Below are positions 1 to 64,000 of a DNA stretch of 64,000 nt, piece after piece (positions within the stretch are counted from its first letter, which is position 1; each line of letters begins with the position of its first letter). Below the pieces are notes generated by a model. The model was given only the letters and a program-made list of their open reading frames with translations, was not told where the DNA came from and ran no database searches. The DNA lies in the IMG/VR virus record IMGVR_UViG_3300035698_000655, positions 1-64,000 of that record, one strand, 5' to 3'. The DNA is from a virus. The position numbers were made by a program, and so were the translations under genes.

Positions 1-15
1 AATATTATTTTTTCT

Positions 16-555
16 TTAAACACTTTTCTTTTTCCTTCTTGCTTGGGATCGTACCACGCTGTCTAGAAACAATACTTCTTGATTCCAGTTCATTACACCA
101 AGAGTACGAGGACTCATTTCTTTGGCTACTTTTAATGTCAACCCCATTTTGTTTTTAATATAATCTTTTGCAAGATCATGTTGTCTGCCCCAAGCTTCTA
201 CTTCCCATGGTTGCTTTCTGTAGGAAGTGTCTGTGTGATCTTCGCCTTTCCAGAACTCTTTGAAGCCTTTTGTCTTTAGTTCACCAGTAGCATACTGTTT
301 AACGTGAACCGACTCGTGAGCCAGATAGCTAATGTAATCGTAGAGCGTACCACGATGATGTGATTCTATCAAAAATTCATTAGTGCCTACATACTCACAC
401 AAACCAGCAACATCGTCTTTGATAAGATTTTTTATCTGTAGGTCAATGTTGAGACTGCGCTTACGAGGCATCAACACCTTGACGAAATGTCGAAGAGCGT
501 CTTCGCCTAGGTCACGTTGCTTTGCTGTACCACCTTCAATACTAATTTTAATCAT
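16..555 (-). CDS. Putative zinc metallopeptidase-like protein
   Basis: 179 aa. The centre carries HESVH (an HExxH-type zinc motif) in the context YLAHESVHVKQYATGEL, followed about 40 residues later by WEVEAWGRQHD, whose glutamate could be a third ligand. This arrangement fits small phage gluzincin-like or SprT-like peptidases; the substrate is unknown. The start was placed at the internal Met because AAGGA lies 8 nt before it. The longer frame would start almost on the predicted transcription start of the sigma-70-type promoter just upstream. It is the last gene of its strand in the window. The peptidase fold is inferred from the motif only. Confidence 0.6.
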   Translation of the reverse strand: MIKISIEGGTAKQRDLGEDALRHFVKVLMPRKRSLNIDLQIKNLIKDDVAGLCEYVGTNEFLIESHHRGTLYDYISYLAHESVHVKQYATGELKTKGFKEFWKGEDHTDTSYRKQPWEVEAWGRQHDLAKDYIKNKMGLTLKVAKEMSPRTLGVMNWNQEVLFLDSVVRSQARRKKKSV

Positions 556-584
556 TCTAGTTCCTTTTCTCATTTTATACATAT

Positions 585-613
585 ATTATACTACAGGAAG
601 TAGCAAATGTCAA
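585..613 (-). promoter_or_regulatory. Early sigma-70 promoter
   Basis: Read on the minus strand it has TTGACA, a 17-base spacer and TATAAT, a perfect match to the bacterial consensus. It lies about 30 bases before the metallopeptidase-like gene. Confidence 0.8.
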
Positions 614-666
614 ATTCGTAAGTCTTTGATTTAATTGAGGATTTAAAATTAGTTTTGTCAATGATA

Positions 667-813
667 TCAGTCACTTACAGAGACGAGCTGCCTCTCTAGG
701 TCAGCACAGTAGCGTTCGGTCGCTTCAATATCCCAGTCACTACCAGACGTATAGTAGTTCTCCAGCTCATTTTCGGCTGAATTGAGCAGTTCCATCAGTG
801 TTTCTTTGTTCAT
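667..813 (-). CDS. Small acidic protein, 48 aa
   Basis: Short frame starting MNKETLMELLNSAENELE and ending QLVSVSD. AAGGAGTC lies 7-8 nt before the ATG, and a near-consensus early promoter lies 30 bases further upstream, so expression is well supported although the protein is short. It is acidic and probably helical, with no recognisable domain. Small early proteins of T4-like phages often bind host proteins, but nothing here shows a target. Confidence 0.65.
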   Translation of the reverse strand: MNKETLMELLNSAENELENYYTSGSDWDIEATERYCADLERQLVSVSD

Positions 814-843
814 TTACTTGACTCCTTTATTAATTTATAGTAC

Positions 844-872
844 ATTATGACATGTATTAAGGCGATTGTCAA
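844..872 (-). promoter_or_regulatory. Early sigma-70 promoter
   Basis: Minus strand: TTGACA, 17-base spacer, CATAAT. It drives the 48-aa gene and lies back to back with the plus-strand late promoter of the nuclease cassette. Confidence 0.75.
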
Positions 873-874
873 GT

Positions 875-882
875 TATAAATA
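875..882 (+). promoter_or_regulatory. T4-type late promoter (plus strand)
   Basis: Exact TATAAATA octamer on the plus strand, 26 nt before the ATG of the only plus-strand gene pair. It is recognised by gp55-type sigma in T4, and gp55 is encoded in this window. Confidence 0.75.
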
Positions 883-908
883 GTGTTAAATACCCGAGAG
901 ATTAAGAC

Positions 909-1970
909 ATGGCTACCTTTTCACCGAAAAACTTTCCGAGTGATGTTCCCGGCAACAAGAATTTTTCTGGTGCTGGAGAAAGGACTATATACGCTCCAAC
1001 ATCAAAAACTATGTACAAGTATGATAAAGGATTTCATACTGATAAGGCAACTAGTCTCTATGATACTTCCGGCAAAGCAAAGCAACAATTGACTAAGGGC
1101 AAAACTGTTTACTTTACTTTTCCAGCAAAACTTCTAACAGGGCAACAACTCAACATATCAGGCGGGTCTGCTAGGTCAACTTTCGTAGGAGTGTCATTAA
1201 CGTCATGGAAGTCAAAGGTAGATGGTTATGTAGTTCTCAGTCACATAGCAAAACCAGGAGGTGGAGCGCAGAATCGGGTGGCTGCTGGTTCAAAAACTCA
1301 AGACATGTGCGCCACGTATGTGATGGACTTAGCATATAAACAAAAAATTGATGTTAGCGAACAATACAAAACAGCTAGACCAGGTTCTACTGTACCTGAT
1401 CTTGAAATGACTATTGCAAAAAAAGACATACAGTTTGAGATTAAAGGAACTAACAGCAGAACTGCTCCTATCACATTTTTTGACAAGTCTGCTAGTAGAG
1501 CAAAGCCTGCTCCAAAGCTATTAGATGAAATTGCCGTTGAATTTGTCAAGTCTTTACGAAAAGATGGCGTTACATTAGATAAAACTATGGAGTCTATGGG
1601 GTATCCTATTTCATTTATAGGAGCCATAGATTATTTCAAGAGCATAGACTCAACAATAGGATTAGCCGGCGACAAAGGAACTCCTGCGTCAGGAAAACTT
1701 CCTGCTGAGTTCACTACCACAGACACCACAGTGCTTAAAAAACTTCATACGAAAATACTAGAACATTTTAAAGAAGGCGGCGATAATTATTTTGCCATAC
1801 ACAACAGAACAGTAGACACTTTTGAAATATATTATGTCGGGAAGGGAAAAAGTGGAAGTGAAAATGTATTGAAGTTGCCTGCTCTTCCTATGTTCAAGTC
1901 TTTCTCTCTTGCTACTTACGGTGGAGCATCTTCAGGTTCAACTAGATGTGGACTAAAGATTAAATTATAG
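909..1970 (+). CDS. Putative PD-(D/E)xK nuclease, plus-strand cassette
   Basis: 353 aa, no full-length family recognised. Around residues 160-180 it reads PDLEMTIAKKDIQFEIKG, the PD-x(n)-ExK pattern of restriction-type endonucleases: PD, then E-I-K after a short hairpin. The N-terminal 60 residues are rich in Gly, Ser and Thr. It is expressed from a plus-strand late promoter against the direction of every other operon in the window. One nucleotide separates it from the downstream NUMOD3 gene, so the two are probably translationally coupled. A role as a homing or restriction-like nuclease is inference. It could also be a structural protein with a chance motif match. Confidence 0.5.
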   Translation: MATFSPKNFPSDVPGNKNFSGAGERTIYAPTSKTMYKYDKGFHTDKATSLYDTSGKAKQQLTKGKTVYFTFPAKLLTGQQLNISGGSARSTFVGVSLTSWKSKVDGYVVLSHIAKPGGGAQNRVAAGSKTQDMCATYVMDLAYKQKIDVSEQYKTARPGSTVPDLEMTIAKKDIQFEIKGTNSRTAPITFFDKSASRAKPAPKLLDEIAVEFVKSLRKDGVTLDKTMESMGYPISFIGAIDYFKSIDSTIGLAGDKGTPASGKLPAEFTTTDTTVLKKLHTKILEHFKEGGDNYFAIHNRTVDTFEIYYVGKGKSGSENVLKLPALPMFKSFSLATYGGASSGSTRCGLKIKL

Positions 1971-1971
1971 T

Positions 1972-2493
1972 ATGGCAGCTACTCTCTTTTTTATATTTCA
2001 GCATAAGAATCAACTGTACATTGTAGACAATACAAAAGTTGACACTGTGCCTAAGCCTCGTGAGATGATTAGACGAGCTTCTACCATTGAGCAGATACGA
2101 GAGATAGCTGCGTCAATCAATATGGAAGTTATACACGATTCTGCAAGGGATCGCACTCGCAAACACACCGAAGAAGGTAGACAGCGCATTCGTGAGGCGA
2201 AACTAGGCGAGAATCATCCTGCTGTACAGAATGGTAGATCGCAAGAGTTTCGTGACAAAGTATCTAAGACTATGACAGGCACTCGTCAAGGTCAAAACAA
2301 TCCTATGCACGGTCACAAGCATCGAGACTCTACACGACAGAAGATGTCAGAGGCAAGACGCAAGCGTGGTAAGTACAAATGGATATGTGGGCCTGAAGGA
2401 GCAACTACTATACCAGAGTATGAACCTATTCCTGAAGGATGGCTCGCTGGTAAAATATATGATCCTTACAAGCCCACCGAGTTAGATGACTGA
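1972..2493 (+). CDS. NUMOD3-type DNA-binding protein (homing endonuclease partner or remnant)
   Basis: 173 aa. The centre has repeated NUMOD3-like modules: KLGENHPAVQNG, NNPMHGHKHRDSTRQKMSEA. The C-terminus has the motif EPIPEGWLAGK, related to DPIPSGFVEGK in the GIY-YIG protein at 29692-30444. These are DNA-recognition parts of phage homing endonucleases. No GIY-YIG or HNH catalytic core is present; the N-terminal 50 residues (MAATLFFIFQHKNQLYIVDN...) are unrelated to GIY-YIG. The start has no Shine-Dalgarno and follows the upstream stop by one base, so it likely depends on coupling. It may supply DNA targeting for the upstream PD-(D/E)xK-like protein or be the remains of a homing gene. It overlaps the convergent gene by 12 bases. 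Confidence 0.6.
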   Translation: MAATLFFIFQHKNQLYIVDNTKVDTVPKPREMIRRASTIEQIREIAASINMEVIHDSARDRTRKHTEEGRQRIREAKLGENHPAVQNGRSQEFRDKVSKTMTGTRQGQNNPMHGHKHRDSTRQKMSEARRKRGKYKWICGPEGATTIPEYEPIPEGWLAGKIYDPYKPTELDD

Positions 2494-2934
2494 ATACTCA
2501 AAATTATTCGTCTCAGCGTTATCTGCTATCCTGACAGCACCGTTGCTGATGTGAAACTTTGTAGCCATTTCTGTCTTGGGTGACAGAGTAACAATCCTAG
2601 GCCAATAACTCTTAGCAATCTCTGCGTGTTCTTGTTGAACAAATCTTAGTAAACACTCAATGATCTGCCTGCCTGCTCCCTTCTTGTAAGACCAAACAGT
2701 GTAAGGTGTCACAATCATTTCGTGTCCATCTGTGCTGTCTAAGTCTGTCTCAGTTTCTGGCACACTGCTAGTGTAAGCACAACAGATCACCGCTAGAACT
2801 TCAGAGCCTTCAACTAATGCGAACGCTTTCTTTCTACCAGTAGTTCTGTACTCTGCTGAAAGATGTGGACGAACTGGATCATCTTTGATATAAGGAGTGA
2901 GTTGCTCAGTGTTGAGATGTACAAAGTTTCTCAT
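2482..2934 (-). CDS. GNAT-like acetyltransferase-fold protein
   Basis: 150 aa. A central VWSYKKGAGRQIIECLLRFV resembles GNAT motif A (R/Q-x-x-G-x-G/A) followed by the pantetheine-binding helix, and the C-terminal MATKFHISNGAVRI matches the last strands of the fold. Many T4-like marine phages carry small proteins of this type with unknown substrates. The C-terminal tail overlaps the plus-strand NUMOD3 gene end to end. Assignment rests on fold-level pattern only. Confidence 0.5.
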   Translation of the reverse strand: MRNFVHLNTEQLTPYIKDDPVRPHLSAEYRTTGRKKAFALVEGSEVLAVICCAYTSSVPETETDLDSTDGHEMIVTPYTVWSYKKGAGRQIIECLLRFVQQEHAEIAKSYWPRIVTLSPKTEMATKFHISNGAVRIADNAETNNFEYSVI

Positions 2935-2944
2935 TATAAAATAC

Positions 2945-3445
2945 CTAAGATTTTTTTGAAGCCGGCTTTGATTTGGGAGAAGACTTCTTTGCGGTCTTTG
3001 GCTTTGGGCGAGGCTTATTATACTCCTCTATACCTAGCAAAGGCAAGCACTTCTCTAGTTTAGGATACAGCTTCAACAGTGTACCATCTTTCACTGCGGT
3101 TAGAATCTTAGACTCTACCACATGAATGCCTTCTAGTATATTTACCCATTGCTGTTCACGCTTCCAGTCTGGCAAGTTGTTCATGTTGCTATTGGGATCA
3201 ATAAACTGTTTAACTCTACGCCATTCAAGTGTAAGTGTAGTCTCACCCATGCCTTCTGGTACATCAGCTTCAATCTTAGTAAGCTTTGGCAATCCTTCTG
3301 GCAATCGCCAATCGTGCTGTTCAGCACCCACACCCATACGAACGATAGGCACTACTGCTTGATTTTTAGCTGCCCATTCTTTGAGTCTGCTTACTTGTTC
3401 TTGGGGTTCTTTGACTTCAAAAACATATTTGAATCCGTCATCAAT
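2945..3445 (-). CDS. Conserved hypothetical protein with interrupted N-terminus
   Basis: The open frame reads IDDGFKYVFEVKEPQEQV, then VVPIVRMGVGAEQHDWRLPE, and ends in a Lys/Pro/Ser-rich tail (KPKTAKKSSPKSKPASKKS). The only start with a ribosome-binding site (AGGA, 9 nt away) is an ATG at 3466, two bases after the rnh stop codon. It reads MIRSFR and then an in-frame TAA at 3446-3448. A single C-to-T change of CAA would explain the TAA. Otherwise translation must start internally, for example at MPIVRMG (3352), which has no clear SD. Function unknown; the basic tail suggests nucleic-acid contact. Confidence 0.5.
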   Translation of the reverse strand: MDDGFKYVFEVKEPQEQVSRLKEWAAKNQAVVPIVRMGVGAEQHDWRLPEGLPKLTKIEADVPEGMGETTLTLEWRRVKQFIDPNSNMNNLPDWKREQQWVNILEGIHVVESKILTAVKDGTLLKLYPKLEKCLPLLGIEEYNKPRPKPKTAKKSSPKSKPASKKS

Positions 3446-3467
3446 TTATCTAAAGCTTCTAATCATT

Positions 3468-4364
3468 TTAAAAATCCTGTATTACTTCAATCATATTTTT
3501 CATGCGGTTCTTGATAAAATAATTCATCAACTGTGATCTATCACCGCCCTGTTGTTTTTCGTAACTATTTATGACTTCTATTTTGATGTCTTCAGGAGTC
3601 TTGCTCAAGTCTACCAACATCTGATTACGATTGTATCCGTGTGACATATCAGAAGTAATCCATTGTTCAGGCGGGGTCACTTTCCATTCTGCGAGAAGAG
3701 TTTTACGAATAGACTTCTGTCGAGTGCCTTCTACGAAGCAGTTATCACCTGACAGCATGTTAGGCACACCGTCACCCTTGTCGCCTGTAATGATATGTTC
3801 CATCAGAACAGCCGATGCAGATTCTTTAATCTTGATCCACTTCTTTTGTGCAGGAGCGTATTGCTTCACATTGCTCCATTTCTGAAGTTGATTGAAGTCA
3901 TGGTCTCCTGACAGCACGAGAAAAGGAATCTGTGATCCTTCATCGAACAAGCCGTTAGCTTCTCCTGCTGTTTGTGAGTATTCAGCGAGTACACCAATAA
4001 CATCGTCAGCTTCTGCACCGTCAACATCAATCACGGGATAAGGAAAGAATTCATCTAGTTCTGCTCGTATAGTATGCAGGGCTTCGAAGATAGCTGACCA
4101 GTCTAGGTCACTGTCTGAACGAGCTTTCTTTCTGCCAGCCTTATACTGAGGAAACACATCTCGTCTCCAGTATCGTCGGTTATCACATGCAATAATTAAT
4201 TCTTCACCAAACTCTTGTGAGAACTTATTTTTGTATGAACGAATTGTGTTAAGAATCATATGACGAAGAAGTGGAAGATCGACATCTATATTAGAGCCGC
4301 CTCTGTGTCCCACTTCTCCCATGAAGGTAGCGATTGCTACCTGATTAAAGTCCACTACCATCAT
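3468..4364 (-). CDS. rnh: RNase H / 5'-3' exonuclease (T4 Rnh family)
   Basis: 298 aa, close to T4 Rnh (305 aa). It removes RNA primers and adjacent DNA from lagging strands. Acidic metal-binding clusters of the FEN-1/T5 exonuclease family are visible: MMVVDFN at the N-terminus, IIACDNRRYWRRDVFPQYKA, DVDGAEADDVIGVLA, LVLSGDHDFNQL and ITGDKGDGVPNMLSGDN (the helix-hairpin-helix loop). GAGGA lies upstream of the start, and the preceding gene ends one base before. The gene sits at the start of a replication and nucleotide cluster, as expected. Confidence 0.9.
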   Translation of the reverse strand: MMVVDFNQVAIATFMGEVGHRGGSNIDVDLPLLRHMILNTIRSYKNKFSQEFGEELIIACDNRRYWRRDVFPQYKAGRKKARSDSDLDWSAIFEALHTIRAELDEFFPYPVIDVDGAEADDVIGVLAEYSQTAGEANGLFDEGSQIPFLVLSGDHDFNQLQKWSNVKQYAPAQKKWIKIKESASAVLMEHIITGDKGDGVPNMLSGDNCFVEGTRQKSIRKTLLAEWKVTPPEQWITSDMSHGYNRNQMLVDLSKTPEDIKIEVINSYEKQQGGDRSQLMNYFIKNRMKNMIEVIQDF

Positions 4365-4365
4365 C

Positions 4366-5460
4366 TTATATAATCCTCACAATAACCATATCGGGCAGTA
4401 AGCGTTTTCGTGCTGCTAACTTCTTACCTCGTACAGTGTCTACAAATTTGTGCAAGCCATTCTTTCTTGCTGCCATAAACTCTGGCATCTGTACTTCTGG
4501 CTTGCGTAATGTCTTCTCGTAAGACTTTGCGTCTGAATAGTTATCTATACTCGTACCTTTGACACCTAGTGTGCCTTCGTAGTCAGATGCATAGACACCT
4601 AGTTTCTTTCGCTTCACATCATACACCCAAACTTCTGATGCGCCAATGATGTCAACAGGATTCAAACTCTTGAGATTGAGTTCGGCAAACTCTGACAAAT
4701 ACTTTAGCTTGCGAACAAGTTTAGTCTTGTCAGTGGGTCGCTTGCGCTTGATACGAACAATCTTCTTTGACTGTTTTGTTTCAAGCAATCCTGTCTGTAG
4801 ATCATTGAAGTAAGCAAGAATGTTTTTCAGTGTTGACTTTTTGAGGTGTGAGTAACCTTCGATAAGATCACTGTCACCATCTTCACTGCTTCTTGCTATC
4901 TCCAACTCTCTGAACTCTGTAGCGAGAACATCAAGTTCGGTGTATGCCTTAGACAGTTCGGCAGCATTCAACTTGGCATTGTCTATTAAGGTAGTGACAT
5001 TCACATTACCGTTTCGAATAATAACATCTATTGTGTCATCTGCCATGTTGATGAAGTCAATGAGATTGCTGCGAATAGGAACGACAGGTGCTTTTGGCGC
5101 CTCTTCTTTCTCTACAACAATTTCTTTGGCCTTCTGTATCAAATCATCTTTGATGCTGTTAAGGTACGTCACATGCGCTTCTGTCATGTAACCTAGCTTT
5201 GACCAAACATAACCATACTTGCTGAACATTACTAAGCGAGAGTCTGGCAGCTTACTGATATATTGCATATCTTCGGCCGACCAGTTCTCTTTCATCCACT
5301 TCTTGAGAGGTGCTACACCAGATTTCTCTTGCACCTCATAGTGGACGAAATACTCACAATCGCTGAACGCTTTAACACGGTCAGCCTCGTCAGTATATTC
5401 TTTGAACTTCTTCCAATCTGGTACTGGAAGAACATATGTGCTGCGTTGTCGTTTTGCCAT
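4366..5460 (-). CDS. Conserved phage protein of unknown function, early
   Basis: 364 aa, soluble and charged, no family recognised. The N-terminal third is Trp- and Lys-rich (VPDWKKFKEYTDEADRVKAF). The centre (about 150-215) looks helical, and the C-terminal half is basic (KKIVRIKRKRPTDKTKLVRK) with a beta-rich stretch (EVWVYDVKRKKLGVYASDY). A strong AAAGGAG site precedes the ATG, and a perfect consensus sigma-70 promoter lies 28 bases upstream, so it should be made at once after infection and start the transcript that includes rnh. The basic surface suggests nucleic-acid binding; this is inference. Confidence 0.7.
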   Translation of the reverse strand: MAKRQRSTYVLPVPDWKKFKEYTDEADRVKAFSDCEYFVHYEVQEKSGVAPLKKWMKENWSAEDMQYISKLPDSRLVMFSKYGYVWSKLGYMTEAHVTYLNSIKDDLIQKAKEIVVEKEEAPKAPVVPIRSNLIDFINMADDTIDVIIRNGNVNVTTLIDNAKLNAAELSKAYTELDVLATEFRELEIARSSEDGDSDLIEGYSHLKKSTLKNILAYFNDLQTGLLETKQSKKIVRIKRKRPTDKTKLVRKLKYLSEFAELNLKSLNPVDIIGASEVWVYDVKRKKLGVYASDYEGTLGVKGTSIDNYSDAKSYEKTLRKPEVQMPEFMAARKNGLHKFVDTVRGKKLAARKRLLPDMVIVRII

Positions 5461-5487
5461 GAAAGGACTCCTTTAATTGTTATAGTA

Positions 5488-5516
5488 ATTATAACACCAA
5501 GAAGTCGCTTTGTCAA
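5488..5516 (-). promoter_or_regulatory. Early sigma-70 promoter, perfect consensus
   Basis: Minus strand TTGACA, 17-base spacer, TATAAT, with the extended upstream AATGC shared by other early promoters here. Overlaps the 3' end of the radical SAM gene. Confidence 0.85.
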
Positions 5517-6586
5517 GCATTATGTACTATTATTTGACTTCTAGACAGTTGTTCGTTGAATCCACTATCATTTTTACAGGAAATACTGCATGGTTTCATC
5601 GGATGTCTCTCGTTTATGGTTGTTTCTAGCTTTGTCCAGAATTCATGAGACAGTATGTCGGATAGGGTATTTTCGACAGTAATTTTATTAAAATCAATTG
5701 GAACTTTCAATGTCTCACATACACTATCCCACAATTGATGTCGACCAAGCCAGCAACATGGATAAACTTTACCTTCAGCAGTTATGTACACACTTGAATG
5801 CACTTTGGACCAACAAGTAACTTTACCCGGGGATTGGCTTGCATCAATATTTCTAATGGTAATTGATTTATTGTCTGCCATTTTTTCAAACAGTTGCTGT
5901 ATTTCAACCTCTCTGATACTAGTATTGAAACTCCAATCAGCCCCGGTAGAAGGCCAAATCCATTCTCTAGTTGAAAAATCATCATTGAGTATTGGTGTAG
6001 GTTTTCCGTTATTGAACCGTGTACTTGGTCTGGCGGTGAATTTCTCAAATCCCATCTTAGCACTTAATTCTCTTGCATCGTCTACTTCATCTTTGTTGTG
6101 ATGAAATACAGTCATTGCCCATTGTGCTTGTCCTCCGGCTTCAATGAAACTTTTGGCGTTTTCAAATATTCTTTTCAACACTGTCTTTTGTCTATAGATT
6201 TGATGAACTTCTTGTGTTAGTCCATCTATGCCAAACTCTACTGACACACCTAATTTACCTAAAGCAGCCCACTCTCGTTTATTCAAGGCAGATCCGTTAG
6301 TGTTTATCTGAATTTTGGCAGAAGGAAATTTCTCAATCAATGGATTAACCAATGCTAATGCACCACCTGGATACATTACAATATCACCGTAATTGCCATT
6401 TATTAAAACTTCATCTAAAGAATCAATATCAAATGCATCCAATAAATTTATATCAAAATGTGCCAATTTAAATTTAGTTGGTGAGTGGTTGCTCCCATAA
6501 ACATTTCTAGGACATTGAGGACAAGCAGCATTACAATGAGTAGTAGGCTCTAAATGTATATTAGTAATGTTTTTGGGATAACTCAT
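5513..6586 (-). CDS. Radical SAM / SPASM-type protein
   Basis: 357 aa. The N-terminus has CNAACPQC (Cys 18, 22, 25), the CxxxCxxC cluster that binds the [4Fe-4S] of radical SAM enzymes, followed by DSLDEVLINGNYGDIVMYPG and VSVEFGIDGLTQEVHQIYR, typical strands of the partial TIM barrel. A C-terminal group of cysteines (CWSKV, YPCCWLGRHQLW, CSISCK) fits an auxiliary SPASM-like cluster. Such enzymes modify peptides, RNA or small molecules by radical chemistry; the substrate is not evident. It consumes S-adenosylmethionine, which the phage MetK encoded 3.5 kb upstream could supply. It lies downstream of a beta-barrel small protein with a 5-base gap. Confidence 0.85.
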   Translation of the reverse strand: MSYPKNITNIHLEPTTHCNAACPQCPRNVYGSNHSPTKFKLAHFDINLLDAFDIDSLDEVLINGNYGDIVMYPGGALALVNPLIEKFPSAKIQINTNGSALNKREWAALGKLGVSVEFGIDGLTQEVHQIYRQKTVLKRIFENAKSFIEAGGQAQWAMTVFHHNKDEVDDARELSAKMGFEKFTARPSTRFNNGKPTPILNDDFSTREWIWPSTGADWSFNTSIREVEIQQLFEKMADNKSITIRNIDASQSPGKVTCWSKVHSSVYITAEGKVYPCCWLGRHQLWDSVCETLKVPIDFNKITVENTLSDILSHEFWTKLETTINERHPMKPCSISCKNDSGFNEQLSRSQIIVHNA

Positions 6587-6591
6587 TTGTA

Positions 6592-6879
6592 CTAGTTTGG
6601 TGACCTGATATACTCATTCTGTACAGCAAAATCAATGACTTTATCGAACTTGATTGTTCGCCAGCCTTGCTTTTCTGTATCAAACACAGTCAGGACAGTA
6701 GGCGACTTCGCCTTTCCTGTACCCTTCGTTGCTGGTACTACATTCGCTTGCAGGGTACATTTCATGTTGCGAACAGTGCCGTCAGCCTTTTCAAACTGGA
6801 CTTCACATTCATAACGTGTTAAGTAGTCTACTACTTTGCCTTGCCATTTTGCATCGTTACGTTCGGTGTGGTATGTCAT
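6592..6879 (-). CDS. Small beta-barrel protein (DUF2693/WYL_2-like)
   Basis: 95 aa. The pattern LTRYECEVQFEKADGTVRNM, LTVFDTEKQGWRTIKFDKVI matches the small phage SH3/Sm-like fold often annotated as DUF2693 or WYL_2. Proteins of this type are frequent in marine T4-like phages, with no established function. It overlaps the stop of the upstream membrane protein gene by 4 bases, implying a shared transcript. Confidence 0.6.
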   Translation of the reverse strand: MTYHTERNDAKWQGKVVDYLTRYECEVQFEKADGTVRNMKCTLQANVVPATKGTGKAKSPTVLTVFDTEKQGWRTIKFDKVIDFAVQNEYIRSPN

Positions 6880-7841
6880 AATTTATTTCCTTTCTTGTCA
6901 ATTAACCATTCAAGTTTTTTGCGAACTCTTCTATCAAGCCGCTGTACATGTTGCATATCATCATCGGTGATTTCTATAGACTCTTCTGATTCTGATTCCT
7001 CAGTAGGTTCTATGCCGAAGTCTTCGGTGACTGTACCTATATCGTCTATATCTTTTTCGGACATAAAAGTAATACTCTCACCTCTTCTTTCTTTCATACT
7101 CATATTAGCCGCTACAACAAGCAAGATAGCTAACGGATCAAATACTAGTATCAACAATATTATCACAAACCTTACTGTCTTGTCAAGCGTTTCTTTGTCT
7201 GTATTACCATAAATAATCTCAGCGACATATAGTAGTGGTCCGACTTCTACCTCTATCAAAAGCTGCTCTGTCTCTAGGACTAACTTATCGTCTGACAATA
7301 GATCAATGGAGGCGATGGCTTCGTCAATGGAGGTGTTTAGTTGAGTTCTCTCGTCAGCTTGTCTTGCTCTAGTAGCCACAGCTCCATCATCACCTCTGAT
7401 TCTGTCATAGTCGATGAGAGCTTGTACCGCCCCGTCTAGCTGTGAGAGTACTGTCTCAGCGTCTGTAATGCGTCTCTGTTCGCTTTCTATGCGCCTGTCG
7501 AGTCTAGCTACCTGTAGCGTGTTGTCGCCCGTAGAGACGCTGTGTTCGAGGTGAGCCTTGCTCAGAAAGCCGAATATCCCCATTGAAGTGATAATTGACA
7601 AGATGATTACTGCTGCCGAGAAGTATGTCTTAATCGGCAGGCTAGCTGTCTTCCAGTATCGATATAGCCATGATGCGGTCACTAACTTAGCGACTTCTAG
7701 GACTACACCCATTGTCAAAATAGGTACGGCAGCTCCGGGAAAGATTGCCATGAGACCGACAATTGAGAACCAGCCTGCTACAGCGGATACTGCGAGTGCC
7801 GAGAAAAGTAGGAGTGCTATGAAGAACATTTTGGTGTCCAC
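6876..7841 (-). CDS. Membrane protein with central coiled coil
   Basis: 321 aa. Three or four hydrophobic segments lie at the N-terminus (about 5-25, 28-52, 72-93). A long charged, probably coiled-coil region follows (about 105-195), then another membrane segment around 220-245 (VIILLILVFDPLAILLVVAA), and an acidic C-terminal tail (TEESESEESIEITDDDMQHV) ending in basic residues. The layout suggests an inner-membrane protein with a soluble helical domain between membrane parts. The family is common in T4-like marine phages but not characterised. Confidence 0.6.
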   Translation of the reverse strand: MDTKMFFIALLLFSALAVSAVAGWFSIVGLMAIFPGAAVPILTMGVVLEVAKLVTASWLYRYWKTASLPIKTYFSAAVIILSIITSMGIFGFLSKAHLEHSVSTGDNTLQVARLDRRIESEQRRITDAETVLSQLDGAVQALIDYDRIRGDDGAVATRARQADERTQLNTSIDEAIASIDLLSDDKLVLETEQLLIEVEVGPLLYVAEIIYGNTDKETLDKTVRFVIILLILVFDPLAILLVVAANMSMKERRGESITFMSEKDIDDIGTVTEDFGIEPTEESESEESIEITDDDMQHVQRLDRRVRKKLEWLIDKKGNKL

Positions 7842-8161
7842 TCTATGGGCTCGAAATCTGCCAACGGTTCCTTGTTAAGACGAATATTGAGCATGGAATT
7901 TAAACACTTAGGATCGTGTCGTTGTTGCCACTGTAGAAGAAACTCTTGCATTTTAGCCCACGACTTTTTGTCGTATTCAGCGAGTGTTTCCTTCTCAAGC
8001 TGTCCTTCGTATTCTAGGACATATCTGGAAGACCCATAATATTTTTCATAAAGTTTCTGTGTTTTACCAGAGTAACCTATGTAGTATGTACCATCAGGAA
8101 AGTAGGTGCAGTATACTCTATGTACCTGCGGTTCCTTCTTCTTCTTTTTCTTCGCTACCAT
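7817..8161 (-). CDS. GIY-YIG-domain protein
   Basis: 114 aa. After a basic N-terminus (VAKKKKKKEPQ) the text HRVYCTYFPDGTYYIGYSGK fits the GIY-YIG nuclease core (here VYC...YIG), followed by YGSSRYVLEYEG with a tyrosine and a possible glutamate further on. Only the catalytic module is present, with no NUMOD or zinc-finger DNA-binding domain. It may be a small DNA-processing nuclease or a decayed homing endonuclease. A late-promoter octamer lies 28 bases before the start. It overlaps both neighbours. Confidence 0.6.
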   Translation of the reverse strand: MVAKKKKKKEPQVHRVYCTYFPDGTYYIGYSGKTQKLYEKYYGSSRYVLEYEGQLEKETLAEYDKKSWAKMQEFLLQWQQRHDPKCLNSMLNIRLNKEPLADFEPIEWTPKCSS

Positions 8162-8450
8162 CTAGTGTTCCTTCATCATCAGAAACACTATTTATATCTG
8201 GTTTAAGATCACTTTCGTCTTCGCCGTAATGACCCCTTTGTCTATTTCCTTCACCATTCAATTCTGTTAAGTCTTGTTGAGTCTTTCTGAAGTCTTTATC
8301 TTCTGGCATGCTTTTCATATAATCCTCCGCAGTGGTAAATTTCAAGTCGGTGTCGTTCTTCTTACCGAATCTTTTATCCCAATTGTCTTCGAATTTTTTC
8401 TTGTCTACTTTTCGTTGAGCAGACCCTTTGCCTCCATGCCACTGTGTCAT
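8118..8450 (-). CDS. Conserved small phage protein, acidic tail
   Basis: 110 aa. Begins MTQWHGGKGSAQRKVDKKKF, a basic head also seen in many marine T4-like phages, followed by KKFEDNWDKRFGK and a strongly acidic C-terminus (DEGTLDGSEEKEEEGTAG). No domain recognised. It overlaps the stop of the zinc-ribbon gene upstream by one base and the GIY-YIG gene downstream by 44 bases. Confidence 0.55.
   Translation of the reverse strand: MTQWHGGKGSAQRKVDKKKFEDNWDKRFGKKNDTDLKFTTAEDYMKSMPEDKDFRKTQQDLTELNGEGNRQRGHYGEDESDLKPDINSVSDDEGTLDGSEEKEEEGTAGT
8189..8196 (-). promoter_or_regulatory. T4-type late promoter
   Basis: TATAAATA on the minus strand, inside the upstream gene and 28 bases before the GIY-YIG gene, which may thus also be transcribed late. 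Confidence 0.5.
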
Positions 8451-8638
8451 TACCAGTCTTCCTCTGTTTCATTCTCATCTGTAATAAAATCATCCAATGA
8501 TGCTTCTATGTCCAATTCGCATCCACAAAACGAGCAAAAGCTAACAACATAGTGCCTGTCAGACATATCGTGATTGACTTTATATTCAGCTTCGCACTCT
8601 TCGCACTCTATAGTTTTACTGATTATGATACTTGACAT
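8450..8638 (-). CDS. Zinc-ribbon protein
   Basis: 62 aa from the internal ATG. Two Cys pairs, CEECEAEY and CSFCGCEL, are about 20 residues apart, a typical zinc ribbon, followed by an acidic tail. The longer frame begins inside the deaminase gene and was not preferred. Many T4-like phages carry such small ribbons near replication genes; the partner is unknown. Confidence 0.65.
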   Translation of the reverse strand: MSSIIISKTIECEECEAEYKVNHDMSDRHYVVSFCSFCGCELDIEASLDDFITDENETEEDW

Positions 8639-9087
8639 ACTTCGATTCCTGCTTTTTCTAAAAACTCTAAACCACATCCTTTTGATGCATTGTATGTATT
8701 TATATAGTACACCTGAGCAATGCCAGCTTGATAGATAAGTTTAGAACACTCGATACAAGGAGTGTGTGTAACAAATAAGGTAGCACTTTTGCTAGATTCG
8801 GTTGACTGGCACAGCTTCATTAATGCGTTAGCTTCTGCATGTAGGACTTCTGGTTTTGTCTTATACAAGGAACTGTCTATAGGCATACCTTGCTTTTCTT
8901 TAAATGAACCTATATATGTTTCACAATTATTGTCCCAACCTGAGGGTGTGCCATTGTAACCGATAGATAGTATTCTACTGTCTTTTACAATCACACAGCC
9001 TACCTTGAGTTTGATAGCAGAAGAGAGTTGTGCTGTCTCTTCTGCTATCTTAGCAAAGTAAGGTATAAACTTTTGCTTTATGCCCAA
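8623..9087 (-). CDS. cd: dCMP deaminase
   Basis: 154 aa. Converts dCMP to dUMP, the substrate of thymidylate synthase; ThyX is encoded 5 kb upstream. The zinc-binding and catalytic motifs are clear: HAEANALMKL (HAE) and HTPCIECSKLIYQAGI (PCxxC). KVGCVIVKDSRILSIGYNGTPSG matches the start of the ComE/dCMP deaminase family. It overlaps nrdB by 10 bases, so deoxynucleotide genes are cotranscribed. Confidence 0.92.
   Translation of the reverse strand: MGIKQKFIPYFAKIAEETAQLSSAIKLKVGCVIVKDSRILSIGYNGTPSGWDNNCETYIGSFKEKQGMPIDSSLYKTKPEVLHAEANALMKLCQSTESSKSATLFVTHTPCIECSKLIYQAGIAQVYYINTYNASKGCGLEFLEKAGIEVCQVS
8697..8704 (-). promoter_or_regulatory. T4-type late promoter
   Basis: TATAAATA on the minus strand within the deaminase gene, 59 bases before the zinc-ribbon start. 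Possibly functional, possibly chance. Confidence 0.4.
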
Positions 9088-10055
9088 ACATCACTCCAAT
9101 CGCCAGACAATGCGCCTCGTGCGTAATCTGTGCTACGGTTTTCAAAAAAGTTTGTATGCGTTGGTGCATTAATCATCTCGGAGACCCACGGCAATGGATT
9201 CTTCTTCACTTTAAAGATGCCTCTGAGTCCAAGACTAATCAATCGTCTGTCAGCGATGTATCGAATGTATTTCTTAACTTCTTCTGATGTCAATCCTTCC
9301 ATTGCTCCCATTGCAAACGCTAGGTCAATGAACTTATCTTCAAGCTCTACCATTTTCTCACCAATAGAGTAGATTTTACCTTTGAGGTCATCGTTCCAAA
9401 GATCAAGATTCTCGTTGATATACTCACGGAATAGTTTGATCATCGCCTCTGCATGTTGCGTCTCATCTACAATTGACCATGTAACAATCTGTCCCATACC
9501 TTTCATCTTACCATGTCGTGGGAAGTTGAGCAGCATGATGAAGGACGAGAACAATTGCATGCCTTCAGTAAATGCTGAGAAGGCTGCAATGTTAGATGCG
9601 ATTGTACCTTTGTCTTGAGTTTCCATTGAAAGCTCTTGCAGATAGTCGTGCTTATCCTTCATCGCATCGTATTCTAGGAACTCATTGTAAGTAGACTCAG
9701 GCATACCAAGAGTCTCAATCAAATGCGAGTAAGCGGCGACATGAAGTGCCTCTCTTGCTGCAAATCCAGCGAGCATCATGCGAACTTCTGGCTGCGGAAA
9801 GTTCGGCAGGTAGTTATTGATATAAGCACCTGCTACATCAATGTCGCCTTGCGTGAAGAACCTAAAGATGTTTGTGAGAAATCCTTTCTCTGCGTCTGAT
9901 AGTTTGCTCTTCCAATCTTTCACATCTTCGTTCATCGGAACTTCTGTGTGCAGCCAATGGCTCTGCTCATGCTTTAGCCACGCATCATATGCCCACGCAT
10001 AGTTGAATGGTTTAAAGTATGCTCGTTCATCTGTTAATTTTAATTTTGTTGACAA
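9078..10055 (-). CDS. nrdB: Ribonucleotide reductase small subunit
   Basis: 325 aa, class I R2. The di-iron ligands and radical tyrosine are recognisable: AREALHVAAYSH (Glu-x-x-His, then Tyr four residues on) and VDETQHAEAMIKLF (Glu-x-x-His). A TTG codon serves as start (TTGTCAACA), with GGAG 9 bases upstream; no ATG is nearby. Together with NrdA encoded 2 kb upstream it makes deoxynucleotides for phage DNA. metK and an acetyltransferase-like gene separate the two subunits, an uncommon arrangement. Confidence 0.92.
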   Translation of the reverse strand: MSTKLKLTDERAYFKPFNYAWAYDAWLKHEQSHWLHTEVPMNEDVKDWKSKLSDAEKGFLTNIFRFFTQGDIDVAGAYINNYLPNFPQPEVRMMLAGFAAREALHVAAYSHLIETLGMPESTYNEFLEYDAMKDKHDYLQELSMETQDKGTIASNIAAFSAFTEGMQLFSSFIMLLNFPRHGKMKGMGQIVTWSIVDETQHAEAMIKLFREYINENLDLWNDDLKGKIYSIGEKMVELEDKFIDLAFAMGAMEGLTSEEVKKYIRYIADRRLISLGLRGIFKVKKNPLPWVSEMINAPTHTNFFENRSTDYARGALSGDWSDVWA

Positions 10056-10067
10056 CTAGTATTGCTC

Positions 10068-11171
10068 CTAAAATAAATCTATTTTTTCCCATGGCATATC
10101 TGGCTTACCAAAATGTCCATAGTTTGTTGTTTTTGTTAAATCTAAATCAAATAATTCAAATTTGTTTATAATTCCAAGTGGAGTTAAGTCAACTTTGTCT
10201 CTGATCAAAAGTTCTAAGTCATTGCGAACTTTACCATCTGCATAGACATAAACACTAGTTGGTTCTTTTACTCCAATAGCATAGCTAAGTTGTATTGTGC
10301 AGTTATCTGCCTTACCACTTGCTACAATATTTTTTGCTAAATATCTTGCCATATATGCTGCTGATCTATCTACTTTAGTACAGTCTTTACCTGAGAAAGC
10401 TCCGCCGCCATGTGGAGAAGACCCGCCGTAAGTATCGACAATAATTTTTCGTCCAGTAACTCCAGTGTCTCCGTCTGGTCCGCCGATGACAAACCTCCCT
10501 GTTGGGTTTATGAGATACTCAGTTTTATCATCAATAGGCGCATTGCAATTTTCTAGTGATTGTATCACAAGAGATTTGATAGACCTTTTAATTGCATCTA
10601 GTGCGTATGCTCCCGTATGCTGACTACTACAAACTACCTTACTTATTCTAAGCGGCTTATGATTTTCGTCATATTCCATCGTAATCTGTGCTTTACTGTC
10701 AGGCTTTAGCCAGCTTTCAGTTTTATGCCTCTTCTCAGCTAAAAAACTTAAAATTTTGTGACTATAAAATAAAGCACTCGGCATATACTCCTCAGTTTCA
10801 TTGCAAGCATATCCAAACATCAGGCCTTGGTCCCCTGCCCCAAAGTCATCTGTGCCTAATGCAATATCTGCACTCTGTCCATGAAGTTCGTTATAAACTT
10901 TTACTGTGTTCCAATGAAAGTTTTGTTGATCATAACCAACTTGTTTGATAACATTTCTTACAATATTTTCAATATCAGATTTCTGCATTTCAACTGAACT
11001 TTTATATTCGCCGGCGACCGTTACCATGTTAGTAGTAACAAGAGTTTCTATGGCAGCTCTGTGAGTTTTATTTTTATCAATAATATGTGTAGCAATTGCA
11101 TCAGATATTAAATCTGAAAGTTTATCTGGATGGCCTTCACTAACACTCTCACTTGTGAATTCATAATTCAT
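10068..11171 (-). CDS. metK: S-adenosylmethionine synthetase
   Basis: 367 aa, slightly shorter than bacterial MetK (about 384). It makes AdoMet from methionine and ATP. All key motifs are intact: SEGHPDK (residues 11-17), GAGDQGLMFGYA, and the P-loop-like GGGAFSGKDCTKVDRSAAYM. The gene lies between nrdA and nrdB and looks more AT-rich than its neighbours, suggesting separate acquisition. Just before it is an RNA hairpin and a nitroreductase-like gene end. In this phage AdoMet would feed the radical SAM enzyme and the methyltransferase, or replace host AdoMet during infection; the latter is inference. MetK is uncommon in phage genomes. Confidence 0.93.
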   Translation of the reverse strand: MNYEFTSESVSEGHPDKLSDLISDAIATHIIDKNKTHRAAIETLVTTNMVTVAGEYKSSVEMQKSDIENIVRNVIKQVGYDQQNFHWNTVKVYNELHGQSADIALGTDDFGAGDQGLMFGYACNETEEYMPSALFYSHKILSFLAEKRHKTESWLKPDSKAQITMEYDENHKPLRISKVVCSSQHTGAYALDAIKRSIKSLVIQSLENCNAPIDDKTEYLINPTGRFVIGGPDGDTGVTGRKIIVDTYGGSSPHGGGAFSGKDCTKVDRSAAYMARYLAKNIVASGKADNCTIQLSYAIGVKEPTSVYVYADGKVRNDLELLIRDKVDLTPLGIINKFELFDLDLTKTTNYGHFGKPDMPWEKIDLF

Positions 11172-11192
11172 TTATTTTTACCTCGTAGTATA

Positions 11193-11213
11193 AAGGAGGA
11201 GTTCCACCTCCTT
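11193..11213 (-). other. Hairpin before metK
   Basis: Perfect 7-bp stem (AAGGAGG / CCTCCTT) with a 7-base loop, in the gap between the nitroreductase remnant and metK. Only three Ts follow on the minus strand, so at best a weak terminator. It could also bury an SD-like sequence. Confidence 0.4.
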
Positions 11214-11221
11214 ATCATTAG

Positions 11222-11401
11222 CTATTTTACAATTTTAACTGGAATTGGTGACTTCTTAATTGTAGGAAACTTGAAAGATGGATCAGTGTGATGAATTCTC
11301 CTACTCTTAGTTTCGTCAGAATGCCCTATACCCATCAGAAGAAGAGGCTCATTTTCTAATCCTAAAGCTTCTTGCATTGCAGCCGGATTAAAACAACCAC
11401 A
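11222..11401 (-). pseudogene. Nitroreductase-like C-terminal remnant
   Basis: The frame directly after the TGA of the upstream gene reads CGCFNPAAMQEALGLENEP, LLLMGIGHSDE and ends SPIPVKIVK. This resembles the last third of nitroreductase-family flavoproteins, where a loop before the last helix is followed by LGL and a final strand. It has no ribosome-binding site; the first ATG (11377) would give 51 aa. It is in the same frame as the upstream gene, separated only by that TGA. Best read as the tail of a gene lost by deletion; a readthrough fusion is the less likely alternative. Confidence 0.45.
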
Positions 11402-12073
11402 TCAACCTACTCGTATTGTGTCTAGTTTTTTTAAGAGTGTGTTTTTGTAATGGTCATCGAACAAGTGATACAATACTATTTGTTTTGTGTCTTTTATAAC
11501 ACATGTACCGTATTTTGTCATTGGCTGTGTTCTTATACCAAGTTCTTTGTAATGTCTTACTTTGCAAACTCTACCGTTTACAATTTCTGTTTCAAAATAA
11601 TAATTAGGATAGCGGTCAATATTTGTTGCTGAAACTATTTTGTTTGCTAATTTTAAATTATATTCTTCAAGTGTTATTATGCCGCCATTGTAGTTTTGCG
11701 TGAGAGCAACATCTGCTATGTGTGAACCTAACATATTCACTGCGGTAAGTTGCTTTCTTCCTAACTTCTTTTCATGCCCAGGAATTGTATACAGCCTTGA
11801 TTGCACATAAATGCTAGAGTCCTCATCAAAAGGATAGTATCCGTGACCAGCAACGATTTCTCCATCCTCTCGATAGATGTAATATCCAGCTCTATCATCG
11901 TATCTTTTTTGCTTGTAGATACAATGTAAAAGTGAGTTGGGAGAATTCTCCCAATTATCTGGCTTGATATTTATAGCTGCAGGTCTTTCGTCCTGCTGTG
12001 CTGTTTCACAAAATGGCATCAATTTTTCAATAGGATACTTGCTGGTTACCCTTTCAACTATTCTTTCTGTCAT
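11402..12073 (-). CDS. Phage GNAT-like protein
   Basis: 223 aa. Features such as YYIYREDGEIVAGHGYYPFDE and VQSRLYTIPGHEKKLGRKQL look like the central strands and cofactor loop of a GNAT-type fold, followed by LALTQNYNGGIITLEEYN-like helices. Related proteins occur in several T4-like marine phages with no known substrate. It starts inside the last codons of nrdA (overlap of one base), so it belongs to the nucleotide operon. The C-terminal end abuts a nitroreductase-like remnant in the same frame, so the natural end of this protein could have been changed by that deletion. Confidence 0.5.
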   Translation of the reverse strand: MTERIVERVTSKYPIEKLMPFCETAQQDERPAAINIKPDNWENSPNSLLHCIYKQKRYDDRAGYYIYREDGEIVAGHGYYPFDEDSSIYVQSRLYTIPGHEKKLGRKQLTAVNMLGSHIADVALTQNYNGGIITLEEYNLKLANKIVSATNIDRYPNYYFETEIVNGRVCKVRHYKELGIRTQPMTKYGTCVIKDTKQIVLYHLFDDHYKNTLLKKLDTIRVG

Positions 12074-13875
12074 TATCCCTCACATGCCAAACATTCATCA
12101 TTATTTACCAGTGCTGTCATATCAAGTTCTTTGATAATCTGGCGCTCAATTTTATTAGACACTTTGTCTGCCTTGCCTAGTTTTTCTGAGCGACAGTAGT
12201 AAAGAGTCTTCAAGCCTTGTTTCCATGCCATATAATGGATAGCATGTAGGTACTTGATGTTAGAATCAGGACGGAAGAAGAGATTCAATGATTGTGCTTG
12301 GTCAATGAACTCTTGACGAGTAGCAGCGTGTTCAATAATCCATCGCTGATCAATTTCCATTGATGTCTTGAATACATCTTTATCCCAATCGTCTAAGAAG
12401 TTTAAGTGTTGGACTGATCCGTCGTTTGAGATGATTGATGACCAGATTTCATCTTCTGCCTGTTTTGTTTCGCCAGCTTCAATCTTACTCTTAATGAGTT
12501 GTACCAGATACTTATTCTTATTGAGATAAGATCCAGATAAGGTATCCTGTCGGTAAGCATTCGCCCTAAAAGGCTCAATACTAGGTGAAGTGTTGCCCAT
12601 AATAATACTACTAGAAGCATTGGGAGCAATAGCCATAAGATGACTAAATCTAATACCTCTTCCAGCAGCGTCTGGCGCTTCACCTCGTTCTGCACCCAAC
12701 TCTTTGTTGGCTTCATCTAACTTTCCTCTGATGTGTTTGAACATATTTAAGTTCATGCCCTTTGCCATCGCACTTTCCCAAGGAATGTTTTTCTTCTGCA
12801 ATGCGGCATGAAAACCTAGCGCACCGATACCAATACTTCGTTCTCGGCTTGCTGAAAATTTAGCACGAGCAACTTGATCAGGAGCATTGTCAATAAAAAA
12901 TTGTAGAACATTGTCGAGCATTTCTGCCATATCTTTAAGAAATAGTCCATTCTTTTTCCATGAGTCGTAGTATTCTAAGTTCACAGACGACAAACAACAA
13001 ACTGCTGTTCTGTCTTTGTTAGTAGGCAAAATAATCTCGGAACACAAATTCGATTGGTGAATTTTCAATCCTAGTTCTTTCTGCCACTCTGGTAGATGTC
13101 TATTGCTTGTGTCAATGAAGTGAACATACGGCTCACCTGTCTCCATACGAAGCTCTAATACTTTTTGCCAAAGACCACGAGCAGACACTGTTTCACGAAT
13201 CTCACCTGAGTTAGGATCAATTAAGTTCCAGCCGTCATCTGCGGTAGGATCAGTCATGCATCGTTCAATGATTTCCATGAAGCGGTCAGAGATATTGATT
13301 CCGTGATGTAGGTTCAAGCATCGAACATTCGGATCACCTGTCGGCTTACGCATTTCAAGGTACATTAGAACATCTGGGTGAGATATATCCAAGTAAGTAG
13401 CGTAAGAGCCCCGTCTAGTGCGGCCCTGGCGATATGCGAGGCACGATGCATCGTAAGTCTTGAGGTGAGGCATAACACCCACAGACTTATCATCAGAGGA
13501 ACGGATACCAAAACCAATCCCAACACCACCGCCAAGCATAGATAGCCAATTTGTTTCAGAAAGATTTTCAACGAGACCCTCTGCTGTGTCATCAATGAAG
13601 TTTAGAAAGCATGAGATAGGCATGCCTTTATTTGAGCGACCATAGGAAAGAATAGGGGTTGAATAAGATAGCCAATGCTTGCTGCTATAATCATACAATC
13701 TTTGTGCATGTTCTGGATTGCTACCGAACTTGCTACTCACATAAGCAAACCTTTCTTGAGGAGATTCTTCATCTTCTCGCATATAACTTTCTTTCAATCG
13801 AGCGAGACCCAATTTATCAAACAATGCATCTCTGGCGTAGTCTATCTGTACGCCCATATATTCTTTCTTCGCCAT
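12073..13875 (-). CDS. nrdA: Ribonucleotide reductase large subunit
   Basis: 600 aa, class I R1 without the N-terminal ATP cone, so allosteric activity control is probably lost. Active-site features are present: MPISCFLN (substrate cysteine), HQSNLCSEI (Asn, radical Cys, Glu), CCLSS (second redox Cys), TLYYCRSEK (Tyr pair of the radical path) and a C-terminal CLACEG thioredoxin-accepting pair. Works with NrdB encoded downstream. Neighbours thyX and the primase gene lie upstream in the same direction. Confidence 0.95.
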   Translation of the reverse strand: MAKKEYMGVQIDYARDALFDKLGLARLKESYMREDEESPQERFAYVSSKFGSNPEHAQRLYDYSSKHWLSYSTPILSYGRSNKGMPISCFLNFIDDTAEGLVENLSETNWLSMLGGGVGIGFGIRSSDDKSVGVMPHLKTYDASCLAYRQGRTRRGSYATYLDISHPDVLMYLEMRKPTGDPNVRCLNLHHGINISDRFMEIIERCMTDPTADDGWNLIDPNSGEIRETVSARGLWQKVLELRMETGEPYVHFIDTSNRHLPEWQKELGLKIHQSNLCSEIILPTNKDRTAVCCLSSVNLEYYDSWKKNGLFLKDMAEMLDNVLQFFIDNAPDQVARAKFSASRERSIGIGALGFHAALQKKNIPWESAMAKGMNLNMFKHIRGKLDEANKELGAERGEAPDAAGRGIRFSHLMAIAPNASSSIIMGNTSPSIEPFRANAYRQDTLSGSYLNKNKYLVQLIKSKIEAGETKQAEDEIWSSIISNDGSVQHLNFLDDWDKDVFKTSMEIDQRWIIEHAATRQEFIDQAQSLNLFFRPDSNIKYLHAIHYMAWKQGLKTLYYCRSEKLGKADKVSNKIERQIIKELDMTALVNNDECLACEG

Positions 13876-14532
13876 TTATAATTCCTCTACCGCTTTTGCT
13901 ACATCTGGGAAATGATGACTTATCACATTCCAACACTGTTCTGCAACTTCGATATGTTCTTTTTGTGTGCCATTTGACATTCTCAGTTTACAGTAATGTA
14001 ACCACGACCTGAGAGTGCCTGACATGTATAATGTTGTTTCAGTATTGCCTTCTGGCAAAACCGCCCTTGCTTGTTCTTTTGCTATTCCATTTTCGAGTGC
14101 CCATTCGTAGACATCGTTTGCTGCGTTGATGACTGTCTTTTGCGCCATGTTCCAACTTTCTGCCAGTTCACGGTCTTCTGTGTCGATGCTGTTTTGACGA
14201 TTCTTCTCGTCTTGAAGGCGACATTCCCTCGTTTCAAAGTTTGTTGATTTTGCATATCTTTGTGAGAATTCCTGGAAACTGAAACTACGATGTCTTAAAA
14301 TCTGTCTAGAGATGTCACGAGTAGTCGTAATCTCAATTGTGACAGAAACCATCTCAAATGGGCTCCAATGTTCATGTTTTATTAGATATCCTAGTAGTTT
14401 TGATGCGGTTTTGGGACTATTTTGATTGTCAGGGTTACTTACTCTTGCTGTGTATGCAATCAATTCATTGGCCGTATAACATCCAGTCGTGGCAGATGGC
14501 TGCGTCATTCCCACTAAAGCTGCTGTACTCAT
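13876..14532 (-). CDS. thyX: Flavin-dependent thymidylate synthase
   Basis: 218 aa. The ThyX signature RHRxxSxxxxSxRY appears as RHRSFSFQEFSQRY; EQARAVLPEGNTETTLYMSG is the second conserved region. It methylates dUMP to dTMP using folate and FAD. The ATG was chosen at the TAATG overlap with the primase stop, with GGAG 9 bases before; an in-frame ATG 15 bases upstream is possible. With dCMP deaminase and RNR it forms a full dTMP route. Confidence 0.93.
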   Translation of the reverse strand: MSTAALVGMTQPSATTGCYTANELIAYTARVSNPDNQNSPKTASKLLGYLIKHEHWSPFEMVSVTIEITTTRDISRQILRHRSFSFQEFSQRYAKSTNFETRECRLQDEKNRQNSIDTEDRELAESWNMAQKTVINAANDVYEWALENGIAKEQARAVLPEGNTETTLYMSGTLRSWLHYCKLRMSNGTQKEHIEVAEQCWNVISHHFPDVAKAVEEL

Positions 14533-15554
14533 TAACATTTTCTCCATGCTGTAAATTCAAGTTCTGCTTCAAGTCCTTCATAAGTATTACTATCTATAAT
14601 ATACTTAATATCATCTTTTGTCAACCCAGAAAGTATCATATCGTTAATATCTTTCTCTTCAATATCACTTGGCCACAAACAGACTTTGTTGCCTGCTTTT
14701 ATCTGTTTCTGTATGAGAGCGCAGATTTCTTTGTTTCTAGGCTGATTATCGAATATTACTGTAAAATATGTAAGTCCAATTGAATCAATTTTATGAAACG
14801 ATGATCCCGCTGCTGCAATTGAGTTATCGAGAAACAGACTATCAATAGGGCCTTCTACAATATAAACTTCCTTAGTCTTATCTATAACATCTAGACCAAA
14901 GATTGTAGGGACATCTTCCTTTATTTTAAGATTGATATATCTAAGATTTTCGCCTCGAATACCTCTCAATGCCATGCCAGAAATTTGTCCACTCTCTTCA
15001 ATGAACGGCAGAGAAATTCTGGGCTGTTTTATATTTAGTGCTTTTGAGTATTTAGAATTTAGCTGAGACAGATTACGAATATCATCAACATAATACAGTC
15101 GATGAAACTGGCTTTCGGGTATCATTCGTTTTTTGACGTACTGAACTGCCTCATGATCAGACGGCAATGTGTCAAGTCTGTTCATGAGTCCGTCAATGAT
15201 ACTGAGTGGCTTGTCAAATTGAGGCTTAAAGTTAAACGCAAAATCTATGTTTTCTTTTTTCTTGACTACTGGTTCGTCTTTCTTGACAAACTTTTCTAGT
15301 ACATATTCTTTATATAATAGGGGATCAAGTGTCTCTAAGAATTTGCCAATAGTTGTGCCATAATCACAATTGTGGCAGCGATAAAACATGTTAGCTTCTT
15401 TCTTATAGAAGTAGCCACGAGCTTTATTTTGTTTGCCCGAAGAGTCTCCACAGATAATACACCGACAATTGAATAAATAATCGTCTTTGCGTTTGAACAA
15501 AGGAAGCCGATTAGATATCATGTTGATGTATTTGAGATCGATATAAAGAGACAT
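14532..15554 (-). CDS. 61: DNA primase (gp61)
   Basis: 340 aa, the size of T4 gp61. The N-terminal zinc finger has CRCIICGDS and CHNCDYG. The Toprim core is visible as VYIVEGPIDSLFLDN and FTVIFDNQPRNKEI, with the final acidic WPSDIEEKDINDMI. It makes RNA primers together with helicase gp41. A consensus early promoter nested in a terminator lies immediately upstream, so the gene starts the primase-thyX-nrdA transcript. Confidence 0.9.
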   Translation of the reverse strand: MSLYIDLKYINMISNRLPLFKRKDDYLFNCRCIICGDSSGKQNKARGYFYKKEANMFYRCHNCDYGTTIGKFLETLDPLLYKEYVLEKFVKKDEPVVKKKENIDFAFNFKPQFDKPLSIIDGLMNRLDTLPSDHEAVQYVKKRMIPESQFHRLYYVDDIRNLSQLNSKYSKALNIKQPRISLPFIEESGQISGMALRGIRGENLRYINLKIKEDVPTIFGLDVIDKTKEVYIVEGPIDSLFLDNSIAAAGSSFHKIDSIGLTYFTVIFDNQPRNKEICALIQKQIKAGNKVCLWPSDIEEKDINDMILSGLTKDDIKYIIDSNTYEGLEAELEFTAWRKC

Positions 15555-15583
15555 AAAAAAACCTATATGTTTAGTATAGGTTT
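15552..15583 (-). terminator. Rho-independent terminator overlapping a promoter
   Basis: Minus strand: a 9-bp stem (AAACCTATA / TATAGGTTT) with a 7-base loop, then a run of seven Ts. It ends transcripts from the late genes above. The -10 box of the primase promoter starts at the outer edge of this hairpin. Confidence 0.7.
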
Positions 15584-15612
15584 ATTATAGTACATTAGTG
15601 TTGTGTTGTCAA
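15584..15612 (-). promoter_or_regulatory. Early sigma-70 promoter of primase operon
   Basis: TTGACA, 17-base spacer, TATAAT on the minus strand. The predicted start falls inside the terminator hairpin, so its own RNA carries only one arm and is not terminated. Confidence 0.85.
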
Positions 15613-15618
15613 GCAATA

Positions 15619-16092
15619 TTACAATAGAACTGACCCTAGATTCACGCCGTTTCCTAATAAGACTCCACCGGCAAGGACTATACCGAGTAGAATCCAACGC
15701 CATCTTTCTAGTGCTGTGAGTCTATCTTCTAATTTTGACTGCTTGTCACCGAGGTGCGATTTGAGGTCTTTGATGGCCTCCAATACTTTATCGATTTCGT
15801 TTGACATTTTCTGTTCTATCTCTCTCGTATTCGTGGTGAGTCTTGAATGGAGGTCTTTAACTTCATCGTCAAACTTATCTTCTGCTTCGTCCATATCTTT
15901 TCTCAGCTCCTCAAAATGAACTTCACCATCTTTGAGACGCTGTTCATGTACTGCTAGTATCTGTCCGATGTTGTTTGATACATCGGCAATTTTATCTAAT
16001 GCTGTTTCTAACTTGTTAAGAAGTTGCCCAAATTGAGACACCTCATTTTTTATAACAGCAATATCTGTGTCTAGTGACTTAACTGTCGCCAT
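15619..16092 (-). CDS. Coiled-coil protein with C-terminal membrane anchor (XhlA-like)
   Basis: 157 aa. Residues 1-125 have heptad-like charged helices (KDMDEAEDKFDDEVKDLHSR). ALERWRWILLGIVLAGGVLL near the C-terminus is a membrane segment led by Trp/Arg. This layout resembles XhlA-type haemolysin or holin-accessory proteins. It ends the late operon just before the terminator. A lysis or virion-assembly role is inference. Confidence 0.55.
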   Translation of the reverse strand: MATVKSLDTDIAVIKNEVSQFGQLLNKLETALDKIADVSNNIGQILAVHEQRLKDGEVHFEELRKDMDEAEDKFDDEVKDLHSRLTTNTREIEQKMSNEIDKVLEAIKDLKSHLGDKQSKLEDRLTALERWRWILLGIVLAGGVLLGNGVNLGSVLL

Positions 16093-16609
16093 TTTTCTTC
16101 TTCTTTTTTCTGCGTATCATTGGCATCATTACAGGATCACGACCAGGTTCACCCTTTGGTCCAATTCCTATTCCGTCAATACCACCGCCGCCTGCTGCGT
16201 TGGCTGCCACTTCTTCACCTAAAAAGGATTTGAATGACATGGTGTTATGCTCTAAAAGTTTTGATTCTGCGATTACTTTTTCGTCCGTCTCGTAGATAGT
16301 GAGTAGAATATCAAGTTCGGAATCAGTGTAATCTTTTACTTCTTCTTCTCTTAGTATACTAATTGCTGCTGCAAGTGTCAAGAGTCTTTTAGAATTTCTG
16401 TCAGGTGATTTTATCAAAGCAGCTTGTACTTTAAATACAAACCGTTGAAGCATTGAGTATGCGTCTTTTTCTGTGGGCGTAACAGGTTTCTTGATTCGCT
16501 TGCCGTTAGCATCAATAATACCAAGTTCATACGCCTTAGATTTCTCGACAGGTGTGGTTAACATCTTGAGAATTCTGAGTGTTATATATCCATCTGCCAA
16601 TCTAGACAT
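16079..16609 (-). CDS. Conserved late phage protein with internal FKSFLGEE motif
   Basis: 176 aa. Residues 1-60 (TLRILKMLTTPVEKSKAYELGI) are a pattern common in marine T4-like phages. MSFKSFLGEEVAANAAGGGG lies at about 124-143, and the end is basic (RRKKKKKNGDS). The FKSFLGE stretch fits the L-x-E cleavage site of the T4 prohead protease and is shared with other late proteins here. A role as a virion-assembly or head protein is inferred from position and motif. Confidence 0.55.
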   Translation of the reverse strand: MSRLADGYITLRILKMLTTPVEKSKAYELGIIDANGKRIKKPVTPTEKDAYSMLQRFVFKVQAALIKSPDRNSKRLLTLAAAISILREEEVKDYTDSELDILLTIYETDEKVIAESKLLEHNTMSFKSFLGEEVAANAAGGGGIDGIGIGPKGEPGRDPVMMPMIRRKKKKKNGDS

Positions 16610-16986
16610 TAAAGAGCCCTTAGTACTTTTATCAACTCATTATTGAGAGGTATATCTGTTTCTTTTATACCAGGTGAAACTACAGTTTCTAATGGCATTC
16701 TGTGTAAATACACTAGATATGTTTTCAAGTCTGGCCAAAGTTCTTTTTCCAGTTTATAAAACAACATATCAGTCGTAGCTTCACCAAAGACATTATATAG
16801 AATTACCAGATGATTTAACACTAGTCTTTCACTGCTTTCGCCTGTGTTTTTATATCGATTTAGAAGCCGCTTGACGTATTTAAATTTTTTCAAATCGTCT
16901 TCTAAATCTTTCATGCCCATTGAACCGGGAGTATAATAATTTTTTACAGCATACAACAAAAAATTATCTTCATTTAATTCTACCAT
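16609..16986 (-). CDS. Conserved late phage protein
   Basis: 125 aa, no catalytic motif. Reads MVELNEDNFLLYAVKNYYTP, GESSERLVLNHLVILYNVFG, WPDLKTYLVYLHRMP; probably all helical. Related small proteins lie beside structural genes in other marine T4-like phages. It shares one base with the downstream gene and sits in the late operon. Confidence 0.55.
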   Translation of the reverse strand: MVELNEDNFLLYAVKNYYTPGSMGMKDLEDDLKKFKYVKRLLNRYKNTGESSERLVLNHLVILYNVFGEATTDMLFYKLEKELWPDLKTYLVYLHRMPLETVVSPGIKETDIPLNNELIKVLRAL

Positions 16987-16995
16987 TATTTAATC

Positions 16996-17436
16996 CTATG
17001 CTACTGTAGCGGTACCTCCAATGAAATACCATTTGCTATTAGTATATAGAAGGGTTGCAGTCTCGCCTGCCGCATCAAAAGATATGTCGTTAGCGATAGT
17101 AGAATCCTGTAGTGTTACTGTTTGATTGCCCGTATTAGCAGTCATGATAACAATTTTAATCTGCCCATCAACGCCCGCAAGCAAAGTACAATTGCCGCTA
17201 GTTGAAAAATTGGACAAATATGTAATGTTAGTGGTTAAGATTATTGCACCGGGTGCAGTTTGCGTATTAGTATCAGTAATAGCAATCGTATCACTGAAAC
17301 TAACAGGCGTGGCAACATCAGCAAACAAAGTAGCGACAGTCGTTTTCTTACTGTCACTACCTCTTACTGTATATAGTATATCAGTTGCAGCGGCCGTAGT
17401 GACCGCTGTTAGTTCTGATAATTTTGCATCTGCCAT
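16996..17436 (-). CDS. Fibre- or decoration-like structural protein
   Basis: 146 aa. The N-terminus ADAKLSELTAVTTAAATDIL is the typical opening of phage tail-fibre and baseplate appendage proteins. The rest is Thr/Ser/Asn-rich beta structure (TVTLQDSTIANDISFDAAGE) ending in the C-terminal WYFIGGTATVA common in these proteins. Ordinary SD (AAGGAG) upstream. The variant octamer AATAAATA lies 25 bases before. Confidence 0.6.
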   Translation of the reverse strand: MADAKLSELTAVTTAAATDILYTVRGSDSKKTTVATLFADVATPVSFSDTIAITDTNTQTAPGAIILTTNITYLSNFSTSGNCTLLAGVDGQIKIVIMTANTGNQTVTLQDSTIANDISFDAAGETATLLYTNSKWYFIGGTATVA

Positions 17437-17461
17437 ATCAAATACTCCTTAAATTAAAAAG

Positions 17462-17469
17462 TATTTATT
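17462..17469 (-). promoter_or_regulatory. Variant late promoter (AATAAATA)
   Basis: One mismatch to TATAAATA on the minus strand, before the fibre-like gene. Weak evidence. Confidence 0.3.
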
Positions 17470-17869
17470 ACGAGTCTGGGAATTCAGTATCGTCATCATC
17501 AGCAGTAGCGACAACTGTACCAGTACCTGCACCAACGCCTGTTGCGGTGAATACTGTATCTGGATCAGAGTCTGCTGCGCCAACTGCCGTGAAGTCTGTG
17601 TCGCCAGTAGTAAGAATCTTATATTCTGTTCCGATAACAAGTGCGCCGCCTGCTAAACCAACTGCTGCTTCATATACAGCATCAGTAGCTGCTGCGCCCA
17701 TTGCTACTAGGGTTTCGTATTTCTTTCTTGAACCAACAACAGTCCTACGAACCCAGCCTGGCTGAGTAATACCTGGTGTGGCTGCTACTTCTGCTTCGTC
17801 AACCATAAAGATTTCCGATGCGGGTACACCAGTAATTACTGGCTTAACTGATTTTGACCATGCGGACAT
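17468..17869 (-). CDS. Fibre-like structural protein
   Basis: 133 aa. After an N-terminal region with a Trp-Ser-Lys start, the stretch GTEYKILTTGDTDFTAVGAA and TVFTATGVGAGTGTVV matches a repeat widely seen in phage tail fibres and decoration proteins (G-T-x-Y-x-I, D-F-T-x-x-G, F-T-A-T-G). The C-terminus is acidic. It overlaps the preceding gene by one base. A surface appendage is likely; its place in the particle is not known. Confidence 0.6.
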   Translation of the reverse strand: MSAWSKSVKPVITGVPASEIFMVDEAEVAATPGITQPGWVRRTVVGSRKKYETLVAMGAAATDAVYEAAVGLAGGALVIGTEYKILTTGDTDFTAVGAADSDPDTVFTATGVGAGTGTVVATADDDDTEFPDS

Positions 17870-18933
17870 TATAGTTCTCCTGTTGTTTTAAATTGTTCTA
17901 TAATTTGATTAAGTTCTTTGTAGGCTTCAATCTTTTCTTTGACTGTGCCTTCGTTAATTGTCTTTCTAATAGCAGCAACTTGCTCTTGTACATCTTTCTT
18001 GGTAGGAGCCATGCCCTTTTGAGCGCCTTTCTTTTGCATATCTGACTTAGCAGATCTCTCGGCATCTTTACCAGCTTCTCCGCTTTGTACTCTGTCAGCA
18101 GCACGGGCAACCATTCGTAAACGGTCTGCTTTTTGCTGAGGAGTCATCTCTTCAAAAGTAAGTTCCACTTCTTCTTTCTTAATTGAAGCCATTCCTTTCT
18201 TAGCAAGATGCTTTGCCATGTTCTTAGGCTTGATAGTGTTGCCGTACTGATCTTTCTTCTCGTCACTTGTTTTTGTGTAAGGACCATCGAAAGGTGGCTT
18301 AGCTGCTTCATCTACAACAGCAAAGAATTCTTTTTTCTTTTCTTCCGGTAAGTCACGAATGTTTTCAATGCCGTAAAGCTCAAGAGCATTCTCAAAGATT
18401 TCTTTATAGCTGGCATTAATTTCAGCTACATCTTCATCGAGACCTGCTTTCTCTTTTTCTTTACGAATTTCTTTAGGAAGCATTCTGAACTTAGAACGGC
18501 TCTTGATAGAAAGTCTGCGGGCTTTGTTTTCTGCCGTTTTTCGCATTCTTTCTTCTTCACCAGGATCCATTGCTTCTTTCATATCCTTCTCTTTCTCTTT
18601 CTTCATAGCTTTTGTCTTCTTACCTTGTTCTTCTGGGCCGTCTACTATTTCAACGCCATCAACCATTTTCTCATCTAAGTCCACGGTAGTTTCCTCCGTT
18701 TGATATCTAGTTTTTTGTGTATGTAATTTGGCACGATTGAATGCAGTGTCATCTTTCAACATAATGTCAGTCATGTTGAACATATACTTCGATAACACAT
18801 CTCTTTCAGTAGGCGTGAGTTGCTTGCCCATGTGAAGGCTGCTCATGGCAGTCATGAGAATAGGAAGTTTGCGACTCGGTACAATACCTTGCCGCACTAG
18901 TTGCTCTAATCGTTGTTTGTTTTTGTTGTCCAT
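17869..18933 (-). CDS. Charged late phage protein
   Basis: 354 aa, rich in Lys and Glu. It starts MDNKNKQRLEQLVRQGIVPS, with a small ordered domain to about residue 75 (LTPTERDVLSKYMFNMTDIM), then long charged helices (KKEKEKDMKEAMDPGEEERM) likely to be coiled coil. Similar proteins lie beside structural genes in marine T4-like phages. The late octamer TATAAATA ends 5 bases before the ATG, which predicts a leaderless or nearly leaderless message. A scaffold or internal head role is possible but not shown. Confidence 0.55.
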   Translation of the reverse strand: MDNKNKQRLEQLVRQGIVPSRKLPILMTAMSSLHMGKQLTPTERDVLSKYMFNMTDIMLKDDTAFNRAKLHTQKTRYQTEETTVDLDEKMVDGVEIVDGPEEQGKKTKAMKKEKEKDMKEAMDPGEEERMRKTAENKARRLSIKSRSKFRMLPKEIRKEKEKAGLDEDVAEINASYKEIFENALELYGIENIRDLPEEKKKEFFAVVDEAAKPPFDGPYTKTSDEKKDQYGNTIKPKNMAKHLAKKGMASIKKEEVELTFEEMTPQQKADRLRMVARAADRVQSGEAGKDAERSAKSDMQKKGAQKGMAPTKKDVQEQVAAIRKTINEGTVKEKIEAYKELNQIIEQFKTTGEL

Positions 18934-18938
18934 ACAAG

Positions 18939-18946
18939 TATTTATA
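18939..18946 (-). promoter_or_regulatory. T4-type late promoter directly before start codon
   Basis: TATAAATA, then CTTGT, then ATG. With T4 geometry transcription would start at or next to the A of the ATG. Drives the late block down to the terminator at 15552. Confidence 0.7.
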
Positions 18947-18966
18947 ACAAAACAAACTTCAAGAAA

Positions 18967-20331
18967 CTACTTTCTTTTGATTTTAAATTTCTTAGCTGTT
19001 TGCTTCTTCGCCATTGGCTTTGCTGCTTTATACTTCTTAGCTTTCTGGCCGCCGCCTTTTCTGGATTTCATACGATTGATTTCCATCTTACGCATTCCAG
19101 GAAGCATTCTAACAGCAAGTCTTGAGACTAAAGGTGCATACATGCCTATGAGTTTCTCTAGGCGACCTTTTTCTGCTGGTGGGAGTTTTGATTTGTCTCT
19201 GCCTTTGAGTAGACGCTTATAGACTGCGCCTCTAGCACCACGAGTTGCCCTTTTCTTCAGACGATCAGGTGATGAGCCTCGTCTGAGTGCAATACCACGA
19301 GCTACTTTGAGTTTCTGTCTGTTCTTTCTTGCAGAAAACTTTCGCTTGAGTCTGCCTTGTACAGATAGAACCTCCATGATATTTACTTCTGGCTCATCCT
19401 CGTCTTCATCATCAAAAGCACCATACTCAACTGCCATATCATATGTAATGTTATCGGCTTCGTGTTCTAGTTCTGCAATGTCTTGCTTTGTGAGTGCGTA
19501 ATCACCAAGTACAGGTGCATCTTCTTCGTTGTCTTTTCTGTATTCTGCTTTAGTTTCGTGTGCAGGACCTGATTCTCTGATGCCGAAACCCTTAGGAGTT
19601 ACATCAGTAATTTTTGACCCCGAAGGAGTTTTCTTTCCTTTATGTACAAGTTTAGATACTTTTTTGGGGTCAATGTTTCCCTTTTTGTCAAGCAAACCCT
19701 GTAAATGCGGAGGCAAAGATTCTTTTATTGAAATTGACTTTAATTTCTTTTTCTTTTCGCCAGGAGTAACATCTTTCATGTAATCAGTGCCTTCGGGTGT
19801 TCCCCAATCCATAACACCCATATCTGAGTTATACTGAATCGATTCGCCCATAGCTCGTTCGCCGCTTCTACGCTTAGATTTTAGATAAGCAGCAACTGCC
19901 ATTGATCTACGCTTGGATCTATCTGCACCCTTGAACTGAGGTGCGTCAGACTTCTTGAAATCGTCTACATATGTTCCAATGCTGTCTTTGTCAGCGTTGA
20001 GCTTTTCGTCAATGTTCATGGCAAACGCAATACCAGTAGGACCTGACATAGGAGCAGTGCCAACTACATCTTCCATAGGCACACAGTTATCGACAGTCTT
20101 GCCGCCTTTCTTCTTCGTTCCCATTCGCTTATAGCCTTTCCAGCAAGCTTTGCCGTCAACACCTTTTTCTTTTTCTTCGTTCTGAGAATTTTTAAAGTCT
20201 TGTGCCGAGGGAGATCCTTTAGAACCAGGTTTACGCATACGCTCTTTTGCACCTGCTTTGATGCGTTTTCTCTTTGCGTGGATATTATCCCACAAGCCGC
20301 CTTCGTTTAAATGGTCTTTAAATGTTTTCAT
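18967..20331 (-). CDS. Probable internal head / virion protein with capsid-targeting-like N-terminus
   Basis: 454 aa, very basic. The N-terminus MKTFKDHLNEGGLWDN resembles T4 internal-protein capsid-targeting sequences (such as MKTYQEFIAEA), with L-N-E as a candidate gp21 cleavage site. KACWKGYKRMGTKKKGGKTV and KSKRRSGERAMGES follow. There is an acidic patch near 280-320 (YGAFDDEDEDEPEVN) and a Lys/Arg-rich C-terminus (KRKFSARKNRQKL, KQTAKKFKIKRK). Basic composition and signal fit a DNA-associated protein packaged in the head. This is inference from the motif and late position. Confidence 0.55.
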   Translation of the reverse strand: MKTFKDHLNEGGLWDNIHAKRKRIKAGAKERMRKPGSKGSPSAQDFKNSQNEEKEKGVDGKACWKGYKRMGTKKKGGKTVDNCVPMEDVVGTAPMSGPTGIAFAMNIDEKLNADKDSIGTYVDDFKKSDAPQFKGADRSKRRSMAVAAYLKSKRRSGERAMGESIQYNSDMGVMDWGTPEGTDYMKDVTPGEKKKKLKSISIKESLPPHLQGLLDKKGNIDPKKVSKLVHKGKKTPSGSKITDVTPKGFGIRESGPAHETKAEYRKDNEEDAPVLGDYALTKQDIAELEHEADNITYDMAVEYGAFDDEDEDEPEVNIMEVLSVQGRLKRKFSARKNRQKLKVARGIALRRGSSPDRLKKRATRGARGAVYKRLLKGRDKSKLPPAEKGRLEKLIGMYAPLVSRLAVRMLPGMRKMEINRMKSRKGGGQKAKKYKAAKPMAKKQTAKKFKIKRK

Positions 20332-20737
20332 CAGCTACTTCTTCCGTTTTGGCATTGACGTTTTCTTCGTAATATACAATTATAGATTTTTGCTGCTCGA
20401 TGAATCTTCTTAGTTCACCCATATTCAAAGCAATGTTTTCGTAATCTGGTACACTGATAGCAAAGAAGACTAAACTGCCTTCTTGCTTTTCAAATCTTTC
20501 AATAAATTCGTCTATGTTTTCTTTCGTAACAGCGTAAAATTGAATGTCATATAAATTTATAGGCTTCGGTCTACCTTGAATTGGCACAGACCTTTCAACA
20601 TACTCTACCTGAGTTATTACAACTTCTTCAGGCTTGCGTGATGGAAATAAAGAACAGGCAGTAGTACTACTCAGCAGTAGCAGTAACAGGCTTACCCGTA
20701 ATTGTTTCCATTTCGTCAAATAATTTTGCTGTTGCAT
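20318..20737 (-). CDS. Outer-membrane spanin (o-spanin) lipoprotein
   Basis: 139 aa. A signal peptide with leucine core (LLLLLLSSTTAC) ends in a lipobox with Cys 28, then SLFPSRKPEE. The mature part is a small alpha/beta domain rather than the short Pro-rich Rz1 type. The start lies inside the 3' end of the i-spanin gene in another frame (overlap of about 70 bases), the classical arrangement of overlapping spanin pairs. Together they would fuse inner and outer membranes during lysis, which implies a Gram-negative host. Confidence 0.65.
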   Translation of the reverse strand: MQQQNYLTKWKQLRVSLLLLLLSSTTACSLFPSRKPEEVVITQVEYVERSVPIQGRPKPINLYDIQFYAVTKENIDEFIERFEKQEGSLVFFAISVPDYENIALNMGELRRFIEQQKSIIVYYEENVNAKTEEVADENI

Positions 20738-21056
20738 TGTTTACTCTCGTTTCAATTAGTCCTGGCTTCTGCAAAGTCAGTACAGTAAGATTATGTCTTC
20801 TTAATTTACCAGCTAAATCGTCAGAATACGCTTCTGCTTCTGATAATTCATCTCTAAGTTTTAAATTTGCTTCTTCATATTGTGCTGCATCTGCTTGCAT
20901 TCTACCAATAGTTTCTTTGCTAGTTTGTGCAGCTATCTCTAATCTTGCAGCATTTTCTCTAAGCTGTGCCAATCTTTCTTGGGTATCGTTGTAGTAAAAA
21001 TATCCTACAGCACCCATTCCGCACATAATTAGAAAAAAGAATAGTGCAATTTTCAT
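20667..21056 (-). CDS. Inner-membrane spanin (i-spanin, Rz-like)
   Basis: 129 aa from the ATG in the TAATG overlap, with AAGGTGG 8 bases before. One N-terminal membrane segment (KIALFFFLIMCGMGAVGYFY) is followed by a long periplasmic coiled coil (ERLAQLRENAARLEIAAQTS, LRDELSEAEAYSDDLAGKLR) and a small C-terminal part. This is the layout of Rz. The overlapping lipoprotein gene downstream is the natural partner. Confidence 0.7.
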   Translation of the reverse strand: MKIALFFFLIMCGMGAVGYFYYNDTQERLAQLRENAARLEIAAQTSKETIGRMQADAAQYEEANLKLRDELSEAEAYSDDLAGKLRRHNLTVLTLQKPGLIETRVNNATAKLFDEMETITGKPVTATAE

Positions 21057-21337
21057 TAGCAGTTCCACCTTCTCAGTGACATTGCTTTACGAGTAGGACG
21101 ACCTTTCTCATCTTTCATGGGACCTTTCATGCCTCCCATTCTAGCACAGAATGATTTGCGTCTACCTGCAGCCTTGCCGCCTTTCTTTAGCTTGCTTGGA
21201 GGAGTAGTGACCGCGGTCTTTATGCCGGCAGCTTTTGCACCCTTGCGTGTCATTCCAGCACCAGACTCTGTGGATCTATAATGGCCTTTAGAGTCTTCGC
21301 CTCTTGCTTCTTCTAAGAATTCTTTGAATGATTTCAT
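21056..21337 (-). CDS. Small basic protein with capsid-targeting-like start (DUF6321-like)
   Basis: 93 aa. MKSFKEFLEEARGEDSKG resembles T4 internal-protein targeting sequences (L-E-E as possible gp21 site). The remainder is Lys/Arg/Gly-rich with RRKSFCARMGGMKGP and GRPTRKAMSLRRW, a pattern widely conserved in phages (DUF6321-like). A small DNA-binding internal protein is plausible. It overlaps the neighbouring small membrane protein by an ATGA. Confidence 0.6.
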   Translation of the reverse strand: MKSFKEFLEEARGEDSKGHYRSTESGAGMTRKGAKAAGIKTAVTTPPSKLKKGGKAAGRRKSFCARMGGMKGPMKDEKGRPTRKAMSLRRWNC

Positions 21338-21498
21338 TCTGACTTACCTGCTGTGTATATGCCATAAAGGATAGCAGCGTATGCACCTAGAGTTGCAATA
21401 GGTTTGAACAATAGAAAAACAACGCCAGCAGCAATAAGTACTACGCCATCAAGTGTCGTTCTTTCTTCTAGTCTTTTTGACAGCCACTTTTTTAGCAT
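21334..21498 (-). CDS. Small membrane protein, possible holin
   Basis: 54 aa starting MLKKWLSKRLEERTTLDG and ending YGIYTAGKSE. Two hydrophobic segments (VVLIAAGVVFLLF and ATLGAYAAILYGIY) are separated by KPI. AAGGA lies 7 bases before the ATG, and the stop forms ATGA with the next gene. It overlaps the C-terminal end of the upstream membrane protein gene in another frame. Size, two membrane spans and position among lysozyme and spanin genes make a holin role plausible but unproven. Confidence 0.6.
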   Translation of the reverse strand: MLKKWLSKRLEERTTLDGVVLIAAGVVFLLFKPIATLGAYAAILYGIYTAGKSE

Positions 21499-21829
21499 CT
21501 TCTTTTCCTTTTTGCTTGTCCGATTTTAATGTTTCTATCTCTTTTCTCAGCTCTTCTAATGTCTGAAGAAGTTCTGAAGCGCCTCCCTTCTCTATCGGAG
21601 GATGAGACCACGACTCCAGCTGAGCTATTCGTTCGACAAGTAGAGGATAATCTGATTTCCATTTTGCTTCCTTCTTCGCAATATTTATATCATACTTTAC
21701 AGCTAAATATTCCATGACACGATCTAGTTTCTTCTGAAACCAGATTCCCATGCGTGTAGAAAGAAACCACTTACCGAAAGCAGAGCCAAATACACCAGTG
21801 ATAGCTGCTCTAACTAATATGATCCACAT
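21449..21829 (-). CDS. Membrane-anchored coiled-coil protein
   Basis: 126 aa. N-terminal hydrophobic helix (IILVRAAITGVFGSAFGKWF) then a soluble helical region (ELLQTLEELRKEIETLKSDK) and a basic C-terminus (KKVAVKKTRRKND). It lies between lipase and the small membrane protein. It might take part in lysis; no family recognised. Confidence 0.55.
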   Translation of the reverse strand: MWIILVRAAITGVFGSAFGKWFLSTRMGIWFQKKLDRVMEYLAVKYDINIAKKEAKWKSDYPLLVERIAQLESWSHPPIEKGGASELLQTLEELRKEIETLKSDKQKGKEDAKKVAVKKTRRKNDT

Positions 21830-22548
21830 TAGTCATTGTCCTGTAAGTGCTTGCAGTAATTATTCATGCTGTGGTCACGAACGCCGTCAAATACTGTGCC
21901 GTTCTTCCAAGCTGCTCTACGACCACGCCAGCCGTCTTTGAATCTCTGCCACCATGTCATCTTACGGACATTGCCATAGAAGTTGATGTAACATAGTTCG
22001 CCGTGATGCTTGTACCAAAGTAGAGCAGGAGGCATAGAAGGAACGATGTCATTGTTATTCACGCAGCGATGGTGAGGAACTTTAAGTTCTTTACCCTTAG
22101 AAGGAGTTGCGTTTCGTGGACAACCGTATGTGTAGAGTGCTTCTGCTGTTGGATAGTGAAAACAGAAGATAGAAGCAATCGCTGCTCCTAAACTATGACC
22201 TGTTACAAACACTGGACGCTTCTTGCGTCCCATGAGTTTCGATACTTCACCATACACTTTGAGTTCTAGCTTTTCGTACTCTTCATAGAAACCTTCGTGA
22301 AAGCCTCTTTCGTGAGTAGCTTCTAAGTCAGCAAAGACATCGCTCTTCTCGGTAGGTTCAGTGCCACGAAATGCTACAGTGATGCGTTCTTTGTTGCCGA
22401 GAACATATGCTTGTGCGCCTTCGATGTCAAAAAACTTAACACTAGTGAATCCTAGTGCTTTCCATTCTTTGCGTACTTCTTTGTCCAAGTCTTTGTATGC
22501 TAGTCTTGCAATACATGCGTGTGCATGAAACTCAGGTGATAACATCAT
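21829..22548 (-). CDS. Lipase (class 3, alpha/beta hydrolase)
   Basis: 239 aa. The nucleophile elbow GHSLGAA gives Ser 119; NNNDIVPSMP gives Asp 167; DGVRDHSMNNY gives His 226. AFRGTEPTEKSDVFADLEA matches the oxyanion region of class 3 (fungal-type) lipases, and YGCPRNA follows the core. No signal peptide, so it acts in the cytoplasm or after lysis. It lies directly between lysozyme and membrane genes. Acting on membrane lipids at lysis, or on lipids during infection, are both possible. GGAG precedes the ATGATG start. Confidence 0.8.
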   Translation of the reverse strand: MMLSPEFHAHACIARLAYKDLDKEVRKEWKALGFTSVKFFDIEGAQAYVLGNKERITVAFRGTEPTEKSDVFADLEATHERGFHEGFYEEYEKLELKVYGEVSKLMGRKKRPVFVTGHSLGAAIASIFCFHYPTAEALYTYGCPRNATPSKGKELKVPHHRCVNNNDIVPSMPPALLWYKHHGELCYINFYGNVRKMTWWQRFKDGWRGRRAAWKNGTVFDGVRDHSMNNYCKHLQDND

Positions 22549-22561
22549 TATTCTCCAATTA

Positions 22562-23023
22562 TTATCTATCTAAAATCTCTAAAATTTCAAGTCTTATCAT
22601 TAATCTTTCTGCACGATTAGTAACTTGATCATACCACCGTGAGTCTCTACCTTCCTTTGCTGCTTCCATCCAATCACCTGCAGCAATAGCAGCGTTGAAT
22701 TTCTTAAATTTACTGAGCCTAGGGCGGCCCATGTTGAACATCATGTTGACCAGAACCTGCTGGACTTCATCTCGATATGCTCCAAAGCTCCCTTCGCCGT
22801 ATAGAGTGCAGCATTCGCTGATTGCAATGTCAAGGTCACGTTCGAAACACGCCCGGACTCGTTCTTCACTGACTCCAGTACCAACTCCCCTTTCGAATTC
22901 CTCATCACTTTCTCGGATAAGATGACCAACTCCGAAGGTTGGATAGCCGAGATGGTCGAGATAGATTTCATAAATTACTCCTTCATCAATTTTTAGTTGT
23001 TCGTAGACTGCTTCTCTGTTCAT
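22562..23023 (-). CDS. e: T4-type lysozyme (endolysin)
   Basis: 153 aa. The catalytic triad of T4 lysozyme is kept with the same spacing: Glu 14 (KIDEG), Asp 23 (YLDHLGYPT) and Thr 29 (T4 E11, D20, T26). VQQVLVNMMFNMGRPRLSKF and SRWYDQVTNRAERL match the C-terminal lobe. No export signal, so it needs a holin. Its start lies inside the 3' end of the nucleotidyltransferase gene (38-base overlap). Confidence 0.92.
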   Translation of the reverse strand: MNREAVYEQLKIDEGVIYEIYLDHLGYPTFGVGHLIRESDEEFERGVGTGVSEERVRACFERDLDIAISECCTLYGEGSFGAYRDEVQQVLVNMMFNMGRPRLSKFKKFNAAIAAGDWMEAAKEGRDSRWYDQVTNRAERLMIRLEILEILDR

Positions 23024-23627
23024 TTAAAAATGCTCCAAATGATAATCGTGTCTCGCCTTCGTTTAGACCCATGCCACTGCGAGTAGCATTGTATAGCTTC
23101 TTAGAGTGTTCATCTGAAGCGTTCGGGTGTAGGCCTGACTTGAATGATTTATAATCGTTGTTCGATGCGTGTGAACGCATTTTAGTTCCACTGATACCAG
23201 TTGTGCCTTCTGAATCTGGATCTCTGTGACCTGCTGATACCACTTTCAGATGTTTGAAATGATATTCGCCATTAGGACCATTGTATTTATCAGCGAGTTT
23301 CTGAAATTCTTCTACTCTGTCAGATCCTGCAACCATTGTAGCGTGAGTGTATCCGTCTTTGTGCATCTTCTTCAAGTGTGCCATGAAGTGAGGATGTTCT
23401 TTACTCGATGCTTCGACATTCGTATTGGGATGAATATGGTTTAGATAATCGACCTTGTGCTGGACGTGGAGAGGATTCTTGTTCTTGTCTTGTGAATGAC
23501 TTACAATTACTTTGTGATCGGCGCCATGTGTTTCTGCGGTCTTCATCACATGATCTACCACTTTACTGTGTCCAGCAGTGGGAGGATTGAATCGTCCGAA
23601 ACTGAATACCATATGCTTATCAGCCAT
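22986..23627 (-). CDS. HxGH nucleotidyltransferase (NMNAT/cytidylyltransferase-like)
   Basis: 213 aa. GRFNPPTAGH (residues 11-20) is the nucleotide-binding HxGH-type motif and GISGTKMRSH (144-153) corresponds to the (I/S)SxTxxR motif of the superfamily. It could adenylylate nicotinamide mononucleotide or act on another phosphate. Near the C-terminus RLSFGAFLNEQRS carries the FxxFLxE pattern seen at the N-terminus of other late proteins here. The next gene upstream is a ligase-like nucleotidyltransferase; the two may act on the same pathway. Confidence 0.75.
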   Translation of the reverse strand: MADKHMVFSFGRFNPPTAGHSKVVDHVMKTAETHGADHKVIVSHSQDKNKNPLHVQHKVDYLNHIHPNTNVEASSKEHPHFMAHLKKMHKDGYTHATMVAGSDRVEEFQKLADKYNGPNGEYHFKHLKVVSAGHRDPDSEGTTGISGTKMRSHASNNDYKSFKSGLHPNASDEHSKKLYNATRSGMGLNEGETRLSFGAFLNEQRSSLRTTKN

Positions 23628-24790
23628 TAGTCACCTGCCGTTGCAAAGTTTGCTGCGCTGAATTCATGTCTATGAACAAACTTAGATGGTTTACCGTTAT
23701 GATGGACAACATAGCCTTCTGGGCTTGCAGGTTGGCCTGCTATTTCGTGTCCTATTGTATTATGTGAGTTCAAGGCATCTGTTAATACAGTTTTTGCTTT
23801 TTGTAGATGCTGTTGCATTTTAATGGCACTTTCGATATGCTCTTTATTGCCGTTTACATGCTTCATATTATCATCATGTGTTTTTGTATGTTTCGTTTTT
23901 GCTGCGTCAGTCTTTACGCCAGCGACTTTCTTTTTCATTGCAGTAGAATAGTGTTGAGCAAATCCTGCATGTGTAGGCTGCGAGCCGTCTCGTACTGTTG
24001 CGTTCATGTAAGTTTTGAGTGGCACTACATGCTTAGATACTGCTTCGTGAGCTTCTTTGGGTGCTTGCTTGAATTCTGATACAGCGGCATCTAAATGCTT
24101 CTTGTAGTCTGCTTGATTTGCAGAATTGTAATTGGTCTGCGAAACATCATGGTGAATAGGTAGCTGGTGTACATCTGGATGCTCTTGCAACTCAGGTACA
24201 TGCCCTTGCTTCACTTTCATGTCTGCAAAATTCTTACCCTCGTATGCGGTGTGTACAGCGACACCTATGTGCGAGTTCACTGCCTTTTGTGCGTGTTCTG
24301 AATCAGCAGGGTGATGATAGGTAAGAGTATTAGTTTTATAAGAGACACGATGTCCTTCGTGATTCATCTCTTCTTTGGTGTGCATAATGTCAGCTTGGTA
24401 GATGCCTTTACCGTCATGTACTTTAGGAAGATGTTCTAATGCGGTCGTTAGCTTTCTGACTAGACCAGGAGCGTGTCCGTGATTCTTTTGAATGTCTTCT
24501 GGTGTAAAGTTCAACTTTGGATCCTTATTGAATACAGACTTAGAACCGACAAAGAATTTACCAGTTTCTGGATGGGTACCGAATACAACAGAAGGACTGC
24601 CGTCGTATTTCATAGTAATCTTAGTGTCGTTCTTAGCACCACGAAGCTGGTCGTGAACGCCATTGAGCGTATGAAATGCGTGTGCGAACCCTTCCGAACC
24701 ACCGTGAACAACATGATCTTCCACATGCTCAAGGTGAGTTAGCTTATCATCGTTCGCTTCTTCAGCTAAAAATTTTGTAAATTTCATCAT
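23627..24790 (-). CDS. Ligase-like nucleotidyltransferase with capsid-targeting-like start (DUF6267-like)
   Basis: 387 aa, His-rich. TMKYDGSPSVVFG has the KxDG motif I of covalent nucleotidyltransferases (Lys 61 as candidate). GKGIYQADIMHTKEE and IGVAVHTAYEGK could be later motifs of the fold. This matches the phage family often called DUF6267. The N-terminus MMKFTKFLAEEANDD looks like a T4-type capsid-targeting sequence with L-A-E as cleavage site, raising the possibility that the enzyme is packaged and injected. A late octamer lies 5 bases before the ATG. Confidence 0.6.
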   Translation of the reverse strand: MMKFTKFLAEEANDDKLTHLEHVEDHVVHGGSEGFAHAFHTLNGVHDQLRGAKNDTKITMKYDGSPSVVFGTHPETGKFFVGSKSVFNKDPKLNFTPEDIQKNHGHAPGLVRKLTTALEHLPKVHDGKGIYQADIMHTKEEMNHEGHRVSYKTNTLTYHHPADSEHAQKAVNSHIGVAVHTAYEGKNFADMKVKQGHVPELQEHPDVHQLPIHHDVSQTNYNSANQADYKKHLDAAVSEFKQAPKEAHEAVSKHVVPLKTYMNATVRDGSQPTHAGFAQHYSTAMKKKVAGVKTDAAKTKHTKTHDDNMKHVNGNKEHIESAIKMQQHLQKAKTVLTDALNSHNTIGHEIAGQPASPEGYVVHHNGKPSKFVHRHEFSAANFATAGD

Positions 24791-24795
24791 ACTTG

Positions 24796-24803
24796 TATTT
24801 ATA
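24796..24803 (-). promoter_or_regulatory. T4-type late promoter directly before start codon
   Basis: TATAAATA, CAAGT, ATG: the same geometry as at 18939. Heads the late block of nucleotidyltransferases, lysozyme, lipase and spanins. Confidence 0.7.
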
Positions 24804-25518
24804 ACAATTGTGAATACGAGAAGTTAATTTTTTCTTTTACTGTCCCAGAAAGATTATCAGGCATATTTTTTGGCATTGTTATTATCATTTTTTCATTGTC
24901 ATATGTTATTTTAGTCACTGAAGCATCAATCCATAAACTTCTTGCGCCTCTGACTAAAGAAAATCCTAAATGTTCTGTTACCTGTGATTTTTCTGTAACA
25001 GTAGACAATCGATCCATAAACTCACGATCACCAGAATGCCAGCCAGTAAATGATTCATCATATCCACCTGCTTCCCAAAATTTATATCTGTCAATTATGA
25101 ATACGTTTGGATGACTTGGCCAAGGAAAATATTCGAAAGACTTCGTAGCATACATGCAGAATTTATAAAGTTTTTCTGGATTGAAAGATACTCTTTTAAG
25201 AAATGCAATTACTTCAGGCGCAAACTGACAATCGATGTCAGAAAATAATATAAAGTCGCAGGAAGCAACTTTTGAAATGAGGTTTCTACACCCGTGACTA
25301 TTGAACCCCAAATCTTCATCTACTACATAAAGATGAAAATTTGGCAGTTCAAGGTCTTTTACGATGTCATATGCTGGATAGTTTTGAGAGCCGTCATCTA
25401 CTAGAATAATTTCTATTTGATGAGGATATTTATTCCAAAGCGATATTTGTTCAAGGAGCAGTTCAGGTTCATCGTAATAGGTATAACCTATTGTAAATCT
25501 ACAGTCCTTTGATTCCAT
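24799..25518 (-). CDS. Family 2 glycosyltransferase
   Basis: 239 aa. EIILVDDGSQNYP is the nucleotide-sugar binding strand, ILFSDIDCQFAPE contains the D-x-D metal site, and GGYDESFTGWHSGDREFMDR is the catalytic/acceptor region of GT-A enzymes. The substrate is unknown; likely targets are host surface glycans, phage glycoproteins or modified DNA. It overlaps the next gene upstream by 20 bases. Confidence 0.82.
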   Translation of the reverse strand: MESKDCRFTIGYTYYDEPELLLEQISLWNKYPHQIEIILVDDGSQNYPAYDIVKDLELPNFHLYVVDEDLGFNSHGCRNLISKVASCDFILFSDIDCQFAPEVIAFLKRVSFNPEKLYKFCMYATKSFEYFPWPSHPNVFIIDRYKFWEAGGYDESFTGWHSGDREFMDRLSTVTEKSQVTEHLGFSLVRGARSLWIDASVTKITYDNEKMIITMPKNMPDNLSGTVKEKINFSYSQLL

Positions 25519-25846
25519 CCATCGCTTCCGTTACATCAATCTTAGTCACATCTTCAGCAGGAAAGTCTATCGTGCCACCATTTTGTAGTTGAAAGTTTTC
25601 ACCGTGAGTTAGAGAATTGTTATCGTACAACTCAAAACCACCATAAATTTCTTTCACATCTACTTCTAGTTTGCCCTCAAGAATGTGTTGAAAATGTGTA
25701 ACCGCTTTGCCTACATCAGGCCACTTAGGTTCTTCATCAAAGCGTTCGATGATATATTCATTACCATCTACGCACCGCCACATCGGGACTTCCATGTTGC
25801 CAATATTTTTAAAGATTTTAGTGGATGCGACTAATTTCAACTTCAT
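25499..25846 (-). CDS. Hypothetical protein
   Basis: 115 aa, soluble, no family recognised. Text such as MEVPMWRCVDGNEYIIERF and THFQHILEGKLEVDVKEIYG suggests a small alpha/beta fold. Overlaps both neighbours (28 and 20 bases), so it is part of the glycosyltransferase operon. Confidence 0.5.
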   Translation of the reverse strand: MKLKLVASTKIFKNIGNMEVPMWRCVDGNEYIIERFDEEPKWPDVGKAVTHFQHILEGKLEVDVKEIYGGFELYDNNSLTHGENFQLQNGGTIDFPAEDVTKIDVTEAMDGIKGL

Positions 25847-26063
25847 TATAAAACTCCGGACATTGCTTAATTTCAGATAAGTTCACATTATATTTAGTCG
25901 CTAATTTTTGTGCCTTATCATTCCAAAAAGATTTGAAGCTAGGGTCTAATGCTCGTTGTCCTGCAACAACAACCTTAGCAATCTTTCGTTTTACATCATT
26001 ATCGTTCATATTAAACTCCCAATCTTCAAGATACAGTTCTAGTACTCTATTGTTTAGAGGCAT
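25818..26063 (-). CDS. Hypothetical protein
   Basis: 81 aa. MPLNNRVLELYLEDWEFNMN then a basic helical stretch and KCxE-like end. AAGGGAG lies 7 bases before the ATG, which supports the long start over the internal ATG. Overlaps the cytidylyltransferase gene by 17 bases. No domain recognised. Confidence 0.5.
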   Translation of the reverse strand: MPLNNRVLELYLEDWEFNMNDNDVKRKIAKVVVAGQRALDPSFKSFWNDKAQKLATKYNVNLSEIKQCPEFYNEVEISRIH

Positions 26064-26475
26064 AGATTCGCTCCCTTAGTTCAGTGGTAGAGAAGCTGTG
26101 TTCTCTTTTGTTGTAGAATATCTCAATATCTCGTTTTTCACAGATATCTTTGCCTGTAAAACTGACATTACGATATTCTTCTCCCACAAAACGAACATTG
26201 ATATTCAATGTAAGAAGAAGGTCTTCAAGGTCTTTTTCTGTTTGATAAACAACAATCTCATCAACATATTTTAGAGCATCAAGTTGGATAAATCTTTCAA
26301 CCAAAGATTGAATAGGTTTATTCTTACTTGTCGGTCTGTCAATAGTTGGATCAGTTTGTAGTCCACAGATAAGATAATCACAAGATTGTGCTGCTTCTTT
26401 CAACATTGTAACATGACCTGCATGTAATAGATCGAAAGTGGAGCAAGTAAATCCTGTCCATTTCATGTTATTCAT
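26047..26475 (-). CDS. Cytidylyltransferase-like protein (TagD/RfaE-like)
   Basis: 142 aa. TCSTFDLLHAGHVTMLKEA has the HxGH motif, and HSFSTTELRERIY the matching S/T-T-x-x-x-R motif of glycerol-3-phosphate cytidylyltransferase-like enzymes. FVGEEYRNVSFTGK corresponds to the phosphate-binding loop region. It activates a phosphorylated sugar or alcohol as CDP or ADP derivative. Start chosen at the ATGA overlap with the upstream stop. With the GT2 gene it suggests surface polysaccharide work. Confidence 0.75.
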   Translation of the reverse strand: MNNMKWTGFTCSTFDLLHAGHVTMLKEAAQSCDYLICGLQTDPTIDRPTSKNKPIQSLVERFIQLDALKYVDEIVVYQTEKDLEDLLLTLNINVRFVGEEYRNVSFTGKDICEKRDIEIFYNKREHSFSTTELRERIYASKQ

Positions 26476-27002
26476 GCAGCACACTCAAGCAAATCATTTT
26501 TCATTAATTCAATTCGTGTGTCGATGAAATCATACCAATCTTCATCTTCCCATACATCATAATCTTCTGTGTTTTCTTCGCCTAGAGCTAGACAACGCAT
26601 CTCAACCAGATCATCATAATATTCTTCGTCTGATTCTACATCTGAATCGTGAAACAATGCACACCCGACAAAATTGTAGCCTTCGTCAGTAAACTGACAA
26701 GTAAGCTGCACTTTAGGATCAAAATCTTCTAGATGAGATCCAAGTTCATCGAGAAAAGGTAATACAGCAGACCATGCTGAAGTAACAAGAGCATAGTCAT
26801 CGCCGAAATCTTCTAGATTAGCCCACTTTGCGCCGACTGTATCTATACCAACTTTTTTAGTTTCTGCCATCACAGGAAGAAATTCTGCGGCATAGAGAGA
26901 TTTGTATTCACTAGAATCAATCTGTTGAAAGATTCGCTCGAATTCTACCTTTGCTGCATCGTTGCCAATGACTTCAATATAATTATCAACATGATTTGCC
27001 AT
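26472..27002 (-). CDS. Api92-like ferredoxin-fold protein
   Basis: 176 aa. The opening MANHVDNYIEVIGNDAAKVE and later LVTSAWSAVLPFLDELGSHL match the small phage/plasmid family called DUF1281 or Api92-like (ferredoxin-like). The C-terminal third is acidic (DVWEDEDWYDFIDTRIELM). Function unknown. Preceded by a terminator, so it probably has its own promoter or is read from the HTH gene by leak-through. Confidence 0.55.
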   Translation of the reverse strand: MANHVDNYIEVIGNDAAKVEFERIFQQIDSSEYKSLYAAEFLPVMAETKKVGIDTVGAKWANLEDFGDDYALVTSAWSAVLPFLDELGSHLEDFDPKVQLTCQFTDEGYNFVGCALFHDSDVESDEEYYDDLVEMRCLALGEENTEDYDVWEDEDWYDFIDTRIELMKNDLLECAA

Positions 27003-27025
27003 AATACCCTCACACTTAACTAACT

Positions 27026-27056
27026 AAAAAAAGTGGGCAGTTTCACATCATGCCCA
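27026..27056 (-). terminator. Rho-independent terminator
   Basis: Minus strand: TGGGCA / TGCCCA stem with an 11-base loop, followed by seven Ts. Ends the transcript of the helix-turn-helix gene. Confidence 0.75.
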
Positions 27057-27067
27057 GGATATTTACA

Positions 27068-27355
27068 CTAGCTGAATACTGAAGAACCAGCAGCAGCGTA
27101 AGCAGCAGCAATCATTGCACGGCTAGGGCGACCTAGACGATATGCAGTCTTGCCAGACTTGTTTACATTAGCGTAAATAGGCTGTCCAGCTGCACGAAGT
27201 TCTGCAACACGAGCAGAGACAGTCTTTACACCGAACATTGAAGCTGCTTGAGCTGCTGTCAAAGTTTGGCCAGAGCGGAGGAAAGAAAGGATCTTCTCGT
27301 TCTGGTTCTTAACAGGTGCTGACTTAGCAGTTTTAGTTGTAGTAGTTGTAGCCAT
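27068..27355 (-). CDS. Winged-helix DNA-binding protein, early
   Basis: 95 aa from the internal ATG (AAGGTG upstream). After a Thr/Lys-rich head, KILSFLRSGQTLTAAQAASM, FGVKTVSARVAELRAAGQPI and YANVNKSGKTAYRLG form a clear winged helix-turn-helix with beta hairpin. The C-terminus is Ala-rich. It has its own consensus early promoter and its own terminator, so it is a monocistronic early regulator or a coating protein made in quantity. Confidence 0.75.
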   Translation of the reverse strand: MATTTTTKTAKSAPVKNQNEKILSFLRSGQTLTAAQAASMFGVKTVSARVAELRAAGQPIYANVNKSGKTAYRLGRPSRAMIAAAYAAAGSSVFS

Positions 27356-27445
27356 AATATAATCACCTTTGATTATTAACATTAAAATTAAACGACTTTG
27401 CGGTCGCTATTCAAGATCACTCTCAAATTCTTTGAGTGTCTAAAC

Positions 27446-27474
27446 ATTATACTCATTAGGAAGTACAATGTCAA
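27446..27474 (-). promoter_or_regulatory. Early sigma-70 promoter, perfect consensus
   Basis: TTGACA, 17-base spacer, TATAAT before the winged-helix gene. Overlaps the region just below the stop of the next gene. Confidence 0.85.
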
Positions 27475-27481
27475 GCACTAA

Positions 27482-27691
27482 TTAAAACTTTTCTATTTCT
27501 TTGGTTTCTAGGTTTTGCATCTCAAGTACGACATAAGATACTTTGTGGCTCTCAGTCACAGAACCTGCCCAAGTACATGCGTCATTCCAAGACATGAATC
27601 CCATCTTTTCGACAGTATGCATGCCTGCTTTCATGCCATCCAGATGATACTTAACCATCTCAACTTGACAAGGATATTTACTATACATCAT
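27482..27691 (-). CDS. Small hypothetical protein
   Basis: 69 aa: MMYSKYPCQVEMVKYHLDGM, TVEKMGFMSWNDACTWAGSV. AGGAG lies 7 bases before the ATGATG; overlaps the upstream gene by 11 bases. No family recognised; early by position. Confidence 0.5.
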   Translation of the reverse strand: MMYSKYPCQVEMVKYHLDGMKAGMHTVEKMGFMSWNDACTWAGSVTESHKVSYVVLEMQNLETKEIEKF

Positions 27692-27950
27692 CTACCATCT
27701 CCTGTATCCAACGCTTGGCAACTTCTTGCGTAGGCGCATACTGTAAGAATGAATCAAGATTTCTTTCCATCTCGACACGGTCACGGTGCAGCTCGTACTC
27801 GATCTCATCGCTCATGCGATCTGCCTCAGACCGAAGAGTTTCAATGCTCATCGCCTTCCAATCAAAAAAACGTGGACGAATGCCGTACAAACTCTTGTAC
27901 GAATCTGAAATGTAGCTGGCTAATTCGTCTCGCTCGGTAATGTTTATCAT
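27681..27950 (-). CDS. Small helical early protein
   Basis: 89 aa. Start MINITERDELASYISDSYKS chosen for GAGGG 9 bases upstream. Charged helices, then RWIQEMVDDV. Two consensus early promoters in tandem precede it, so it should be strongly expressed at the start of infection. Function unknown. Confidence 0.55.
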   Translation of the reverse strand: MINITERDELASYISDSYKSLYGIRPRFFDWKAMSIETLRSEADRMSDEIEYELHRDRVEMERNLDSFLQYAPTQEVAKRWIQEMVDDV

Positions 27951-27991
27951 AATATAAGCCCTCACAGCTTGTTTTCTCAGTTTATAAGTAC

Positions 27992-28020
27992 ATTATACAG
28001 ACTATTTGGGTAAATGTCAA
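27992..28020 (-). promoter_or_regulatory. Early sigma-70 promoter (proximal of tandem pair)
   Basis: TTGACA, 17 bases, TATAAT. A GTAAGTCATTGAT box lies 30 bases upstream of the -35. Confidence 0.85.
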
Positions 28021-28082
28021 GCTTTATTTTAACTTATTTGCCCTAGATAGATCAATGACTTACAACTCGATTTCATATAACT

Positions 28083-28111
28083 ATTATAGCTGGTTTGGTA
28101 CGAAGTGTCAA
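28083..28111 (-). promoter_or_regulatory. Early sigma-70 promoter (distal of tandem pair)
   Basis: TTGACA, 17 bases, TATAAT, with AATGC before the -35. A GTAAGTCATTGAT-like box lies 19 bases upstream of the -35. Confidence 0.85.
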
Positions 28112-28203
28112 GCATTAAATTATCAGTAATATCAATGACTTACAAATCGCACCAGACGCTCTGTGAGGCTCTCTGTGAGCTGGTATTTTTGTCTATAGTC
28201 TAG

Positions 28204-28908
28204 CTATATGATGACAAAAGAAGCGTAGCTGCCTCGAGGACGAACGATTTCCGCTGCAAAACCTTCAGTCGCTAAACGCTCTACTAACCAGTCAGGGTTG
28301 TATATTGTGAGCATATGAGTAGAATCATATTCAGCCTGAGCCAACGTGTTTTCAACAATGAAATTATTGTCAAACAAGGTAAAAGTAGACTTGCACTCGG
28401 CGATATTAGACCGGAAGTCCACACACGATCCGTATTCTTGGACTCTTCTCTGCCAAAACCAGTTTGTGAGGACTTTGTCTTCTGTAGATACAATACTGAG
28501 GGCGATCTTCCTTGGACTTAAAGTTTTCATCCACTGTATTGTCAGTAGCAAGTCTAGAAAATCGGAGTGACTGAAAACGCTGTACGAAAAAATGTAGTCA
28601 ACGCTTTCATTTCTTAAGGTAGGATAGTCGGCGTGGTAGTTGCCGTTGTGATTGTATGCCCAATTATATTTGTTGTACTTTAAAAATTCTGCTTTTGGAA
28701 AATCTTTCTTACCAATAGACAGTGCTTCGTTTTCCATATCAATGCAGGTATAGTTTTCTTCTTTTATAGCGCCTTCTGAGAAGTGTAGAAGATTTGCAGT
28801 ATTACCACCGTAGTCTAGTACTGTCGAATCTTCTACTTCACCAAACATATCCTTGAACATAGGATATCTGTTGTGTTGTTCTTCTCTCGGATATAAATTG
28901 TTATCCAT
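28204..28908 (-). CDS. Class I SAM-dependent methyltransferase
   Basis: 234 aa. TVLDYGGNTANLLHFSEGA is motif I (AdoMet-binding loop), YTCIDMENEALSIGK carries the acidic residue that holds the ribose, and SVDYIFSYSVFSHSDFLDLL is motif IV/post-motif. The substrate is not apparent: no DNA-methylase DPPY/NPPF motif is present, so a small molecule, sugar or protein is more likely. It lies beside surface-sugar genes and next to an EF-hand membrane protein. Confidence 0.8.
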   Translation of the reverse strand: MDNNLYPREEQHNRYPMFKDMFGEVEDSTVLDYGGNTANLLHFSEGAIKEENYTCIDMENEALSIGKKDFPKAEFLKYNKYNWAYNHNGNYHADYPTLRNESVDYIFSYSVFSHSDFLDLLLTIQWMKTLSPRKIALSIVSTEDKVLTNWFWQRRVQEYGSCVDFRSNIAECKSTFTLFDNNFIVENTLAQAEYDSTHMLTIYNPDWLVERLATEGFAAEIVRPRGSYASFVII

Positions 28909-28926
28909 AATATAACTCTAATCTCA

Positions 28927-29247
28927 TTATTTTTTAGTAAAAGCTTGCGCTCCGAAGAATGCTGCGACAATACCAGCAACAGCAACAAAATAAGTAGGTG
29001 CCATATCACCAAGTGTAGATTGTGCTTGATCTAACCCTGCGATTGATGCAACCACAACTGCAAAAGGATACAACAACATACCTCCAAGTGCAAACCAAGC
29101 CATCTTTCGTTGAGCATCTCGCATTGCATCTTGGTCTTCAAGCTCTTTACGCCTGAACTCCATGTACATCGCTTGTTCCTTTTCGCTTACTTTACCATCA
29201 CCGTTAGTGTCTGCGGGATGAAATTCTTTCTTAGTTTCTTCTGTCAT
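28927..29247 (-). CDS. Membrane protein with EF-hand
   Basis: 106 aa from the ATG with GGGAG 9 bases upstream. HPADTNGDGKVSEKEQAM is a canonical EF-hand calcium loop (DTNGDGKVSEKE). Two membrane segments follow (WFALGGMLLYPFAVVVASIA and APTYFVAVAGIVAAFFGA). Topology and late promoter (22 bases above) suggest a holin-like or virion membrane role with calcium sensing; this is inference. Seen in other marine phages. Confidence 0.65.
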   Translation of the reverse strand: MTEETKKEFHPADTNGDGKVSEKEQAMYMEFRRKELEDQDAMRDAQRKMAWFALGGMLLYPFAVVVASIAGLDQAQSTLGDMAPTYFVAVAGIVAAFFGAQAFTKK

Positions 29248-29268
29248 AGTGAGTACTCCCTTTCTCAC

Positions 29269-29276
29269 TATTTATA
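29269..29276 (-). promoter_or_regulatory. T4-type late promoter
   Basis: TATAAATA on the minus strand, 22 bases before the EF-hand membrane protein start. Confidence 0.7.
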
Positions 29277-29279
29277 GAA

Positions 29280-29714
29280 TTAAAATTTTATGCTACCATA
29301 ATCTTTTTCAACATTCAGATTCTTCCTGTCGAATACTGGAGTCTCATCATACTTTGACGCACCCGAATCTGTAAGTCCTGCTTGTGGGTCTTCTAAGTCA
29401 AAAAGTTTCATTCTAGCTCTATCTACGCCAATCATAAATCGTTTATTAGTTGTAGGATCAGCATAGCGATTCTTCAACTGCTTTACCATGATTACGCCTT
29501 GCTCTTCTAACTCTTCAGTATTTATCAACGCTATCATAATGTCTGCTGTAGCAGGAAGACCAAACGATTCTGAAGTATCTGTCAACTCAACATCAGAGTT
29601 TGAATTGTGTGTCAATATGTCATTAGCATAGAATAAATGATTTCCATTGACTTCTATATCAACAGCATCCCTTTCATCTAGTTCTTCAATCTTAACAATT
29701 TTTTCTAACAACAT
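29280..29714 (-). CDS. 41: DNA helicase gp41, C-terminal part, preceded by split intein C-half
   Basis: 144 aa. Residues 1-37 are the C-terminal half of an intein: MLLEKIVKIEELDERDAVDI, then EVNGNHLFYANDILTHN, closing with His-Asn and Ser+1. Residues 38-144 are the last part of a DnaB-type helicase (SNSDVELTDTSESFGLPATA, then MVKQLKNRYADPTTNKRFMI). The intein half is very like the C-half of the gp41-1 split intein described from ocean metagenomes. Start Met chosen for GGAG and AAGGA upstream and for agreement with that family. The protein must be joined to the product of 30470-31813 by trans-splicing to give a 463-residue helicase. Confidence 0.9.
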   Translation of the reverse strand: MLLEKIVKIEELDERDAVDIEVNGNHLFYANDILTHNSNSDVELTDTSESFGLPATADIMIALINTEELEEQGVIMVKQLKNRYADPTTNKRFMIGVDRARMKLFDLEDPQAGLTDSGASKYDETPVFDRKNLNVEKDYGSIKF

Positions 29715-30444
29715 GTCTTCCTTCTCCATAACCATAACTAATATACTCGTCCAAATCCCAAACGTCAATACTGATATTTTTTCTATCTTTAGTAACCCAA
29801 ACTGTTCCTTTACCCTCAACAAAACCACTAGGTATAGGGTCGGTTGACTTTATACTAATTCTTTTTTTGTCAATCACACTATGATAAAATTTTCTATCAC
29901 TTGATGATTCACTGATTTTCTTTCTTGTATTGTCGGAAATGGGCCCTCTATTCTTTGCAATCTCTGACAACTTCTTTTTTGTTTCCTCAGAATGTGAGTG
30001 CCCATAGTTTTCGTATAACCCCAATTTGTGCTTTTTACGCTTAGTTTCAGATATTTTTTTGCGGACTTCTTCAGGGGGACTAATACCCCTATTCCAAGCT
30101 TCATTACTATCCATGTTTTGTTTTGCTTTTTCAGGATTGCCCCAAAACTGGTATTCAACATCAAGTTTTTCGTTTTTAATGTTTAATCCAGTGTGTAAAG
30201 TATTCAATTTATCTATCCACTGTTGTTCTCTTTCTAATATTATGTCATTCTCACAAACTTCTAAAACTTCAATTTTGTGATTTAACGAACCATATTCTCG
30301 CAAAGACTTTGCAATTTTAGAAGAACTACCAATTTTTCTTCCATTACTAATATGTTCGTCTAATCTTTTGTCTATGTTATTTACAGTTTTTCCCACATAC
30401 TCAAGATTAGTTATTGTGTTGGTTATTTTATAGATATGTCCCAT
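29692..30444 (-). CDS. GIY-YIG homing endonuclease between the gp41 intein halves
   Basis: 250 aa. The N-terminal catalytic domain is MGHIYKITNTITNLEYVGKT (GIY-YIG variant HIY...YVG), with an Arg helix (NIDKRLDEHISNG) and catalytic Glu near LEREQQWIDKLN. NUMOD3-type modules follow (ISETKRKKHKLGLYENYGHS, KKLSEIAKNRGPISDNT) and a C-terminal VWVTKDRKNISIDVWDL. The gene lies exactly where an endonuclease domain would sit in a full intein, and its 3' end overlaps the C-half start by 23 bases. It has its own SD and late promoter. It probably cuts intein-less gp41 alleles. Confidence 0.88.
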   Translation of the reverse strand: MGHIYKITNTITNLEYVGKTVNNIDKRLDEHISNGRKIGSSSKIAKSLREYGSLNHKIEVLEVCENDIILEREQQWIDKLNTLHTGLNIKNEKLDVEYQFWGNPEKAKQNMDSNEAWNRGISPPEEVRKKISETKRKKHKLGLYENYGHSHSEETKKKLSEIAKNRGPISDNTRKKISESSSDRKFYHSVIDKKRISIKSTDPIPSGFVEGKGTVWVTKDRKNISIDVWDLDEYISYGYGEGRHVVRKNC

Positions 30445-30469
30445 ATCAAGTCTCCAGAGTGTCTATTAG

Positions 30470-31813
30470 TTAAACTTCACTTTTATTTATAAAAAGTTTG
30501 TCTTTCAGACACAAACCAGACTTAATATTCTTTTCTCCTTCTTCTGTTGGGAATAAGTGATCTGCTGAACACACAATTTCTTTACCACTTTCTGTAGTAA
30601 CACGATACATTTTTTTCTTTACGATAGGAAATATAGTCTTTACTGCATTCCAACCATTATTAGACAGTACCACATCACCGACAGCAATATCAGAAATATT
30701 CTTTGTACCAGACTGTGTGACAACCTTAGTTTCCAAATCTAAGCAGTACCCATTACGATTAGTCTGTGTAGCTGTGAATATGGGTAAGTTGAATTCACCT
30801 GCCAAACCTCGTAGCTCTTCTGCAATGCTTTTAATAATTGTGTACGAATTTGCAGATGAGCCAGCTTTGAATCTACTACTTGCACAAATATTTAGATAGT
30901 CAATAAAAATGATATCAGGAGAGAAGTCTTTCTTTAAAGTCAACTCGTTTAACAAAGACTTAAAATGTCCTGCATGGGCAGATGCTGTAGGATATTCTTT
31001 GATGATAAGACGACCTTGAATCTTAGAATTAATCTTGGCAATTCTGTCATCAAACATCTGTTTAGACAAGTCTTTCAACTGTCCAATAGGCAGATTCATT
31101 AAATTAGCATCGATTCGTTCAGCGATTCGCTCTTCTGACATTTCTAGTGTGATGTACAGAACATTTCTGCCCTGTGAGATATGACCTGCTGCCATGTGAC
31201 ACATGAACAGAGATTTACCAACACCCGTACCAGCAAGCGCAACATTCAACGTCTTATTTGACAGGCCACCTTCCGTAATTTTGTTGAACATATCCAAATC
31301 AAACGGCAACTTCTCTTCTAGTCTGTGATAGAACTCGTATCTATCTGAAGCATTGTCAATATAATCATGGCCGACAGTGTTATCAAAACCCACGGCGAGT
31401 GCTTCTGATAGAATACTGGGCAATGCATCTTTGCCCATGTCTTTATTTCTACCGTCAATGATTTGAATACCTTCCATAATTGCATTGAATAGTGCTTTAT
31501 CTTTACAAAACTTTTCAGTCTCATCTAGTAACCACTGTTGCTTGCTATCACCTTGCTCAATATCGTTTACGATCTCTTGAATCTCACTATACTGAGTTTC
31601 TGATACCGATTTATCATCAGTAGTAGAAATTATAATAGCTTGCTTTGACGGAGGTGCATTGTATTCATTTACATATTGATTAATCTTATTAAATATTACT
31701 CGTTCTGATGCATTCGAAAAATATTCTGGCTTTAGAAAAGGTATAACCTTTCGGAGATAATCTTCATTGTAACATAGACCAGCTAGAATAATTCTTTCAA
31801 TATTTTGTTGCAC
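30470..31813 (-). CDS. 41: DNA helicase gp41, N-terminal part, fused to split intein N-half
   Basis: 447 aa. Residues 1-356 are the replicative DnaB-like helicase: GLSNKTLNVALAGTGVGKSL is the Walker A region, DIIFIDYLNICASS is Walker B and the frame reaches the NRNGY junction. Residues 357-447 are the N-half of an intein: Cys 1 in CLDLETKVVTQSGT (block A) and SGKEIVCSADHLFPTEEG (block B). The intein lies in a conserved helicase motif near the DNA-binding loop. The frame ends with a normal stop 26 bases before the endonuclease gene. Trans-splicing with the downstream C-half would restore gp41. Confidence 0.92.
   Translation of the reverse strand: MQQNIERIILAGLCYNEDYLRKVIPFLKPEYFSNASERVIFNKINQYVNEYNAPPSKQAIIISTTDDKSVSETQYSEIQEIVNDIEQGDSKQQWLLDETEKFCKDKALFNAIMEGIQIIDGRNKDMGKDALPSILSEALAVGFDNTVGHDYIDNASDRYEFYHRLEEKLPFDLDMFNKITEGGLSNKTLNVALAGTGVGKSLFMCHMAAGHISQGRNVLYITLEMSEERIAERIDANLMNLPIGQLKDLSKQMFDDRIAKINSKIQGRLIIKEYPTASAHAGHFKSLLNELTLKKDFSPDIIFIDYLNICASSRFKAGSSANSYTIIKSIAEELRGLAGEFNLPIFTATQTNRNGYCLDLETKVVTQSGTKNISDIAVGDVVLSNNGWNAVKTIFPIVKKKMYRVTTESGKEIVCSADHLFPTEEGEKNIKSGLCLKDKLFINKSEV
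30484..30491 (-). promoter_or_regulatory. T4-type late promoter of the GIY-YIG gene
   Basis: TATAAATA on the minus strand, 39 bases before the endonuclease start, inside the last codons of the intein N-half. Confidence 0.7.
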
Positions 31814-31989
31814 TAAATATTTTCCTTGATAGTTTCTTTCACGAATTCTTCACGAATAGCTTCGACACATGTCTCACACAGATAAAGTTCTTCCTCATCT
31901 GTGTGAAAGCATACAGCGGTGTCAGATTCGTATATTGTAATTTGACATCGGTCACAAGCACCTTTAGTCTTCGATTGCTTCGTAGACAT
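31813..31989 (-). CDS. Small zinc-finger protein
   Basis: 58 aa from the ATG with GAGGA 8 bases upstream. CDRCQITIYE and LCETCVEAIR give a CxxC...CxxC zinc site. It overlaps the end of uvsX and the first base of gp41. Likely a nucleic-acid or protein adaptor in the replisome region; function unknown. Confidence 0.65.
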   Translation of the reverse strand: MSTKQSKTKGACDRCQITIYESDTAVCFHTDEEELYLCETCVEAIREEFVKETIKENI

Positions 31990-33043
31990 CTGCAATATCC
32001 TCTTCAGTAATTTCTTCACGCATTATACCATCTGAACTTGAGATTGTATATCGTTTTGTAATCCAATCGATGAAAGTTTGATCGGAGAGAATAGGCAACC
32101 AGAAGTCTTTCTTGTATGTATCTGCTTTTCTATACTTAGGATCAATCGCTTCGCCTGTAGTAGTATCGACTCTCTGATACCAACCATTAGATGGCTTGAC
32201 AACATGTCCAGATTCCATTGCCATTTCTAGCAGCCCTGACCACTTGCTGATGCCGCCATCAAATGATACTTCAAGAGGAATCTTAGACCTCTCCCGCACG
32301 AAGCGAGACTTTTCAACATTGATAATGAAGTTATATCCAGTGACATCTGTGCCAGTCTTTTCTTGCTGCCGTCCAATGATAAAGATATTAGACGCTGAGT
32401 AGTAGATTCCTGTGCCACCTGATACGACTGCCTTGCTGAACATTTCTTGCGTCTGATAGGTGTGATTCACAACAACCATCGGAATATCTTTGATAGTCAA
32501 GTGAGGCGTTACCATTCTGAACAGTGACTTCAATTGCTTTGCACGGGTCATATCAGCGACAGACTTACCTTCAAGCGCATCGTCCACTTCTTTCTTAGAT
32601 GCTAAGTTGCCAACAGAGTCAATCACAATCATAACACGGTCATTGCGTTCGAACGTATTGACCTGAGCCATAATATCATGTTTCAACTGTTCGATGTCAG
32701 TGATGGGCGTGTGAAGTACACGAGTAGTATCGATTTCAAAAGTATCGAAGTATGCTTGAGGAGTACCAAACTCTGAATCATAAAACAGAATAACTGATTC
32801 GGGATACTTGTCAAGATACGACTTTGCCATCAACAGCGAGAAAGCAGTCTTGAAGTGCTTAGAAGGACCCGCAAAGATTGTAAGACCAGGAGCTAGACCG
32901 CCGTCTAGTTTACCTGACAATGCTACGTTGAGCGCAGGAACAGAGGTTTGTACTAAATCTTTTGTTGTAAAGAATTTAGATTCGGTTAGAATAGCAGTGT
33001 CTTTGATAGTGCTATTCTTTTTTAGTTTTTCAAGTAAGCTCAT
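31964..33043 (-). CDS. uvsX: UvsX, RecA-like strand exchange protein
   Basis: 359 aa. GLTIFAGPSKHFKTAFSLLM has the UvsX form of Walker A (GPSKHFKT, 59-66); MIVIDSVGNLASKKEVDDAL is Walker B with loop L1 following; ISKWSGLLEMAMESGHV is in the C-terminal domain. It forms presynaptic filaments for recombination-dependent replication with UvsY (encoded at 57.7-58.1 kb). A consensus promoter lies 54 bases upstream. Confidence 0.94.
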   Translation of the reverse strand: MSLLEKLKKNSTIKDTAILTESKFFTTKDLVQTSVPALNVALSGKLDGGLAPGLTIFAGPSKHFKTAFSLLMAKSYLDKYPESVILFYDSEFGTPQAYFDTFEIDTTRVLHTPITDIEQLKHDIMAQVNTFERNDRVMIVIDSVGNLASKKEVDDALEGKSVADMTRAKQLKSLFRMVTPHLTIKDIPMVVVNHTYQTQEMFSKAVVSGGTGIYYSASNIFIIGRQQEKTGTDVTGYNFIINVEKSRFVRERSKIPLEVSFDGGISKWSGLLEMAMESGHVVKPSNGWYQRVDTTTGEAIDPKYRKADTYKKDFWLPILSDQTFIDWITKRYTISSSDGIMREEITEEDIADVYEAIED

Positions 33044-33771
33044 TTATTTCTCCGTTCATCGTTAATTTTTAAAGCTGTGTCAAAAATATTAAGATCATTA
33101 TAACACAATGTTTTCATGTGTGTCAAGTCTTTTGGAAAGCAACTGCCACCAAAGCCAGTTTTGCCGTCCGGACCAGGAACATCCCAATGAGTACCTCCTG
33201 TCCATGCATCATAAGAAAGCCTTTCGCTGATTAGAGAATAGTCTACACCGTTGCGCTGGCAAATTTCATAAAACTCGTTAGCAACTGCCACTCTCATAGC
33301 CAGTGCAGTATTACGCATCAATTTAAACATACTCGCTTCTATAGGCTCGTAAATATGTAGTGTTTTCTCTACCACTTCAAAGATTTCTACTAACTCTGCA
33401 TCGTAGTCCGTTATACCCAGAATCAATGGCAGCTCAGGATCATCTACATCGTCTTTCCAACAACGCTCACGCAGAAACTCTGGCATGATGTGTGCTTGAG
33501 GAAATTCTTTTACTTGTTCTGGTCCAATAGTACTGCGAATGACGAGCTGACAAACATCTTTATATTGCTCGTACACTTCTTTCAGAATACTAATATCAAG
33601 TTCGCCGCCAGTAGTAGGTGTAGGAACACATACAAATGCATACTCTACTGTATCAAAGTCACAAAGCAAATATTTTTTTGGATCATGTATTTGAATTGTA
33701 CAGTTTGTTTTTTTCAGTAGATACTCTGTTGCTTTGCCAACAAAGCCATAACCAATAATTGCTACGTTCAT
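33040..33771 (-). CDS. Short UDP-glucose / GDP-mannose dehydrogenase
   Basis: 243 aa against about 390-450 for typical bacterial enzymes. MNVAIIGYGFVGKATEYLLK is the Rossmann NAD loop; CVPTPTTGGELDIS and STIGPEQVKEFP are conserved; GKTGFGGSCFPKDL holds the catalytic cysteine. The C-terminal UDP-binding domain is missing, as in other phage versions. It oxidises a nucleotide sugar to the uronic acid, possibly changing surface sugars. Confidence 0.85.
   Translation of the reverse strand: MNVAIIGYGFVGKATEYLLKKTNCTIQIHDPKKYLLCDFDTVEYAFVCVPTPTTGGELDISILKEVYEQYKDVCQLVIRSTIGPEQVKEFPQAHIMPEFLRERCWKDDVDDPELPLILGITDYDAELVEIFEVVEKTLHIYEPIEASMFKLMRNTALAMRVAVANEFYEICQRNGVDYSLISERLSYDAWTGGTHWDVPGPDGKTGFGGSCFPKDLTHMKTLCYNDLNIFDTALKINDERRNK
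33097..33126 (-). promoter_or_regulatory. Sigma-70 promoter before uvsX
   Basis: TTGACA and TATAAT on the minus strand with an 18-base spacer, inside the 3' end of the dehydrogenase gene. Confidence 0.7.
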
Positions 33772-34745
33772 GAAAATAAATCCTCAAGTGTATTCTTCTC
33801 TTCGGTGTCCCATTTCAGTGATTTTACAATCGTATCCATTGGGTCTAAGAAAGCTTTTTGAAACATCAAATCGTAATCGACATATCTATGTACATTGAAT
33901 TCTTTGGGAATAACTGTATTGAATGAGATACAATTCTCTCTCATGGTATTAGGTTCTTTCAGATACAAAAACTTAATCTTATCTCCTTCTTGTATCCTTT
34001 CATACTTTTGATCTATCTTGTTTTGCTTTAGATAATAGTTATATAGTAGACTTCCTCGCACATGTATCGGAGTACCTTTTTTATAGATGTCGGCAGAATC
34101 AGTGTACTTTCCTAAATTGTTACATCCTCTAGGAAACGCAATATCTTCGGCTCGCATTTTCATAAATGCATCACGAGTATCTGCAATAAACTTTTGCAGA
34201 GTTTTCTCATCAGTAGTAAGAGTCAATCTTACTGCCTCTCTCAAAGATTCTCTCACAGGAGCAGGTGTGGACGAACGAACGATCTCCAACCCCATAACTT
34301 TTAACTTAGGTTCTTTATATCGGGTACCTTCGTTGTCATACACGTTCATCGCATATCGTTTCTTAGCGATCCAGATAGCCTTGTCTGCGATTGCTTCTCG
34401 CTTAAAGAATATCTTTTTCTCGTATGCGTGGGTGTAGTCTGCAAGCTGGTCCATAGCATTTGAGATGCAAGGTTCGATCTGGTCTGTACCGATCTTATCA
34501 AGAATGTCGATAAGTTTGTCCATATCTCTGTCTGCAAAGAACTTGTCAACGACTGCCTTGAGTGTTATGTAGCAAGAGTCAGTGTCAGAATAGAAGCTGT
34601 ACATCTCGTTCTCAGTGCCTACAATCTTGTTGACAAACACATCAAGTGCCACAGCAGTTTCACGAATAATGAATTGTCCCGACAGTGTAATACCTTCTGC
34701 TATTCTAGTATCAAAAAATCTGAAATATTGGTTAGCCCGGGTCAC
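33768..34745 (-). CDS. 43: DNA polymerase gp43, C-terminal part
   Basis: 325 aa. Begins (V/M)TRANQYFRFFDTRIAEGIT and continues with SFYSDTDSCYITL, the motif C aspartates, then thumb sequences to the C-terminus, whose LFS end resembles a clamp-binding tail. A GTG codon overlapping the TGA of the middle fragment (GTGA) could start it. Compared with family B polymerases, NQYFRFF should follow directly after LYGALA of the middle fragment. An 11-base insertion breaks the frame there, so this piece is either made separately or joined by recoding. Confidence 0.85.
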   Translation of the reverse strand: MTRANQYFRFFDTRIAEGITLSGQFIIRETAVALDVFVNKIVGTENEMYSFYSDTDSCYITLKAVVDKFFADRDMDKLIDILDKIGTDQIEPCISNAMDQLADYTHAYEKKIFFKREAIADKAIWIAKKRYAMNVYDNEGTRYKEPKLKVMGLEIVRSSTPAPVRESLREAVRLTLTTDEKTLQKFIADTRDAFMKMRAEDIAFPRGCNNLGKYTDSADIYKKGTPIHVRGSLLYNYYLKQNKIDQKYERIQEGDKIKFLYLKEPNTMRENCISFNTVIPKEFNVHRYVDYDLMFQKAFLDPMDTIVKSLKWDTEEKNTLEDLFS

Positions 34746-34876
34746 GCAAGTGCGCCGTAGAGAGAATTTAGCTGAATCTTTCTTGCCATTTGAAAGTTGT
34801 TAAACTTTGCAACAGCATTCAGCTTCTCTCTACGGAGCACTTGCAGTTCCTCCATAGTCATATTTTGTAAGTTCAC
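34742..34876 (-). CDS. 43: DNA polymerase gp43, middle fragment
   Basis: 44 aa. GTG start overlapping the TGA of the endonuclease (GTGA), with AGGGG 7 bases before. It reads VNLQNMTMEELQVLRREKLN, then AKFNNFQMARKIQLNSLYGA and LA before TGA. KIQLNSLYG is motif B of family B polymerases. It continues the N-terminal fragment after the endonuclease insertion and ends out of frame with the C-terminal piece. It contains both arms of a 28-base inverted repeat. Confidence 0.75.
   Translation of the reverse strand: MNLQNMTMEELQVLRREKLNAVAKFNNFQMARKIQLNSLYGALA
34746..34846. repeat. Imperfect inverted repeat inside gene 43
   Basis: One arm, 34746-34777, starts GCAAGTGCGCCGTAGAGAGA and ends AGCTGAAT. 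The reverse complement of the other arm, 34819-34846, starts GCAAGTGCTCCGTAGAGAGA and ends AGCTGAAT. They differ by one base and a 4-base gap. The 41-base loop encodes part of motif B. Far beyond chance, and unusual within a conserved coding region. Confidence 0.85.
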
Positions 34877-35667
34877 TTTTTTCCCCTACAGTTGTTAAAG
34901 TGCCATCTTTTGATGTTGACACTACCAGTCTTGTCACAGTGCGGACAAGTATAAACCTTCTTCTTCCTTTCTATCCAAGACTTCTTAAACGCTACTGACA
35001 TTTTCTGTCTAGTCTCGGAACTAAACTTTTTACCCGTATTCGTGTTTACGATGTCAGGGTTTTCTGCTATTCGTTTTTTCTGTTGCTCTGATTTTCTTTT
35101 TCGTTTTTCCTCAGTCCAGCCGTCGGATAGTTTTTTTCTCTCTTCCTCAGTTAAAATCTTGTCTTTACTAGGATGGTCATTAGTTTTATAGTATTCTTTC
35201 ACAGAATCTGATCGTTTTTGTTTGGTGTATTCTGAATCTTTTGCACCTACACGAGCATCCTGTGCTATTTTTAAGTTGGTTCTTGAAATGTTGGCGTAAT
35301 GTTCTGGATTTAACTGTCTGGTTCGTCCAGCTGAGTCGGCGACTCTTTTAGCGATTTCCGGGTCTTTCATACAGTTTTCTTTTCCCAGACTGTTCACATA
35401 ATCCCAGCCACCTTTACCACCATTATTAATATTATACGATAAAGGATCGTGCATGTCAACCAGTTTCTTCTCAGACGTATAGGCAGCTGCCTCAGTATCA
35501 TATTCTTCTAATATGACTTTAGAGAAGCTATCGACACCATATTTTTCAATAGCATTTTTTATTACCGTACCTGAACCCATATAAGAATCATTAGGATCTT
35601 CTGATTTGTGTACACCGATGTAATATTTTCCGTTAATGTTGTTGGTTATTTTATAAACAAAGTACAT
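34873..35667 (-). CDS. GIY-YIG homing endonuclease interrupting DNA polymerase
   Basis: 264 aa. MYFVYKITNNINGKYYIGVH is the GIY-YIG core (VYK...YIG); SYMGSGTVIKNAIEKYGVDS and LEEYDTEAAAYTSEKKLVD follow with the Arg/Glu of the fold. NUMOD3-like modules come next (KKLSDGWTEEKRKRKSEQQK, TGKKFSSETRQKMSVAFKKS), and a C-terminal zinc finger (CPHCDKTG, HFNNC). The gene sits between polymerase codons for IKRR and VNLQ, has its own AGGAG and a late promoter, and overlaps the middle fragment by 4 bases. It probably spreads by cutting intact gene 43. Confidence 0.88.
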   Translation of the reverse strand: MYFVYKITNNINGKYYIGVHKSEDPNDSYMGSGTVIKNAIEKYGVDSFSKVILEEYDTEAAAYTSEKKLVDMHDPLSYNINNGGKGGWDYVNSLGKENCMKDPEIAKRVADSAGRTRQLNPEHYANISRTNLKIAQDARVGAKDSEYTKQKRSDSVKEYYKTNDHPSKDKILTEEERKKLSDGWTEEKRKRKSEQQKKRIAENPDIVNTNTGKKFSSETRQKMSVAFKKSWIERKKKVYTCPHCDKTGSVNIKRWHFNNCRGKK

Positions 35668-35690
35668 AGTATTCTCCTATTATGTACTTT

Positions 35691-35698
35691 TATTTATA
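35691..35698 (-). promoter_or_regulatory. T4-type late promoter of the gene 43 GIY-YIG
   Basis: TATAAATA on the minus strand, 23 bases before the endonuclease start, in the short gap after the polymerase N-part stop. Confidence 0.7.
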
Positions 35699-35716
35699 CT
35701 ATCTACTTTTTTGATA

Positions 35717-37177
35717 TTATGATAAAGATCGTCTTTTGATCTCTTCATCTACATCAACTAAGGACTGCTCGGCCTCTTTCATCAGCTTCTTATACTTCTG
35801 TCTATCATCGAAGAACTTTTGTACAATTTCTGGCATATATCCTAGCTTGTTTCTTGAGAAGCATTGTCCGTTTGCAGCGACTGCATACTTACCATCAAAT
35901 TCATATTTTCTCTCTAACATTCCGTCAACTGTGACATCGTACACTTCGCCTGGCACAAGAGTTTCTGGTGACATATTGTATTGCATAATGATAGAAGGAT
36001 AAAGCGAAGTAGCATCAAAGCTTTCTACCCACTCATACTGGCCAGGAACAGGTTCTTGTACATATGCACCTGCGATTTGTCTACCTTGTTTTGGACTTTT
36101 CTGACCAAAAACAACATTCTGTTCCCATAGATGATTGTATAGCAAACAGTCCCACGTTTTTACAGGAGATGCAACATCAGAATAGTTCATCTTACCATCG
36201 TATGCCATTGTTAGACAAAGTTCAATCAGCTTGAGTTTGTCTTCTAGTTGATCTACCAACACAGTATCGATGATGTTATATTCTACGAAAAGATTCCAGT
36301 CCTTCTCATAAAAGTCTTTGAATGTATCGTGGGGATTCTCTAGCTTTTTATGTCCAAGTTCTACTTCTGTGATAAAGTCCAACTTGTAAGACTCACGAGT
36401 AACATAGGTGAACTTTTTATATAGGTCAAGATAGTCTAGTTGTGCTACACCCCAAATATCATACTTGAGAAAATCACGACTGCCCATTGTCAGAGTTTTT
36501 GCTTTGACTAAGTTAAAAGGACTAAAACCTTTCTTCATGTCTTCGCCAAACAATCTGTCTGTACGGGCGACAAGATATGGAATATCGAACAGTGCCAGAT
36601 TCCAGCCAGTCACAACATCAGGCGGATCTTGCGCCCACCAATTAATAAATTTAGTGAATAGATCCTTCTCATCTTCACACCATCTATAATCAACATTCAG
36701 ATGTGCAGTATGTTCAGTGGGAGTATATTCACCGCAGCCCCATGTGATAATCTTTTTAGTGTAAGCATCTTGTATCGTAATCAGAGTGACTTGCTCTAAA
36801 GGATTAAATACGTCAGGAAATCCGTTGTCAACAGTAGTCTCGATATCTATAGAAACAACTTTGATTTTACTTTGATCCCACTGAACTTCTTCTGGGAATT
36901 TTTGAGTGAGGTATTGATAACACCAATCTGATTGTCCGTAGATAGGAAAGTTAGAAACATCAGAATAAGTTTTTATAAACTCAGCAGCTTCTTTATTTGT
37001 ATCGAATTGGATGGGAGAAACGCTTTCTCCAAACATGGATTTGTACTTGCTAGGTTTATCAGATTTGACAAACAAAGTAGGCTGAAAGGTGTCATTGCCG
37101 ATTTGGCGATTGCCTTTCTCGCTGATACCTCTGTAGAGGATTTTGTTGCCGTAGTGTTTAGCGTAAGTGTAGAACAT
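35717..37177 (-). CDS. 43: DNA polymerase gp43, N-terminal part
   Basis: 486 aa from the ATG with GGGAG upstream. It holds the N-terminal and 3'-5' exonuclease domains (VVSIDIETTVDNGFPDVFNP; GWNLALFDIPYLVARTD; the later exo motif around EYNIIDTVLVDQLE) and palm motif A (ESFDATSLYPSIIMQYNMSP). It stops after VDVDEEIKRRSLS in the fingers region, at the endonuclease insertion point. Motifs B and C are encoded by the two following fragments. A consensus promoter lies directly upstream. Confidence 0.93.
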   Translation of the reverse strand: MFYTYAKHYGNKILYRGISEKGNRQIGNDTFQPTLFVKSDKPSKYKSMFGESVSPIQFDTNKEAAEFIKTYSDVSNFPIYGQSDWCYQYLTQKFPEEVQWDQSKIKVVSIDIETTVDNGFPDVFNPLEQVTLITIQDAYTKKIITWGCGEYTPTEHTAHLNVDYRWCEDEKDLFTKFINWWAQDPPDVVTGWNLALFDIPYLVARTDRLFGEDMKKGFSPFNLVKAKTLTMGSRDFLKYDIWGVAQLDYLDLYKKFTYVTRESYKLDFITEVELGHKKLENPHDTFKDFYEKDWNLFVEYNIIDTVLVDQLEDKLKLIELCLTMAYDGKMNYSDVASPVKTWDCLLYNHLWEQNVVFGQKSPKQGRQIAGAYVQEPVPGQYEWVESFDATSLYPSIIMQYNMSPETLVPGEVYDVTVDGMLERKYEFDGKYAVAANGQCFSRNKLGYMPEIVQKFFDDRQKYKKLMKEAEQSLVDVDEEIKRRSLS

Positions 37178-37200
37178 AGTAACTCCCAATCATTTAAACT

Positions 37201-37229
37201 ATTATAAACGAAAGGAAGCTACTTGTCAA
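37201..37229 (-). promoter_or_regulatory. Early sigma-70 promoter of gene 43
   Basis: TTGACA, 17 bases, TATAAT on the minus strand, 24 bases before the polymerase start. Confidence 0.85.
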
Positions 37230-37234
37230 GTCTT

Positions 37235-38764
37235 TTATTGCCCATTAAAGTTTCTATCTAGAGTCATTCCATACGTATTTGTAGCTTTAGGCAAGTTTAG
37301 CCCGTCTTTCAATACCAGCTTATTTTTCTTGAATGGATTATAGTTCACATGATGATGCCAGCGTCCATATCTCCAAACAACTCTAGCTACATCTGGGTGC
37401 ATGTCAGCAAGCATCTGAGACTTGTTGATAGTTCCGTCAGTGTTATATCCTTCTTCGTTGATAGCTTCAGTATTCTCAGCGTGGTAAAATTCTGCTGTAT
37501 TACCACCGGCAACTGTTTGTGTTGCCATTTTGCCTTGCATGAATGAGTTGAATTGCAGACAGACATCGCCATCTTTCATTACACGCAAACAAATATCAGT
37601 ATCTTCATTATATCTGCCACGCCACTTATGCTTGCAGTCATTTCGAATTAGCAAACAAGAATAAATTCGGGTATTTGCGACAAAAGGAGGATATGATTGA
37701 TTAGGTGCAATAAAGAATCTGTATTGTGGACCTGCAATGTACACATTCTCGTATCTGTCACAGAAATCTTCCATCACACGAAAACCAGTGGAGCTTTCGA
37801 ATCTGATTCTTTCATTCTGATGTAAGCGATAAAAGTCTGCTAGATTATCATCAAGTACCCAATGCCAAGTTGCACCAATACTAATTGAATGATCCCATGC
37901 CCAGTTTCTAGCACGACCAGGGCCGTCACCATGATTTGAGAATGGAGCAACAAGAAGTGTTACATAGTCACGAATGCCGAAGGTATCGAGTGCGGCATCA
38001 TAATCTTTTTCATCTTGAGGTTCAATGATAATATAGTGTGGTATCTTCATTCTTGACAATGATCTGGATGTTATCATTGTATCTGAACGACCTTTAGATA
38101 CAATGTACATCGGGTGTCGAAGTGGCTTAGCTTCTTCTTCGTCTACCCAACGTAACAACATATTCTTTGTCACATAAAGTTTTGGATACCAGATAGAGTT
38201 AGTTTTTTCTGTGATATCTTGTCCGATCTTCTTTGCGAACTCTTCATAAAACTCTTTATTCTCAAAGTGCATGTGAATAGTTCTAAAAGATGCTGCTTCT
38301 TTCTGCTCATATTCTGGCATGTCAATCCAGTGGTCTCGCCACTTTGAATTCACATCAGCTACAACTTCGTCAACCTCAATATCAAGTTTGCTCTCAGTTG
38401 TAGTTTTCTTTTTACGGGGAATAAGAAGTGATTTGTCGATTTTAACAATGTCTTCTTCATCATCAAATAAAGAGTTTTCTGCCACAACTTTTGGATAATT
38501 GACAATATTGGTATTATAGTCAATCATCTGTCCAATGTCTGTGCAGAAATCTGCCATGTCATCAACATTACGAAAATGAACATACAGAACTTTGTATACA
38601 CCTGCCCTCTCTTCTCTCGATAATACTTTTGGAGGAAGAGGAACTGGTATTTCATCACCAAAGAATTTTTCTAGTGACATAGTATATTCATCATTTAGAC
38701 GAACATCTTTTTCTAGAAAGTTGTCATAATCGGCTGATTCTTTTACATCAACTTTGTTTGTCAT
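37235..38764 (-). CDS. TET-associated-type glycosyltransferase (possible DNA base modification)
   Basis: 509 aa. The N-terminal half has two repeats of a small domain (VYKVLYVHFRNVDDMADFCT and FRTIHMHFENKEFYEEFAKK, each followed by IGQ). From about residue 218, HPMYIVSKGRSDTMITSR, PGRARNWAWDHSISIGATWH, HWVLDDNLADFYRLHQ and RGRYNEDTDICLRVMKDGD follow the pattern of the GT-A-like TAGT family found in phages with modified bases. LDDN would be the metal site. It could glycosylate hydroxymethyl bases, although no TET oxygenase is seen here. ATG preferred over the GTG just before it. Confidence 0.7.
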   Translation of the reverse strand: MTNKVDVKESADYDNFLEKDVRLNDEYTMSLEKFFGDEIPVPLPPKVLSREERAGVYKVLYVHFRNVDDMADFCTDIGQMIDYNTNIVNYPKVVAENSLFDDEEDIVKIDKSLLIPRKKKTTTESKLDIEVDEVVADVNSKWRDHWIDMPEYEQKEAASFRTIHMHFENKEFYEEFAKKIGQDITEKTNSIWYPKLYVTKNMLLRWVDEEEAKPLRHPMYIVSKGRSDTMITSRSLSRMKIPHYIIIEPQDEKDYDAALDTFGIRDYVTLLVAPFSNHGDGPGRARNWAWDHSISIGATWHWVLDDNLADFYRLHQNERIRFESSTGFRVMEDFCDRYENVYIAGPQYRFFIAPNQSYPPFVANTRIYSCLLIRNDCKHKWRGRYNEDTDICLRVMKDGDVCLQFNSFMQGKMATQTVAGGNTAEFYHAENTEAINEEGYNTDGTINKSQMLADMHPDVARVVWRYGRWHHHVNYNPFKKNKLVLKDGLNLPKATNTYGMTLDRNFNGQ

Positions 38765-38799
38765 CACATATACACCTTACAATAATAAATCTATAACCA

Positions 38800-38828
38800 T
38801 AATATAATAAAATCAACACAATGTCAAG
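38800..38828 (-). promoter_or_regulatory. Sigma-70-type promoter before the glycosyltransferase
   Basis: TTGACA, 17 bases, TATTAT on the minus strand. -10 weaker than the others. Confidence 0.55.
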
Positions 38829-38879
38829 TAGATAATATATAACAATCGTTCAAAAACTCTATACGCATGTAGAGAAGAT

Positions 38880-39323
38880 TTAGACGGATACGACACCCTC
38901 GGCAATAAGCCGCTGGCGATTCACCATGTGTGCTGCTTGTACATCTTCCTTCGCTTGCCCCTCGTACAACACAGCGTATCCTTCTTTGACTAGGATCTCA
39001 CCTGCGAGACAGTAGCGATCTTCGGCAGCATAGTAGACCTCAAAGTCTCCTAGAATACGTCCGAACTTACCCTTCATGTCTTCGCCGTCTTTTGCTACAC
39101 GAGTTTTGAGTACAGCAGTTTTGCCTAGAAGACTTTTCAGCCTAGCACCAGCAGCTTTACCAAACTTCTTTTCTACCTTGTCACGAGTGCGTGATTCTGG
39201 TGTGTCGATGCCCATCATTCGGACTCGCTCATCTTTCAACCATATACCAAAACCAAGGTCGATGTCAACATCTACTGTGTCACCGTCCACTACTCTGCGG
39301 ATTGTTGCTCTGTATTCGTACAT
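38880..39323 (-). CDS. Staphylococcal-nuclease-like thermonuclease
   Basis: 147 aa. VVDGDTVDVDIDLGFG, RVRMMGIDTPESRTRD and KGKFGRILGDFEVYY match the SNc family with the Arg/Asp/Glu active site; LVKEGYAVLYEG is the last core strand and helix. No signal peptide. It is a Ca-dependent DNA/RNA nuclease that could help degrade host DNA. Confidence 0.88.
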   Translation of the reverse strand: MYEYRATIRRVVDGDTVDVDIDLGFGIWLKDERVRMMGIDTPESRTRDKVEKKFGKAAGARLKSLLGKTAVLKTRVAKDGEDMKGKFGRILGDFEVYYAAEDRYCLAGEILVKEGYAVLYEGQAKEDVQAAHMVNRQRLIAEGVVSV

Positions 39324-39445
39324 TGTGCCTCCTTCTCAAGTTCTTCTATCTTTTCTAAATACTTGCCACGAAGAAAAGTTACACTTGTTAGTGACAATAT
39401 ACGGTCCAAGTCTTCAACAACAACTTTTAGTGTTTCAGCGTCCAT
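39290..39445 (-). CDS. Small helical protein
   Basis: 51 aa: MDAETLKVVVEDLDRILSLT, FLRGKYLEKIEELEKEAQ. AGGA lies 7 bases before the ATG. It overlaps the nuclease start by 34 bases in another frame and begins 4 bases after the gene above. It may cap or couple the nuclease; no family recognised. Confidence 0.6.
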   Translation of the reverse strand: MDAETLKVVVEDLDRILSLTSVTFLRGKYLEKIEELEKEAQCTNTEQQSAE

Positions 39446-39448
39446 AAT

Positions 39449-39790
39449 TTATCCTGTAATGATTTGTTTAGGTGCTGGTGCTGCTACTTTATCATCAGGG
39501 ACAACAATGCCACTACCGTAACGGCGATTGTATTCGTTGAGTAAATCAGTGTTTGGTGCAAACACCGAGATAACATGCATTGGCATGATTGGCACTACGT
39601 TATTTTTTGCATACGGTGCGTAAGGAGTAAGGCCGAGTACAAATTCATACTCATTCTCAGGCTTGGGTCGCATCATAATATAGCAGGGCTTTTCAATTTG
39701 AATCATCTTGCCGCCTTCGAGGTTTACCTCAGTGACTGCGCCAATGATATCTTCTCCTGAGGAGAGCTTTAGAATTTGTACTTCGGCCAT
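39449..39790 (-). CDS. Sm-like phage protein
   Basis: 113 aa. VQILKLSSGEDIIGAVTEV and KPCYIMMRPKPENEYEFVLG look like the Sm fold found widely in marine T4-like phages; a second relative lies at 55797-56228. The C-terminus is a Pro/Ala linker. Role unknown; RNA binding is possible. Confidence 0.6.
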   Translation of the reverse strand: MAEVQILKLSSGEDIIGAVTEVNLEGGKMIQIEKPCYIMMRPKPENEYEFVLGLTPYAPYAKNNVVPIMPMHVISVFAPNTDLLNEYNRRYGSGIVVPDDKVAAPAPKQIITG

Positions 39791-39804
39791 AATAATATCC
39801 TATT

Positions 39805-40248
39805 TTATTTCACTTTGATTTCTTTAGGTTTCTTCTCTTCAGGAATGATTCTGATTAGAGAGATACATAACATACCATTTTCAAAATCTGCGTCTAGGAC
39901 TTCTACATCTTCTGACAAAGCAAAAGTGCGTGTGAAGTTTCTAGCTGCGATTCCTTTATGGTAATATTCATTCTTATCTTCACCACGATCTTGTACGCCT
40001 TGAACAACAAGCTTGTTGCCTTCTGGCACTACATGAATGTTGAATTCATCTTTCGTGAATCCAGCCGCAGCGATTTCAATGACGAAACGCTCTTCGTCTT
40101 GTTTGATAATGTTATAGGGAGGATAGTTATTCGATAACTCAGATACATTCTCTAAGTTATGAAACATCTTATCAAAGCCCACTGTGAATGGACGAACATT
40201 ATCTAAAATTTCAGCCATGTCGGCTACGTTAAACTTTCGTGTTACCAT
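39805..40248 (-). CDS. hsp20: Small heat-shock protein (Hsp20)
   Basis: 147 aa. The alpha-crystallin domain is clear: PPYNIIKQDEERFVIEIAAA, FNIHVVPEGNKLVVQGVQD and the end ADFENGMLCISLIRIIPEE with the G-x-L-type motif, then KKPKEIKVK as C-terminal anchor. T4-like marine phages often encode it, probably for folding during assembly. It has a long GC-rich leader, an early promoter and a late octamer, so it should be expressed throughout infection. Confidence 0.92.
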   Translation of the reverse strand: MVTRKFNVADMAEILDNVRPFTVGFDKMFHNLENVSELSNNYPPYNIIKQDEERFVIEIAAAGFTKDEFNIHVVPEGNKLVVQGVQDRGEDKNEYYHKGIAARNFTRTFALSEDVEVLDADFENGMLCISLIRIIPEEKKPKEIKVK

Positions 40249-40260
40249 CTTTCTTCTCCA

Positions 40261-40377
40261 ATTAAGCGAGGTTTTATTATGAGACCCTTACGGCGTCTCG
40301 GGTTGGTGCTGATAACAAGCCCGCTGTTCCTTCTAAAAGAAAGTCGGACTACGCTGACGACTTGCCACCAGCAAAGT
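40261..40377 (-). ncRNA. Structured 5' leader of hsp20
   Basis: Minus-strand RNA with several predicted helices: AAGTCG...CGACTT (6 bp), GGGcTTG...CAACCC with a bulge, and GAGAC-CC-GTAA-GG-GTCTC with a GTAA tetraloop. Clearly more GC-rich than the surrounding DNA. No coding frame with a start on this strand. Could be an RNA thermometer, an mRNA stabiliser or a small RNA; the fold was judged by eye. Confidence 0.45.
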
Positions 40378-40385
40378 TATTTATA
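40378..40385 (-). promoter_or_regulatory. T4-type late promoter
   Basis: TATAAATA on the minus strand, before the structured leader of hsp20. Confidence 0.65.
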
Positions 40386-40391
40386 CAAGCT

Positions 40392-41120
40392 TTAACCAGT
40401 ATAACTAACTTTTTTTGTTTTGTCAATAGCTTCTATAATAATGCCACCGACATCAAACTTGTGCCATCTATGTATGGCTGCTTTCTCATGATGAAGTTTA
40501 TGAAAACCTTCACCGAATGTGAGTAGACCTAGCCATGTATCGTCATTTGCCTGTCTGTTTCTATGTGAGTAGCTAAAGACAAAGCTACCAATTAGCTTAC
40601 TGAAGCCTGCAGGTGCTAAGTACGCATAAATGACAGCAAACGGGTCTATCAAAAAGAGTGCAGCAGCATATAACACAATGCTGTGCCAATAATATTTTGT
40701 TTGGTTCTTATATGAATCTTGCTTCAACAAATCTCTGACATACTTAAATTCGATAGACGCTAATACTTGTAAGAAGTAGCATCTGAACCAGCCTTTGTAG
40801 TGTGGGCTATGAGGATCTTTTTCGGTGTCAGTAAATCTGTGATGTTCACGATGATTAGCTACCCAAACTATAGCTGGACCATAAAACGGGATACCAGCAA
40901 AGAACAATAGAAGGGATCGTATCCAATTAGGACATGCGAATGCTTTGTGGGATGCGAGGCGGTGATAACCGACTGTGACACTTATCATTATACAACAATA
41001 GACAAACAGTGTAATGGCCCATTGCCAAGCATTAGCGTTGACCATTAACACTGTCGAAAGCATTGCCACAATTTGCCCAATAAGTAACAAACATGGAAAT
41101 ACTTTTTTGTTGTTTAACAT
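40392..41120 (-). CDS. Fatty acid desaturase (delta-9 type)
   Basis: 242 aa. The histidine boxes that bind the di-iron centre are intact: HRLASH (53-58), HREHH (90-94) and HKLHH (207-211). Four hydrophobic segments (about 10-50, 65-88, 145-182) fit the membrane enzyme. It introduces a double bond into acyl chains, so it may keep host membranes fluid. It sits between regA and hsp20, with a 4-base gap to regA. Confidence 0.92.
   Translation of the reverse strand: MLNNKKVFPCLLLIGQIVAMLSTVLMVNANAWQWAITLFVYCCIMISVTVGYHRLASHKAFACPNWIRSLLLFFAGIPFYGPAIVWVANHREHHRFTDTEKDPHSPHYKGWFRCYFLQVLASIEFKYVRDLLKQDSYKNQTKYYWHSIVLYAAALFLIDPFAVIYAYLAPAGFSKLIGSFVFSYSHRNRQANDDTWLGLLTFGEGFHKLHHEKAAIHRWHKFDVGGIIIEAIDKTKKVSYTG
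40398..40426 (-). promoter_or_regulatory. Sigma-70 promoter of hsp20
   Basis: TTGACA, 17 bases, TATACT on the minus strand, inside the desaturase 3' end. Confidence 0.75.
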
Positions 41121-41124
41121 TATA

Positions 41125-41544
41125 TTATCGCTTCTTACCTATGTTGTATTTAGGTACTAGGTTCCATTCATTCTTTTCTTTGTATGAGATAATCTTAACC
41201 TGACTCATTGGACACAGATCCAATTCACCTTCATGCAATACTTTTAGCAAGCCCCATTCTTGTAATAGGTTAGCAATAGTATTTCTTCTCTGTAAATCAT
41301 TTTCACTAAAATCTGCTGCTTTGCCGTCTAGTGCAAATAGCTCCTTGAAGTGAGTGATAAAATATCTGCCTTGCTTGTGAAGAATATGACAAGACTGATA
41401 CAAAGTGTTATCTTTTTTAGAAGCTACTCCGATTCTAGAAAGTGTCTCTTTTATTTTTAAAAAATTTTCTGGATCTTCAAGCTTGATTTCTAGTGGATGG
41501 TATCCTGGGTAATCAATATTAAAGAAATTATGTTGGTCATTCAT
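41125..41544 (-). CDS. regA: RegA translational repressor
   Basis: 139 aa. PENFLKIKETLSRIGVASKK, LYQSCHILHKQGRYFITHF and KELFALDGKAADFSENDLQR match T4 RegA closely; the N-terminal extension of about 20 residues is longer than in T4. It binds start regions of early mRNAs and represses translation. Position beside 62-44-45 is as in T4. Confidence 0.92.
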   Translation of the reverse strand: MNDQHNFFNIDYPGYHPLEIKLEDPENFLKIKETLSRIGVASKKDNTLYQSCHILHKQGRYFITHFKELFALDGKAADFSENDLQRRNTIANLLQEWGLLKVLHEGELDLCPMSQVKIISYKEKNEWNLVPKYNIGKKR

Positions 41545-41597
41545 TTCAATCTACCTGTTATTATTATATTTTGAGGCGTTCCTCACATCATAACAAG

Positions 41598-41605
41598 TAT
41601 TTATA
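41598..41605 (-). promoter_or_regulatory. T4-type late promoter
   Basis: TATAAATA on the minus strand, 54 bases before regA, in the gap after gene 62. Confidence 0.6.
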
Positions 41606-41608
41606 CTA

Positions 41609-42064
41609 TTAGTTTCTTCCACCCTCTCGTGTGGCCAGTTTATGTTTTATCGTACTGATGTTGTCACTAGATAATAATTTTAATGCTTCTTTTGCTTTGA
41701 TAAAACTATAGCCAAAGTACTTCTGAATAGCTTCTATATCAGACTCTTCAGCTTTTATCCATTTGTTGTATCGTTTGCCTTTTCGGACAACAGAACGCAG
41801 AAACTCATATTGCATTTTACTGTCAATATGAGGTCTGCTGTTCATTTCGTTTGCAGCAATTGCTGTATCAGAGGCAAAGCCCAATGCACGATTTATCATG
41901 AATGCATTGTACTGTGACTCAGTAGCTTCATCAACTATCAAATCTTTTTTTGTGTCATTAATGCTACTCGCAAAATCAAACGGACTGATTTTAGTTAATT
42001 TTTCCACATAATCTTTTTCAGAAATTTCAACTACAGGTGGTCCTAGTTCTTCAAGAAAACTCAT
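41609..42064 (-). CDS. 62: Clamp loader small subunit gp62
   Basis: 151 aa, shorter than T4 gp62 (187). SPFDFASSINDTKKDLIVDE, NAFMINRALGFASDTAIAA and KWIKAEESDIEAIQKYFGYS are typical of phage gp62. One copy with four gp44 subunits opens the gp45 clamp. Overlaps the next small gene by 4 bases. Confidence 0.88.
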   Translation of the reverse strand: MSFLEELGPPVVEISEKDYVEKLTKISPFDFASSINDTKKDLIVDEATESQYNAFMINRALGFASDTAIAANEMNSRPHIDSKMQYEFLRSVVRKGKRYNKWIKAEESDIEAIQKYFGYSFIKAKEALKLLSSDNISTIKHKLATREGGRN

Positions 42065-42288
42065 AATTTAATCGCCAACAGTAAAAGTATTGCTATTAAC
42101 AACACATTAGTCATAAAAATACCTATAGCTAAAATCGTATGGTACCATATCCATCTTGTTTTGTATGCATTCTCTACCGTTACCTCAGTAGGATCAACAT
42201 CATCTTGCATCATGTCGATGACAATTGTTTCTTTTTTAATCTCAATTGATTCTGGCTTCTTCCAGAATTTAATTAACCAGTCTTTCAT
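42061..42288 (-). CDS. Small membrane protein
   Basis: 75 aa. A soluble acidic head (MKDWLIKFWKKPESIEIKKE, DMMQDDVDPTEV) then one C-terminal membrane segment (TILAIGIFMTNVLLIAILLL). Inserted between genes 44 and 62. Function unknown. Confidence 0.55.
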   Translation of the reverse strand: MKDWLIKFWKKPESIEIKKETIVIDMMQDDVDPTEVTVENAYKTRWIWYHTILAIGIFMTNVLLIAILLLLAIKL

Positions 42289-42300
42289 TATAATCTAAAT

Positions 42301-42516
42301 CTATTCCCAAACGGTTTTTGTTCTGCTGCCAATTCTAAGTATGCAGCAAATGTCATCGGGTGAAAACTCTATTAATGAGTTATCGTCATCGCAATGTTCC
42401 CATTCGATATGTCCGTCTGGTGCTTTCTGTAAATCTTTCACCCACATCTCATGTTCGTACCCACTTCTGAATACAAGTTTAAGTTTTATATGTGTTTCGT
42501 TTTTAGGCCATTTCAT
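42301..42516 (-). CDS. Small hypothetical protein
   Basis: 71 aa: MKWPKNETHIKLKLVFRSGY, HIEWEHCDDDNSLIEFSPDD. Likely small beta fold. Starts within the last codons of gene 44 (4-base overlap). Confidence 0.5.
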   Translation of the reverse strand: MKWPKNETHIKLKLVFRSGYEHEMWVKDLQKAPDGHIEWEHCDDDNSLIEFSPDDICCILRIGSRTKTVWE

Positions 42517-43451
42517 TTAAATTGGATACTCGCCATTATTTCCGTTAAACAAGCAGTGAGATTTATTTCCTGATCAGCTACGAATGCTGCCTTATATTGG
42601 TAGTCTGCTATTAGCAAGACCATTTGAGGCACTGTAGTAATTTCTGGTAATAAACTATCAAATATAAATCTAAATATACCCTGAGGATCACTGTCAACAT
42701 TGTTTGCAACCCACTGACGCATCTTCTTCCAATCCTTATCTTTCAAAGAATTGATAAGTTCTTTAGTATTTATATCTGAAATATTGCTAAGAATGCCTTC
42801 ATCGATGGTGCCTGCAGAACTGTATCTCTGAAGCTCATTAATAACTCGGCGATAGTCTGGAAAGTATTTCATCAAAAGTTCTGCTAGAACAGGGTCTTTG
42901 TATGTAACACCTTCAGCATCTAGGATGCCTTGCATGCGCTTCATAAATTTTGTAGCGAGTGCTGCTTTGTCTTTCTTATCAGACTTAAACTCGATTACAG
43001 TAGTTCTACTGTGTAGAGGAGAGATGATACGGTTCTTATAATTACATGTGAAGATGAACCGACAATTCTCTGAGAAGTTTTCAATGAACGCACGAAGCGC
43101 AGGCTGTACACTGTCTTTGTTTAGATAGTCAGCCTCGTCAATGATGACAACTTTTGTTTTGTTCTCGAAACTAAACGCACTCGCAAACTGTTTAATCTTA
43201 GTTCGCAGCGTATCTATTTGACGACCTTCGTCAGAGCCATTGATCACGATATAGTCACAACCTAGCTCTTCACACAAGGCTCGTGCAACTGTAGTCTTGC
43301 CTGTGCCAGCAGTGCCACAAAGGAGAAGATTAGGAACTTCTCCTTGTTTCAAAAACTTTTTGAATGTAGACTTCGTAGCTTCAGGTAGAACACAGTCATC
43401 GATTGTTTTAGGGCGATACTTTTCTACCCAGAGAAAATGATCTTGACTCAT
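42513..43451 (-). CDS. 44: Clamp loader large subunit gp44
   Basis: 312 aa AAA+ ATPase. LLLCGTAGTGKTTVARALC is Walker A (46-53), KVVIIDEADYLNKD is Walker B, and SPLHSRTTVIEF holds the arginine finger SRC-like motif. It loads the gp45 clamp with gp62. Order 45-44-62-regA follows T4 with small insertions. Confidence 0.94.
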   Translation of the reverse strand: MSQDHFLWVEKYRPKTIDDCVLPEATKSTFKKFLKQGEVPNLLLCGTAGTGKTTVARALCEELGCDYIVINGSDEGRQIDTLRTKIKQFASAFSFENKTKVVIIDEADYLNKDSVQPALRAFIENFSENCRFIFTCNYKNRIISPLHSRTTVIEFKSDKKDKAALATKFMKRMQGILDAEGVTYKDPVLAELLMKYFPDYRRVINELQRYSSAGTIDEGILSNISDINTKELINSLKDKDWKKMRQWVANNVDSDPQGIFRFIFDSLLPEITTVPQMVLLIADYQYKAAFVADQEINLTACLTEIMASIQFK

Positions 43452-43480
43452 ACTTCACACCTTTCATAATATAATTTAAA

Positions 43481-43663
43481 CTAAGTTCCAAACTGTTCTT
43501 TCGTTTTAGTGTCATCACTAAAATTTACTTCAATGTGCCTGCCCGTCTGGCTGCTTGGAACAAAAACGGGATCACAAGTACAGTGAGATGTGAACCCGCC
43601 CTTACGAAGCATAGTAGTTGTGTTTCCGCATGTTGGACATGTGAACACAGTTTCTTTACTCAT
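43481..43663 (-). CDS. Small zinc-ribbon protein
   Basis: 60 aa from the ATG. CPTCGNTTTMLRKGGFTSHC and TCDPVF give a Cys-rich zinc site. ATG overlaps the end of the 58-aa gene above by 8 bases with GGAG before it. Possible partner of clamp or late transcription; not known. Confidence 0.6.
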   Translation of the reverse strand: MSKETVFTCPTCGNTTTMLRKGGFTSHCTCDPVFVPSSQTGRHIEVNFSDDTKTKEQFGT

Positions 43664-43832
43664 TGTTTTCTCCAAAAATAGGTACTTCACCTGTCATCAC
43701 CTTCTTTGCGAAACTGATAGCAGGGCCAGGGCGAGAGTAGATATATTCTACCGTCTCGCCAAACTTGTTGAACTCAACGACCCAGCCATTAGTAGCTTCA
43801 CGGATCTGAATTTCTAATCGATCTTCGTTCAT
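43656..43832 (-). CDS. Small conserved protein next to gene 45
   Basis: 58 aa: MNEDRLEIQIREATNGWVVE, KFGETVEYIYSRPGPAISFA. The ATG overlaps the gp45 stop (TAATG), so it is translationally coupled to the clamp. Probably one small alpha/beta domain; related proteins sit here in other marine T4-like phages. Confidence 0.65.
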   Translation of the reverse strand: MNEDRLEIQIREATNGWVVEFNKFGETVEYIYSRPGPAISFAKKVMTGEVPIFGENNE

Positions 43833-44491
43833 TACGAAATCTCCGATGTTTTATCAAGAGCTAACCAGTACTTAACATCAGTTTTGGTGTTTACCAAATG
43901 CATGAACTTCTTCGCTGAAATAGTTACCTTGTAATCACCAGGCAAGACTTTAAGATTCTCTATCTGAAGATGTGCCTTGAAGACCTTGTCGGTATCAGTG
44001 ACCGTTTGCTTGAAGCTATTGCTCTTTGGCGTTGCAGGATCACCTACTGTCAATGTAACATTTGTTCCATCACCAATAATACTCAACATAGGAGCTGCAT
44101 TTATTCCAGCTGCCTTCTGAATCATGTTCAAGTCATCAGCTAACAAATCAAAAGTAAAAAACTCATCGACTTCAATTTGCTTATCAGGTGCACCCACAAT
44201 AATCTCAGGATCAGCGTAGTAGTATTCAAACGTGCTACGACCTTTAGTCATTGTGATAGACTCTGCACCAAAATCTACCTCAGTATCATCGAGTAACGTC
44301 AATAGACCAAGCAGACTATTGAGGTCGTAGATTGCAAATTCACGGTCAAAGTTTTCTTCGACAGTTGCACGAGCAAAAATGTTCTTGCCTGCGCTGATGG
44401 TAGAGAGCGTGTTGCCTTGGCGAACAAGAAGATTCGTGTTCACCGAAGCAAAGTTTTTAAGAACCGATAGTGTATCGTTACTAATTTTCAT
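43832..44491 (-). CDS. 45: Sliding clamp gp45
   Basis: 219 aa (T4: 228). MKISNDTLSVLKNFASVNTN, REFAIYDLNSLLGLLTLLDD and KFMHLVNTKTDVKYWLALDK match the phage clamp. It is the processivity factor of gp43 and activator of late transcription with gp55. Own sigma-70 promoter 33 bases upstream. Confidence 0.93.
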   Translation of the reverse strand: MKISNDTLSVLKNFASVNTNLLVRQGNTLSTISAGKNIFARATVEENFDREFAIYDLNSLLGLLTLLDDTEVDFGAESITMTKGRSTFEYYYADPEIIVGAPDKQIEVDEFFTFDLLADDLNMIQKAAGINAAPMLSIIGDGTNVTLTVGDPATPKSNSFKQTVTDTDKVFKAHLQIENLKVLPGDYKVTISAKKFMHLVNTKTDVKYWLALDKTSEIS

Positions 44492-44523
44492 TATAAATTA
44501 CCTCAATTGTTTATTGTCTATAC

Positions 44524-44552
44524 AGTATACAGACATCATAATATAAAGTCAA
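44524..44552 (-). promoter_or_regulatory. Sigma-70 promoter of gene 45
   Basis: TTGACT, 17 bases, TATACT on the minus strand. Confidence 0.75.
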
Positions 44553-44556
44553 GCGT

Positions 44557-44853
44557 TTATGTATTTTCTATAATGTCCAGTGAAACAGTAATGTCTGCTT
44601 GTTGAGCATTGTATATAATACCAGCAGCTTCCCATATTGGCTGACCTTCAGTGTAGAATGGTGTGTATGCCTCCATACTTTCTGCTGCCTGTCTTCTGAC
44701 CCAAGTTAGGTTATCTTCTGAGAAGGTATCTGTAGAAGATACATTATGAGTTTCCCTGAGAGCCTGGATTTGAGTTTGCTGATCTACTGAAAATTCTGGC
44801 CAAGCAACATCTGTACTTGGTCTAACAAAAGTATATTCTATTGCGAATGCCAT
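44557..44853 (-). CDS. Hypothetical late protein
   Basis: 98 aa: FAIEYTFVRPSTDVAWPEFS, SEDNLTWVRRQAAESMEAYT. The pattern of beta strands and a short helix resembles small phage structural proteins, but none is named. Late octamer 48 bases upstream suggests a virion or assembly role. Confidence 0.5.
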   Translation of the reverse strand: MAFAIEYTFVRPSTDVAWPEFSVDQQTQIQALRETHNVSSTDTFSEDNLTWVRRQAAESMEAYTPFYTEGQPIWEAAGIIYNAQQADITVSLDIIENT

Positions 44854-44900
44854 TTTTTTATCTCCTAATGTTTCGTGATTCGAAACTGTAAACAGTCTAC

Positions 44901-44908
44901 TATTTATA
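44901..44908 (-). promoter_or_regulatory. T4-type late promoter
   Basis: TATAAATA on the minus strand between the DUF3310-like gene and the hypothetical late gene. Confidence 0.65.
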
Positions 44909-44909
44909 A

Positions 44910-45200
44910 CTATTTATCAGTAGAGTGTATTCTATCGTGTTCGTACAGTGCTAGAAAGGCATAGTGAATAACTTTCATAACATCCTTGCGATGATCAGAC
45001 GCTTCACCTTTCTTACCATAACGAGCATTGTATTTATCAACATTACCTAGAAAGAATCCTAGTCCATGACCTCGATCAACGATAACCTCAGCGGACTGAA
45101 GTCCGCCTTGGCCGTAGTGACCTTTGTATGTGGAATCGATGTAGTCACTAAACTCCTTAATGAGTTCATCTTCACGGAACTTGTAAACTTTCTTGCTCAT
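44910..45200 (-). CDS. DUF3310-like protein
   Basis: 96 aa. GHYGQGGLQSAEVIVDRGHG and FFLGNVDKYNARYGKKGEAS, KVIHYAFLALYEHDRIHS fit the phage DUF3310 (SaV-like) family with a helical bundle. Role unknown. Shares one base with cobS. Confidence 0.7.
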   Translation of the reverse strand: MSKKVYKFREDELIKEFSDYIDSTYKGHYGQGGLQSAEVIVDRGHGLGFFLGNVDKYNARYGKKGEASDHRKDVMKVIHYAFLALYEHDRIHSTDK

Positions 45201-46363
45201 TAAAACGTCTCCTCGAGGGCTTGTTCTATCTCTTCATCTACATTACTTGGATCAACTTTAGAATAGAGACTTAGAAAAGCTTCTTTGGTATCTTCATCGA
45301 AGCGATTGACACAGAGTTCAATTGCTTTCTGCTTATCACCAAACACGGCATACGCATTTACAATATGCTCTAAGCGGCGAGTGGAGATAAGCTCGTCCAC
45401 TGCACCTTCGAAGAAAGTCTTACGAATTACTTCGGACCAAGTGACTAGGTGTGCAGCGAAGTCTTCATCTACACAGCCTACTTTAGCCATTTTATTGAGA
45501 ACAATCTTCTTCTCAACGGCTGCTTTAGGATACTCCTGCTCAACGGTGATGGCAAATCTCTCCAAGAAAGCCTCGTCAAGTAACTGGGCGCTAATAAACT
45601 TACCATCATCAGAGCCACGACCTTTTGTATTAGCCGTAGCGATAATTGTAAACCCGTTAGCAGGAGTAATGGTATCGCCAGTCTTTTTATTGAAGTAGGA
45701 TTTACCTTCGCAGATAGCTTGGAGACACATCAGCTTATTCGATCCACGATCTACTTCATCTAAAATGAGAACTGCGCCCCGCTTCATAGCGGTGAGGACG
45801 GGCCCTTCTCGATAGACTACGTTACCATCAACTAGAGTATTGCCACCGATTAAATCATCCTCGTCGGTTTCAATACTGATATTTACACGAATTGCTTCAC
45901 GCTTTAGATTAGCGCAAACTTGTTCTACCATAGTAGTCTTGCCGTTGCCAGACAGGCCGCTGATAAAGACAGGGTAGAACATATTAGTAGTCAAAACCTT
46001 CTTGAGGTCTTGATAGAATCCGAAAGGGACAAACGTATCGTCCTTTGACGGAATAAGATTTTGGATATCCATAGTTAATTTTGCCTGTGTGACAACCTTT
46101 GCTACAGGATCTGGCTCAACCGTTGCTACAGGACGCTTGAGTATTACGGGACGCATTTGTGTTACATTAGTACCAGAATACATTGATGTCAGATCAAGCA
46201 TACCACGACCAACTTTCAAGTCTTTGCGGTTAAGTATCCAAGAAGGATATGTCATGTTAAATCCATCAGATATTTCTAGGATTTGCTTGCGGCTGACTTC
46301 GCCTGTGCCATGATTGGCTTTGATAGTTTCTAGCAGAAGCTCACGATTTTTAGAGTTTTTCAT
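45200..46363 (-). CDS. cobS: CobS-like AAA+ ATPase
   Basis: 387 aa from the ATG after GAGGG. VFISGLSGNGKTTMVEQVC is Walker A, GAVLILDEVDRGSNKLMCLQ Walker B, and GFTIIATANTKGRGSDDGKF the sensor region of MoxR/CobS ATPases. In bacteria it assembles cobalt into cobalamin with CobT. In phages the CobS/CobT pair may instead remodel a protein. Followed by the CobT-like gene. Early promoter 52 bases above. Confidence 0.88.
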   Translation of the reverse strand: MKNSKNRELLLETIKANHGTGEVSRKQILEISDGFNMTYPSWILNRKDLKVGRGMLDLTSMYSGTNVTQMRPVILKRPVATVEPDPVAKVVTQAKLTMDIQNLIPSKDDTFVPFGFYQDLKKVLTTNMFYPVFISGLSGNGKTTMVEQVCANLKREAIRVNISIETDEDDLIGGNTLVDGNVVYREGPVLTAMKRGAVLILDEVDRGSNKLMCLQAICEGKSYFNKKTGDTITPANGFTIIATANTKGRGSDDGKFISAQLLDEAFLERFAITVEQEYPKAAVEKKIVLNKMAKVGCVDEDFAAHLVTWSEVIRKTFFEGAVDELISTRRLEHIVNAYAVFGDKQKAIELCVNRFDEDTKEAFLSLYSKVDPSNVDEEIEQALEETF

Positions 46364-46414
46364 AATATAGACCCTCACAGTCATAGTTAGTTTGTTTTCT
46401 CAGTTTACATATAC

Positions 46415-46443
46415 ATTATAGCGCATTGGTAGGCACTTGTCAA
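46415..46443 (-). promoter_or_regulatory. Early sigma-70 promoter of cobS
   Basis: TTGACA, 17 bases, TATAAT with AATGC before the -35; overlaps the start of the gap after cobT. Confidence 0.85.
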
Positions 46444-46450
46444 GCATTAT

Positions 46451-48004
46451 TTACGCTACTAAGTCCATGAATTTGTTGATAAAAATACGTTGGGTACGCT
46501 TATTTCCAGCAAATTTCTTGAATCCACGTAGTAAATCACCCTTTTTGTTCGATTTTACTGTCAATTCTTCCTCATCAATCTTGATCTTGGAGCTCCTCAT
46601 GATAAACCGAGTATCGAACCCCGCTTTATCTACCGCTACAATCATGCCAGTTCCTCTTGCACTCGCCCATGCGTCCCAAGCTTCTTGATAGTCAAAGCTA
46701 GGATTGTTTACCTTGTAGTAGTCCATGAAATCTGATTCTACTTCACGCTGTGTCCATCTGTTCACTAGGTGATAGTTCACCAAAGTAGAGCCAGTAATTT
46801 GCTTGTACAATTCTAACAAAGAGGTAGTCAGTACGGCGTGGCGGCTAATAGAACCACTACTGTCAAAACCAACACTGACTGATCCGTATTTGAAAACTAC
46901 ATTTTCGTTGAAGCCGGGACGTTCTATTCGATATTTATTGTTCCACTCAGAGATTTCATCTGAAACATAATCAATATAATCAGTAGCACCACCATCTGTT
47001 AGAATGATTGTATTTAAGACTTCTACTTTATAGTCCTTGCGGAACTGTTTAGCAATCTCAATACCAACCATCAAGGCAGAGTTGAGAGGAGTAGTGCCTA
47101 GTCCATAATTTCTATTTTTTATTGCTAAAGATGAATTGTAATCCCATGTCTGTGAATATATCAATAGATGCTTGAATGCTTCTACAGTTTGCATTTTATT
47201 AAACTTGCTAGAAAACAAATGTGGCATTCTTAAATCAGCGATACGAGCATCACCAGGGACTAGGTTCAAGTCATCATTGTCTCGATTGTTGCTAGTAAAT
47301 CCATACACATCAAAGGGGACATTGATTTTTTTGCAGAACATAACTAGAGTGAGCATCTGTTCGATAGTATTGGCGATCTGAGGACGCATTGAGCCTGACA
47401 TGTCAAGGTACATAATCATACCGTGATTCTTGCCTTTAGGTAAGATAGTAGACTGCTTGAATATATCTTCACTGATTTTATATGCCCAGAGACGATCCTC
47501 GTTTAGATCACCAGTTTTAGCGACACGAGCTTTTAGACTTTCACTTGCCTTACGCTTCATTTCGAACTGCTGTATCATGCTGTTCACGATGCTAGTATTC
47601 TTACGGCGAAACTCTGTGTACAATACAGTAGCAGTCTGGTCTAGGCTCTCATTTTTGTAGTCATGAAAACTATCATCTAGACCAGAGTACATCTCGCTAG
47701 ACGAAATTACATACTTTGTAGGATCAAACTTAGGAACATTGACATAGCAAGAGCTTCTTTTTTCAGAGTCTAATAGTTGATTTTCGTTGTCACGGAATGC
47801 TTCATCTGTGATTGAACGAGGCTCGTTGTCTTCCTCGAAATCTGACATCTCTTCGTAGTCATCGTTAGGAGAAAATAGGTCGTCAAACTCATCCATCTCT
47901 TGGTCATCATAATCACCATCAGCAGAATCTGATTCTGACATAGGAGAATCAGATTGATCATCGTCCTGATCGGCTTCTTCTTCTGAATCGTCTGAGTATG
48001 ACAT
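46451..48004 (-). CDS. cobT: CobT-like protein, C-terminal (VWA) part
   Basis: 517 aa from ATG MSYSDD, but the open frame extends up to 48058. The first 110 residues are highly acidic. MIMYLDMSGSMRPQIANTIE is the MIDAS-containing von Willebrand A domain (DxSxS), TIILTDGGATDY the next site; the end is basic. The frame upstream reads VRDESDEGEDGQGSDM, matching the acidic end of the N-terminal part in the overlapping frame, so one gene appears split by a one-base deletion near 48037, or recoded. Confidence 0.85.
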   Translation of the reverse strand: MSYSDDSEEEADQDDDQSDSPMSESDSADGDYDDQEMDEFDDLFSPNDDYEEMSDFEEDNEPRSITDEAFRDNENQLLDSEKRSSCYVNVPKFDPTKYVISSSEMYSGLDDSFHDYKNESLDQTATVLYTEFRRKNTSIVNSMIQQFEMKRKASESLKARVAKTGDLNEDRLWAYKISEDIFKQSTILPKGKNHGMIMYLDMSGSMRPQIANTIEQMLTLVMFCKKINVPFDVYGFTSNNRDNDDLNLVPGDARIADLRMPHLFSSKFNKMQTVEAFKHLLIYSQTWDYNSSLAIKNRNYGLGTTPLNSALMVGIEIAKQFRKDYKVEVLNTIILTDGGATDYIDYVSDEISEWNNKYRIERPGFNENVVFKYGSVSVGFDSSGSISRHAVLTTSLLELYKQITGSTLVNYHLVNRWTQREVESDFMDYYKVNNPSFDYQEAWDAWASARGTGMIVAVDKAGFDTRFIMRSSKIKIDEEELTVKSNKKGDLLRGFKKFAGNKRTQRIFINKFMDLVA

Positions 48005-48636
48005 GTCGCTACCTTGACCGTCTTCGCCTTCATCAGATTCATCGCGAACTGTTCTTCCTCACCAGCAGATTGCTGATTTTCTTTTTCTTCTTTGGCATTG
48101 CCATATAATTCTTCAGCGAGGGTAGCAATCTCGTCCCAAGTCTCTGCATTTTCTAGACGAGCCAATACTAGCTTCTCATCATCAGAAAATTTTACATTTA
48201 GGAAAGAGCCAACCTTGTAGTGAAGATTGATACGGTCAATAAAAGACAAAGAAGTGATGTCCGTGCCTTCAGTACCGAAAAAGTTTTTGTTGAACAACTC
48301 ACGATAGCCAGCGTAGAAAGATTTTACAAGACCTGGATATTCTTTCTTGATGAATCGCTCGATGCGAACATCTTCTAGGACATTGTAGAAGCCTTTCTTG
48401 GCTTGCGAGTCACGGACTGCATCGTGCCAGCCTTCAGGAGGAGTGAACCGAGCATGACCAACTTCGTGACCTAGAAGAAGGTCGTACAGAGAGTCGGACA
48501 TGTCTGTCCATTCTGGCAGCATAAGCTTACGATTTTGAACATCGAATGCTGCGGTAGGGATATTGTGATGCTCGACCGAGATGTTCTCGGTAGCAAGTAA
48601 TTTTGCTAGTATTGACTTAGACTCGATAACTTTCAT
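47770..48636 (-). CDS. cobT: CobT-like protein, N-terminal peptidase-like part
   Basis: 288 aa as an open frame; only about the first 195-200 residues are convincing. LLLGHEVGHARFTPPEGWHD has HExxH, and FYNVLEDVRIERFIKKEY gives the third ligand site of this gluzincin-like domain. After GEEEQFAMN the frame drifts into low-complexity text that is an out-of-frame reading of the acidic region, so the true product most likely continues in the frame of 46451-48004. Confidence 0.75.
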   Translation of the reverse strand: MKVIESKSILAKLLATENISVEHHNIPTAAFDVQNRKLMLPEWTDMSDSLYDLLLGHEVGHARFTPPEGWHDAVRDSQAKKGFYNVLEDVRIERFIKKEYPGLVKSFYAGYRELFNKNFFGTEGTDITSLSFIDRINLHYKVGSFLNVKFSDDEKLVLARLENAETWDEIATLAEELYGNAKEEKENQQSAGEEEQFAMNLMKAKTVKVATCHTQTIQKKKPIRTMINLILLCQNQILLMVIMMTKRWMSLTTYFLLTMTTKRCQISRKTTSLVQSQMKHSVTTKINY

Positions 48637-48673
48637 GCTTGGTCCTCACAACCTTTTCTCATTTTGTACAACT

Positions 48674-48702
48674 ATTATAACAAAAGGGTGTGAGGATGTC
48701 AA
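48674..48702 (-). promoter_or_regulatory. Early sigma-70 promoter of cobT
   Basis: TTGACA, 17 bases, TATAAT with AATGC upstream. An ATAAGTCATTGAT box lies 20 bases upstream of the -35. Confidence 0.85.
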
Positions 48703-48731
48703 GCATTCATTTTATGAACTAAATCAATGAC

Positions 48732-49379
48732 TTATGCTTTAGTTCGCTTCTTCCTCACTACTTTAGCTGGTATTTCCTTGGTATTTTCTAGCTTTTCGGC
48801 AGCTGCCTGTAGCTTTGCAAGGATATCATTGCGCTTCTGAAGCCTTTCGGTCACCTCATCTGGTGATAACCAATAGTCTTTACCTTCTAGTATATTATCA
48901 ATTTCGTCCTGTGAAAAGAAGTCTTTGTAAATACTGTCCATCAAGTTTCTAGCCCACTTGTCATTGTGGTGGACTTGTGCCATCATCTCATTACCTTTAC
49001 CGATAGTACCACCAGAGAAGTTGTGGAACATAAAGATACTGTGGTCTGAAATCTCACACACATCTGCCATTAGAAACAAGAATGTTGCTGCCGACATACA
49101 GGCACCTTCAACTGAGGCTACAACGGTTGCTCGTGATTCTGAGATAGCTCTCATCAATTGTACTGCGGTAAGAGCTTGGCCGCCATAACAGTTAATGTGA
49201 AGATATACCACATCTTGTTCAGTAGAAGATCGTAGAATTTGGTTCCACTCTGAATAGTCTTCTGGATTTCCAATTGCGCTATTCAAATAGAAATCTAATA
49301 TTTGTCCTGTTGGACGATTAAATACACCCCTAACTACAGGCGAGACTTCGAAGTCTCTGTCCTTTGATACTCTAGCCAT
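48732..49379 (-). CDS. clpP: ClpP-like serine protease
   Basis: 215 aa from the internal ATG. VASVEGACMSAATFLFLM holds the catalytic Ser, HSIFMFHNFSGGTIGKGNEM the catalytic His, and the Asp lies about 50 residues later. VVYLHINCYGGQALTAVQLM is the oligomer interface. No Clp ATPase gene is in view; host ClpX/ClpA may be used. The C-terminus is a basic tail (AKVVRKKRTKA). Confidence 0.88.
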   Translation of the reverse strand: MARVSKDRDFEVSPVVRGVFNRPTGQILDFYLNSAIGNPEDYSEWNQILRSSTEQDVVYLHINCYGGQALTAVQLMRAISESRATVVASVEGACMSAATFLFLMADVCEISDHSIFMFHNFSGGTIGKGNEMMAQVHHNDKWARNLMDSIYKDFFSQDEIDNILEGKDYWLSPDEVTERLQKRNDILAKLQAAAEKLENTKEIPAKVVRKKRTKA

Positions 49380-49419
49380 TATCAGCTCCATTATTTAAAT
49401 TAATCGTTCAAAAACTTTA

Positions 49420-49788
49420 TTATATGTTATCGTAATATCTCGTAACAGCCTTGATTTTTTCAACTTGCTTATCAATGATAGCTGTTCTGTTCGGCCAGTG
49501 AATGTAATCTTTCTCTGGATTTTTTTGAAGGTTGAACAGTAGAGGTAAGATAAGATCCTCTACTTGCTTCAATTTAGTTACGACATCTTGCTGTACAAGT
49601 TGACGGTGTTCATTAATCATTTCGGTATCATCAGCACTTATGATGAGAGACTCTAGTCTTTCCATCTTGTCCATCAGTGCTTGTAATTGCTCGTCATCTA
49701 CCTGTGCTACTACAGGCTGAGTGGGCTCAGTCGCAGTGGCAGGTATATCATCTACTGCTGTGAAACCAAAATCCCATTCGTCTGACAT
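49420..49788 (-). CDS. Conserved hypothetical phage protein
   Basis: 122 aa. An acidic head (MSDEWDFGFTAVDDIPATAT) is followed by a coiled coil (DEQLQALMDKMERLESLI) and helical end (WPNRTAIIDKQVEKIKAVTR). A WDFGF start is common to a small family in marine T4-like phages. Shares one base with def. Confidence 0.55.
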   Translation of the reverse strand: MSDEWDFGFTAVDDIPATATEPTQPVVAQVDDEQLQALMDKMERLESLIISADDTEMINEHRQLVQQDVVTKLKQVEDLILPLLFNLQKNPEKDYIHWPNRTAIIDKQVEKIKAVTRYYDNI

Positions 49789-50312
49789 TACGCAGCTCTC
49801 CTTTTAAACCTTTTTACTTTTTTGTCTAGCTGTTTTAGCGCCCTTTCTATCTTGAGACTAGAAGCTCTCATTGTAAAGTTTTGTCCTACCATGTGATCAA
49901 ATTCGTGTAGCATAACACGAGCATACACACCACCAAATTCTTCTATAGTTTCTACTCCGTTCTCGTCATGGTATTTTATTGTACAACTATCGGGTCGTGT
50001 TAGATTTAACCAAAGACCAGGGTAGGATAAACATCCTTCTCGCATAGTCACACCAGTATTAGAAACTTTTAATAGTTCTGGATTAAAAATTGATTTCTCA
50101 TCTAATCCTGATCCGCCTACTACGAATACTTTCTTATTTATTCCTATTTGATTCGCCGACAAACCTACACCGCCAAACTTACGCATGCCTACAAATAATT
50201 TTTCACTCAATTCTTTTGCGTCTTCGGCATCGAAGTCAAAGCGATCAGGTTCTTGCTTGAGCATTGGGTGACCAAAGGGTAACAGTTCTATTGCTTTTTC
50301 TTCTTCCATCAT
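49788..50312 (-). CDS. def: Peptide deformylase
   Basis: 174 aa. The three motifs are present: GGVGLSANQIG (48-58), MREGCLSYPGLWL and MLHEFDHMVGQNF (HExDH). Removes formyl groups from new proteins; phage PDFs are thought to help host protein turnover or make proteins quickly. Metal ligands Cys and two His are intact. Start preceded by AGGA; short gap after gene 46. Confidence 0.93.
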   Translation of the reverse strand: MMEEEKAIELLPFGHPMLKQEPDRFDFDAEDAKELSEKLFVGMRKFGGVGLSANQIGINKKVFVVGGSGLDEKSIFNPELLKVSNTGVTMREGCLSYPGLWLNLTRPDSCTIKYHDENGVETIEEFGGVYARVMLHEFDHMVGQNFTMRASSLKIERALKQLDKKVKRFKRRAA

Positions 50313-50322
50313 ATAATCCTAT

Positions 50323-51993
50323 TTATGACATTACTGAATAGTTATTTTTCTTTTCAAATTTTATGATGCCTCTAAACTTATCAAACAATTGATCGCCTTT
50401 ATGTGAAATAACAAATACATTAGTTTCTGGGCCAATCGTGTTCAATAACTGCATCAGATAGTCTGTACCATTGACATCAAGAGAACTATCAAATACTTCA
50501 TCGAGCAGCAGCAAGTTTGTGCTGGCACTGTTCTTCATCTTAGCAATAGTACGCCAAGTAAATACGAGTGCAAGGTCAATGCGCTGCTTCTCGCCTTCAC
50601 TGAACGAAGCATAACTAAACTTGTCTCGGTGTCGTGACTTGATTGTTTCTTTAAACGTCTCGTCTAAATCAAACTGTACAAAAAAGTCCATTGACTTTAG
50701 GTACTTGTTTACTAATTTATTTATGACAGGTAAATACTGACGAATAATTTTAGTCTTGATACCAGAATCTTTTAATAGAGATTCTGCAATAGAATTATAC
50801 TCTTGTTCCGTCTTGTATTCTGTTCTAATTTCTGTCTTTGATATCAAATCTTTAGCAACAGTTTTTAGTTTGTCGGTTTCTTTTTCAATGTCACCAACTT
50901 TGTTTTCTGTTTCTGTTTTTTCAATATTCATTCTTTGTAACAAAGTTTGTGATGACATAATACTATTGTTAGTATCAATTATCTTTTGTTGTATGCCTAG
51001 AAACTCTTCGTATGCTTTGTCTAACTCATCCCATTCAGATGATAATGTAGTACTTGCTTTTTCTAGTTCAGAAATTTTAGTTTTCTTTTCTGTTGCGATA
51101 GATTCTTTGAACTCATGTGGTATGCCTTGCTTGCAAGTAGGACAATCATCATGGTTTTCATAGAAAGTTAATTCTTTCTTTTGCTCTCGTATCTTACGAT
51201 TAAATTCCGTCTTAAATCCATCAAGACGTTTGCGCTTGTCTTCTATTTTACCAAAAGACTCTTTAACCTGGGTGTCTAGGTTGACTTGTGATTGTAGAGA
51301 TGCGATAGTAATTTCTATGTCAGAAATTTCTTTGAGGACTTTGTCTACCTTTTCTTTCTTATCGCTCTCAAGTGTTTGAATATAATTTTTTTGTAAGGAC
51401 GCTTTTTCTTTTGTGACAGAAATTTCGCTCTCTAGAAATCTCAACTTCTCTTTTAGGTCATTCACTTTTGTTTTCAGTACTTCTTTCATTGTAGTAAATA
51501 TGCGAATGTCCAGAATGTCTTCGATGATTTCTCTACGAATGTTAGGAGTCAATTGCATGAAAGGTGTAAATGATGCGCTACCAAGAATAACAATCTGAGT
51601 AAAAGACTTGTAGTTCAACTTGAGAATATTTTCTTCTAGATGTTTTTGATAGTCACGCACACTCGCATTCTGATCTACCATTTCACCATCTATTACAATT
51701 TCAAAAATGCCAGGGTTACTGCCTCTACGAATAATATAGTCTTTCGTGCCTATAGTAAATTCAACTTCAACTATCATAGCTTTTCTGTTTATGCTATTGA
51801 TTAATTGAGGTTTAGAAATGTTTCTAAATGGTTTATTGAATAGAGCAAACGTAATAGCATCAAGTAAAGTAGATTTACCAGAGCCATTGTCGCCTACTAT
51901 TAGAGTGCTGTTGCTTCTGTCCAAATGAATTTCGGTAAAAGCATTGCCGGTTGAAAGAAAATTCTTCCAACGAACCTTTTTGAAAACTATCAT
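50323..51993 (-). CDS. 46: Recombination nuclease subunit gp46 (Rad50/SbcC-like)
   Basis: 556 aa, same as T4 gp46 (560). LIVGDNGSGKSTLLDAITFA is Walker A (34-42); DDCPTCKQGIPHEF is the zinc hook; ASFSEGEKQRIDLALVFTWR is the ABC signature; NLLLLDEVFDSSLD is Walker B. Long coiled coils flank the hook. With gp47 it processes DNA ends for recombination and replication. Confidence 0.95.
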   Translation of the reverse strand: MIVFKKVRWKNFLSTGNAFTEIHLDRSNSTLIVGDNGSGKSTLLDAITFALFNKPFRNISKPQLINSINRKAMIVEVEFTIGTKDYIIRRGSNPGIFEIVIDGEMVDQNASVRDYQKHLEENILKLNYKSFTQIVILGSASFTPFMQLTPNIRREIIEDILDIRIFTTMKEVLKTKVNDLKEKLRFLESEISVTKEKASLQKNYIQTLESDKKEKVDKVLKEISDIEITIASLQSQVNLDTQVKESFGKIEDKRKRLDGFKTEFNRKIREQKKELTFYENHDDCPTCKQGIPHEFKESIATEKKTKISELEKASTTLSSEWDELDKAYEEFLGIQQKIIDTNNSIMSSQTLLQRMNIEKTETENKVGDIEKETDKLKTVAKDLISKTEIRTEYKTEQEYNSIAESLLKDSGIKTKIIRQYLPVINKLVNKYLKSMDFFVQFDLDETFKETIKSRHRDKFSYASFSEGEKQRIDLALVFTWRTIAKMKNSASTNLLLLDEVFDSSLDVNGTDYLMQLLNTIGPETNVFVISHKGDQLFDKFRGIIKFEKKNNYSVMS

Positions 51994-53051
51994 ACATGAT
52001 CCTGTGCTTCAACATACAGCGTTTGAAGTAATGATTTCAACTTTTCTTTATCAACACTTACTTCGATGCCGTCAACATAATCTTTTAACAGAGACATAGT
52101 ATCTTCTAAGTCTACATCTTCACCAACTGCTTCATCTTCAAAGTCAGATAAGTCTTCGATGATTTTTAACTCAATCAAATTGCATTGATATAAGTTATCT
52201 ATAAAGGCATCAAACTTGGCAAAGTCAGTCTTCTTTGATACAATTACTTTTACGCAACCGTCACGAACTGAGTCATAATCATAAACAAAATTGCCATGAA
52301 AAGATCCGGTATCGGTGTCATCATAATAGATTTTGTGGAAAATTCTAACTGGGTTATTAACATATTCAAGTTCTTTTTTATGTGTGTCATAAATTGCAAA
52401 GCCTCGTGGGTCGTCATAGTCTGACCAGGTTATCTCGTAAGGATTACCCATGTATGTAATATTGCCTTTGGTATGCCTATGGTGAAAATGACCGCTAATA
52501 ACCATAGGCAGATGACTAAACATACTAGGATCCATCCCATGAGGATTAGGGGATCCACGATACATATCATAGCCAGAGAACTCAAAGTGTCCCAAGCAGA
52601 TGTCAGCTTTTGATTTAGAGATAATTTCAAATGATTCTTCATAGTTTTCACTGCATATCCAAGGCACAAATAGTACTGTGCTTTCGCCCATCTTAATTTC
52701 TGTGACTTTTTCATACAGAGATATATTGTTGTACTCTCTGAGCAAAAGCCCTGGAGAATTTACATCGTTTGTATTTTTAAAGTAAGTATCATGATTACCA
52801 GGGATCATATGCAGGTCTATATTCATTTCCTGCAAACGATCAAAGAAGTATGCTTTACAACTCTGTAGTGTGTTGTAGTTGATATACTTTCTTCGATCAA
52901 ATGTATCTCCTAAATCAAATACAGTTTTGATACCTTGACGCTCAAGCTCTGGAAAGAATGTTTCTTCATAGAACTTTTTAAAGTGTGCGTCAAATGCAAT
53001 CGAATCACTTCTTGCGCCGAAGTGAAGGTCTGTTACCATTGCAAATTTCAA
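51990..53051 (-). CDS. 47: Recombination nuclease subunit gp47 (Mre11-like)
   Basis: 353 aa from a TTG codon two bases after the upstream stop (MKFAMVTDLHFGA); an ATG 12 bases in, or the ATG at 53093, are alternatives. Phosphoesterase motifs are clear: TDLHFGARSD, DLGDTFDRRKYIN, IPGNHDTYFKN, CLGHFEFSG, ISGHFHHRHTKG. Forms the nuclease with gp46; the stop of gp47 overlaps the gp46 start by 4 bases. Confidence 0.92.
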   Translation of the reverse strand: MKFAMVTDLHFGARSDSIAFDAHFKKFYEETFFPELERQGIKTVFDLGDTFDRRKYINYNTLQSCKAYFFDRLQEMNIDLHMIPGNHDTYFKNTNDVNSPGLLLREYNNISLYEKVTEIKMGESTVLFVPWICSENYEESFEIISKSKADICLGHFEFSGYDMYRGSPNPHGMDPSMFSHLPMVISGHFHHRHTKGNITYMGNPYEITWSDYDDPRGFAIYDTHKKELEYVNNPVRIFHKIYYDDTDTGSFHGNFVYDYDSVRDGCVKVIVSKKTDFAKFDAFIDNLYQCNLIELKIIEDLSDFEDEAVGEDVDLEDTMSLLKDYVDGIEVSVDKEKLKSLLQTLYVEAQDHV

Positions 53052-53052
53052 A

Positions 53053-53586
53053 TTAAAACCACTCTGGGATTTGTCGTTTAGTCCACTTAGCAAAGTCTCG
53101 CTTGTAAATGCGATAGTAATTGCGATACGCTTCTACTACATTAGATAGTTTAGCATCATCTGGCATTGCTTGTGGAAGTTCTGTAAGTACACCACTAGGT
53201 ATATTTGATGGTGTATTACATAGTATACTTTCTAATTTGCTTTGTGTCAAGTGAGTTCTGCCGTAGCGGTGAGTATATTCCTGACACAAAGCGATCCACA
53301 TGGTGTGCATATATTCATAGTTTGCTTTAGTAGCTCTTGTCCATACACCAGATGGATGATTAACGTGGGAAGCTTTGTATACGACATCTTCCATATGTCG
53401 ATTCGATAAACACCAACGCTTGATGCGTCTATTTTTTGCTGTTTTATCGACATATAATGCGCCATCTAACACACGATGTGATGTGGACATTAGTTGTGCA
53501 TACTCTATTATCATCTTAACGCAGTGACGATCACAGTGATATTCGGCAGCAACGACTGGATCTGTGTCTAAAGCAAAGATATTCAT
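53053..53586 (-). CDS. Conserved phage protein
   Basis: 177 aa. MNIFALDTDPVVAAEYHCDR, HCVKMIIEYAQLMSTSHRVL is a hallmark opening of a family seen in many phages; the middle has Trp- and His-rich motifs (NHPSGVWTRATKANYEYM) and the end is basic. Despite occasional claims, I see no DenV-type active site. Function unknown. It contains the internal promoter of gp47. Confidence 0.6.
   Translation of the reverse strand: MNIFALDTDPVVAAEYHCDRHCVKMIIEYAQLMSTSHRVLDGALYVDKTAKNRRIKRWCLSNRHMEDVVYKASHVNHPSGVWTRATKANYEYMHTMWIALCQEYTHRYGRTHLTQSKLESILCNTPSNIPSGVLTELPQAMPDDAKLSNVVEAYRNYYRIYKRDFAKWTKRQIPEWF
53222..53250 (-). promoter_or_regulatory. Sigma-70 promoter for genes 47-46
   Basis: TTGACA, 17 bases, TATACT on the minus strand, inside the upstream gene about 170 bases before gp47. 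Confidence 0.7.
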
Positions 53587-53589
53587 GTC

Positions 53590-53820
53590 TTACTCCATGA
53601 TGTTCTTGAATGTAGTTTCGAATTCTTCGTTGATTGTAGTTTCTTCTGCAAAATTTTGCTTGTGGTAAACACGAGCCATCTTGCGAATCACTCGCTTGTC
53701 CAGAAACTGTTCTTCGTGCAGCTTGTTTACAATCTCTTTAATGAGGTCTCGTTCTGCGTCCATACGAGTCATTGAGTTTGACATTTCTTCAACTGCGCTT
53801 CTTACTTTTTGTGCATCCAT
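53590..53820 (-). CDS. Small helical protein (possibly DsbA-like dsDNA-binding)
   Basis: 76 aa from the ATG; a longer frame exists but lacks an SD. ERDLIKEIVNKLHEEQFLDK, RKMARVYHKQNFAEETTINE, EFETTFKNIME matches the pattern of T4 DsbA, a small DNA-binding protein near late promoters (R-x-x-x-x-Y-H-K-x-N). GAG...TTATATT precedes the ATG. Assignment is tentative. Confidence 0.5.
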   Translation of the reverse strand: MDAQKVRSAVEEMSNSMTRMDAERDLIKEIVNKLHEEQFLDKRVIRKMARVYHKQNFAEETTINEEFETTFKNIME

Positions 53821-53830
53821 AATATAACTC

Positions 53831-54346
53831 CTAGAGTAAATCAAACAACAAATGTATTCTATCATCGGTCTTGCTTGCATTCAATGCAGTGTGTCTCTTT
53901 GTTGTGTCAGTAAGATACGCACTGCCATCTGCTGGCATATGAAAAACTTCATTATTAATAATCATTAAAGCATCAGTATTAGTTACAACTGGTATGTGAA
54001 TTCTTTTGCTAAGATCAACATGAAGGCTCATGCATCTCTTTGGCTCCAGTCTCATAATTCTAGCTCTACCTATGCGATAAGTTTTTTGTAATTCTTCACA
54101 CACATACTCGATATAAGTACCTGTCAGATCAGAATTTATTTCAGTGAAGTCATTATTACACACTCTTGGCATTAATTTTATTAATGATCCGCACCCTTCG
54201 TGCCATTTCTGAGTGTCATGTGCTTTTTTAGTATGTTTTATTCCAATTTGATTTGTTGTTGGACAAAACTTCACTGAATCAATTATATCATAACATTCTT
54301 TTTCGATCTTGTCAATATCAAAGATATAATCTAATGTGTCTATCAT
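53831..54346 (-). CDS. Fe(II)/2-oxoglutarate-dependent oxygenase-like protein
   Basis: 171 aa. CMSLHVDLSKRIHIPVVTN gives His 109 and Asp 111, RHTALNASKTDDRIHLLFDL gives His 152 and Arg 163: the HxD...H...R set of Fe(II)/2OG oxygenases of the aspartyl hydroxylase or PiuC-like type. Phage members are common; targets are unknown. It overlaps the exonuclease gene by 4 bases. Confidence 0.7.
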   Translation of the reverse strand: MIDTLDYIFDIDKIEKECYDIIDSVKFCPTTNQIGIKHTKKAHDTQKWHEGCGSLIKLMPRVCNNDFTEINSDLTGTYIEYVCEELQKTYRIGRARIMRLEPKRCMSLHVDLSKRIHIPVVTNTDALMIINNEVFHMPADGSAYLTDTTKRHTALNASKTDDRIHLLFDLL

Positions 54347-54873
54347 GATGACAACATGTCAATAATAAGTTTGGCTTCAGCTATTGAATCGTGAAGCGCA
54401 TTGTGATTAATCCCAGTCTTTTCTAGCCGTCTGCCTAGAATGCTAGTCAGTGTTCGCATGTCGTAGATGTCCCAGAACTTCCATGGTATTTTTATCATCT
54501 CATCATTCAATGCAAAGTATGCAGATTCAAGTATTGTAATATCAAAACTAGATCCATTGCCCCAAATTGGTACTGAAGTATTGCCATAGAATTCTGTGAA
54601 TTTTTGCATTGCTTCTTTTAGAGGAACAGGATCTTTTTGCCAAGATTCAATTGCTTCTTTCGGCTGTGATGCCCACCAAGCGACAGTCTCTTTGCTGATA
54701 TGAAGTCCTATTTCTTTGCATGTTAACGGATCAACATTGATGAAGAACTCTTCCGTTATTCCATCTTGCAAGGTAAACGCAACTGCACCAATAGAAATAA
54801 TACATGAGTTTGGTCTAGCACTCAATGTTTCAAGGTCAACTACTATCTGTCTATCAGTTGGTTTTATTTTCAT
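54343..54873 (-). CDS. dexA: DexA-like 3'-5' exonuclease
   Basis: 176 aa. DEDDh motifs: IVVDLETLSARPNSCIISIG (Asp, Glu), WGNGSSFDITILES (second Asp), GINHNALHDSIAEA (His, Asp). T4 DexA (227 aa) degrades single-stranded DNA. Close to gp55 and oxygenase genes. Confidence 0.88.
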   Translation of the reverse strand: MKIKPTDRQIVVDLETLSARPNSCIISIGAVAFTLQDGITEEFFINVDPLTCKEIGLHISKETVAWWASQPKEAIESWQKDPVPLKEAMQKFTEFYGNTSVPIWGNGSSFDITILESAYFALNDEMIKIPWKFWDIYDMRTLTSILGRRLEKTGINHNALHDSIAEAKLIIDMLSS

Positions 54874-55051
54874 CTATAATTCCTGTGTTCCAATTTCTTG
54901 CAAATGCTTCTGCATAATGTATGCTCTTACCGGGAAACTCATTTGTTCCAACTTTTATGCCATCTTTATACATGTCTACGACATAAATTGTATCTGGACC
55001 TGATGATCCATTGCCGCTGAATGGAATACATCTAATCGTGCTGTGTCTCAT
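54854..55051 (-). CDS. Small hypothetical protein
   Basis: 65 aa: MRHSTIRCIPFSGNGSSGPD, YVVDMYKDGIKVGTNEFPGK. Likely a small alpha/beta protein; GGAG lies upstream. Starts the dexA transcript after a promoter at 55074. Confidence 0.55.
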   Translation of the reverse strand: MRHSTIRCIPFSGNGSSGPDTIYVVDMYKDGIKVGTNEFPGKSIHYAEAFARNWNTGIIDENKTN

Positions 55052-55073
55052 ATAGTTTCTCCAGTGTTTAACT

Positions 55074-55102
55074 ATGATACTACATTACATACTAGTTGTC
55101 AA
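55074..55102 (-). promoter_or_regulatory. Sigma-70 promoter before the dexA cluster
   Basis: TTGACA, 17 bases, TATCAT on the minus strand, in the gp55 3' end. Confidence 0.65.
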
Positions 55103-55658
55103 GTGGTAATTTTTGGGGTTCATCGAAGTATTTCGGGCGTCTTTTGGGCTTATCTTCAGTAGGAGACACCTTATTTAGCTGTTTTTTGTCTTTTGCGTTG
55201 CTATCTACCTGTTCTTGTACCCATTTTAAGTACTCATAGTTGCCTGAATCACCTTCAATTTCATCTAGCAACTGTTGCAGGTCAATGCTTTGTAGATAGT
55301 TAAGCTTTGTTTCAGTTTGTCTAGCCTCTTTCTTGATGCGCCTAATGAATGAGTAGTAGGTAATCTGAGTAAAGTAGGCGAAAGGATTATTAGATTTCTC
55401 TGGATTGAATCTGTCAGCATACCGCAAACAATTCTCAATACCATCAAGTACCATCTCATCACGAAATGTATAGTTGACAAAGTTTGCTTTGTATGCCAGA
55501 TGATTTGAAATCTTAACGAAACACTCACCTAGATAGTGAGGGCATTGAGGAGTAGGTTCACCAGCAGCTACTGATTTATCCCACTGTTCTTTCCACACCT
55601 TCATCTCGGCGAAGAACTTTTTATTATCTACATAGTGTGCTGTTTTTTGCTTACTCAT
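55092..55658 (-). CDS. 55: Late transcription sigma factor gp55
   Basis: 188 aa (T4: 185). FFAEMKVWKEQWDKSVAAGE and MVLDGIENCLRYADRFNPEK with SNNPFAYFTQITYYSFIRRI match the gp55 sigma-like region 2 that recognises the TATAAATA octamer. Works with gp45 and gp33. The abundance of TATAAATA before late genes in the window agrees with it. Confidence 0.92.
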   Translation of the reverse strand: MSKQKTAHYVDNKKFFAEMKVWKEQWDKSVAAGEPTPQCPHYLGECFVKISNHLAYKANFVNYTFRDEMVLDGIENCLRYADRFNPEKSNNPFAYFTQITYYSFIRRIKKEARQTETKLNYLQSIDLQQLLDEIEGDSGNYEYLKWVQEQVDSNAKDKKQLNKVSPTEDKPKRRPKYFDEPQKLPLDN

Positions 55659-55690
55659 TTTTTATCTCCATCAAATTAAATCATAATACT

Positions 55691-55719
55691 ATAGTACTAC
55701 AAAAACATAACAATGTCAA
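55691..55719 (-). promoter_or_regulatory. Sigma-70 promoter of gene 55
   Basis: TTGACA, 17 bases, TACTAT on the minus strand, 33 bases before gp55. The -10 is imperfect. Confidence 0.55.
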
Positions 55720-55741
55720 CTGAAAATAAATGAGAAAAGAC

Positions 55742-55770
55742 TTGACAGAGGCTCTTCACCTTGTTATAAT
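55742..55770 (+). promoter_or_regulatory. Plus-strand sigma-70 promoter, perfect consensus
   Basis: TTGACA, 17 bases, TATAAT on the plus strand, opposite to all nearby genes. It would produce RNA antisense to the Sm-like gene and uvsW. Confidence 0.75.
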
Positions 55771-55796
55771 TGTCTTGTTAGAAAGAAAGTAGTACT

Positions 55797-56228
55797 CTAA
55801 TGAAAAGTTTTGTCTTTACCAGAAGCAATTAAATCCAATTGTTCTTCTAGGTAATCCAGTTCTTCTTTAGACATTTCTTGAATCTCTTCTGGTAATTCAT
55901 CATCATTCTTGTAGAAGTTACCATCAAGAGAAATTGTTTTATCATAAACATTAGACACCATCTCTTCGTAAGATTTATACAATCTTTCGCTCAGAGAAGA
56001 AGAAGAAACAACAGAAAATTGATCAATGAAAACTTCACGGTCATCAGTCATGACAAGATAGGGACGAAGAACCATATGTTCTCCAACGAGATTGCCATCA
56101 TCGTTCATGATAGGCTTTGCAGTAACTTCTAGAGGAAACTTTACTATGATCTCTTCAGGCGTATATTCGACATCGCCTACAATATTCAGACCATTTATTA
56201 AATTTACTATTTTGTAATTAGTTTCCAA
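55797..56228 (-). CDS. Sm-like phage protein
   Basis: 143 aa. METNYKIVNLINGLNIVGDV, IIVKFPLEVTAKPIMNDDGN and HMVLRPYLVMTDDREVFIDQ are like the Sm-type protein at 39449-39790. C-terminal acidic helices. Overlaps uvsW by 11 bases. Function unknown. Confidence 0.6.
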   Translation of the reverse strand: METNYKIVNLINGLNIVGDVEYTPEEIIVKFPLEVTAKPIMNDDGNLVGEHMVLRPYLVMTDDREVFIDQFSVVSSSSLSERLYKSYEEMVSNVYDKTISLDGNFYKNDDELPEEIQEMSKEELDYLEEQLDLIASGKDKTFH

Positions 56229-57699
56229 TTGGAACCCTTACTAGCTTGTATTTAAAGCCTTCTTCATTATATATTTTAACTCTTTCGACCATGTGTCCAA
56301 GAGTATAGTTCTTCTTTGATTTCCAGGATATATCATCACCAACATCAAAGAGATTACAACTTGTTTTATTATCACCTTTTCTAAGACCTCTACCAATAGA
56401 CTGTAGGTTTCTTATTCGGCTTTTACTAGGTGAAGCAAAAACAATGTTATGCAAGTTACGAATATTTATACCAGTTGAAAACGTACCATATGAAGCAATA
56501 ATGATAGCATCATTTTCTTTCTCCGTCAATGCTCTTATTTCTTCTCTCTGCTCAGTGTCAGTACCGCCATGGACGAAGAATACTTTTCTATCAGCACCAA
56601 CCTTATCATTTATTAACTGATACAGAACCTTACCATGCTTCTCTACAAACTGAAACAGCACTAGTGTATTGCCTTTTTGTGTAGTACATAAGTTTTTCAG
56701 AAAAGTATTTCGTTTAGGGTGACTTACAATCCAGTCCATCTCTTCTTGATATGTCATACCCTTTACTAGTTTTCTTTCCTGGTCAGAATAGTCAAGGACC
56801 AAACAAGTAATGTCTAAGTTTGCTACTGTATTATCTTCCATCAACTTCTTGGTAGTAATCACATTTTTTACTGTACCAAAGATGCCTTCTAGTACAAGCT
56901 TATGAGTTTTTGTGCCGTCAAGAGTACCAGTAGTGCCGATGCGATAAGGTGCATTAACACACTTGTCTAGGATAGTAGTAAGAGATTTTGCTTTGAAGTT
57001 ATGTGCTTCGTCACCGTAGACAACATCAAACTGTTCGAACCAAGCTTTAGGAAACTTGTAGATAGATTGCCAAGTAGAAATCGTTACTGGATATTCTGCT
57101 GTCTTCTCTTTGCCGCCGTAGATTCTATGACAGTTCTCAGAGACCTGCCAGGCATCTGCTGTTGCATAGTCTCCGAAGTCCCCATACATTTGCTCGACCA
57201 GTGAGGTTGTTGGCACAATAAGGAGCTGCTTACGGCCAAGATGTTGATGATACCGAACAAGATTATAGATAATAAGAGACTTTCCAGATGCAGTTGGGGA
57301 AAGTAAGAGCGCCCTACCCTTGTTAATAGAGTGCTTAACTGCTTCGACTTGGTAGTCTCTGATTTCAATGTCTTTTTCTCCGCTCTGAAGTTTTAGCTTT
57401 TTGGCGAGTGACTCTACATACTGCGTAGAAACTGGATCTCCAACGTCTTTTATATCAACTTCTAATTTGTACTCTAATGTATTTGCAAATTCTTTCAGAT
57501 ATGGCAAGAGACCCACATAAAGCTCTTTACGATACATGTTATAGAGTCTTGCTTTACCGTCCCATGCTCTAGCTTTATACGCAGGCATAAATCTTGCGCC
57601 TGGTACATCGAACGAAAAGAAATCACAAATTTCTTGACCAGTTCCAGGGTCAGTATCTATCTTCAAATACGCTTCATTATATTTTGTAACTTTAATCAC
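56218..57699 (-). CDS. uvsW: UvsW helicase
   Basis: 493 aa SF2 helicase (T4: 503). GRALLLSPTASGKSLIIYNL is Walker A, VYGDEAHNFKAKSLTTIL is the DExH box (DEAH), FATGTLDGT-like TGTLDGTKTHK is motif III and IRNLQSIGRGLRKGD motif VI. It unwinds R-loops and recombination intermediates and shuts off origin replication late. One-base overlap with uvsY. Confidence 0.94.
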   Translation of the reverse strand: MIKVTKYNEAYLKIDTDPGTGQEICDFFSFDVPGARFMPAYKARAWDGKARLYNMYRKELYVGLLPYLKEFANTLEYKLEVDIKDVGDPVSTQYVESLAKKLKLQSGEKDIEIRDYQVEAVKHSINKGRALLLSPTASGKSLIIYNLVRYHQHLGRKQLLIVPTTSLVEQMYGDFGDYATADAWQVSENCHRIYGGKEKTAEYPVTISTWQSIYKFPKAWFEQFDVVYGDEAHNFKAKSLTTILDKCVNAPYRIGTTGTLDGTKTHKLVLEGIFGTVKNVITTKKLMEDNTVANLDITCLVLDYSDQERKLVKGMTYQEEMDWIVSHPKRNTFLKNLCTTQKGNTLVLFQFVEKHGKVLYQLINDKVGADRKVFFVHGGTDTEQREEIRALTEKENDAIIIASYGTFSTGINIRNLHNIVFASPSKSRIRNLQSIGRGLRKGDNKTSCNLFDVGDDISWKSKKNYTLGHMVERVKIYNEEGFKYKLVRVPIGN

Positions 57700-58142
57700 T
57701 ACATCAATCCGTTAGTAAACTTTGTCCACTCCACAGCATTTTTGATATCCCAAGTTCTGCTGTTTAGTGATTTCATTACTGATTCGCATTGATACAGACA
57801 CGCTTTAATGTAATCAATCTTATCCATAATTTTTATAATGTCAGAATCGCTTTCAAGGTATTCTTGCATTTCATTTTTTAATGGCTGAGGACCTAAGTAT
57901 TGGTCCCATCCTAATTCGCCAAGCTCTTCTCTAGAAAGCTCGCCACGAAAGTAACGCCACTTTATACGCCGCAAAGAAAACAGTTGTGATTCGTATTTTC
58001 TTAGTTGCAATTTAAATGTAGTAAGATAGTTCAAATACTTTGAGTGCAACTCAGGGGTTTTCGTAGACTCGCTGCCTAAATTCAACTCGTCAATTTTGCA
58101 ATCAGCCTTCCACTGATCTTGCAAATCGTTCAATGTAATCAT
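57699..58142 (-). CDS. uvsY: UvsY recombination mediator
   Basis: 147 aa (T4: 137). MITLNDLQDQWKADCKIDEL, PELHSKYLNYLTTFKLQLRK and YESQLFSLRRIKWRYFRGEL match UvsY. It loads UvsX on gp32-covered ssDNA. GAGG then TTATATT before the ATG. A late octamer lies upstream. The adjacency to uvsW is as in T4. Confidence 0.92.
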   Translation of the reverse strand: MITLNDLQDQWKADCKIDELNLGSESTKTPELHSKYLNYLTTFKLQLRKYESQLFSLRRIKWRYFRGELSREELGELGWDQYLGPQPLKNEMQEYLESDSDIIKIMDKIDYIKACLYQCESVMKSLNSRTWDIKNAVEWTKFTNGLM

Positions 58143-58166
58143 AATATAACCTCATAATATATGTAC

Positions 58167-58174
58167 TATTTATA
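58167..58174 (-). promoter_or_regulatory. T4-type late promoter
   Basis: TATAAATA on the minus strand, 25 bases before uvsY. Confidence 0.6.
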
Positions 58175-58177
58175 ATG

Positions 58178-58282
58178 CTATAAACTCATTGCTACGCCGA
58201 GCATAACTGCGATTACCATAGTTCCTATTATGCAAACTGCCCCTATGGTAATTACATCATACCTGTCTCTTTTATTATTTAT
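58178..58282 (-). other. Hydrophobic frame without start codon
   Basis: In the 150-base gap above uvsY one frame reads RYDVITIGAVCIIGTMVIAV then MLGVAMSL and stop. It looks like a small membrane protein but has no ATG, GTG or TTG before the hydrophobic part. The ATGATG nearby is out of frame and hits a stop. Decayed gene, frameshift or chance. Confidence 0.3.
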
Positions 58283-58287
58283 TTATA
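58280..58287 (-). promoter_or_regulatory. T4-type late promoter
   Basis: TATAAATA on the minus strand, after the stop of the coiled-coil gene; would read the 58178-58282 stretch and uvsY. Confidence 0.5.
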
Positions 58288-58291
58288 ATAA

Positions 58292-58795
58292 TTACTCTGA
58301 GTCGTTCAATGGATTATCAAGTATACGCTCAATTTTATCCTCTAGTTCATCACGCATTTCTCGCAGCTCTTCGTCAAGCTCTCTGAGCCTGTCATTCAAA
58401 GAAGTCTCCATTGAGTACACATCGTTGCGTAAGTCTCTTTGTGTCTCATTTGTAGACTCGTCAATTGTTCTTACGAATGTATCCACCTCGTCTGCGTCTT
58501 CCCGCACACGGTCTAGGTCTTCTCTCATGCTTTCAAGTAAGGTTGTTACAGTATTAAACTGCTGACCAACATCTTCTTTGAGTGATAATACTGTTTCTGC
58601 CTGTACTGCTAACTGCTGATTGATACCAGACATATCAGGAGCAACGTATTCTGTCACCGCTTGTTCTGCATCGAGCAATCTCTGATACATCTCAAAGCCT
58701 CCCCACATGCCACCAAGTATAGTGCCTAGTAATGGAATAAGTATCAACGCTTTGCTGCCGCTTACTTTCATTTCGCCAATCTCTACTTCAGCCAT
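58292..58795 (-). CDS. Membrane-anchored coiled-coil protein
   Basis: 167 aa. One N-terminal membrane segment (ALILIPLLGTILGGMWGGFE) and a long charged coiled coil (VDTFVRTIDESTNETQRDLR, RELDEELREMRDELEDKIER). Resembles the protein at 15619-16092 turned around. Neighbour of secreted proteins. Role unknown. Confidence 0.6.
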   Translation of the reverse strand: MAEVEIGEMKVSGSKALILIPLLGTILGGMWGGFEMYQRLLDAEQAVTEYVAPDMSGINQQLAVQAETVLSLKEDVGQQFNTVTTLLESMREDLDRVREDADEVDTFVRTIDESTNETQRDLRNDVYSMETSLNDRLRELDEELREMRDELEDKIERILDNPLNDSE

Positions 58796-58798
58796 TTT

Positions 58799-60892
58799 CT
58801 ATCTCCCGTATTGTAAGGATATTAATTCTTCGTGTTTGTTATCTGTGCCAATCATTCGCAGCATAGAGTTTCTATCATTCTGTACACTGCTCGTCGGCAT
58901 GCCTCTGTCAGTGTAAAAGCTAACATCTTGTAGTTGTCCGCTGTATTGTGAGAACGCACTGTTACGACCCATTAAGAACACAGTCAAACTTTGATCTGTG
59001 AATCCACCAGAGTCTTGCATGTTACTAGCAAACTCGTCCAAGTTTTGTTCTAGTTGTTCGTCAGACATATTTTCAGCTTGTGCGTTTGCTTTGTCTGTAG
59101 TCTGTTGTTCTTCTTGACTTGGCGGCGCAACATTGAACCGTGAGAAATCAGGTGGTGCTGTTGAAGTTAGGGCATCGCTTATCGATCCACCACTAGAGAA
59201 AGACTGATCAGCTTGGCTATTGAAATTTTGATTCGATGATGTTGCACCAGAAGATGAGTTATCTGCAATCTCTACCGTTTCTTGTTGAGTTGTAGAAGTT
59301 GTGTTTGCCACTGTGAACACTATAGGGGGTCCACCAAAACTAAAATCTAAATTGTTATCATCGCCGAATACTGATTGTCCGCTACTGAAAGATTGTCCAT
59401 CACTTTCACCCATATCACCAGAACTAGAACCTTGATCGAATGATCCGCTACTAGAAAAGCCTGCGCTTGCTTGGCTGTTGAATGAATTTAAACTTGATTG
59501 AACTGCTGATTCCATTAGTGCTGCTTCAGATTCAATTTGAGTCATAGCGATACCAACAGAGTCTATTCTCCTAGCAGCGTTTGTTCTGGTTCTCGGCACA
59601 TTAGTAGCAGCTTCGATCTTATTGACCGCAGCCACGCTCACAACCTCTTCTTTTATGAGTAATTCTTCAGTATAATTACTCATAGCAGGATTTGATGTGT
59701 AATTTTCTTCTGTTTCTACTACTAAAAACTCGTCTTCGAATACTTCAATCTCTTCATATACCTCTTGCATCTCTTCGTATGCTTCTTGTGGCTCGTCAAA
59801 AGTTTCAGGCTCTATGAAACTTTCTTCTTTGAAATCATCAAACTCTTTTTCTAGAGCTTCTAACTCTGCGAACATTTCATCATTGAAAGAAAAGTTTTCT
59901 TGTTGTCCGTCAAATTTTGGCTCATCATAACCATCATTACCATCATTACCAAAGCTATCATCATATGAATAGTCAAACATAGAAGGATCTTCTTCATATT
60001 TTTCTGCAAAGAAGTCTTGTGCTACTGGTCCTAATGTCATGCTGTTTTGCATATCAGTGAAAGGATCGTCTATGAAATCATAGATGTCATCGCCATATAT
60101 ACCATCATCGAAGCCAAATTGATCGCCAACTGGATCAAATATACCGCATGACTTTGGATCTTCTTCACATGGATCGTAATAAGGCACTGCTGTGTTGAAG
60201 AACTGCTCTTCGCCTAAGTGATTTTCAAATATGCCTGTCTGTGAATTAAAAGACCAGACCTTTGGTACATCTGTAACCCAACCGCCGTTTTGTTTTGATT
60301 TAAATTTAAATTGTGCCCATTCATCTTCGCTAATATCACCTGAGACTCCTACTGTCACATCGTGGTTGACAATTTCAATTTTATCATATCTAAATTTTAT
60401 ATCGCCAGTGTCAAATATTTTTACCTCAAAACTGTTTAACTTATCATCAGCACCGAACTCAGGGATATCATACCAACCAAATGTAGCGTTTGTGCTGTTA
60501 CTTTTAAACCATGGATTTGCATTATATTCAACATCCAAATCAGTCCATAAAGCAAATATCGAATAGTCTAGATATTCCCATGCTTCTGGATTAGAGTCTA
60601 CCATGGCTTGAAAATTTGGGTCGTATGCATCTCGCCCTTCGCAACAAAAGAAAGAGCCTTGTACTTGATCTTGAAAACTAACAACACCAGTATATGTTAT
60701 CCATGCCTGATCAAAGACCTCTCCATACAATGGAAAGCCAAACTGTAAATCAACTTGGGTTTGGCTCAGGTCTTGCAACTGAATCTCCGTTGCCTCTTCG
60801 TCAGTTCTTAAATCGACAAGCACAGAGGGATACTGCTGTCCGAAGACAATAGTGCTAATCAATAATAGAGATAGTGCTAGAAGCTGCTTCAT
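58799..60892 (-). CDS. Secreted NIDO-like domain protein
   Basis: 697 aa. Signal peptide (MKQLLALSLLLISTIVFGQ), then a domain like nidogen NIDO: WEYLDYSIFALWTDLDVEYN, ATFGWYDIPEF, FEVKIFDTGDIKFRYDKIEI, the typical beta-rich pattern with Cys pairs (SFFCCEG, YYDPCEEDPKSCGIF). A long acidic region and a Ser/Gly/Gln-rich tail follow. It is likely periplasmic or on the host surface, or a virion fibre with a signal. Related genes occur in other marine phages. An adhesion or superinfection-exclusion role is possible but unsupported. Confidence 0.6.
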   Translation of the reverse strand: MKQLLALSLLLISTIVFGQQYPSVLVDLRTDEEATEIQLQDLSQTQVDLQFGFPLYGEVFDQAWITYTGVVSFQDQVQGSFFCCEGRDAYDPNFQAMVDSNPEAWEYLDYSIFALWTDLDVEYNANPWFKSNSTNATFGWYDIPEFGADDKLNSFEVKIFDTGDIKFRYDKIEIVNHDVTVGVSGDISEDEWAQFKFKSKQNGGWVTDVPKVWSFNSQTGIFENHLGEEQFFNTAVPYYDPCEEDPKSCGIFDPVGDQFGFDDGIYGDDIYDFIDDPFTDMQNSMTLGPVAQDFFAEKYEEDPSMFDYSYDDSFGNDGNDGYDEPKFDGQQENFSFNDEMFAELEALEKEFDDFKEESFIEPETFDEPQEAYEEMQEVYEEIEVFEDEFLVVETEENYTSNPAMSNYTEELLIKEEVVSVAAVNKIEAATNVPRTRTNAARRIDSVGIAMTQIESEAALMESAVQSSLNSFNSQASAGFSSSGSFDQGSSSGDMGESDGQSFSSGQSVFGDDNNLDFSFGGPPIVFTVANTTSTTQQETVEIADNSSSGATSSNQNFNSQADQSFSSGGSISDALTSTAPPDFSRFNVAPPSQEEQQTTDKANAQAENMSDEQLEQNLDEFASNMQDSGGFTDQSLTVFLMGRNSAFSQYSGQLQDVSFYTDRGMPTSSVQNDRNSMLRMIGTDNKHEELISLQYGR

Positions 60893-61905
60893 CTTGGCAT
60901 GTTAGGAGAAGACTCAAGTTTTTTAGCTTGCCGGTTAGATACACCTGGTACATCAGCTAAGTTTTCTTCCCATGATTGACCAGCTTCATCACCAATCAGA
61001 CCTTTATAAGGACAAGGTGTGCCAGCCATCTTCATCGCAGTCCATACACGCTCGTCTTGACACATCAATGATACCGCTGCAACACGCATACCCATATCAT
61101 AGATTGTCTTGGATAATTTGATGCGCTCACAGTTCGTATCAGTGACAGACTTGCCAGCTGATAGACCAAAGATTTGAGTCTGAACAGAACCCGCTACACC
61201 TGTAGTACATAAGTCTTGAGAGAAAGACGCACCAATAGACGGAGCAATAGCAGACGGTGGAGGTGATTCAATCTTCTGAGTTACCGTCTGATCTGATTGC
61301 GACTGGTTTATATTTTGGTTTACATTATTATTGTTGTTTGTGTTATCAGTAGTTACAGTGCTTTCACTTGTATTGTTACTAGTAGATTCAGAAACCGAAG
61401 TAGAATCGTTGATGTTCGTATTTGTATTGGCGCTAGTCGATGCAGAAGAATTAGTATTAACATTATTACTAGTACTAGTATTCGTGTTGCTGTTAGTATT
61501 GTTATTTGTATTAGTATTAGTGTTCGTATTATTGTTAGTATTAGTAGAGGTATTTACATTTGTATTACTGTTTGTGTTAGTAGAAGTATTTACATTTGTA
61601 TTATTAGTACCTCCACTCAATACATTGTTGTTAGTATTTGTGCTTGTGCTAGTATTAACATTTGTGTTGTTGTTAGTATTGGTGTTGGTGTTGGTGTTAG
61701 TACTAGTGTTCGTATTATTGTTCGTGTTAGTGTTTGCTGTAGTAGCAGTAGAAGTAGCAGTTGAGGTTGATGTGATATTAGTGTCCGCAGTAGACCCCTC
61801 GCAGTACTGAGTTCCAGTAGTACAAGTACCAGTTGCTTGAGCTAACGAAGTATTTGATAATGTAAGGATCATCACAGACATAACAAAGATTAGCAAATAT
61901 TTCAT
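60889..61905 (-). CDS. Secreted Asn/Thr repeat protein
   Basis: 338 aa. A signal peptide (LLIFVMSVMILTLSNTSLAQ) then Cys-containing start (TGTCTTGTQYCEG), a long Asn/Thr/Ser repeat (about 40-190, units such as NTNTNTNNNT), and a C-terminal folded part (GASFSQDLCTTGVAGSVQTQ, CQDERVWTAMKMAGTPCPYK) with several cysteines. The repeat may be a flexible spacer or glycosylated stalk. Overlaps the NIDO protein gene by 4 bases, so both go together. Confidence 0.65.
   Translation of the reverse strand: MKYLLIFVMSVMILTLSNTSLAQATGTCTTGTQYCEGSTADTNITSTSTATSTATTANTNTNNNTNTSTNTNTNTNTNNNTNVNTSTSTNTNNNVLSGGTNNTNVNTSTNTNSNTNVNTSTNTNNNTNTNTNTNNNTNSNTNTSTSNNVNTNSSASTSANTNTNINDSTSVSESTSNNTSESTVTTDNTNNNNNVNQNINQSQSDQTVTQKIESPPPSAIAPSIGASFSQDLCTTGVAGSVQTQIFGLSAGKSVTDTNCERIKLSKTIYDMGMRVAAVSLMCQDERVWTAMKMAGTPCPYKGLIGDEAGQSWEENLADVPGVSNRQAKKLESSPNMPR
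61370..61750. repeat. Low-complexity Asn/Thr codon repeat
   Basis: Imperfect tandem repetition of AAT/AAC and ACT/ACA codons on the minus strand encoding the Asn/Thr stalk. Units vary, so length change by slippage is likely. Confidence 0.75.
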
Positions 61906-61983
61906 TACTAGCCTCGTAGTGTGTCAATAATACGACACTTAATGGGTGTTATAGTGATCTTTTTTAATCTAATAGCTATTTGT

Positions 61984-62007
61984 AAACTGTCACAATTAAG
62001 ACAGTTT
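61984..62007 (-). terminator. Hairpin terminator, weak
   Basis: Perfect 8-bp stem AAACTGTC / GACAGTTT with an 8-base loop, just after the tail-tube-family gene. Only short T runs, so possibly bidirectional and leaky. Confidence 0.5.
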
Positions 62008-62013
62008 TGGTAG

Positions 62014-62595
62014 TTATATCGACTCTATTTTATATTGTCTGTATTTAAAAGAAGCTACGCCTTGAAAATAATCAGTATTGCCAGATGACAACTCAAACTC
62101 AAGTCCGCCCAGAGCTACAGGGAACGCATCTTGAAACACAATTTTTATTTGTGGATTGTTATTTGAGTCCAAAATAAACAAAGAAGCGTCACTGAAATTA
62201 CCCAGAGACTTTTGCTTTGATGGATTTACATCTGGAAATCTATAAGACTGACTGCTTGAAAAGTCAGTGTATTGTTTATGAGACTCGGGAAAGCCTAGAC
62301 CAATAAGCCATTCGTATAGCTCATTGTAGTTAGACATGTTCTCTTGAATGATAAATCGAATAGTGAGTTCGCCGTAAGCAAGCTTATCGCCAGGCTCATA
62401 GTAATCAACTAGAGGAGTAGCGACTTGAGGAGAACCCATTTGTACATCTGGAATATTTGCAGACTGACAGAAGAATGAGACATTAGGAAGGTTGTGAACC
62501 ATAAACTTAAAACCATTAGGTTTAAGATAGTCTAGTTCACCAGGATTCCCAGCGTCCCATGTTGCCTCTGTGACATTTGCTAATACATCAACCAT
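62014..62595 (-). CDS. Tail tube-family protein (gp19/gp54-like)
   Basis: 193 aa. LKPNGFKFMVHNLPNVSFFC, QSANIPDVQMGSPQVATPLV and YGELTIRFIIQENMSNYNEL, EWLIGLGFPESHK follow the pattern of T4 gp19/gp54-type tube and tube-initiator proteins in marine T4-like phages. Preceded by a late octamer. Which of the tube paralogues it is cannot be decided from this gene alone. Confidence 0.7.
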   Translation of the reverse strand: MVDVLANVTEATWDAGNPGELDYLKPNGFKFMVHNLPNVSFFCQSANIPDVQMGSPQVATPLVDYYEPGDKLAYGELTIRFIIQENMSNYNELYEWLIGLGFPESHKQYTDFSSSQSYRFPDVNPSKQKSLGNFSDASLFILDSNNNPQIKIVFQDAFPVALGGLEFELSSGNTDYFQGVASFKYRQYKIESI

Positions 62596-62620
62596 AGTGT
62601 TATCCTTTATTCGATAACAC

Positions 62621-62628
62621 TATTTATA
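62621..62628 (-). promoter_or_regulatory. T4-type late promoter
   Basis: TATAAATA on the minus strand, 26 bases before the tail-tube-family gene. Confidence 0.75.
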
Positions 62629-62632
62629 ACAA

Positions 62633-62740
62633 TTATACTACTGCGATTGCTGCTAATAATACAGGAGATGACACTACTAATGCTATTGCAAGTGTAATCG
62701 CAGCTTCCAACTTATCAGTTTTGGTGCCTATAAATTTCAT
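62633..62740 (-). CDS. Small membrane protein, 35 aa
   Basis: MKFIGTKTDKLEAAITLAIA then LVVSSPVLLAAIAVV: a short polar head and one membrane segment. AAGGAACTGA lies before the ATG. Lies above the tail gene in the gap. Size and type suggest a regulatory or lysis-related phage membrane peptide. Confidence 0.6.
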   Translation of the reverse strand: MKFIGTKTDKLEAAITLAIALVVSSPVLLAAIAVV

Positions 62741-62867
62741 TTCAGTTCCTTGCCTCGTGAGCAAAATAAAGTTAAAGTAAATAAGCGCCTTGATAAAACA
62801 CTCATTAATATATATAAAAAATAATCGTCAAAATGACAACAACGTGTAAGAAAGTAGCATAGTGTTG

Positions 62868-62975
62868 TCAGAATTTGTATCGTGGAGAACCTGCTAGACG
62901 CTTGCGTTCTTTCATTGAGAGATGAGAAAAATCTATACCTGCTCTTAATCTTATTTTAGGCTTACCATTTTTCAT
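62868..62975 (-). CDS. Small basic protein, 35 aa
   Basis: MKNGKPKIRLRAGIDFSHLS then MKERKRLAGSPRYKF. Strong AGGGGG site upstream of the ATG. Very basic; no family. Lies 25 bases below the stop of the oxidase-like gene. The 127 bases below it are AT-rich and show nothing. Confidence 0.55.
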   Translation of the reverse strand: MKNGKPKIRLRAGIDFSHLSMKERKRLAGSPRYKF

Positions 62976-63000
62976 TCTACATCCCCCTGGTTTTAAAATG

Positions 63001-64000
63001 TTATTCTACATTCTTCCAAGTGAATGCCCCGAAGAACATTTCATCCTCTGACATCTGACCCCACGGAACATCTCTGCTAGGATCAGGATTCATTTTATTC
63101 TCTGCTGAGTTGTCAAATGCTCCTTCTACAAACAGTCGTGTACCTACTGGTAGGAACTTAGGCTCTCTCCAAGTGTATGACAGTTGCCAAGCATATTCGT
63201 ATCGTGGCACATCAATCAATTCTTCTGACGAACCATCTGGATAGAATGCAGTTGCTTTCATGCTCTTGCCACGGAAATGCATATGCGGTAAGAATGTGTG
63301 TAAGTTTACATCTTGCTTTAATACTACTTCTGCTGTCTGTACAAAGTTAGGATCAAATGCAGGGATAGTTGTCCAGTTGTTAGGGAAGATACAAGCACAG
63401 TCGCCTGCCATTCTCTCTTCTGGTACTACACCTTCATCGTGGAAGTACAAACCAATTCTTGCTTCGTCAGTTCTTGCTACGCCGTCTGGAGTGTAGTGTA
63501 GCTGCAAGTTTACTGTTGAACCTGCTCGCAACAAACCACCAGTATTTTCGTCATAGAAGTCTGGATCACCGCCTGGTACATATGCACTCACACTGGCATT
63601 GTCCATGTTCTGCTGTTCGCCGCCTTGTGTGCCTAAGATATTGCCATTACGCTCGCCCGGTACACTTACTGAGTTCAGCATGTGATGCATTACTGTAGGC
63701 TCTGAAGGCAAGAACTGTGAACCACGAAGCCAACGGTCTTCAGTTAGTCCTAAGTCTACACCAACATAACGATATGGAATCGCAGAAGGACCAGCAGGAA
63801 TTTCTTGTGCTGGTACATAGACAATCATATCAGGCTCACCGTGTACCCACTCTGATGTTGAGTATACAGTTTCTGTTAGAGGATCTCTGTCACCTTCGAC
63901 AGGTGCACCTGCATCAATCCACTGCACAATAGTCTCCATCTCTGTATGACTTAATGTACGATGATTGATAATATCCTTTGCATACTTGCGATCAATCTGT
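63001..64000 (-). CDS. Copper type II monooxygenase-like protein, 5' end outside the window
   Basis: The frame is open to the window edge; about 333 residues are visible. The first residues (YAKDIINHRTLSHTEMETIV, QWIDAGAPVEGD) look like the end of a c-type cytochrome domain. The rest resembles the PHM-like copper ascorbate-dependent monooxygenase C-terminal fold, with MHHMLN and VNLHTFLPHMHFRGKSM as copper-histidine sites. Such genes are known from bacteria of marine and soil origin, not phages. Either an acquired metabolic gene or a join to a host-like sequence. Base composition looks less AT-rich than the phage genes nearby. Confidence 0.6.
   Translation of the reverse strand, partial: QIDRKYAKDIINHRTLSHTEMETIVQWIDAGAPVEGDRDPLTETVYSTSEWVHGEPDMIVYVPAQEIPAGPSAIPYRYVGVDLGLTEDRWLRGSQFLPSEPTVMHHMLNSVSVPGERNGNILGTQGGEQQNMDNASVSAYVPGGDPDFYDENTGGLLRAGSTVNLQLHYTPDGVARTDEARIGLYFHDEGVVPEERMAGDCACIFPNNWTTIPAFDPNFVQTAEVVLKQDVNLHTFLPHMHFRGKSMKATAFYPDGSSEELIDVPRYEYAWQLSYTWREPKFLPVGTRLFVEGAFDNSAENKMNPDPSRDVPWGQMSEDEMFFGAFTWKNVE

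Follow-up and report, generated by a model that had tools for sequence, protein, structure and literature searches.

The window analysed here, 64 kb out of the 64,612 bases recorded for a marine T4-like virus, carries on its plus strand a nuclease-like protein (P1) followed by a NUMOD3 protein (P2). Do these two proteins form a single system, or does each have a role of its own behind the promoter that they share? A sequence-only reading of this DNA had proposed a homing or restriction system with cutting and DNA recognition on separate chains. The features of the cassette and its flanks are as follows.

667-813, minus strand: 48-aa gene on the left flank of the slot, a left neighbour conserved in relatives.
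844-872, minus strand: divergent sigma70-type promoter (TTGACA complement at 867-872, 17-bp spacer, CATAAT complement at 844-849).
875-882, plus strand: T4-type late promoter octamer TATAAATA, the sole plus-strand copy in the window.
909-1970, plus strand: P1, PD-(D/E)xK-type nuclease-like protein of 353 aa, without capsid-targeting sequence.
1395-1445, plus strand: putative catalytic motif of P1, P163-D164...E177-I-K179 (from an 18-row alignment).
1972-2493, plus strand: P2, NUMOD3 protein of 173 aa with a conserved N-terminal domain, two NUMOD3 repeats and an IPEGW C-terminus.
2158-2262, plus strand: best NUMOD3 stretch of P2, residues 63-97 (Pfam PF07460, E 1.9e-11).
2482-2934, minus strand: right-flank gene, convergent with P2.
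2945-3352, minus strand: DUF6433/phrog_461 gene, a constant right-hand neighbour of P2.
3468-4364, minus strand: T4 RNase H homologue (rnh; Pfam PF09293/PF02739), also a constant right-hand neighbour of P2.

ORF calls and octamer counts confirmed that these are the sole plus-strand genes, one base apart and with a late octamer in front. Both P1 (TAG stop at 1968-1970) and P2 begin with ATG, and the remaining plus-strand ORFs from the greedy caller are of 47-75 aa across the whole window, with no further convincing gene among them. The plus strand has a single TATAAATA octamer, 34 nt 5′ of the P1 start, and the minus strand has 17; a first-order Markov model predicts 1.8 per strand and approximately 0.0015 within 60 nt of any particular start. 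Where related contigs show the region, the octamer nearly always heads the cassette, and almost always as one copy. Many relatives also have TGTCAAG upstream of the octamer, which was considered as a P2 operator and rejected, being the −35 box of the divergent sigma70 promoter that is predicted from sequence to drive the leftward genes at 667-813 and 16-582.

P1 has no match in Pfam, NCBIfam or PADLOC and a chance-level one in PHROG (E 0.25), and Pfam found no NUMOD in it. Nothing credible came from sequence searches of the PDB, tblastn with P1 and its nearer homologue returned nothing from phage GenBank records, and bacterial genomes searched with alignments of P1 and of C6, a nuclease-like group introduced below, contained no relative. 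Successive alignment searches of IMG/VR recovered homologues at 90%, 51-59%, 47% and 38% identity. In the 18-row alignment D164 and QFEIKG (175-180) are kept down to approximately 38% identity and P163 is present in most rows, so that the PD...EIK motif picked out earlier is real. Moreover, of the 54 proteins in the window with 150 aa or more, P1 alone matches the pattern PD-x(7-20)-h[DE]hK.

The AlphaFold2 model of P1 depended on its input, with a pLDDT of 35 from 7 near-identical sequences and a mean of 86.2 from 18 diverse homologues. A fibre or jelly roll was looked for, and the prediction instead has a nuclease-like core: helix 128-144 and strands 149-155, 165-169 and 172-181, with D164, E177 and K179 on or beside the last two strands. 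The model contains the alpha-beta-beta-beta-alpha-beta core of PD-(D/E)xK proteins together with a separate folded N-terminal region. In Foldseek searches of the PDB at least the top 22 matches were all of PD-(D/E)xK type (Hjc, I-Ssp6803I, EcoRV, RecU and the like), the best at E 0.18, none below E 0.001 and none individually significant. The best match in BFVD was a 225-aa protein of P-SSM2 (E 4.8e-4). With its invariant motif and a model at pLDDT 86 that lies nearest to these nucleases, P1 very likely has a PD-(D/E)xK fold, as the sequence-only reading had it. It shares the predicted alpha-beta-beta-beta core, D164 and E177xK179 with archaeal Hjc, RecU, EcoRV and the homing enzyme I-Ssp6803I, but differs from them in its extra folded N-terminal region, its C-terminal elaboration and its want of sequence similarity to a known family.

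P2 is likewise what it had been taken for, a NUMOD3 protein without a catalytic domain: the two repeats score 44.1 bits against a Pfam cut-off of 20.4, and neither Pfam nor the other profile searches found anything catalytic. Its similarity to homing endonucleases is confined to their DNA-binding part, as in its matches to a group I intron endonuclease (TIGR01453 positions 91-164) and to I-TevI (structure 1i3j, E 0.23). Compared with free-standing GIY-YIG and HNH homing endonucleases that carry NUMOD3 (I-TevI, Seg, Mob), P2 matches their NUMOD3 part but has no catalytic domain and begins with a conserved domain of its own. Homologues of P2 occur in about 60 viral contigs at the same place, beside the DUF6433 gene and rnh. 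In approximately half of these P2 stands alone, or behind a small basic protein only, with its own late octamer; in the other half a large gene lies directly 5′ of P2, usually overlapping or touching it. P2 is therefore a resident late gene, orthologous across phages, and NUMOD3 is seen here in a stand-alone late gene and not as the appendix of a homing enzyme. Elsewhere in the window a GIY-YIG ORF at 29692-30444 (minus strand) has a weak NUMOD3 match and a C-terminal part resembling P2 (BLASTP E 2e-5). Another GIY-YIG homing-endonuclease ORF (34873-35667) lies between two DNA polymerase ORFs; the family B polymerase at 33768-37189 (minus strand) is apparently split, probably into 35717-37189 and 33768-34745, with two PF00136 matches.

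At least five groups of genes, with no similarity detected between them, can occupy the place before P2: P1; an EVK type (PD...EYK/EVK); C6 (phrog_3560, TKVDV...SLK); a 416-aa type (SPADI...SLK); and a 318/418-aa type. A D...(E/S)xK motif can be read by eye in all five, the structure model being that of P1 alone. When profiles were compared, P1 showed no similarity to the EVK and C6 groups and is thus unrelated to them by sequence. The exchange can be followed at the DNA level between the window and contig L008, which are 91-100% identical from the left flank through the late promoter, then carry unrelated nucleases, and then P2 genes that are 65-70% identical over the first 240 nt and 86-95% identical over the rest. 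P2s of 90-100% identity are found behind unrelated nucleases (L006 against L023; L001/L002 against L058 against L184), and P1s of 90% identity are paired with P2s of only 50%. In some pairs the N-terminal part of P2 (the first 60-80 codons) has changed along with the nuclease, so that some functional link is conceivable. All close relatives whose slot is fully visible carry some nuclease; a solitary P2 is found only in more distant phages.

These arrangements do not support the earlier interpretation of P1 and P2 as one enzyme, although its components (a nuclease-like P1, a P2 free of a catalytic domain, a late promoter) stand. In the relatives P2 is found without a nuclease, and homologues of P1 occur where no P2-like protein was found. 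Since P2 and the nucleases occur apart and reassort, one enzyme with cutting and recognition on two chains was given up as the leading model. Nor is a homing or restriction-modification system indicated in the window phage, which yielded no intron, no insertion allele and no adjacent methyltransferase. By the profile searches neither P1 nor P2 combines catalytic and DNA-binding domains in one protein, as a homing endonuclease would; no methyltransferase lies beside P1 by Pfam or PHROG, and PF00145 has no match in the record. The only methyltransferase-flanked case is the C6 relative of the cyanophage ACG-2014f (a Synechococcus phage), where a Dam methylase follows in a restriction-modification-like arrangement and there is no NUMOD3 partner. 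It is homologous to the P2-slot nuclease of L010-L018, L027, L031 and L032.

All five nuclease-like groups also stand at a second position, before a gene of the DUF6267 family, in phages without P2, cultured cyanophages included. The window has a member of this family.

23627-24790, minus strand: DUF6267 (KxDG motif) protein with a capsid-targeting start, MKFTKFLAE (Pfam PF19782, E 4e-94).

In the window no nuclease lies in front of this gene, nor does one in 13 other P2-bearing contigs, whereas in P2-less relatives the family follows a nuclease. Members of the P1, EVK and C6 groups lie directly before the DUF6267 gene (KWDG motif) in contigs with no detected P2; P2 was not found in the 17 such contigs searched, which are fragments, making the empty search weak evidence. 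Among cultured cyanophages, MED4-213, ACG-2014e and S-CAM1 have 416- or 418-type proteins at this position. P1 homologues of approximately 38% identity are also found directly before apparent terminase genes (L226, L227, L229), with long CTS-like N-termini.

In the DUF6267 slot the P1 family also has a possible link to the phage head. In T4 a capsid-targeting sequence (CTS) of 10 residues suffices, and gp21 cuts after L/I-x-E (PMC9026906). At the DUF6267 position, most of the full-length homologues of P1 begin with the T4-type form ending in L/I-x-E (MIKFRGWLTE, MKTFRGYLAE, MKSFKGYLTE, MQKFKRWLNE, MKSLKGYITE, MKTFRGYISE), with (M/V)ATFS directly after the tag. These tag-bearing relatives (L178-L181, L199-L202, L218, L219) lie under TATAAATA. 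A CTS is also found on the DUF6267 neighbour, on three EVK proteins and on two further nuclease-like proteins. Across the examined loci the strict pattern occurs at 14 of 245 gene starts, and 12 of the 14 are P1 or DUF6267 proteins. Its distribution is patchy: no C6 protein has it, nor do most EVK proteins or the P1 homologues of L220 and L223, and no P2-slot nuclease carries one. CTS-bearing PD-(D/E)xK-like proteins are encoded in the same cassette as P1 homologues at L223 722-1543, L224 4178-4999 and L225 593-1399 (VEIKMDKDAQMGG, IEIKLDKNAQMGG). The L225 protein has homologues in the Prochlorococcus phages P-SSM2 and P-SSM5. The one in P-SSM2, PSSM2_192 (225 aa, APDAMFMY...LEVK), is encoded near a CTS-bearing cytidylyltransferase and is probably the best viral fold match of P1 (Q58MG2), given the same phage and length; compared with P1 it is shorter, lacks a CTS of its own and shows no sequence similarity.

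The window P1 has no CTS and starts exactly at the residue where the tag of its relatives would be cleaved. A longer N-terminus is excluded by an in-frame TAA at 903-905. Packaging is thus not indicated for the window copy, which would be made without the tag, late in infection.

From the gene order, the promoter, the motif, the predicted core, the swapping and the tag in relatives we infer, at a probability of roughly 0.55, that P1 is a late DNase from an exchangeable nuclease pool, that P2 is an independent resident, and that some relatives of P1 are packaged and injected. On this reading P1 would be a late-expressed DNase of PD-(D/E)xK type, one of a set of mutually unrelated nucleases shared among marine T4-like phages. 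In the phage group of the window these would have been inserted between a fixed late promoter and the resident P2, and the pool would move between two late-gene slots, that of P2 and that of DUF6267. P2 would bind DNA and descend from the corresponding half of a homing endonuclease, with a function independent of which nuclease is present. Most of the P1 relatives in the DUF6267 slot carry a T4-type CTS, so that those with the tag probably enter the head, lose the tag to the prohead protease and are injected along with the phage DNA. For the window P1 the most likely substrate is foreign DNA inside the cell that makes it, provided that no other route takes it into the head, and the candidate targets are a competing phage or satellite and host or plasmid DNA; foreign DNA is the best guess because of the nuclease turnover.

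The phage's own genome would be spared through sequence specificity, DNA modification or both. One gene bears on the latter.

37235-38767, minus strand: TAGT DNA-glycosyltransferase-domain protein (TET-associated glycosyltransferase; PF20691, E 4.5e-43).

The domain suggests hypermodified DNA, and the protein is a possible source of self-protecting modification. An S-adenosylmethionine synthetase is encoded at 10068-11171 (minus strand), beside ribonucleotide reductase genes, and with both proteins encoded the phage's own DNA may be modified. The TAGT gene was found in 4 of the 13 long relatives searched, all of them incomplete contigs. No TET or m5C methylase was found in the fragment, an outcome that for TET is not a trained negative. 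Other minus-strand genes of the window include a fatty acid desaturase (40392-41120, PF00487, E 1.1e-14), unexpected for a T4-like phage, a class 3 lipase domain (21829-22548, PF01764, E 2.7e-16) and a 147-aa protein (38880-39323) whose start, VVDGDTVDVDI..., makes it by eye a candidate staphylococcal-nuclease-type thermonuclease.

Could P2 instead be a shared DNA-targeting subunit onto which any nuclease of the slot docks, giving a two-chain site-specific nuclease? Five unrelated groups share an operon with P2, each placed immediately before it and abutting or overlapping its gene, and P2 retains NUMOD3 repeats with no catalytic domain of its own. The occasional exchange of its first 60-80 codons along with the nuclease, and the lack of a CTS on all P2-slot nucleases, would also fit. 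However, P2 is alone in many phages and the same nucleases occur where no P2 was detected. Moreover, near-identical P2s accompany different nucleases and 90%-identical P1s accompany 50%-identical P2s, so that no pairwise matching is visible. We therefore consider a docking subunit unlikely.

P2 might also be a regulator or immunity factor, holding the late promoter down so that the nuclease is not made too early, or protecting the phage genome from being cut by it. There is a precedent in I-TevI, which uses its DNA-binding domain to repress the late promoter of its own gene (PMC2988022). P2 is similar to the corresponding half of such an endonuclease, and the cassette retains one late octamer at its head. 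However, a solitary P2 would need some other reason to exist, the TGTCAAG beside the promoter reads as a −35 box and not an operator, and phages with the nuclease-DUF6267 arrangement manage without P2, all of which makes such a role improbable.

A housekeeping role for P1 in recombination or packaging of the phage's own DNA (a Holliday-junction or branch resolvase, or a nuclease of head-completion type) would draw on Hjc and RecU among the nearest solved folds, on the P1-family genes before terminase genes and on late expression. Against this, swapping of families and absence from many relatives ill suit an essential function, T4-like phages normally encode endonuclease VII, and a resolvase has no need of an injection tag; we regard this role, too, as improbable. 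That P1 is a structural protein, a fibre or jelly roll with the motif there by chance, would accord with the lack of a nuclease match in Pfam, NCBIfam or PHROG but is very improbable given a motif conserved at 38% identity and a nuclease-like predicted fold.

A late DNase from an exchangeable pool therefore remains our preferred reading. A wider version of it is tentative: the nucleases, restriction-enzyme-like in kind, may form a shared, rapidly exchanged arsenal, many of them capsid-packed by means of a cleavable tag and injected, in which one lineage has swapped the tag for a co-expressed NUMOD3 partner that binds DNA and brings the nuclease along on the phage genome or into the capsid.

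Taken singly, the ingredients are familiar: phage nucleases of PD-(D/E)xK type, NUMOD3 proteins and CTS proteins. The P1 relatives and their DUF6267 neighbour share with the T4 internal head proteins (IPI, IPII, IPIII, Alt) the 10-aa tag ending in L/I-x-E, but here the cargo is nuclease-like, not an inhibitor or ADP-ribosyltransferase, and the window P1 is untagged. To our knowledge CTS-bearing nucleases are known only as artificial fusions (EcoRI, staphylococcal nuclease), and the literature searched contained no account of natural CTS nucleases or of DUF6267. The engineered T4 fusions, in which a CTS precedes EcoRI endonuclease or staphylococcal nuclease, were packed into the head and delivered to the cell (PMC9026906); the P1 relatives likewise have nuclease-like cargo behind a CTS, but they appear to be natural and varied. 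If our reading is true, T4-like phages naturally carry and inject a head-borne DNase, as was once engineered. Moreover, the way in which unrelated nucleases replace one another at two fixed late positions would suggest an arms race, with rival phages, satellites or host DNA as the opponents, an idea that may be approached in cultured relatives such as P-SSM2, MED4-213 and S-CAM1.

Follow-up and report, generated by a model that had tools for sequence, protein, structure and literature searches.

The window, which is the whole stretch of 64,000 bases of viral DNA analysed here, corresponds to bases 1-64000 of a virus record of 64,612 bases. Its end, from 63001 to 63999 in the ORF listing, is filled by a single open frame on the minus strand, which is the 3' part of a gene, here called gene B, that is complete in the record and encodes 415 aa. 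Extension of the contig, a check named in a preliminary description of this DNA, completed gene B and added the end of a second gene, gene A, which stops 138 bases upstream of the start of B on the same strand and of which the record holds the last 74 aa (Table 1). From the N-terminus, gene B encodes a signal-like segment, a CQSCH motif, an MPP motif and a cytochrome-c-like helix, followed by the copper-domain motifs MHHM, LQLHYT, PHMHFRG and DEM; the C-terminal part of the cytochrome c domain lies inside the window, with the CQSCH motif just beyond the window edge.

Two features that first drew attention to the gene hold in part. Its composition had been called unlike that of other genes here, and its GC content (0.446) is indeed the highest of 29 window ORFs compared, but the second highest is 0.443, with a mean of 0.394. 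Its short gap to a small gene had been read as a sign of phage origin; a 35-aa ORF does lie 25 bases away, but the spacer holding it has no match in two separate viral contigs (L001 and L028), so the gap to this ORF says little. Searched alone against Pfam, PHROGs, NCBIfam and PDB, the B fragment gave no match beyond one chance PDB hit (E 0.29).

Table 1. Features of the locus and of related cassettes; coordinates refer to the window except where another source is named.
Feature	Coordinates	Strand	Evidence or remark
Gene B	63001..64000 (63001-64248 in record)	-	ORFs, ligand alignment, DBH/PHM profile match, signal heuristic
35-aa ORF, doubtful gene	62868..62975	-	in variable spacer between B and tail-tube gene
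Gene A (partner of B)	record 64387-64611, outside window, cut by record's end	-	complete copies elsewhere
T4-like tail tube gene	62014..62595	-	phrog_45, E 2.6e-34
uvsY recombination mediator, T4-like core gene, flanking	57699..58142	-	Pfam UvsY, 1.4e-29
Small c-type cytochrome genes	L035 9397-9768; L069 1224-1529		Pfam Cytochrom_C; both overlap start of B

Homology of these proteins to the copper monooxygenases DBH and PHM was recovered only with bacterial relatives in the profile. A profile from 17 relatives matched human DBH (E 1.3e-17) and rat PHM (3e-12) in the PDB over about 250-265 profile positions, with the ligand positions of both copper sites aligned, whereas profiles of phage B alone or phage A alone retrieved no copper enzyme from the PDB. 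The motifs thus align with human DBH and rat PHM positions, which confirms the preliminary reading of a cytochrome-c-like end followed by a PHM-like copper domain. The ligand alignment, comprising five phage B, four phage A and eight bacterial proteins (17 sequences), has 20 invariant columns, among them C44, C47, H48, M80, H188, H189, H251, H322, H324 and M404; we take H188, H189, H251, H322, H324 and M404 to correspond to the six copper ligands of PHM.

Rows for the trees and for dN/dS were picked with motif filters (CxxCH, HH, DEM or EEM), so invariance in an alignment of such rows is partly built in. A separate set of distinct phage ORFs, 75 A and 55 B, was chosen by profile without any motif filter. 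The CuH ligands (a His pair and a third His) occur in 75/75 A and 55/55 B of these, and the CuM ligands are equally constant, with HxH in all 130 and the Met in every ORF that reaches that far. Ligand motifs are otherwise complete in this set; the misses fall at truncated ends (L184, L178 and L079), and one ORF (L041) has QEM in place of DEM, with the Met kept. DBH and PHM have a cysteine after the DEM methionine, whereas A and B have none.

Structure prediction points the same way. The AF2 model of A, made from the copy in L004, has a pLDDT of 64, better in the copper domains and below 50 in the cytochrome part; its best Foldseek matches are PHM/DBH (E 2.5e-10), with TM-scores by query length of just 0.33-0.39. 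VIA placed DBH first (Z 13.5, rmsd 5.0, 252 residues aligned) and PHM second (Z 12.7, 4.6, 239), at 10-15% identity in the structural alignments, ahead of the next, unrelated, protein at Z 8.7; matches at Z 8.7 and below are unrelated proteins and were disregarded. Gene A is accordingly predicted to have the two-domain PHM fold. The AF2 model of B was poor (pLDDT 52), and the fold searches used the A model. At the Pfam cut-off, neither phage A nor phage B matched Cu2_monoox_C, and none of six close bacterial relatives of B passed the Pfam copper-monooxygenase model, while among other bacterial relatives L085 and L086 passed Cu2_monoox_C and L088 fell short of the cut-off; a search with Pfam PF03712 gave no match in the record, but none in any of 14 controls either, and so carries no weight. 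We file phage A and B as divergent relatives of the PHM/DBH class and not as Pfam members. A PDB match to hydrazine synthase (E 0.014) covers the heme-motif region only and was dropped.

The cytochrome domain, of the class I c-type, is equally constant. CxxCH is found in 55/55 B and 74/75 A profile-chosen ORFs, the single miss being truncated, and MPP is found in all 130; its methionine, M80, is invariant in the 17 sequences and probably binds heme. Against Pfam, phage A scored below the cut-offs for both Cytochrome_CBB3 (19.8 bits, cut-off 27) and Cytochrom_C (17.3 bits, cut-off 21.3), and phage B scored more weakly than A against the cytochrome models, also below cut-off.

Complete copies of gene A, such as the 431-aa gene at 8343-9638 of L004, have the same domain architecture as B. 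A and B within one locus share 25.5-29.5% identity (53 loci) and are distant paralogs. Scans of IMG/VR found 117 stretches encoding relatives of B, of which the best 80 were fetched (best-segment identity 79-97%), and 232 stretches encoding relatives of A, of which the best 80 were likewise fetched. Pairing was counted over 158 loci, made up of the window's own, the 80 B-scan loci and a further 77 contributed by the A scan; 39 of the 158 repeat an already counted contig, by contig name, leaving 119 distinct contigs. A is followed by B on 82 of these 119, always with A first, on the same strand and up to 679 bases apart. A stands alone with at least 800 bases after it on 21, and alone near the contig edge on nine; B stands alone on seven, all at an edge with less than 600 bases upstream, so B is never without A where A could be seen. 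Whole-record searches of 17 of the 21 A-only records, plus one edge case, found no B, in records that may themselves be fragments. The cassette also occurs on viral contigs given as 339,794 (L005) and 216,820 bases (L008) long, which may be jumbo phages or may include other DNA.

A third gene is present in some cassettes. Of the 89 distinct contigs with B, 13 have a small gene with CxxCH (95-123 aa) immediately preceding B; in 11 it lies between A and B (L035, L069, L027, L028, L029, L032, L036, L039, L041, L043 and L135), and in the other two (L018 and L037) the contig ends before A. The two that were scanned, from L035 and L069, pass Pfam Cytochrom_C at 32.9 and 34.1 bits (cut-off 21.3). The A-B cassette of the window has no room for such a gene.

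Both genes appear to be maintained, exported and transcribed together. Median dN/dS is 0.096 for A (491/1378 pairs used, with two of 55 sequences left out for ambiguous bases) and 0.106 for B (1222/2701 pairs used), the pairs in both cases not being independent; judged from these ratios, A and B are both under purifying selection. Signal-like N-termini were recognized by a simple rule in 55/55 A and 72/74 B. The motif TATAAATA, which we take to be the T4 late-promoter consensus, was scored 20-75 bases before ORF starts. It occurs exactly in 9/37 distinct A upstreams and 0/46 B upstreams, and with at most one mismatch in 20/37 A and 1/46 B, being missing from 17/37 A; shuffled A upstreams gave means of 0.5 (exact) and 6.1 (at most one mismatch) of 37, and 537 ORFs of at least 150 aa gave 10.8% and 22.9%. 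A late-type motif before many A and hardly any B suggests, with moderate confidence, that A and B are made as one transcript from before A, probably late in infection.

The setting of the cassette is that of a T4-like phage. In L001, window stretches 61760-62763 and 63001-64000 have counterparts at 95.5% and 93.9% identity, 94 bases apart, and in L028 the counterparts of the tail-tube and B stretches abut, at 78-81% identity; among the loci compared, no alignment runs unbroken through 62868-63001, because the spacer varies. The same gene thus stands beside the same tail-tube gene in separate contigs, which supports the preliminary view of a real phage gene, and the flagged gene is not a chimera. 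The gene after B belongs to the tail-tube family in 19 of 80 loci, some of which are near copies, and to five other families in 15, 13, 7, 7 and 5 loci; with six different next-gene families, the cassette stays together in different surroundings. Families in these loci match the PHROGs tail tube, uvsY, lysozyme, uvsW-like helicase, late sigma factor, thymidylate synthase (ThyX) and PhoH, at least one of these seven being present in 45/80 loci, and the other 35 are classed as viral by IMG/VR. The window helicase reaches at most about 60% identity with helicases from cyanophages and Methylophilales phages, and the window tail tube is 42% identical to its best named-phage match; we read the carriers of the cassette as probable T4-like phages without a close named relative. 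Two secreted-looking proteins are encoded nearby, a 338-aa protein with a long Thr/Asn repeat stretch (window 60889-61905) and, between the tail-tube region and uvsY, an acidic protein of 697 aa (58799-60892); each has a counterpart in L004 and no Pfam match.

Bacterial genomes were searched around G001, a Pseudomonadales-titled MAG holding the contig L082, and genomes were sampled from its class, phylum and order. L082 was the sole match of a genome-contig scan with two short patterns, which detects close relatives only. It was rejected as a case of bacterial carriage: in its stretch 1-6996, the bases up to about 4750 hold bacterial-type genes at 50-64% GC, followed by phage-like DNA at 40-45% GC that begins inside gene A. 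In L082, bacterial DNA thus seems to have been joined to phage-like DNA, either as a phage fragment in the bin or by mis-assembly, and the contig served only as the centre for the taxon searches. Profile searches matched 13 of 369 genomes in the class and 4 of 398 in the phylum. Besides G001, full-length relatives occur in four of the 13 and one of the four, and the three of these that were scanned are redoxin-cytochrome-copper fusions; eight weaker class-level matches cover the cytochrome part only, L089 being the one of these taken on to further alignment.

The order of G001 was richer: of its 390 genomes searched, 34 gave a match at E 1e-20, counting G001 itself. Among the other 33, close relatives of A occur in nine (best 705-865 bits; a tenth has 528), with up to seven A-like copies per order genome at E 1e-100, and close relatives of B occur in 13, including all nine (best at least 417 bits, open frames of 572-644 aa). 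Because the genomes bearing both are related to one another, the co-occurrence does not count as an independent association. In 9/9 genomes the best A and best B are on different contigs, and in two of these the contigs are 0.4-2.8 Mb long, so that A and B are not adjacent there. Phage A shares 71.5-85.9% identity with its best chromosomal match (19 compared), and phage B 53.7-56.1% over the cytochrome and copper domains (13 compared). The order of G001 is probably the host order, a reading supported afterwards by these close chromosomal genes.

Trees were built from 19 phage A (12 paired, seven alone), 13 phage B and 61 bacterial rows. Phage B forms one clade at 100/100, which branches with a redoxin-fused bacterial subgroup at full support. 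Phage A does not form a single clade in the trees: two changes are required by the starred branches, and the fewest found is three. An AU test, set after the quick tree had been seen and including L019 on a long branch, opposed a single phage A origin (p 5.7e-05), and in the trees phage A appears to have more than one. The placement of three bacterial A genes, as sister to the main phage A clade or inside it, differs between the quick and the careful tree; in the careful tree the chromosomal A genes of L224, L225 and L226 are inside, which could mean phage-to-host transfer. A and B group with bacterial chromosomal genes, as the preliminary description had supposed in calling the gene host-like and asking for a phylogeny, and the trees show their bacterial kinship.

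The bacterial relatives of B carry a redoxin domain that varies in its state. Pfam AhpC-TSA exceeds its cut-off in L085, L086 and L088; among six close relatives of B, three pass, two are below the cut-off and one has no match. The first 75 residues of this domain hold no cysteine in 17/17 close B relatives examined (of 28 listed at 417 bits or more), and one cysteine in 14/14 other redoxin fusions over the same stretch, so its decay seems to have been under way already by the time phage B came to lack it. The cysteine-less redoxin is nevertheless kept as a fusion in L206, L214-L217, L231, L237, L238 and L250-L258. Several chromosomal A genes adjoin a redoxin-fused paralog, a 324-aa secreted-looking protein, an MFS transporter and a beta-lactamase-fold hydrolase, neighbors that weakly hint at uptake and breakdown of some organic compound; the 324-aa protein, a 419-aa secreted-looking protein and the redoxin-fused paralog in L224 have no Pfam match at 0.01. 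Two or three A genes stand in tandem on some bacterial contigs (L222 7804-12611; L220, L221, L223 and L224), and chromosomal A is an expanded, unnamed family beside the conserved 324-aa protein.

Auxiliary metabolic genes are a known kind of phage gene, and A and B have their hallmarks, being found on phage genomes, of bacterial descent and kept by selection. That phage A and B are secreted-looking and side by side suggests an oxygen-using enzyme brought to the outer compartment of the host. We consider it fairly probable that they form an auxiliary metabolic cassette of two genes, bacterial in descent and carried by uncultured T4-like phages, that acts as a periplasmic monooxygenase. A and B would be exported to the periplasm, where heme would be attached by the host cytochrome c maturation system. 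Ascorbate serves PHM and DBH as electron source; here the cytochrome parts may replace it, passing electrons from the host respiratory chain to CuH, a route that the small cytochrome gene of some cassettes fits, and CuM would activate O2 and hydroxylate the substrate. The likeliest use would be to sustain or alter an oxidation in the periplasm that the donor bacteria carry out by means of many paralogs.

The joining of genes that are not adjacent in bacteria, together with the dependence of B on A and not the reverse, suggests that A and B act together. They may work in one complex or one pathway, with A primary and B its partner. The occurrence of A without B in some phages, in records that may be fragments, indicates that the phage need not always supply both subunits of an enzyme, and there the host's own B could serve. 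A more specific proposal, which we hold tentatively and at rather less than even confidence, is that A and B constitute a periplasmic, cytochrome-fed, two-subunit dicopper monooxygenase that went unrecognized as its bacterial genes are non-adjacent, and that phages join both in a late operon, some with a small cytochrome, redirecting periplasmic oxygen chemistry.

Other explanations of the locus and of the cassette are less probable. Bacterial chromosomal DNA attached by mis-assembly to a phage contig at the record's end would account for a gene near the record edge with the highest GC of the ORFs compared and with bacterial relatives outside phages, and one MAG contig, L082, does look like such a join. 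The unchanged neighbors in L001 and L028, however, make a chimeric assembly very unlikely, and it is opposed also by the six next-gene families, each in at least five of 80 loci, by neighbor families matching late sigma factor, uvsW-type helicase, ThyX and PhoH, and by the single phage B clade apart from the bacterial copies compared; we give it almost no weight. Non-catalytic or neutral cargo retained by chance would suit proteins that have no known activity or substrate, but dN/dS of about 0.1, ligands conserved wherever covered and a phage A of more than one origin (the AU result above) make this highly improbable.

Two further readings grant the proteins a function but a different one. As a redox or oxygen sink, secreted heme-copper proteins would use up O2 or peroxide in the periplasm, or sequester copper there, and thereby shield the infected cell; A and B do look like secreted heme-copper proteins, and in bacteria relatives of B carry a fused peroxiredoxin-like domain (AhpC-TSA). 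That domain, however, has no cysteine in the 75 residues examined of the close relatives of B and is lacking in phage B, and a full set of dicopper ligands suits a hydroxylase better than a copper store, which leaves the sink quite unlikely. PHM hydroxylates peptides, and the pair might similarly hydroxylate a host surface component or a phage or host peptide, aiding lysis or blocking superinfection. The likely periplasmic location, the late-type promoter motif and a T4-type lysozyme gene in 20/80 loci, near the cassette in several, are consistent with such modification of the envelope, but the neighbors of the cassette are many and different and the several chromosomal paralogs of both families point to ordinary metabolism, so that we regard it as unlikely. 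The periplasmic monooxygenase cassette is our preferred reading.

The preliminary description had considered carriage by a phage to be new, and the searches agree: neither gene B nor gene A had a match among 50,697 named phage records, no paper on a phage-borne pair of the PHM/DBH class was found in the open-licence PMC literature, and the main text of one article (PMC11360552) contains no mention of monooxygenase, copper, cytochrome, peptidylglycine or dopamine. The cassette, which occurs on many viral contigs, also indicates a likely host lineage for an uncultured group of T4-like phages. The meeting in phages of two bacterial genes that are not adjacent also yields a direct hypothesis, that A and B cooperate and are cytochrome-fed, concerning a bacterial protein family without known function. 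PHM/DBH-type copper monooxygenases with their own cytochrome c would be an added enzyme class among phage-carried genes.

Other copper oxygenase genes are carried by viruses of microbes, amoC and pmoC among them. These encode subunits of membrane copper monooxygenases with another fold, whereas phage A and B are two whole proteins of the soluble PHM/DBH class. With DBH and PHM, which are type II copper monooxygenases, they share a homologous domain in which the copper ligands HH+H and HxH+M align, and the A model has their fold; they differ from them in carrying a cytochrome c domain in front, in lacking the cysteine after the DEM methionine and in falling below the Pfam Cu2_monoox_C cut-off. 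The stand-alone chromosomal A genes (open frames of 448-490 aa, several in tandem) have the same domains as phage A, but several of them adjoin a more distant redoxin-fused paralog and not the close relative of B. Similarly, phage B branches with one subgroup of the bacterial redoxin - cytochrome c - copper monooxygenase fusions (frames of about 570-800 aa), but in contrast to these it has no redoxin domain and is paired with A.
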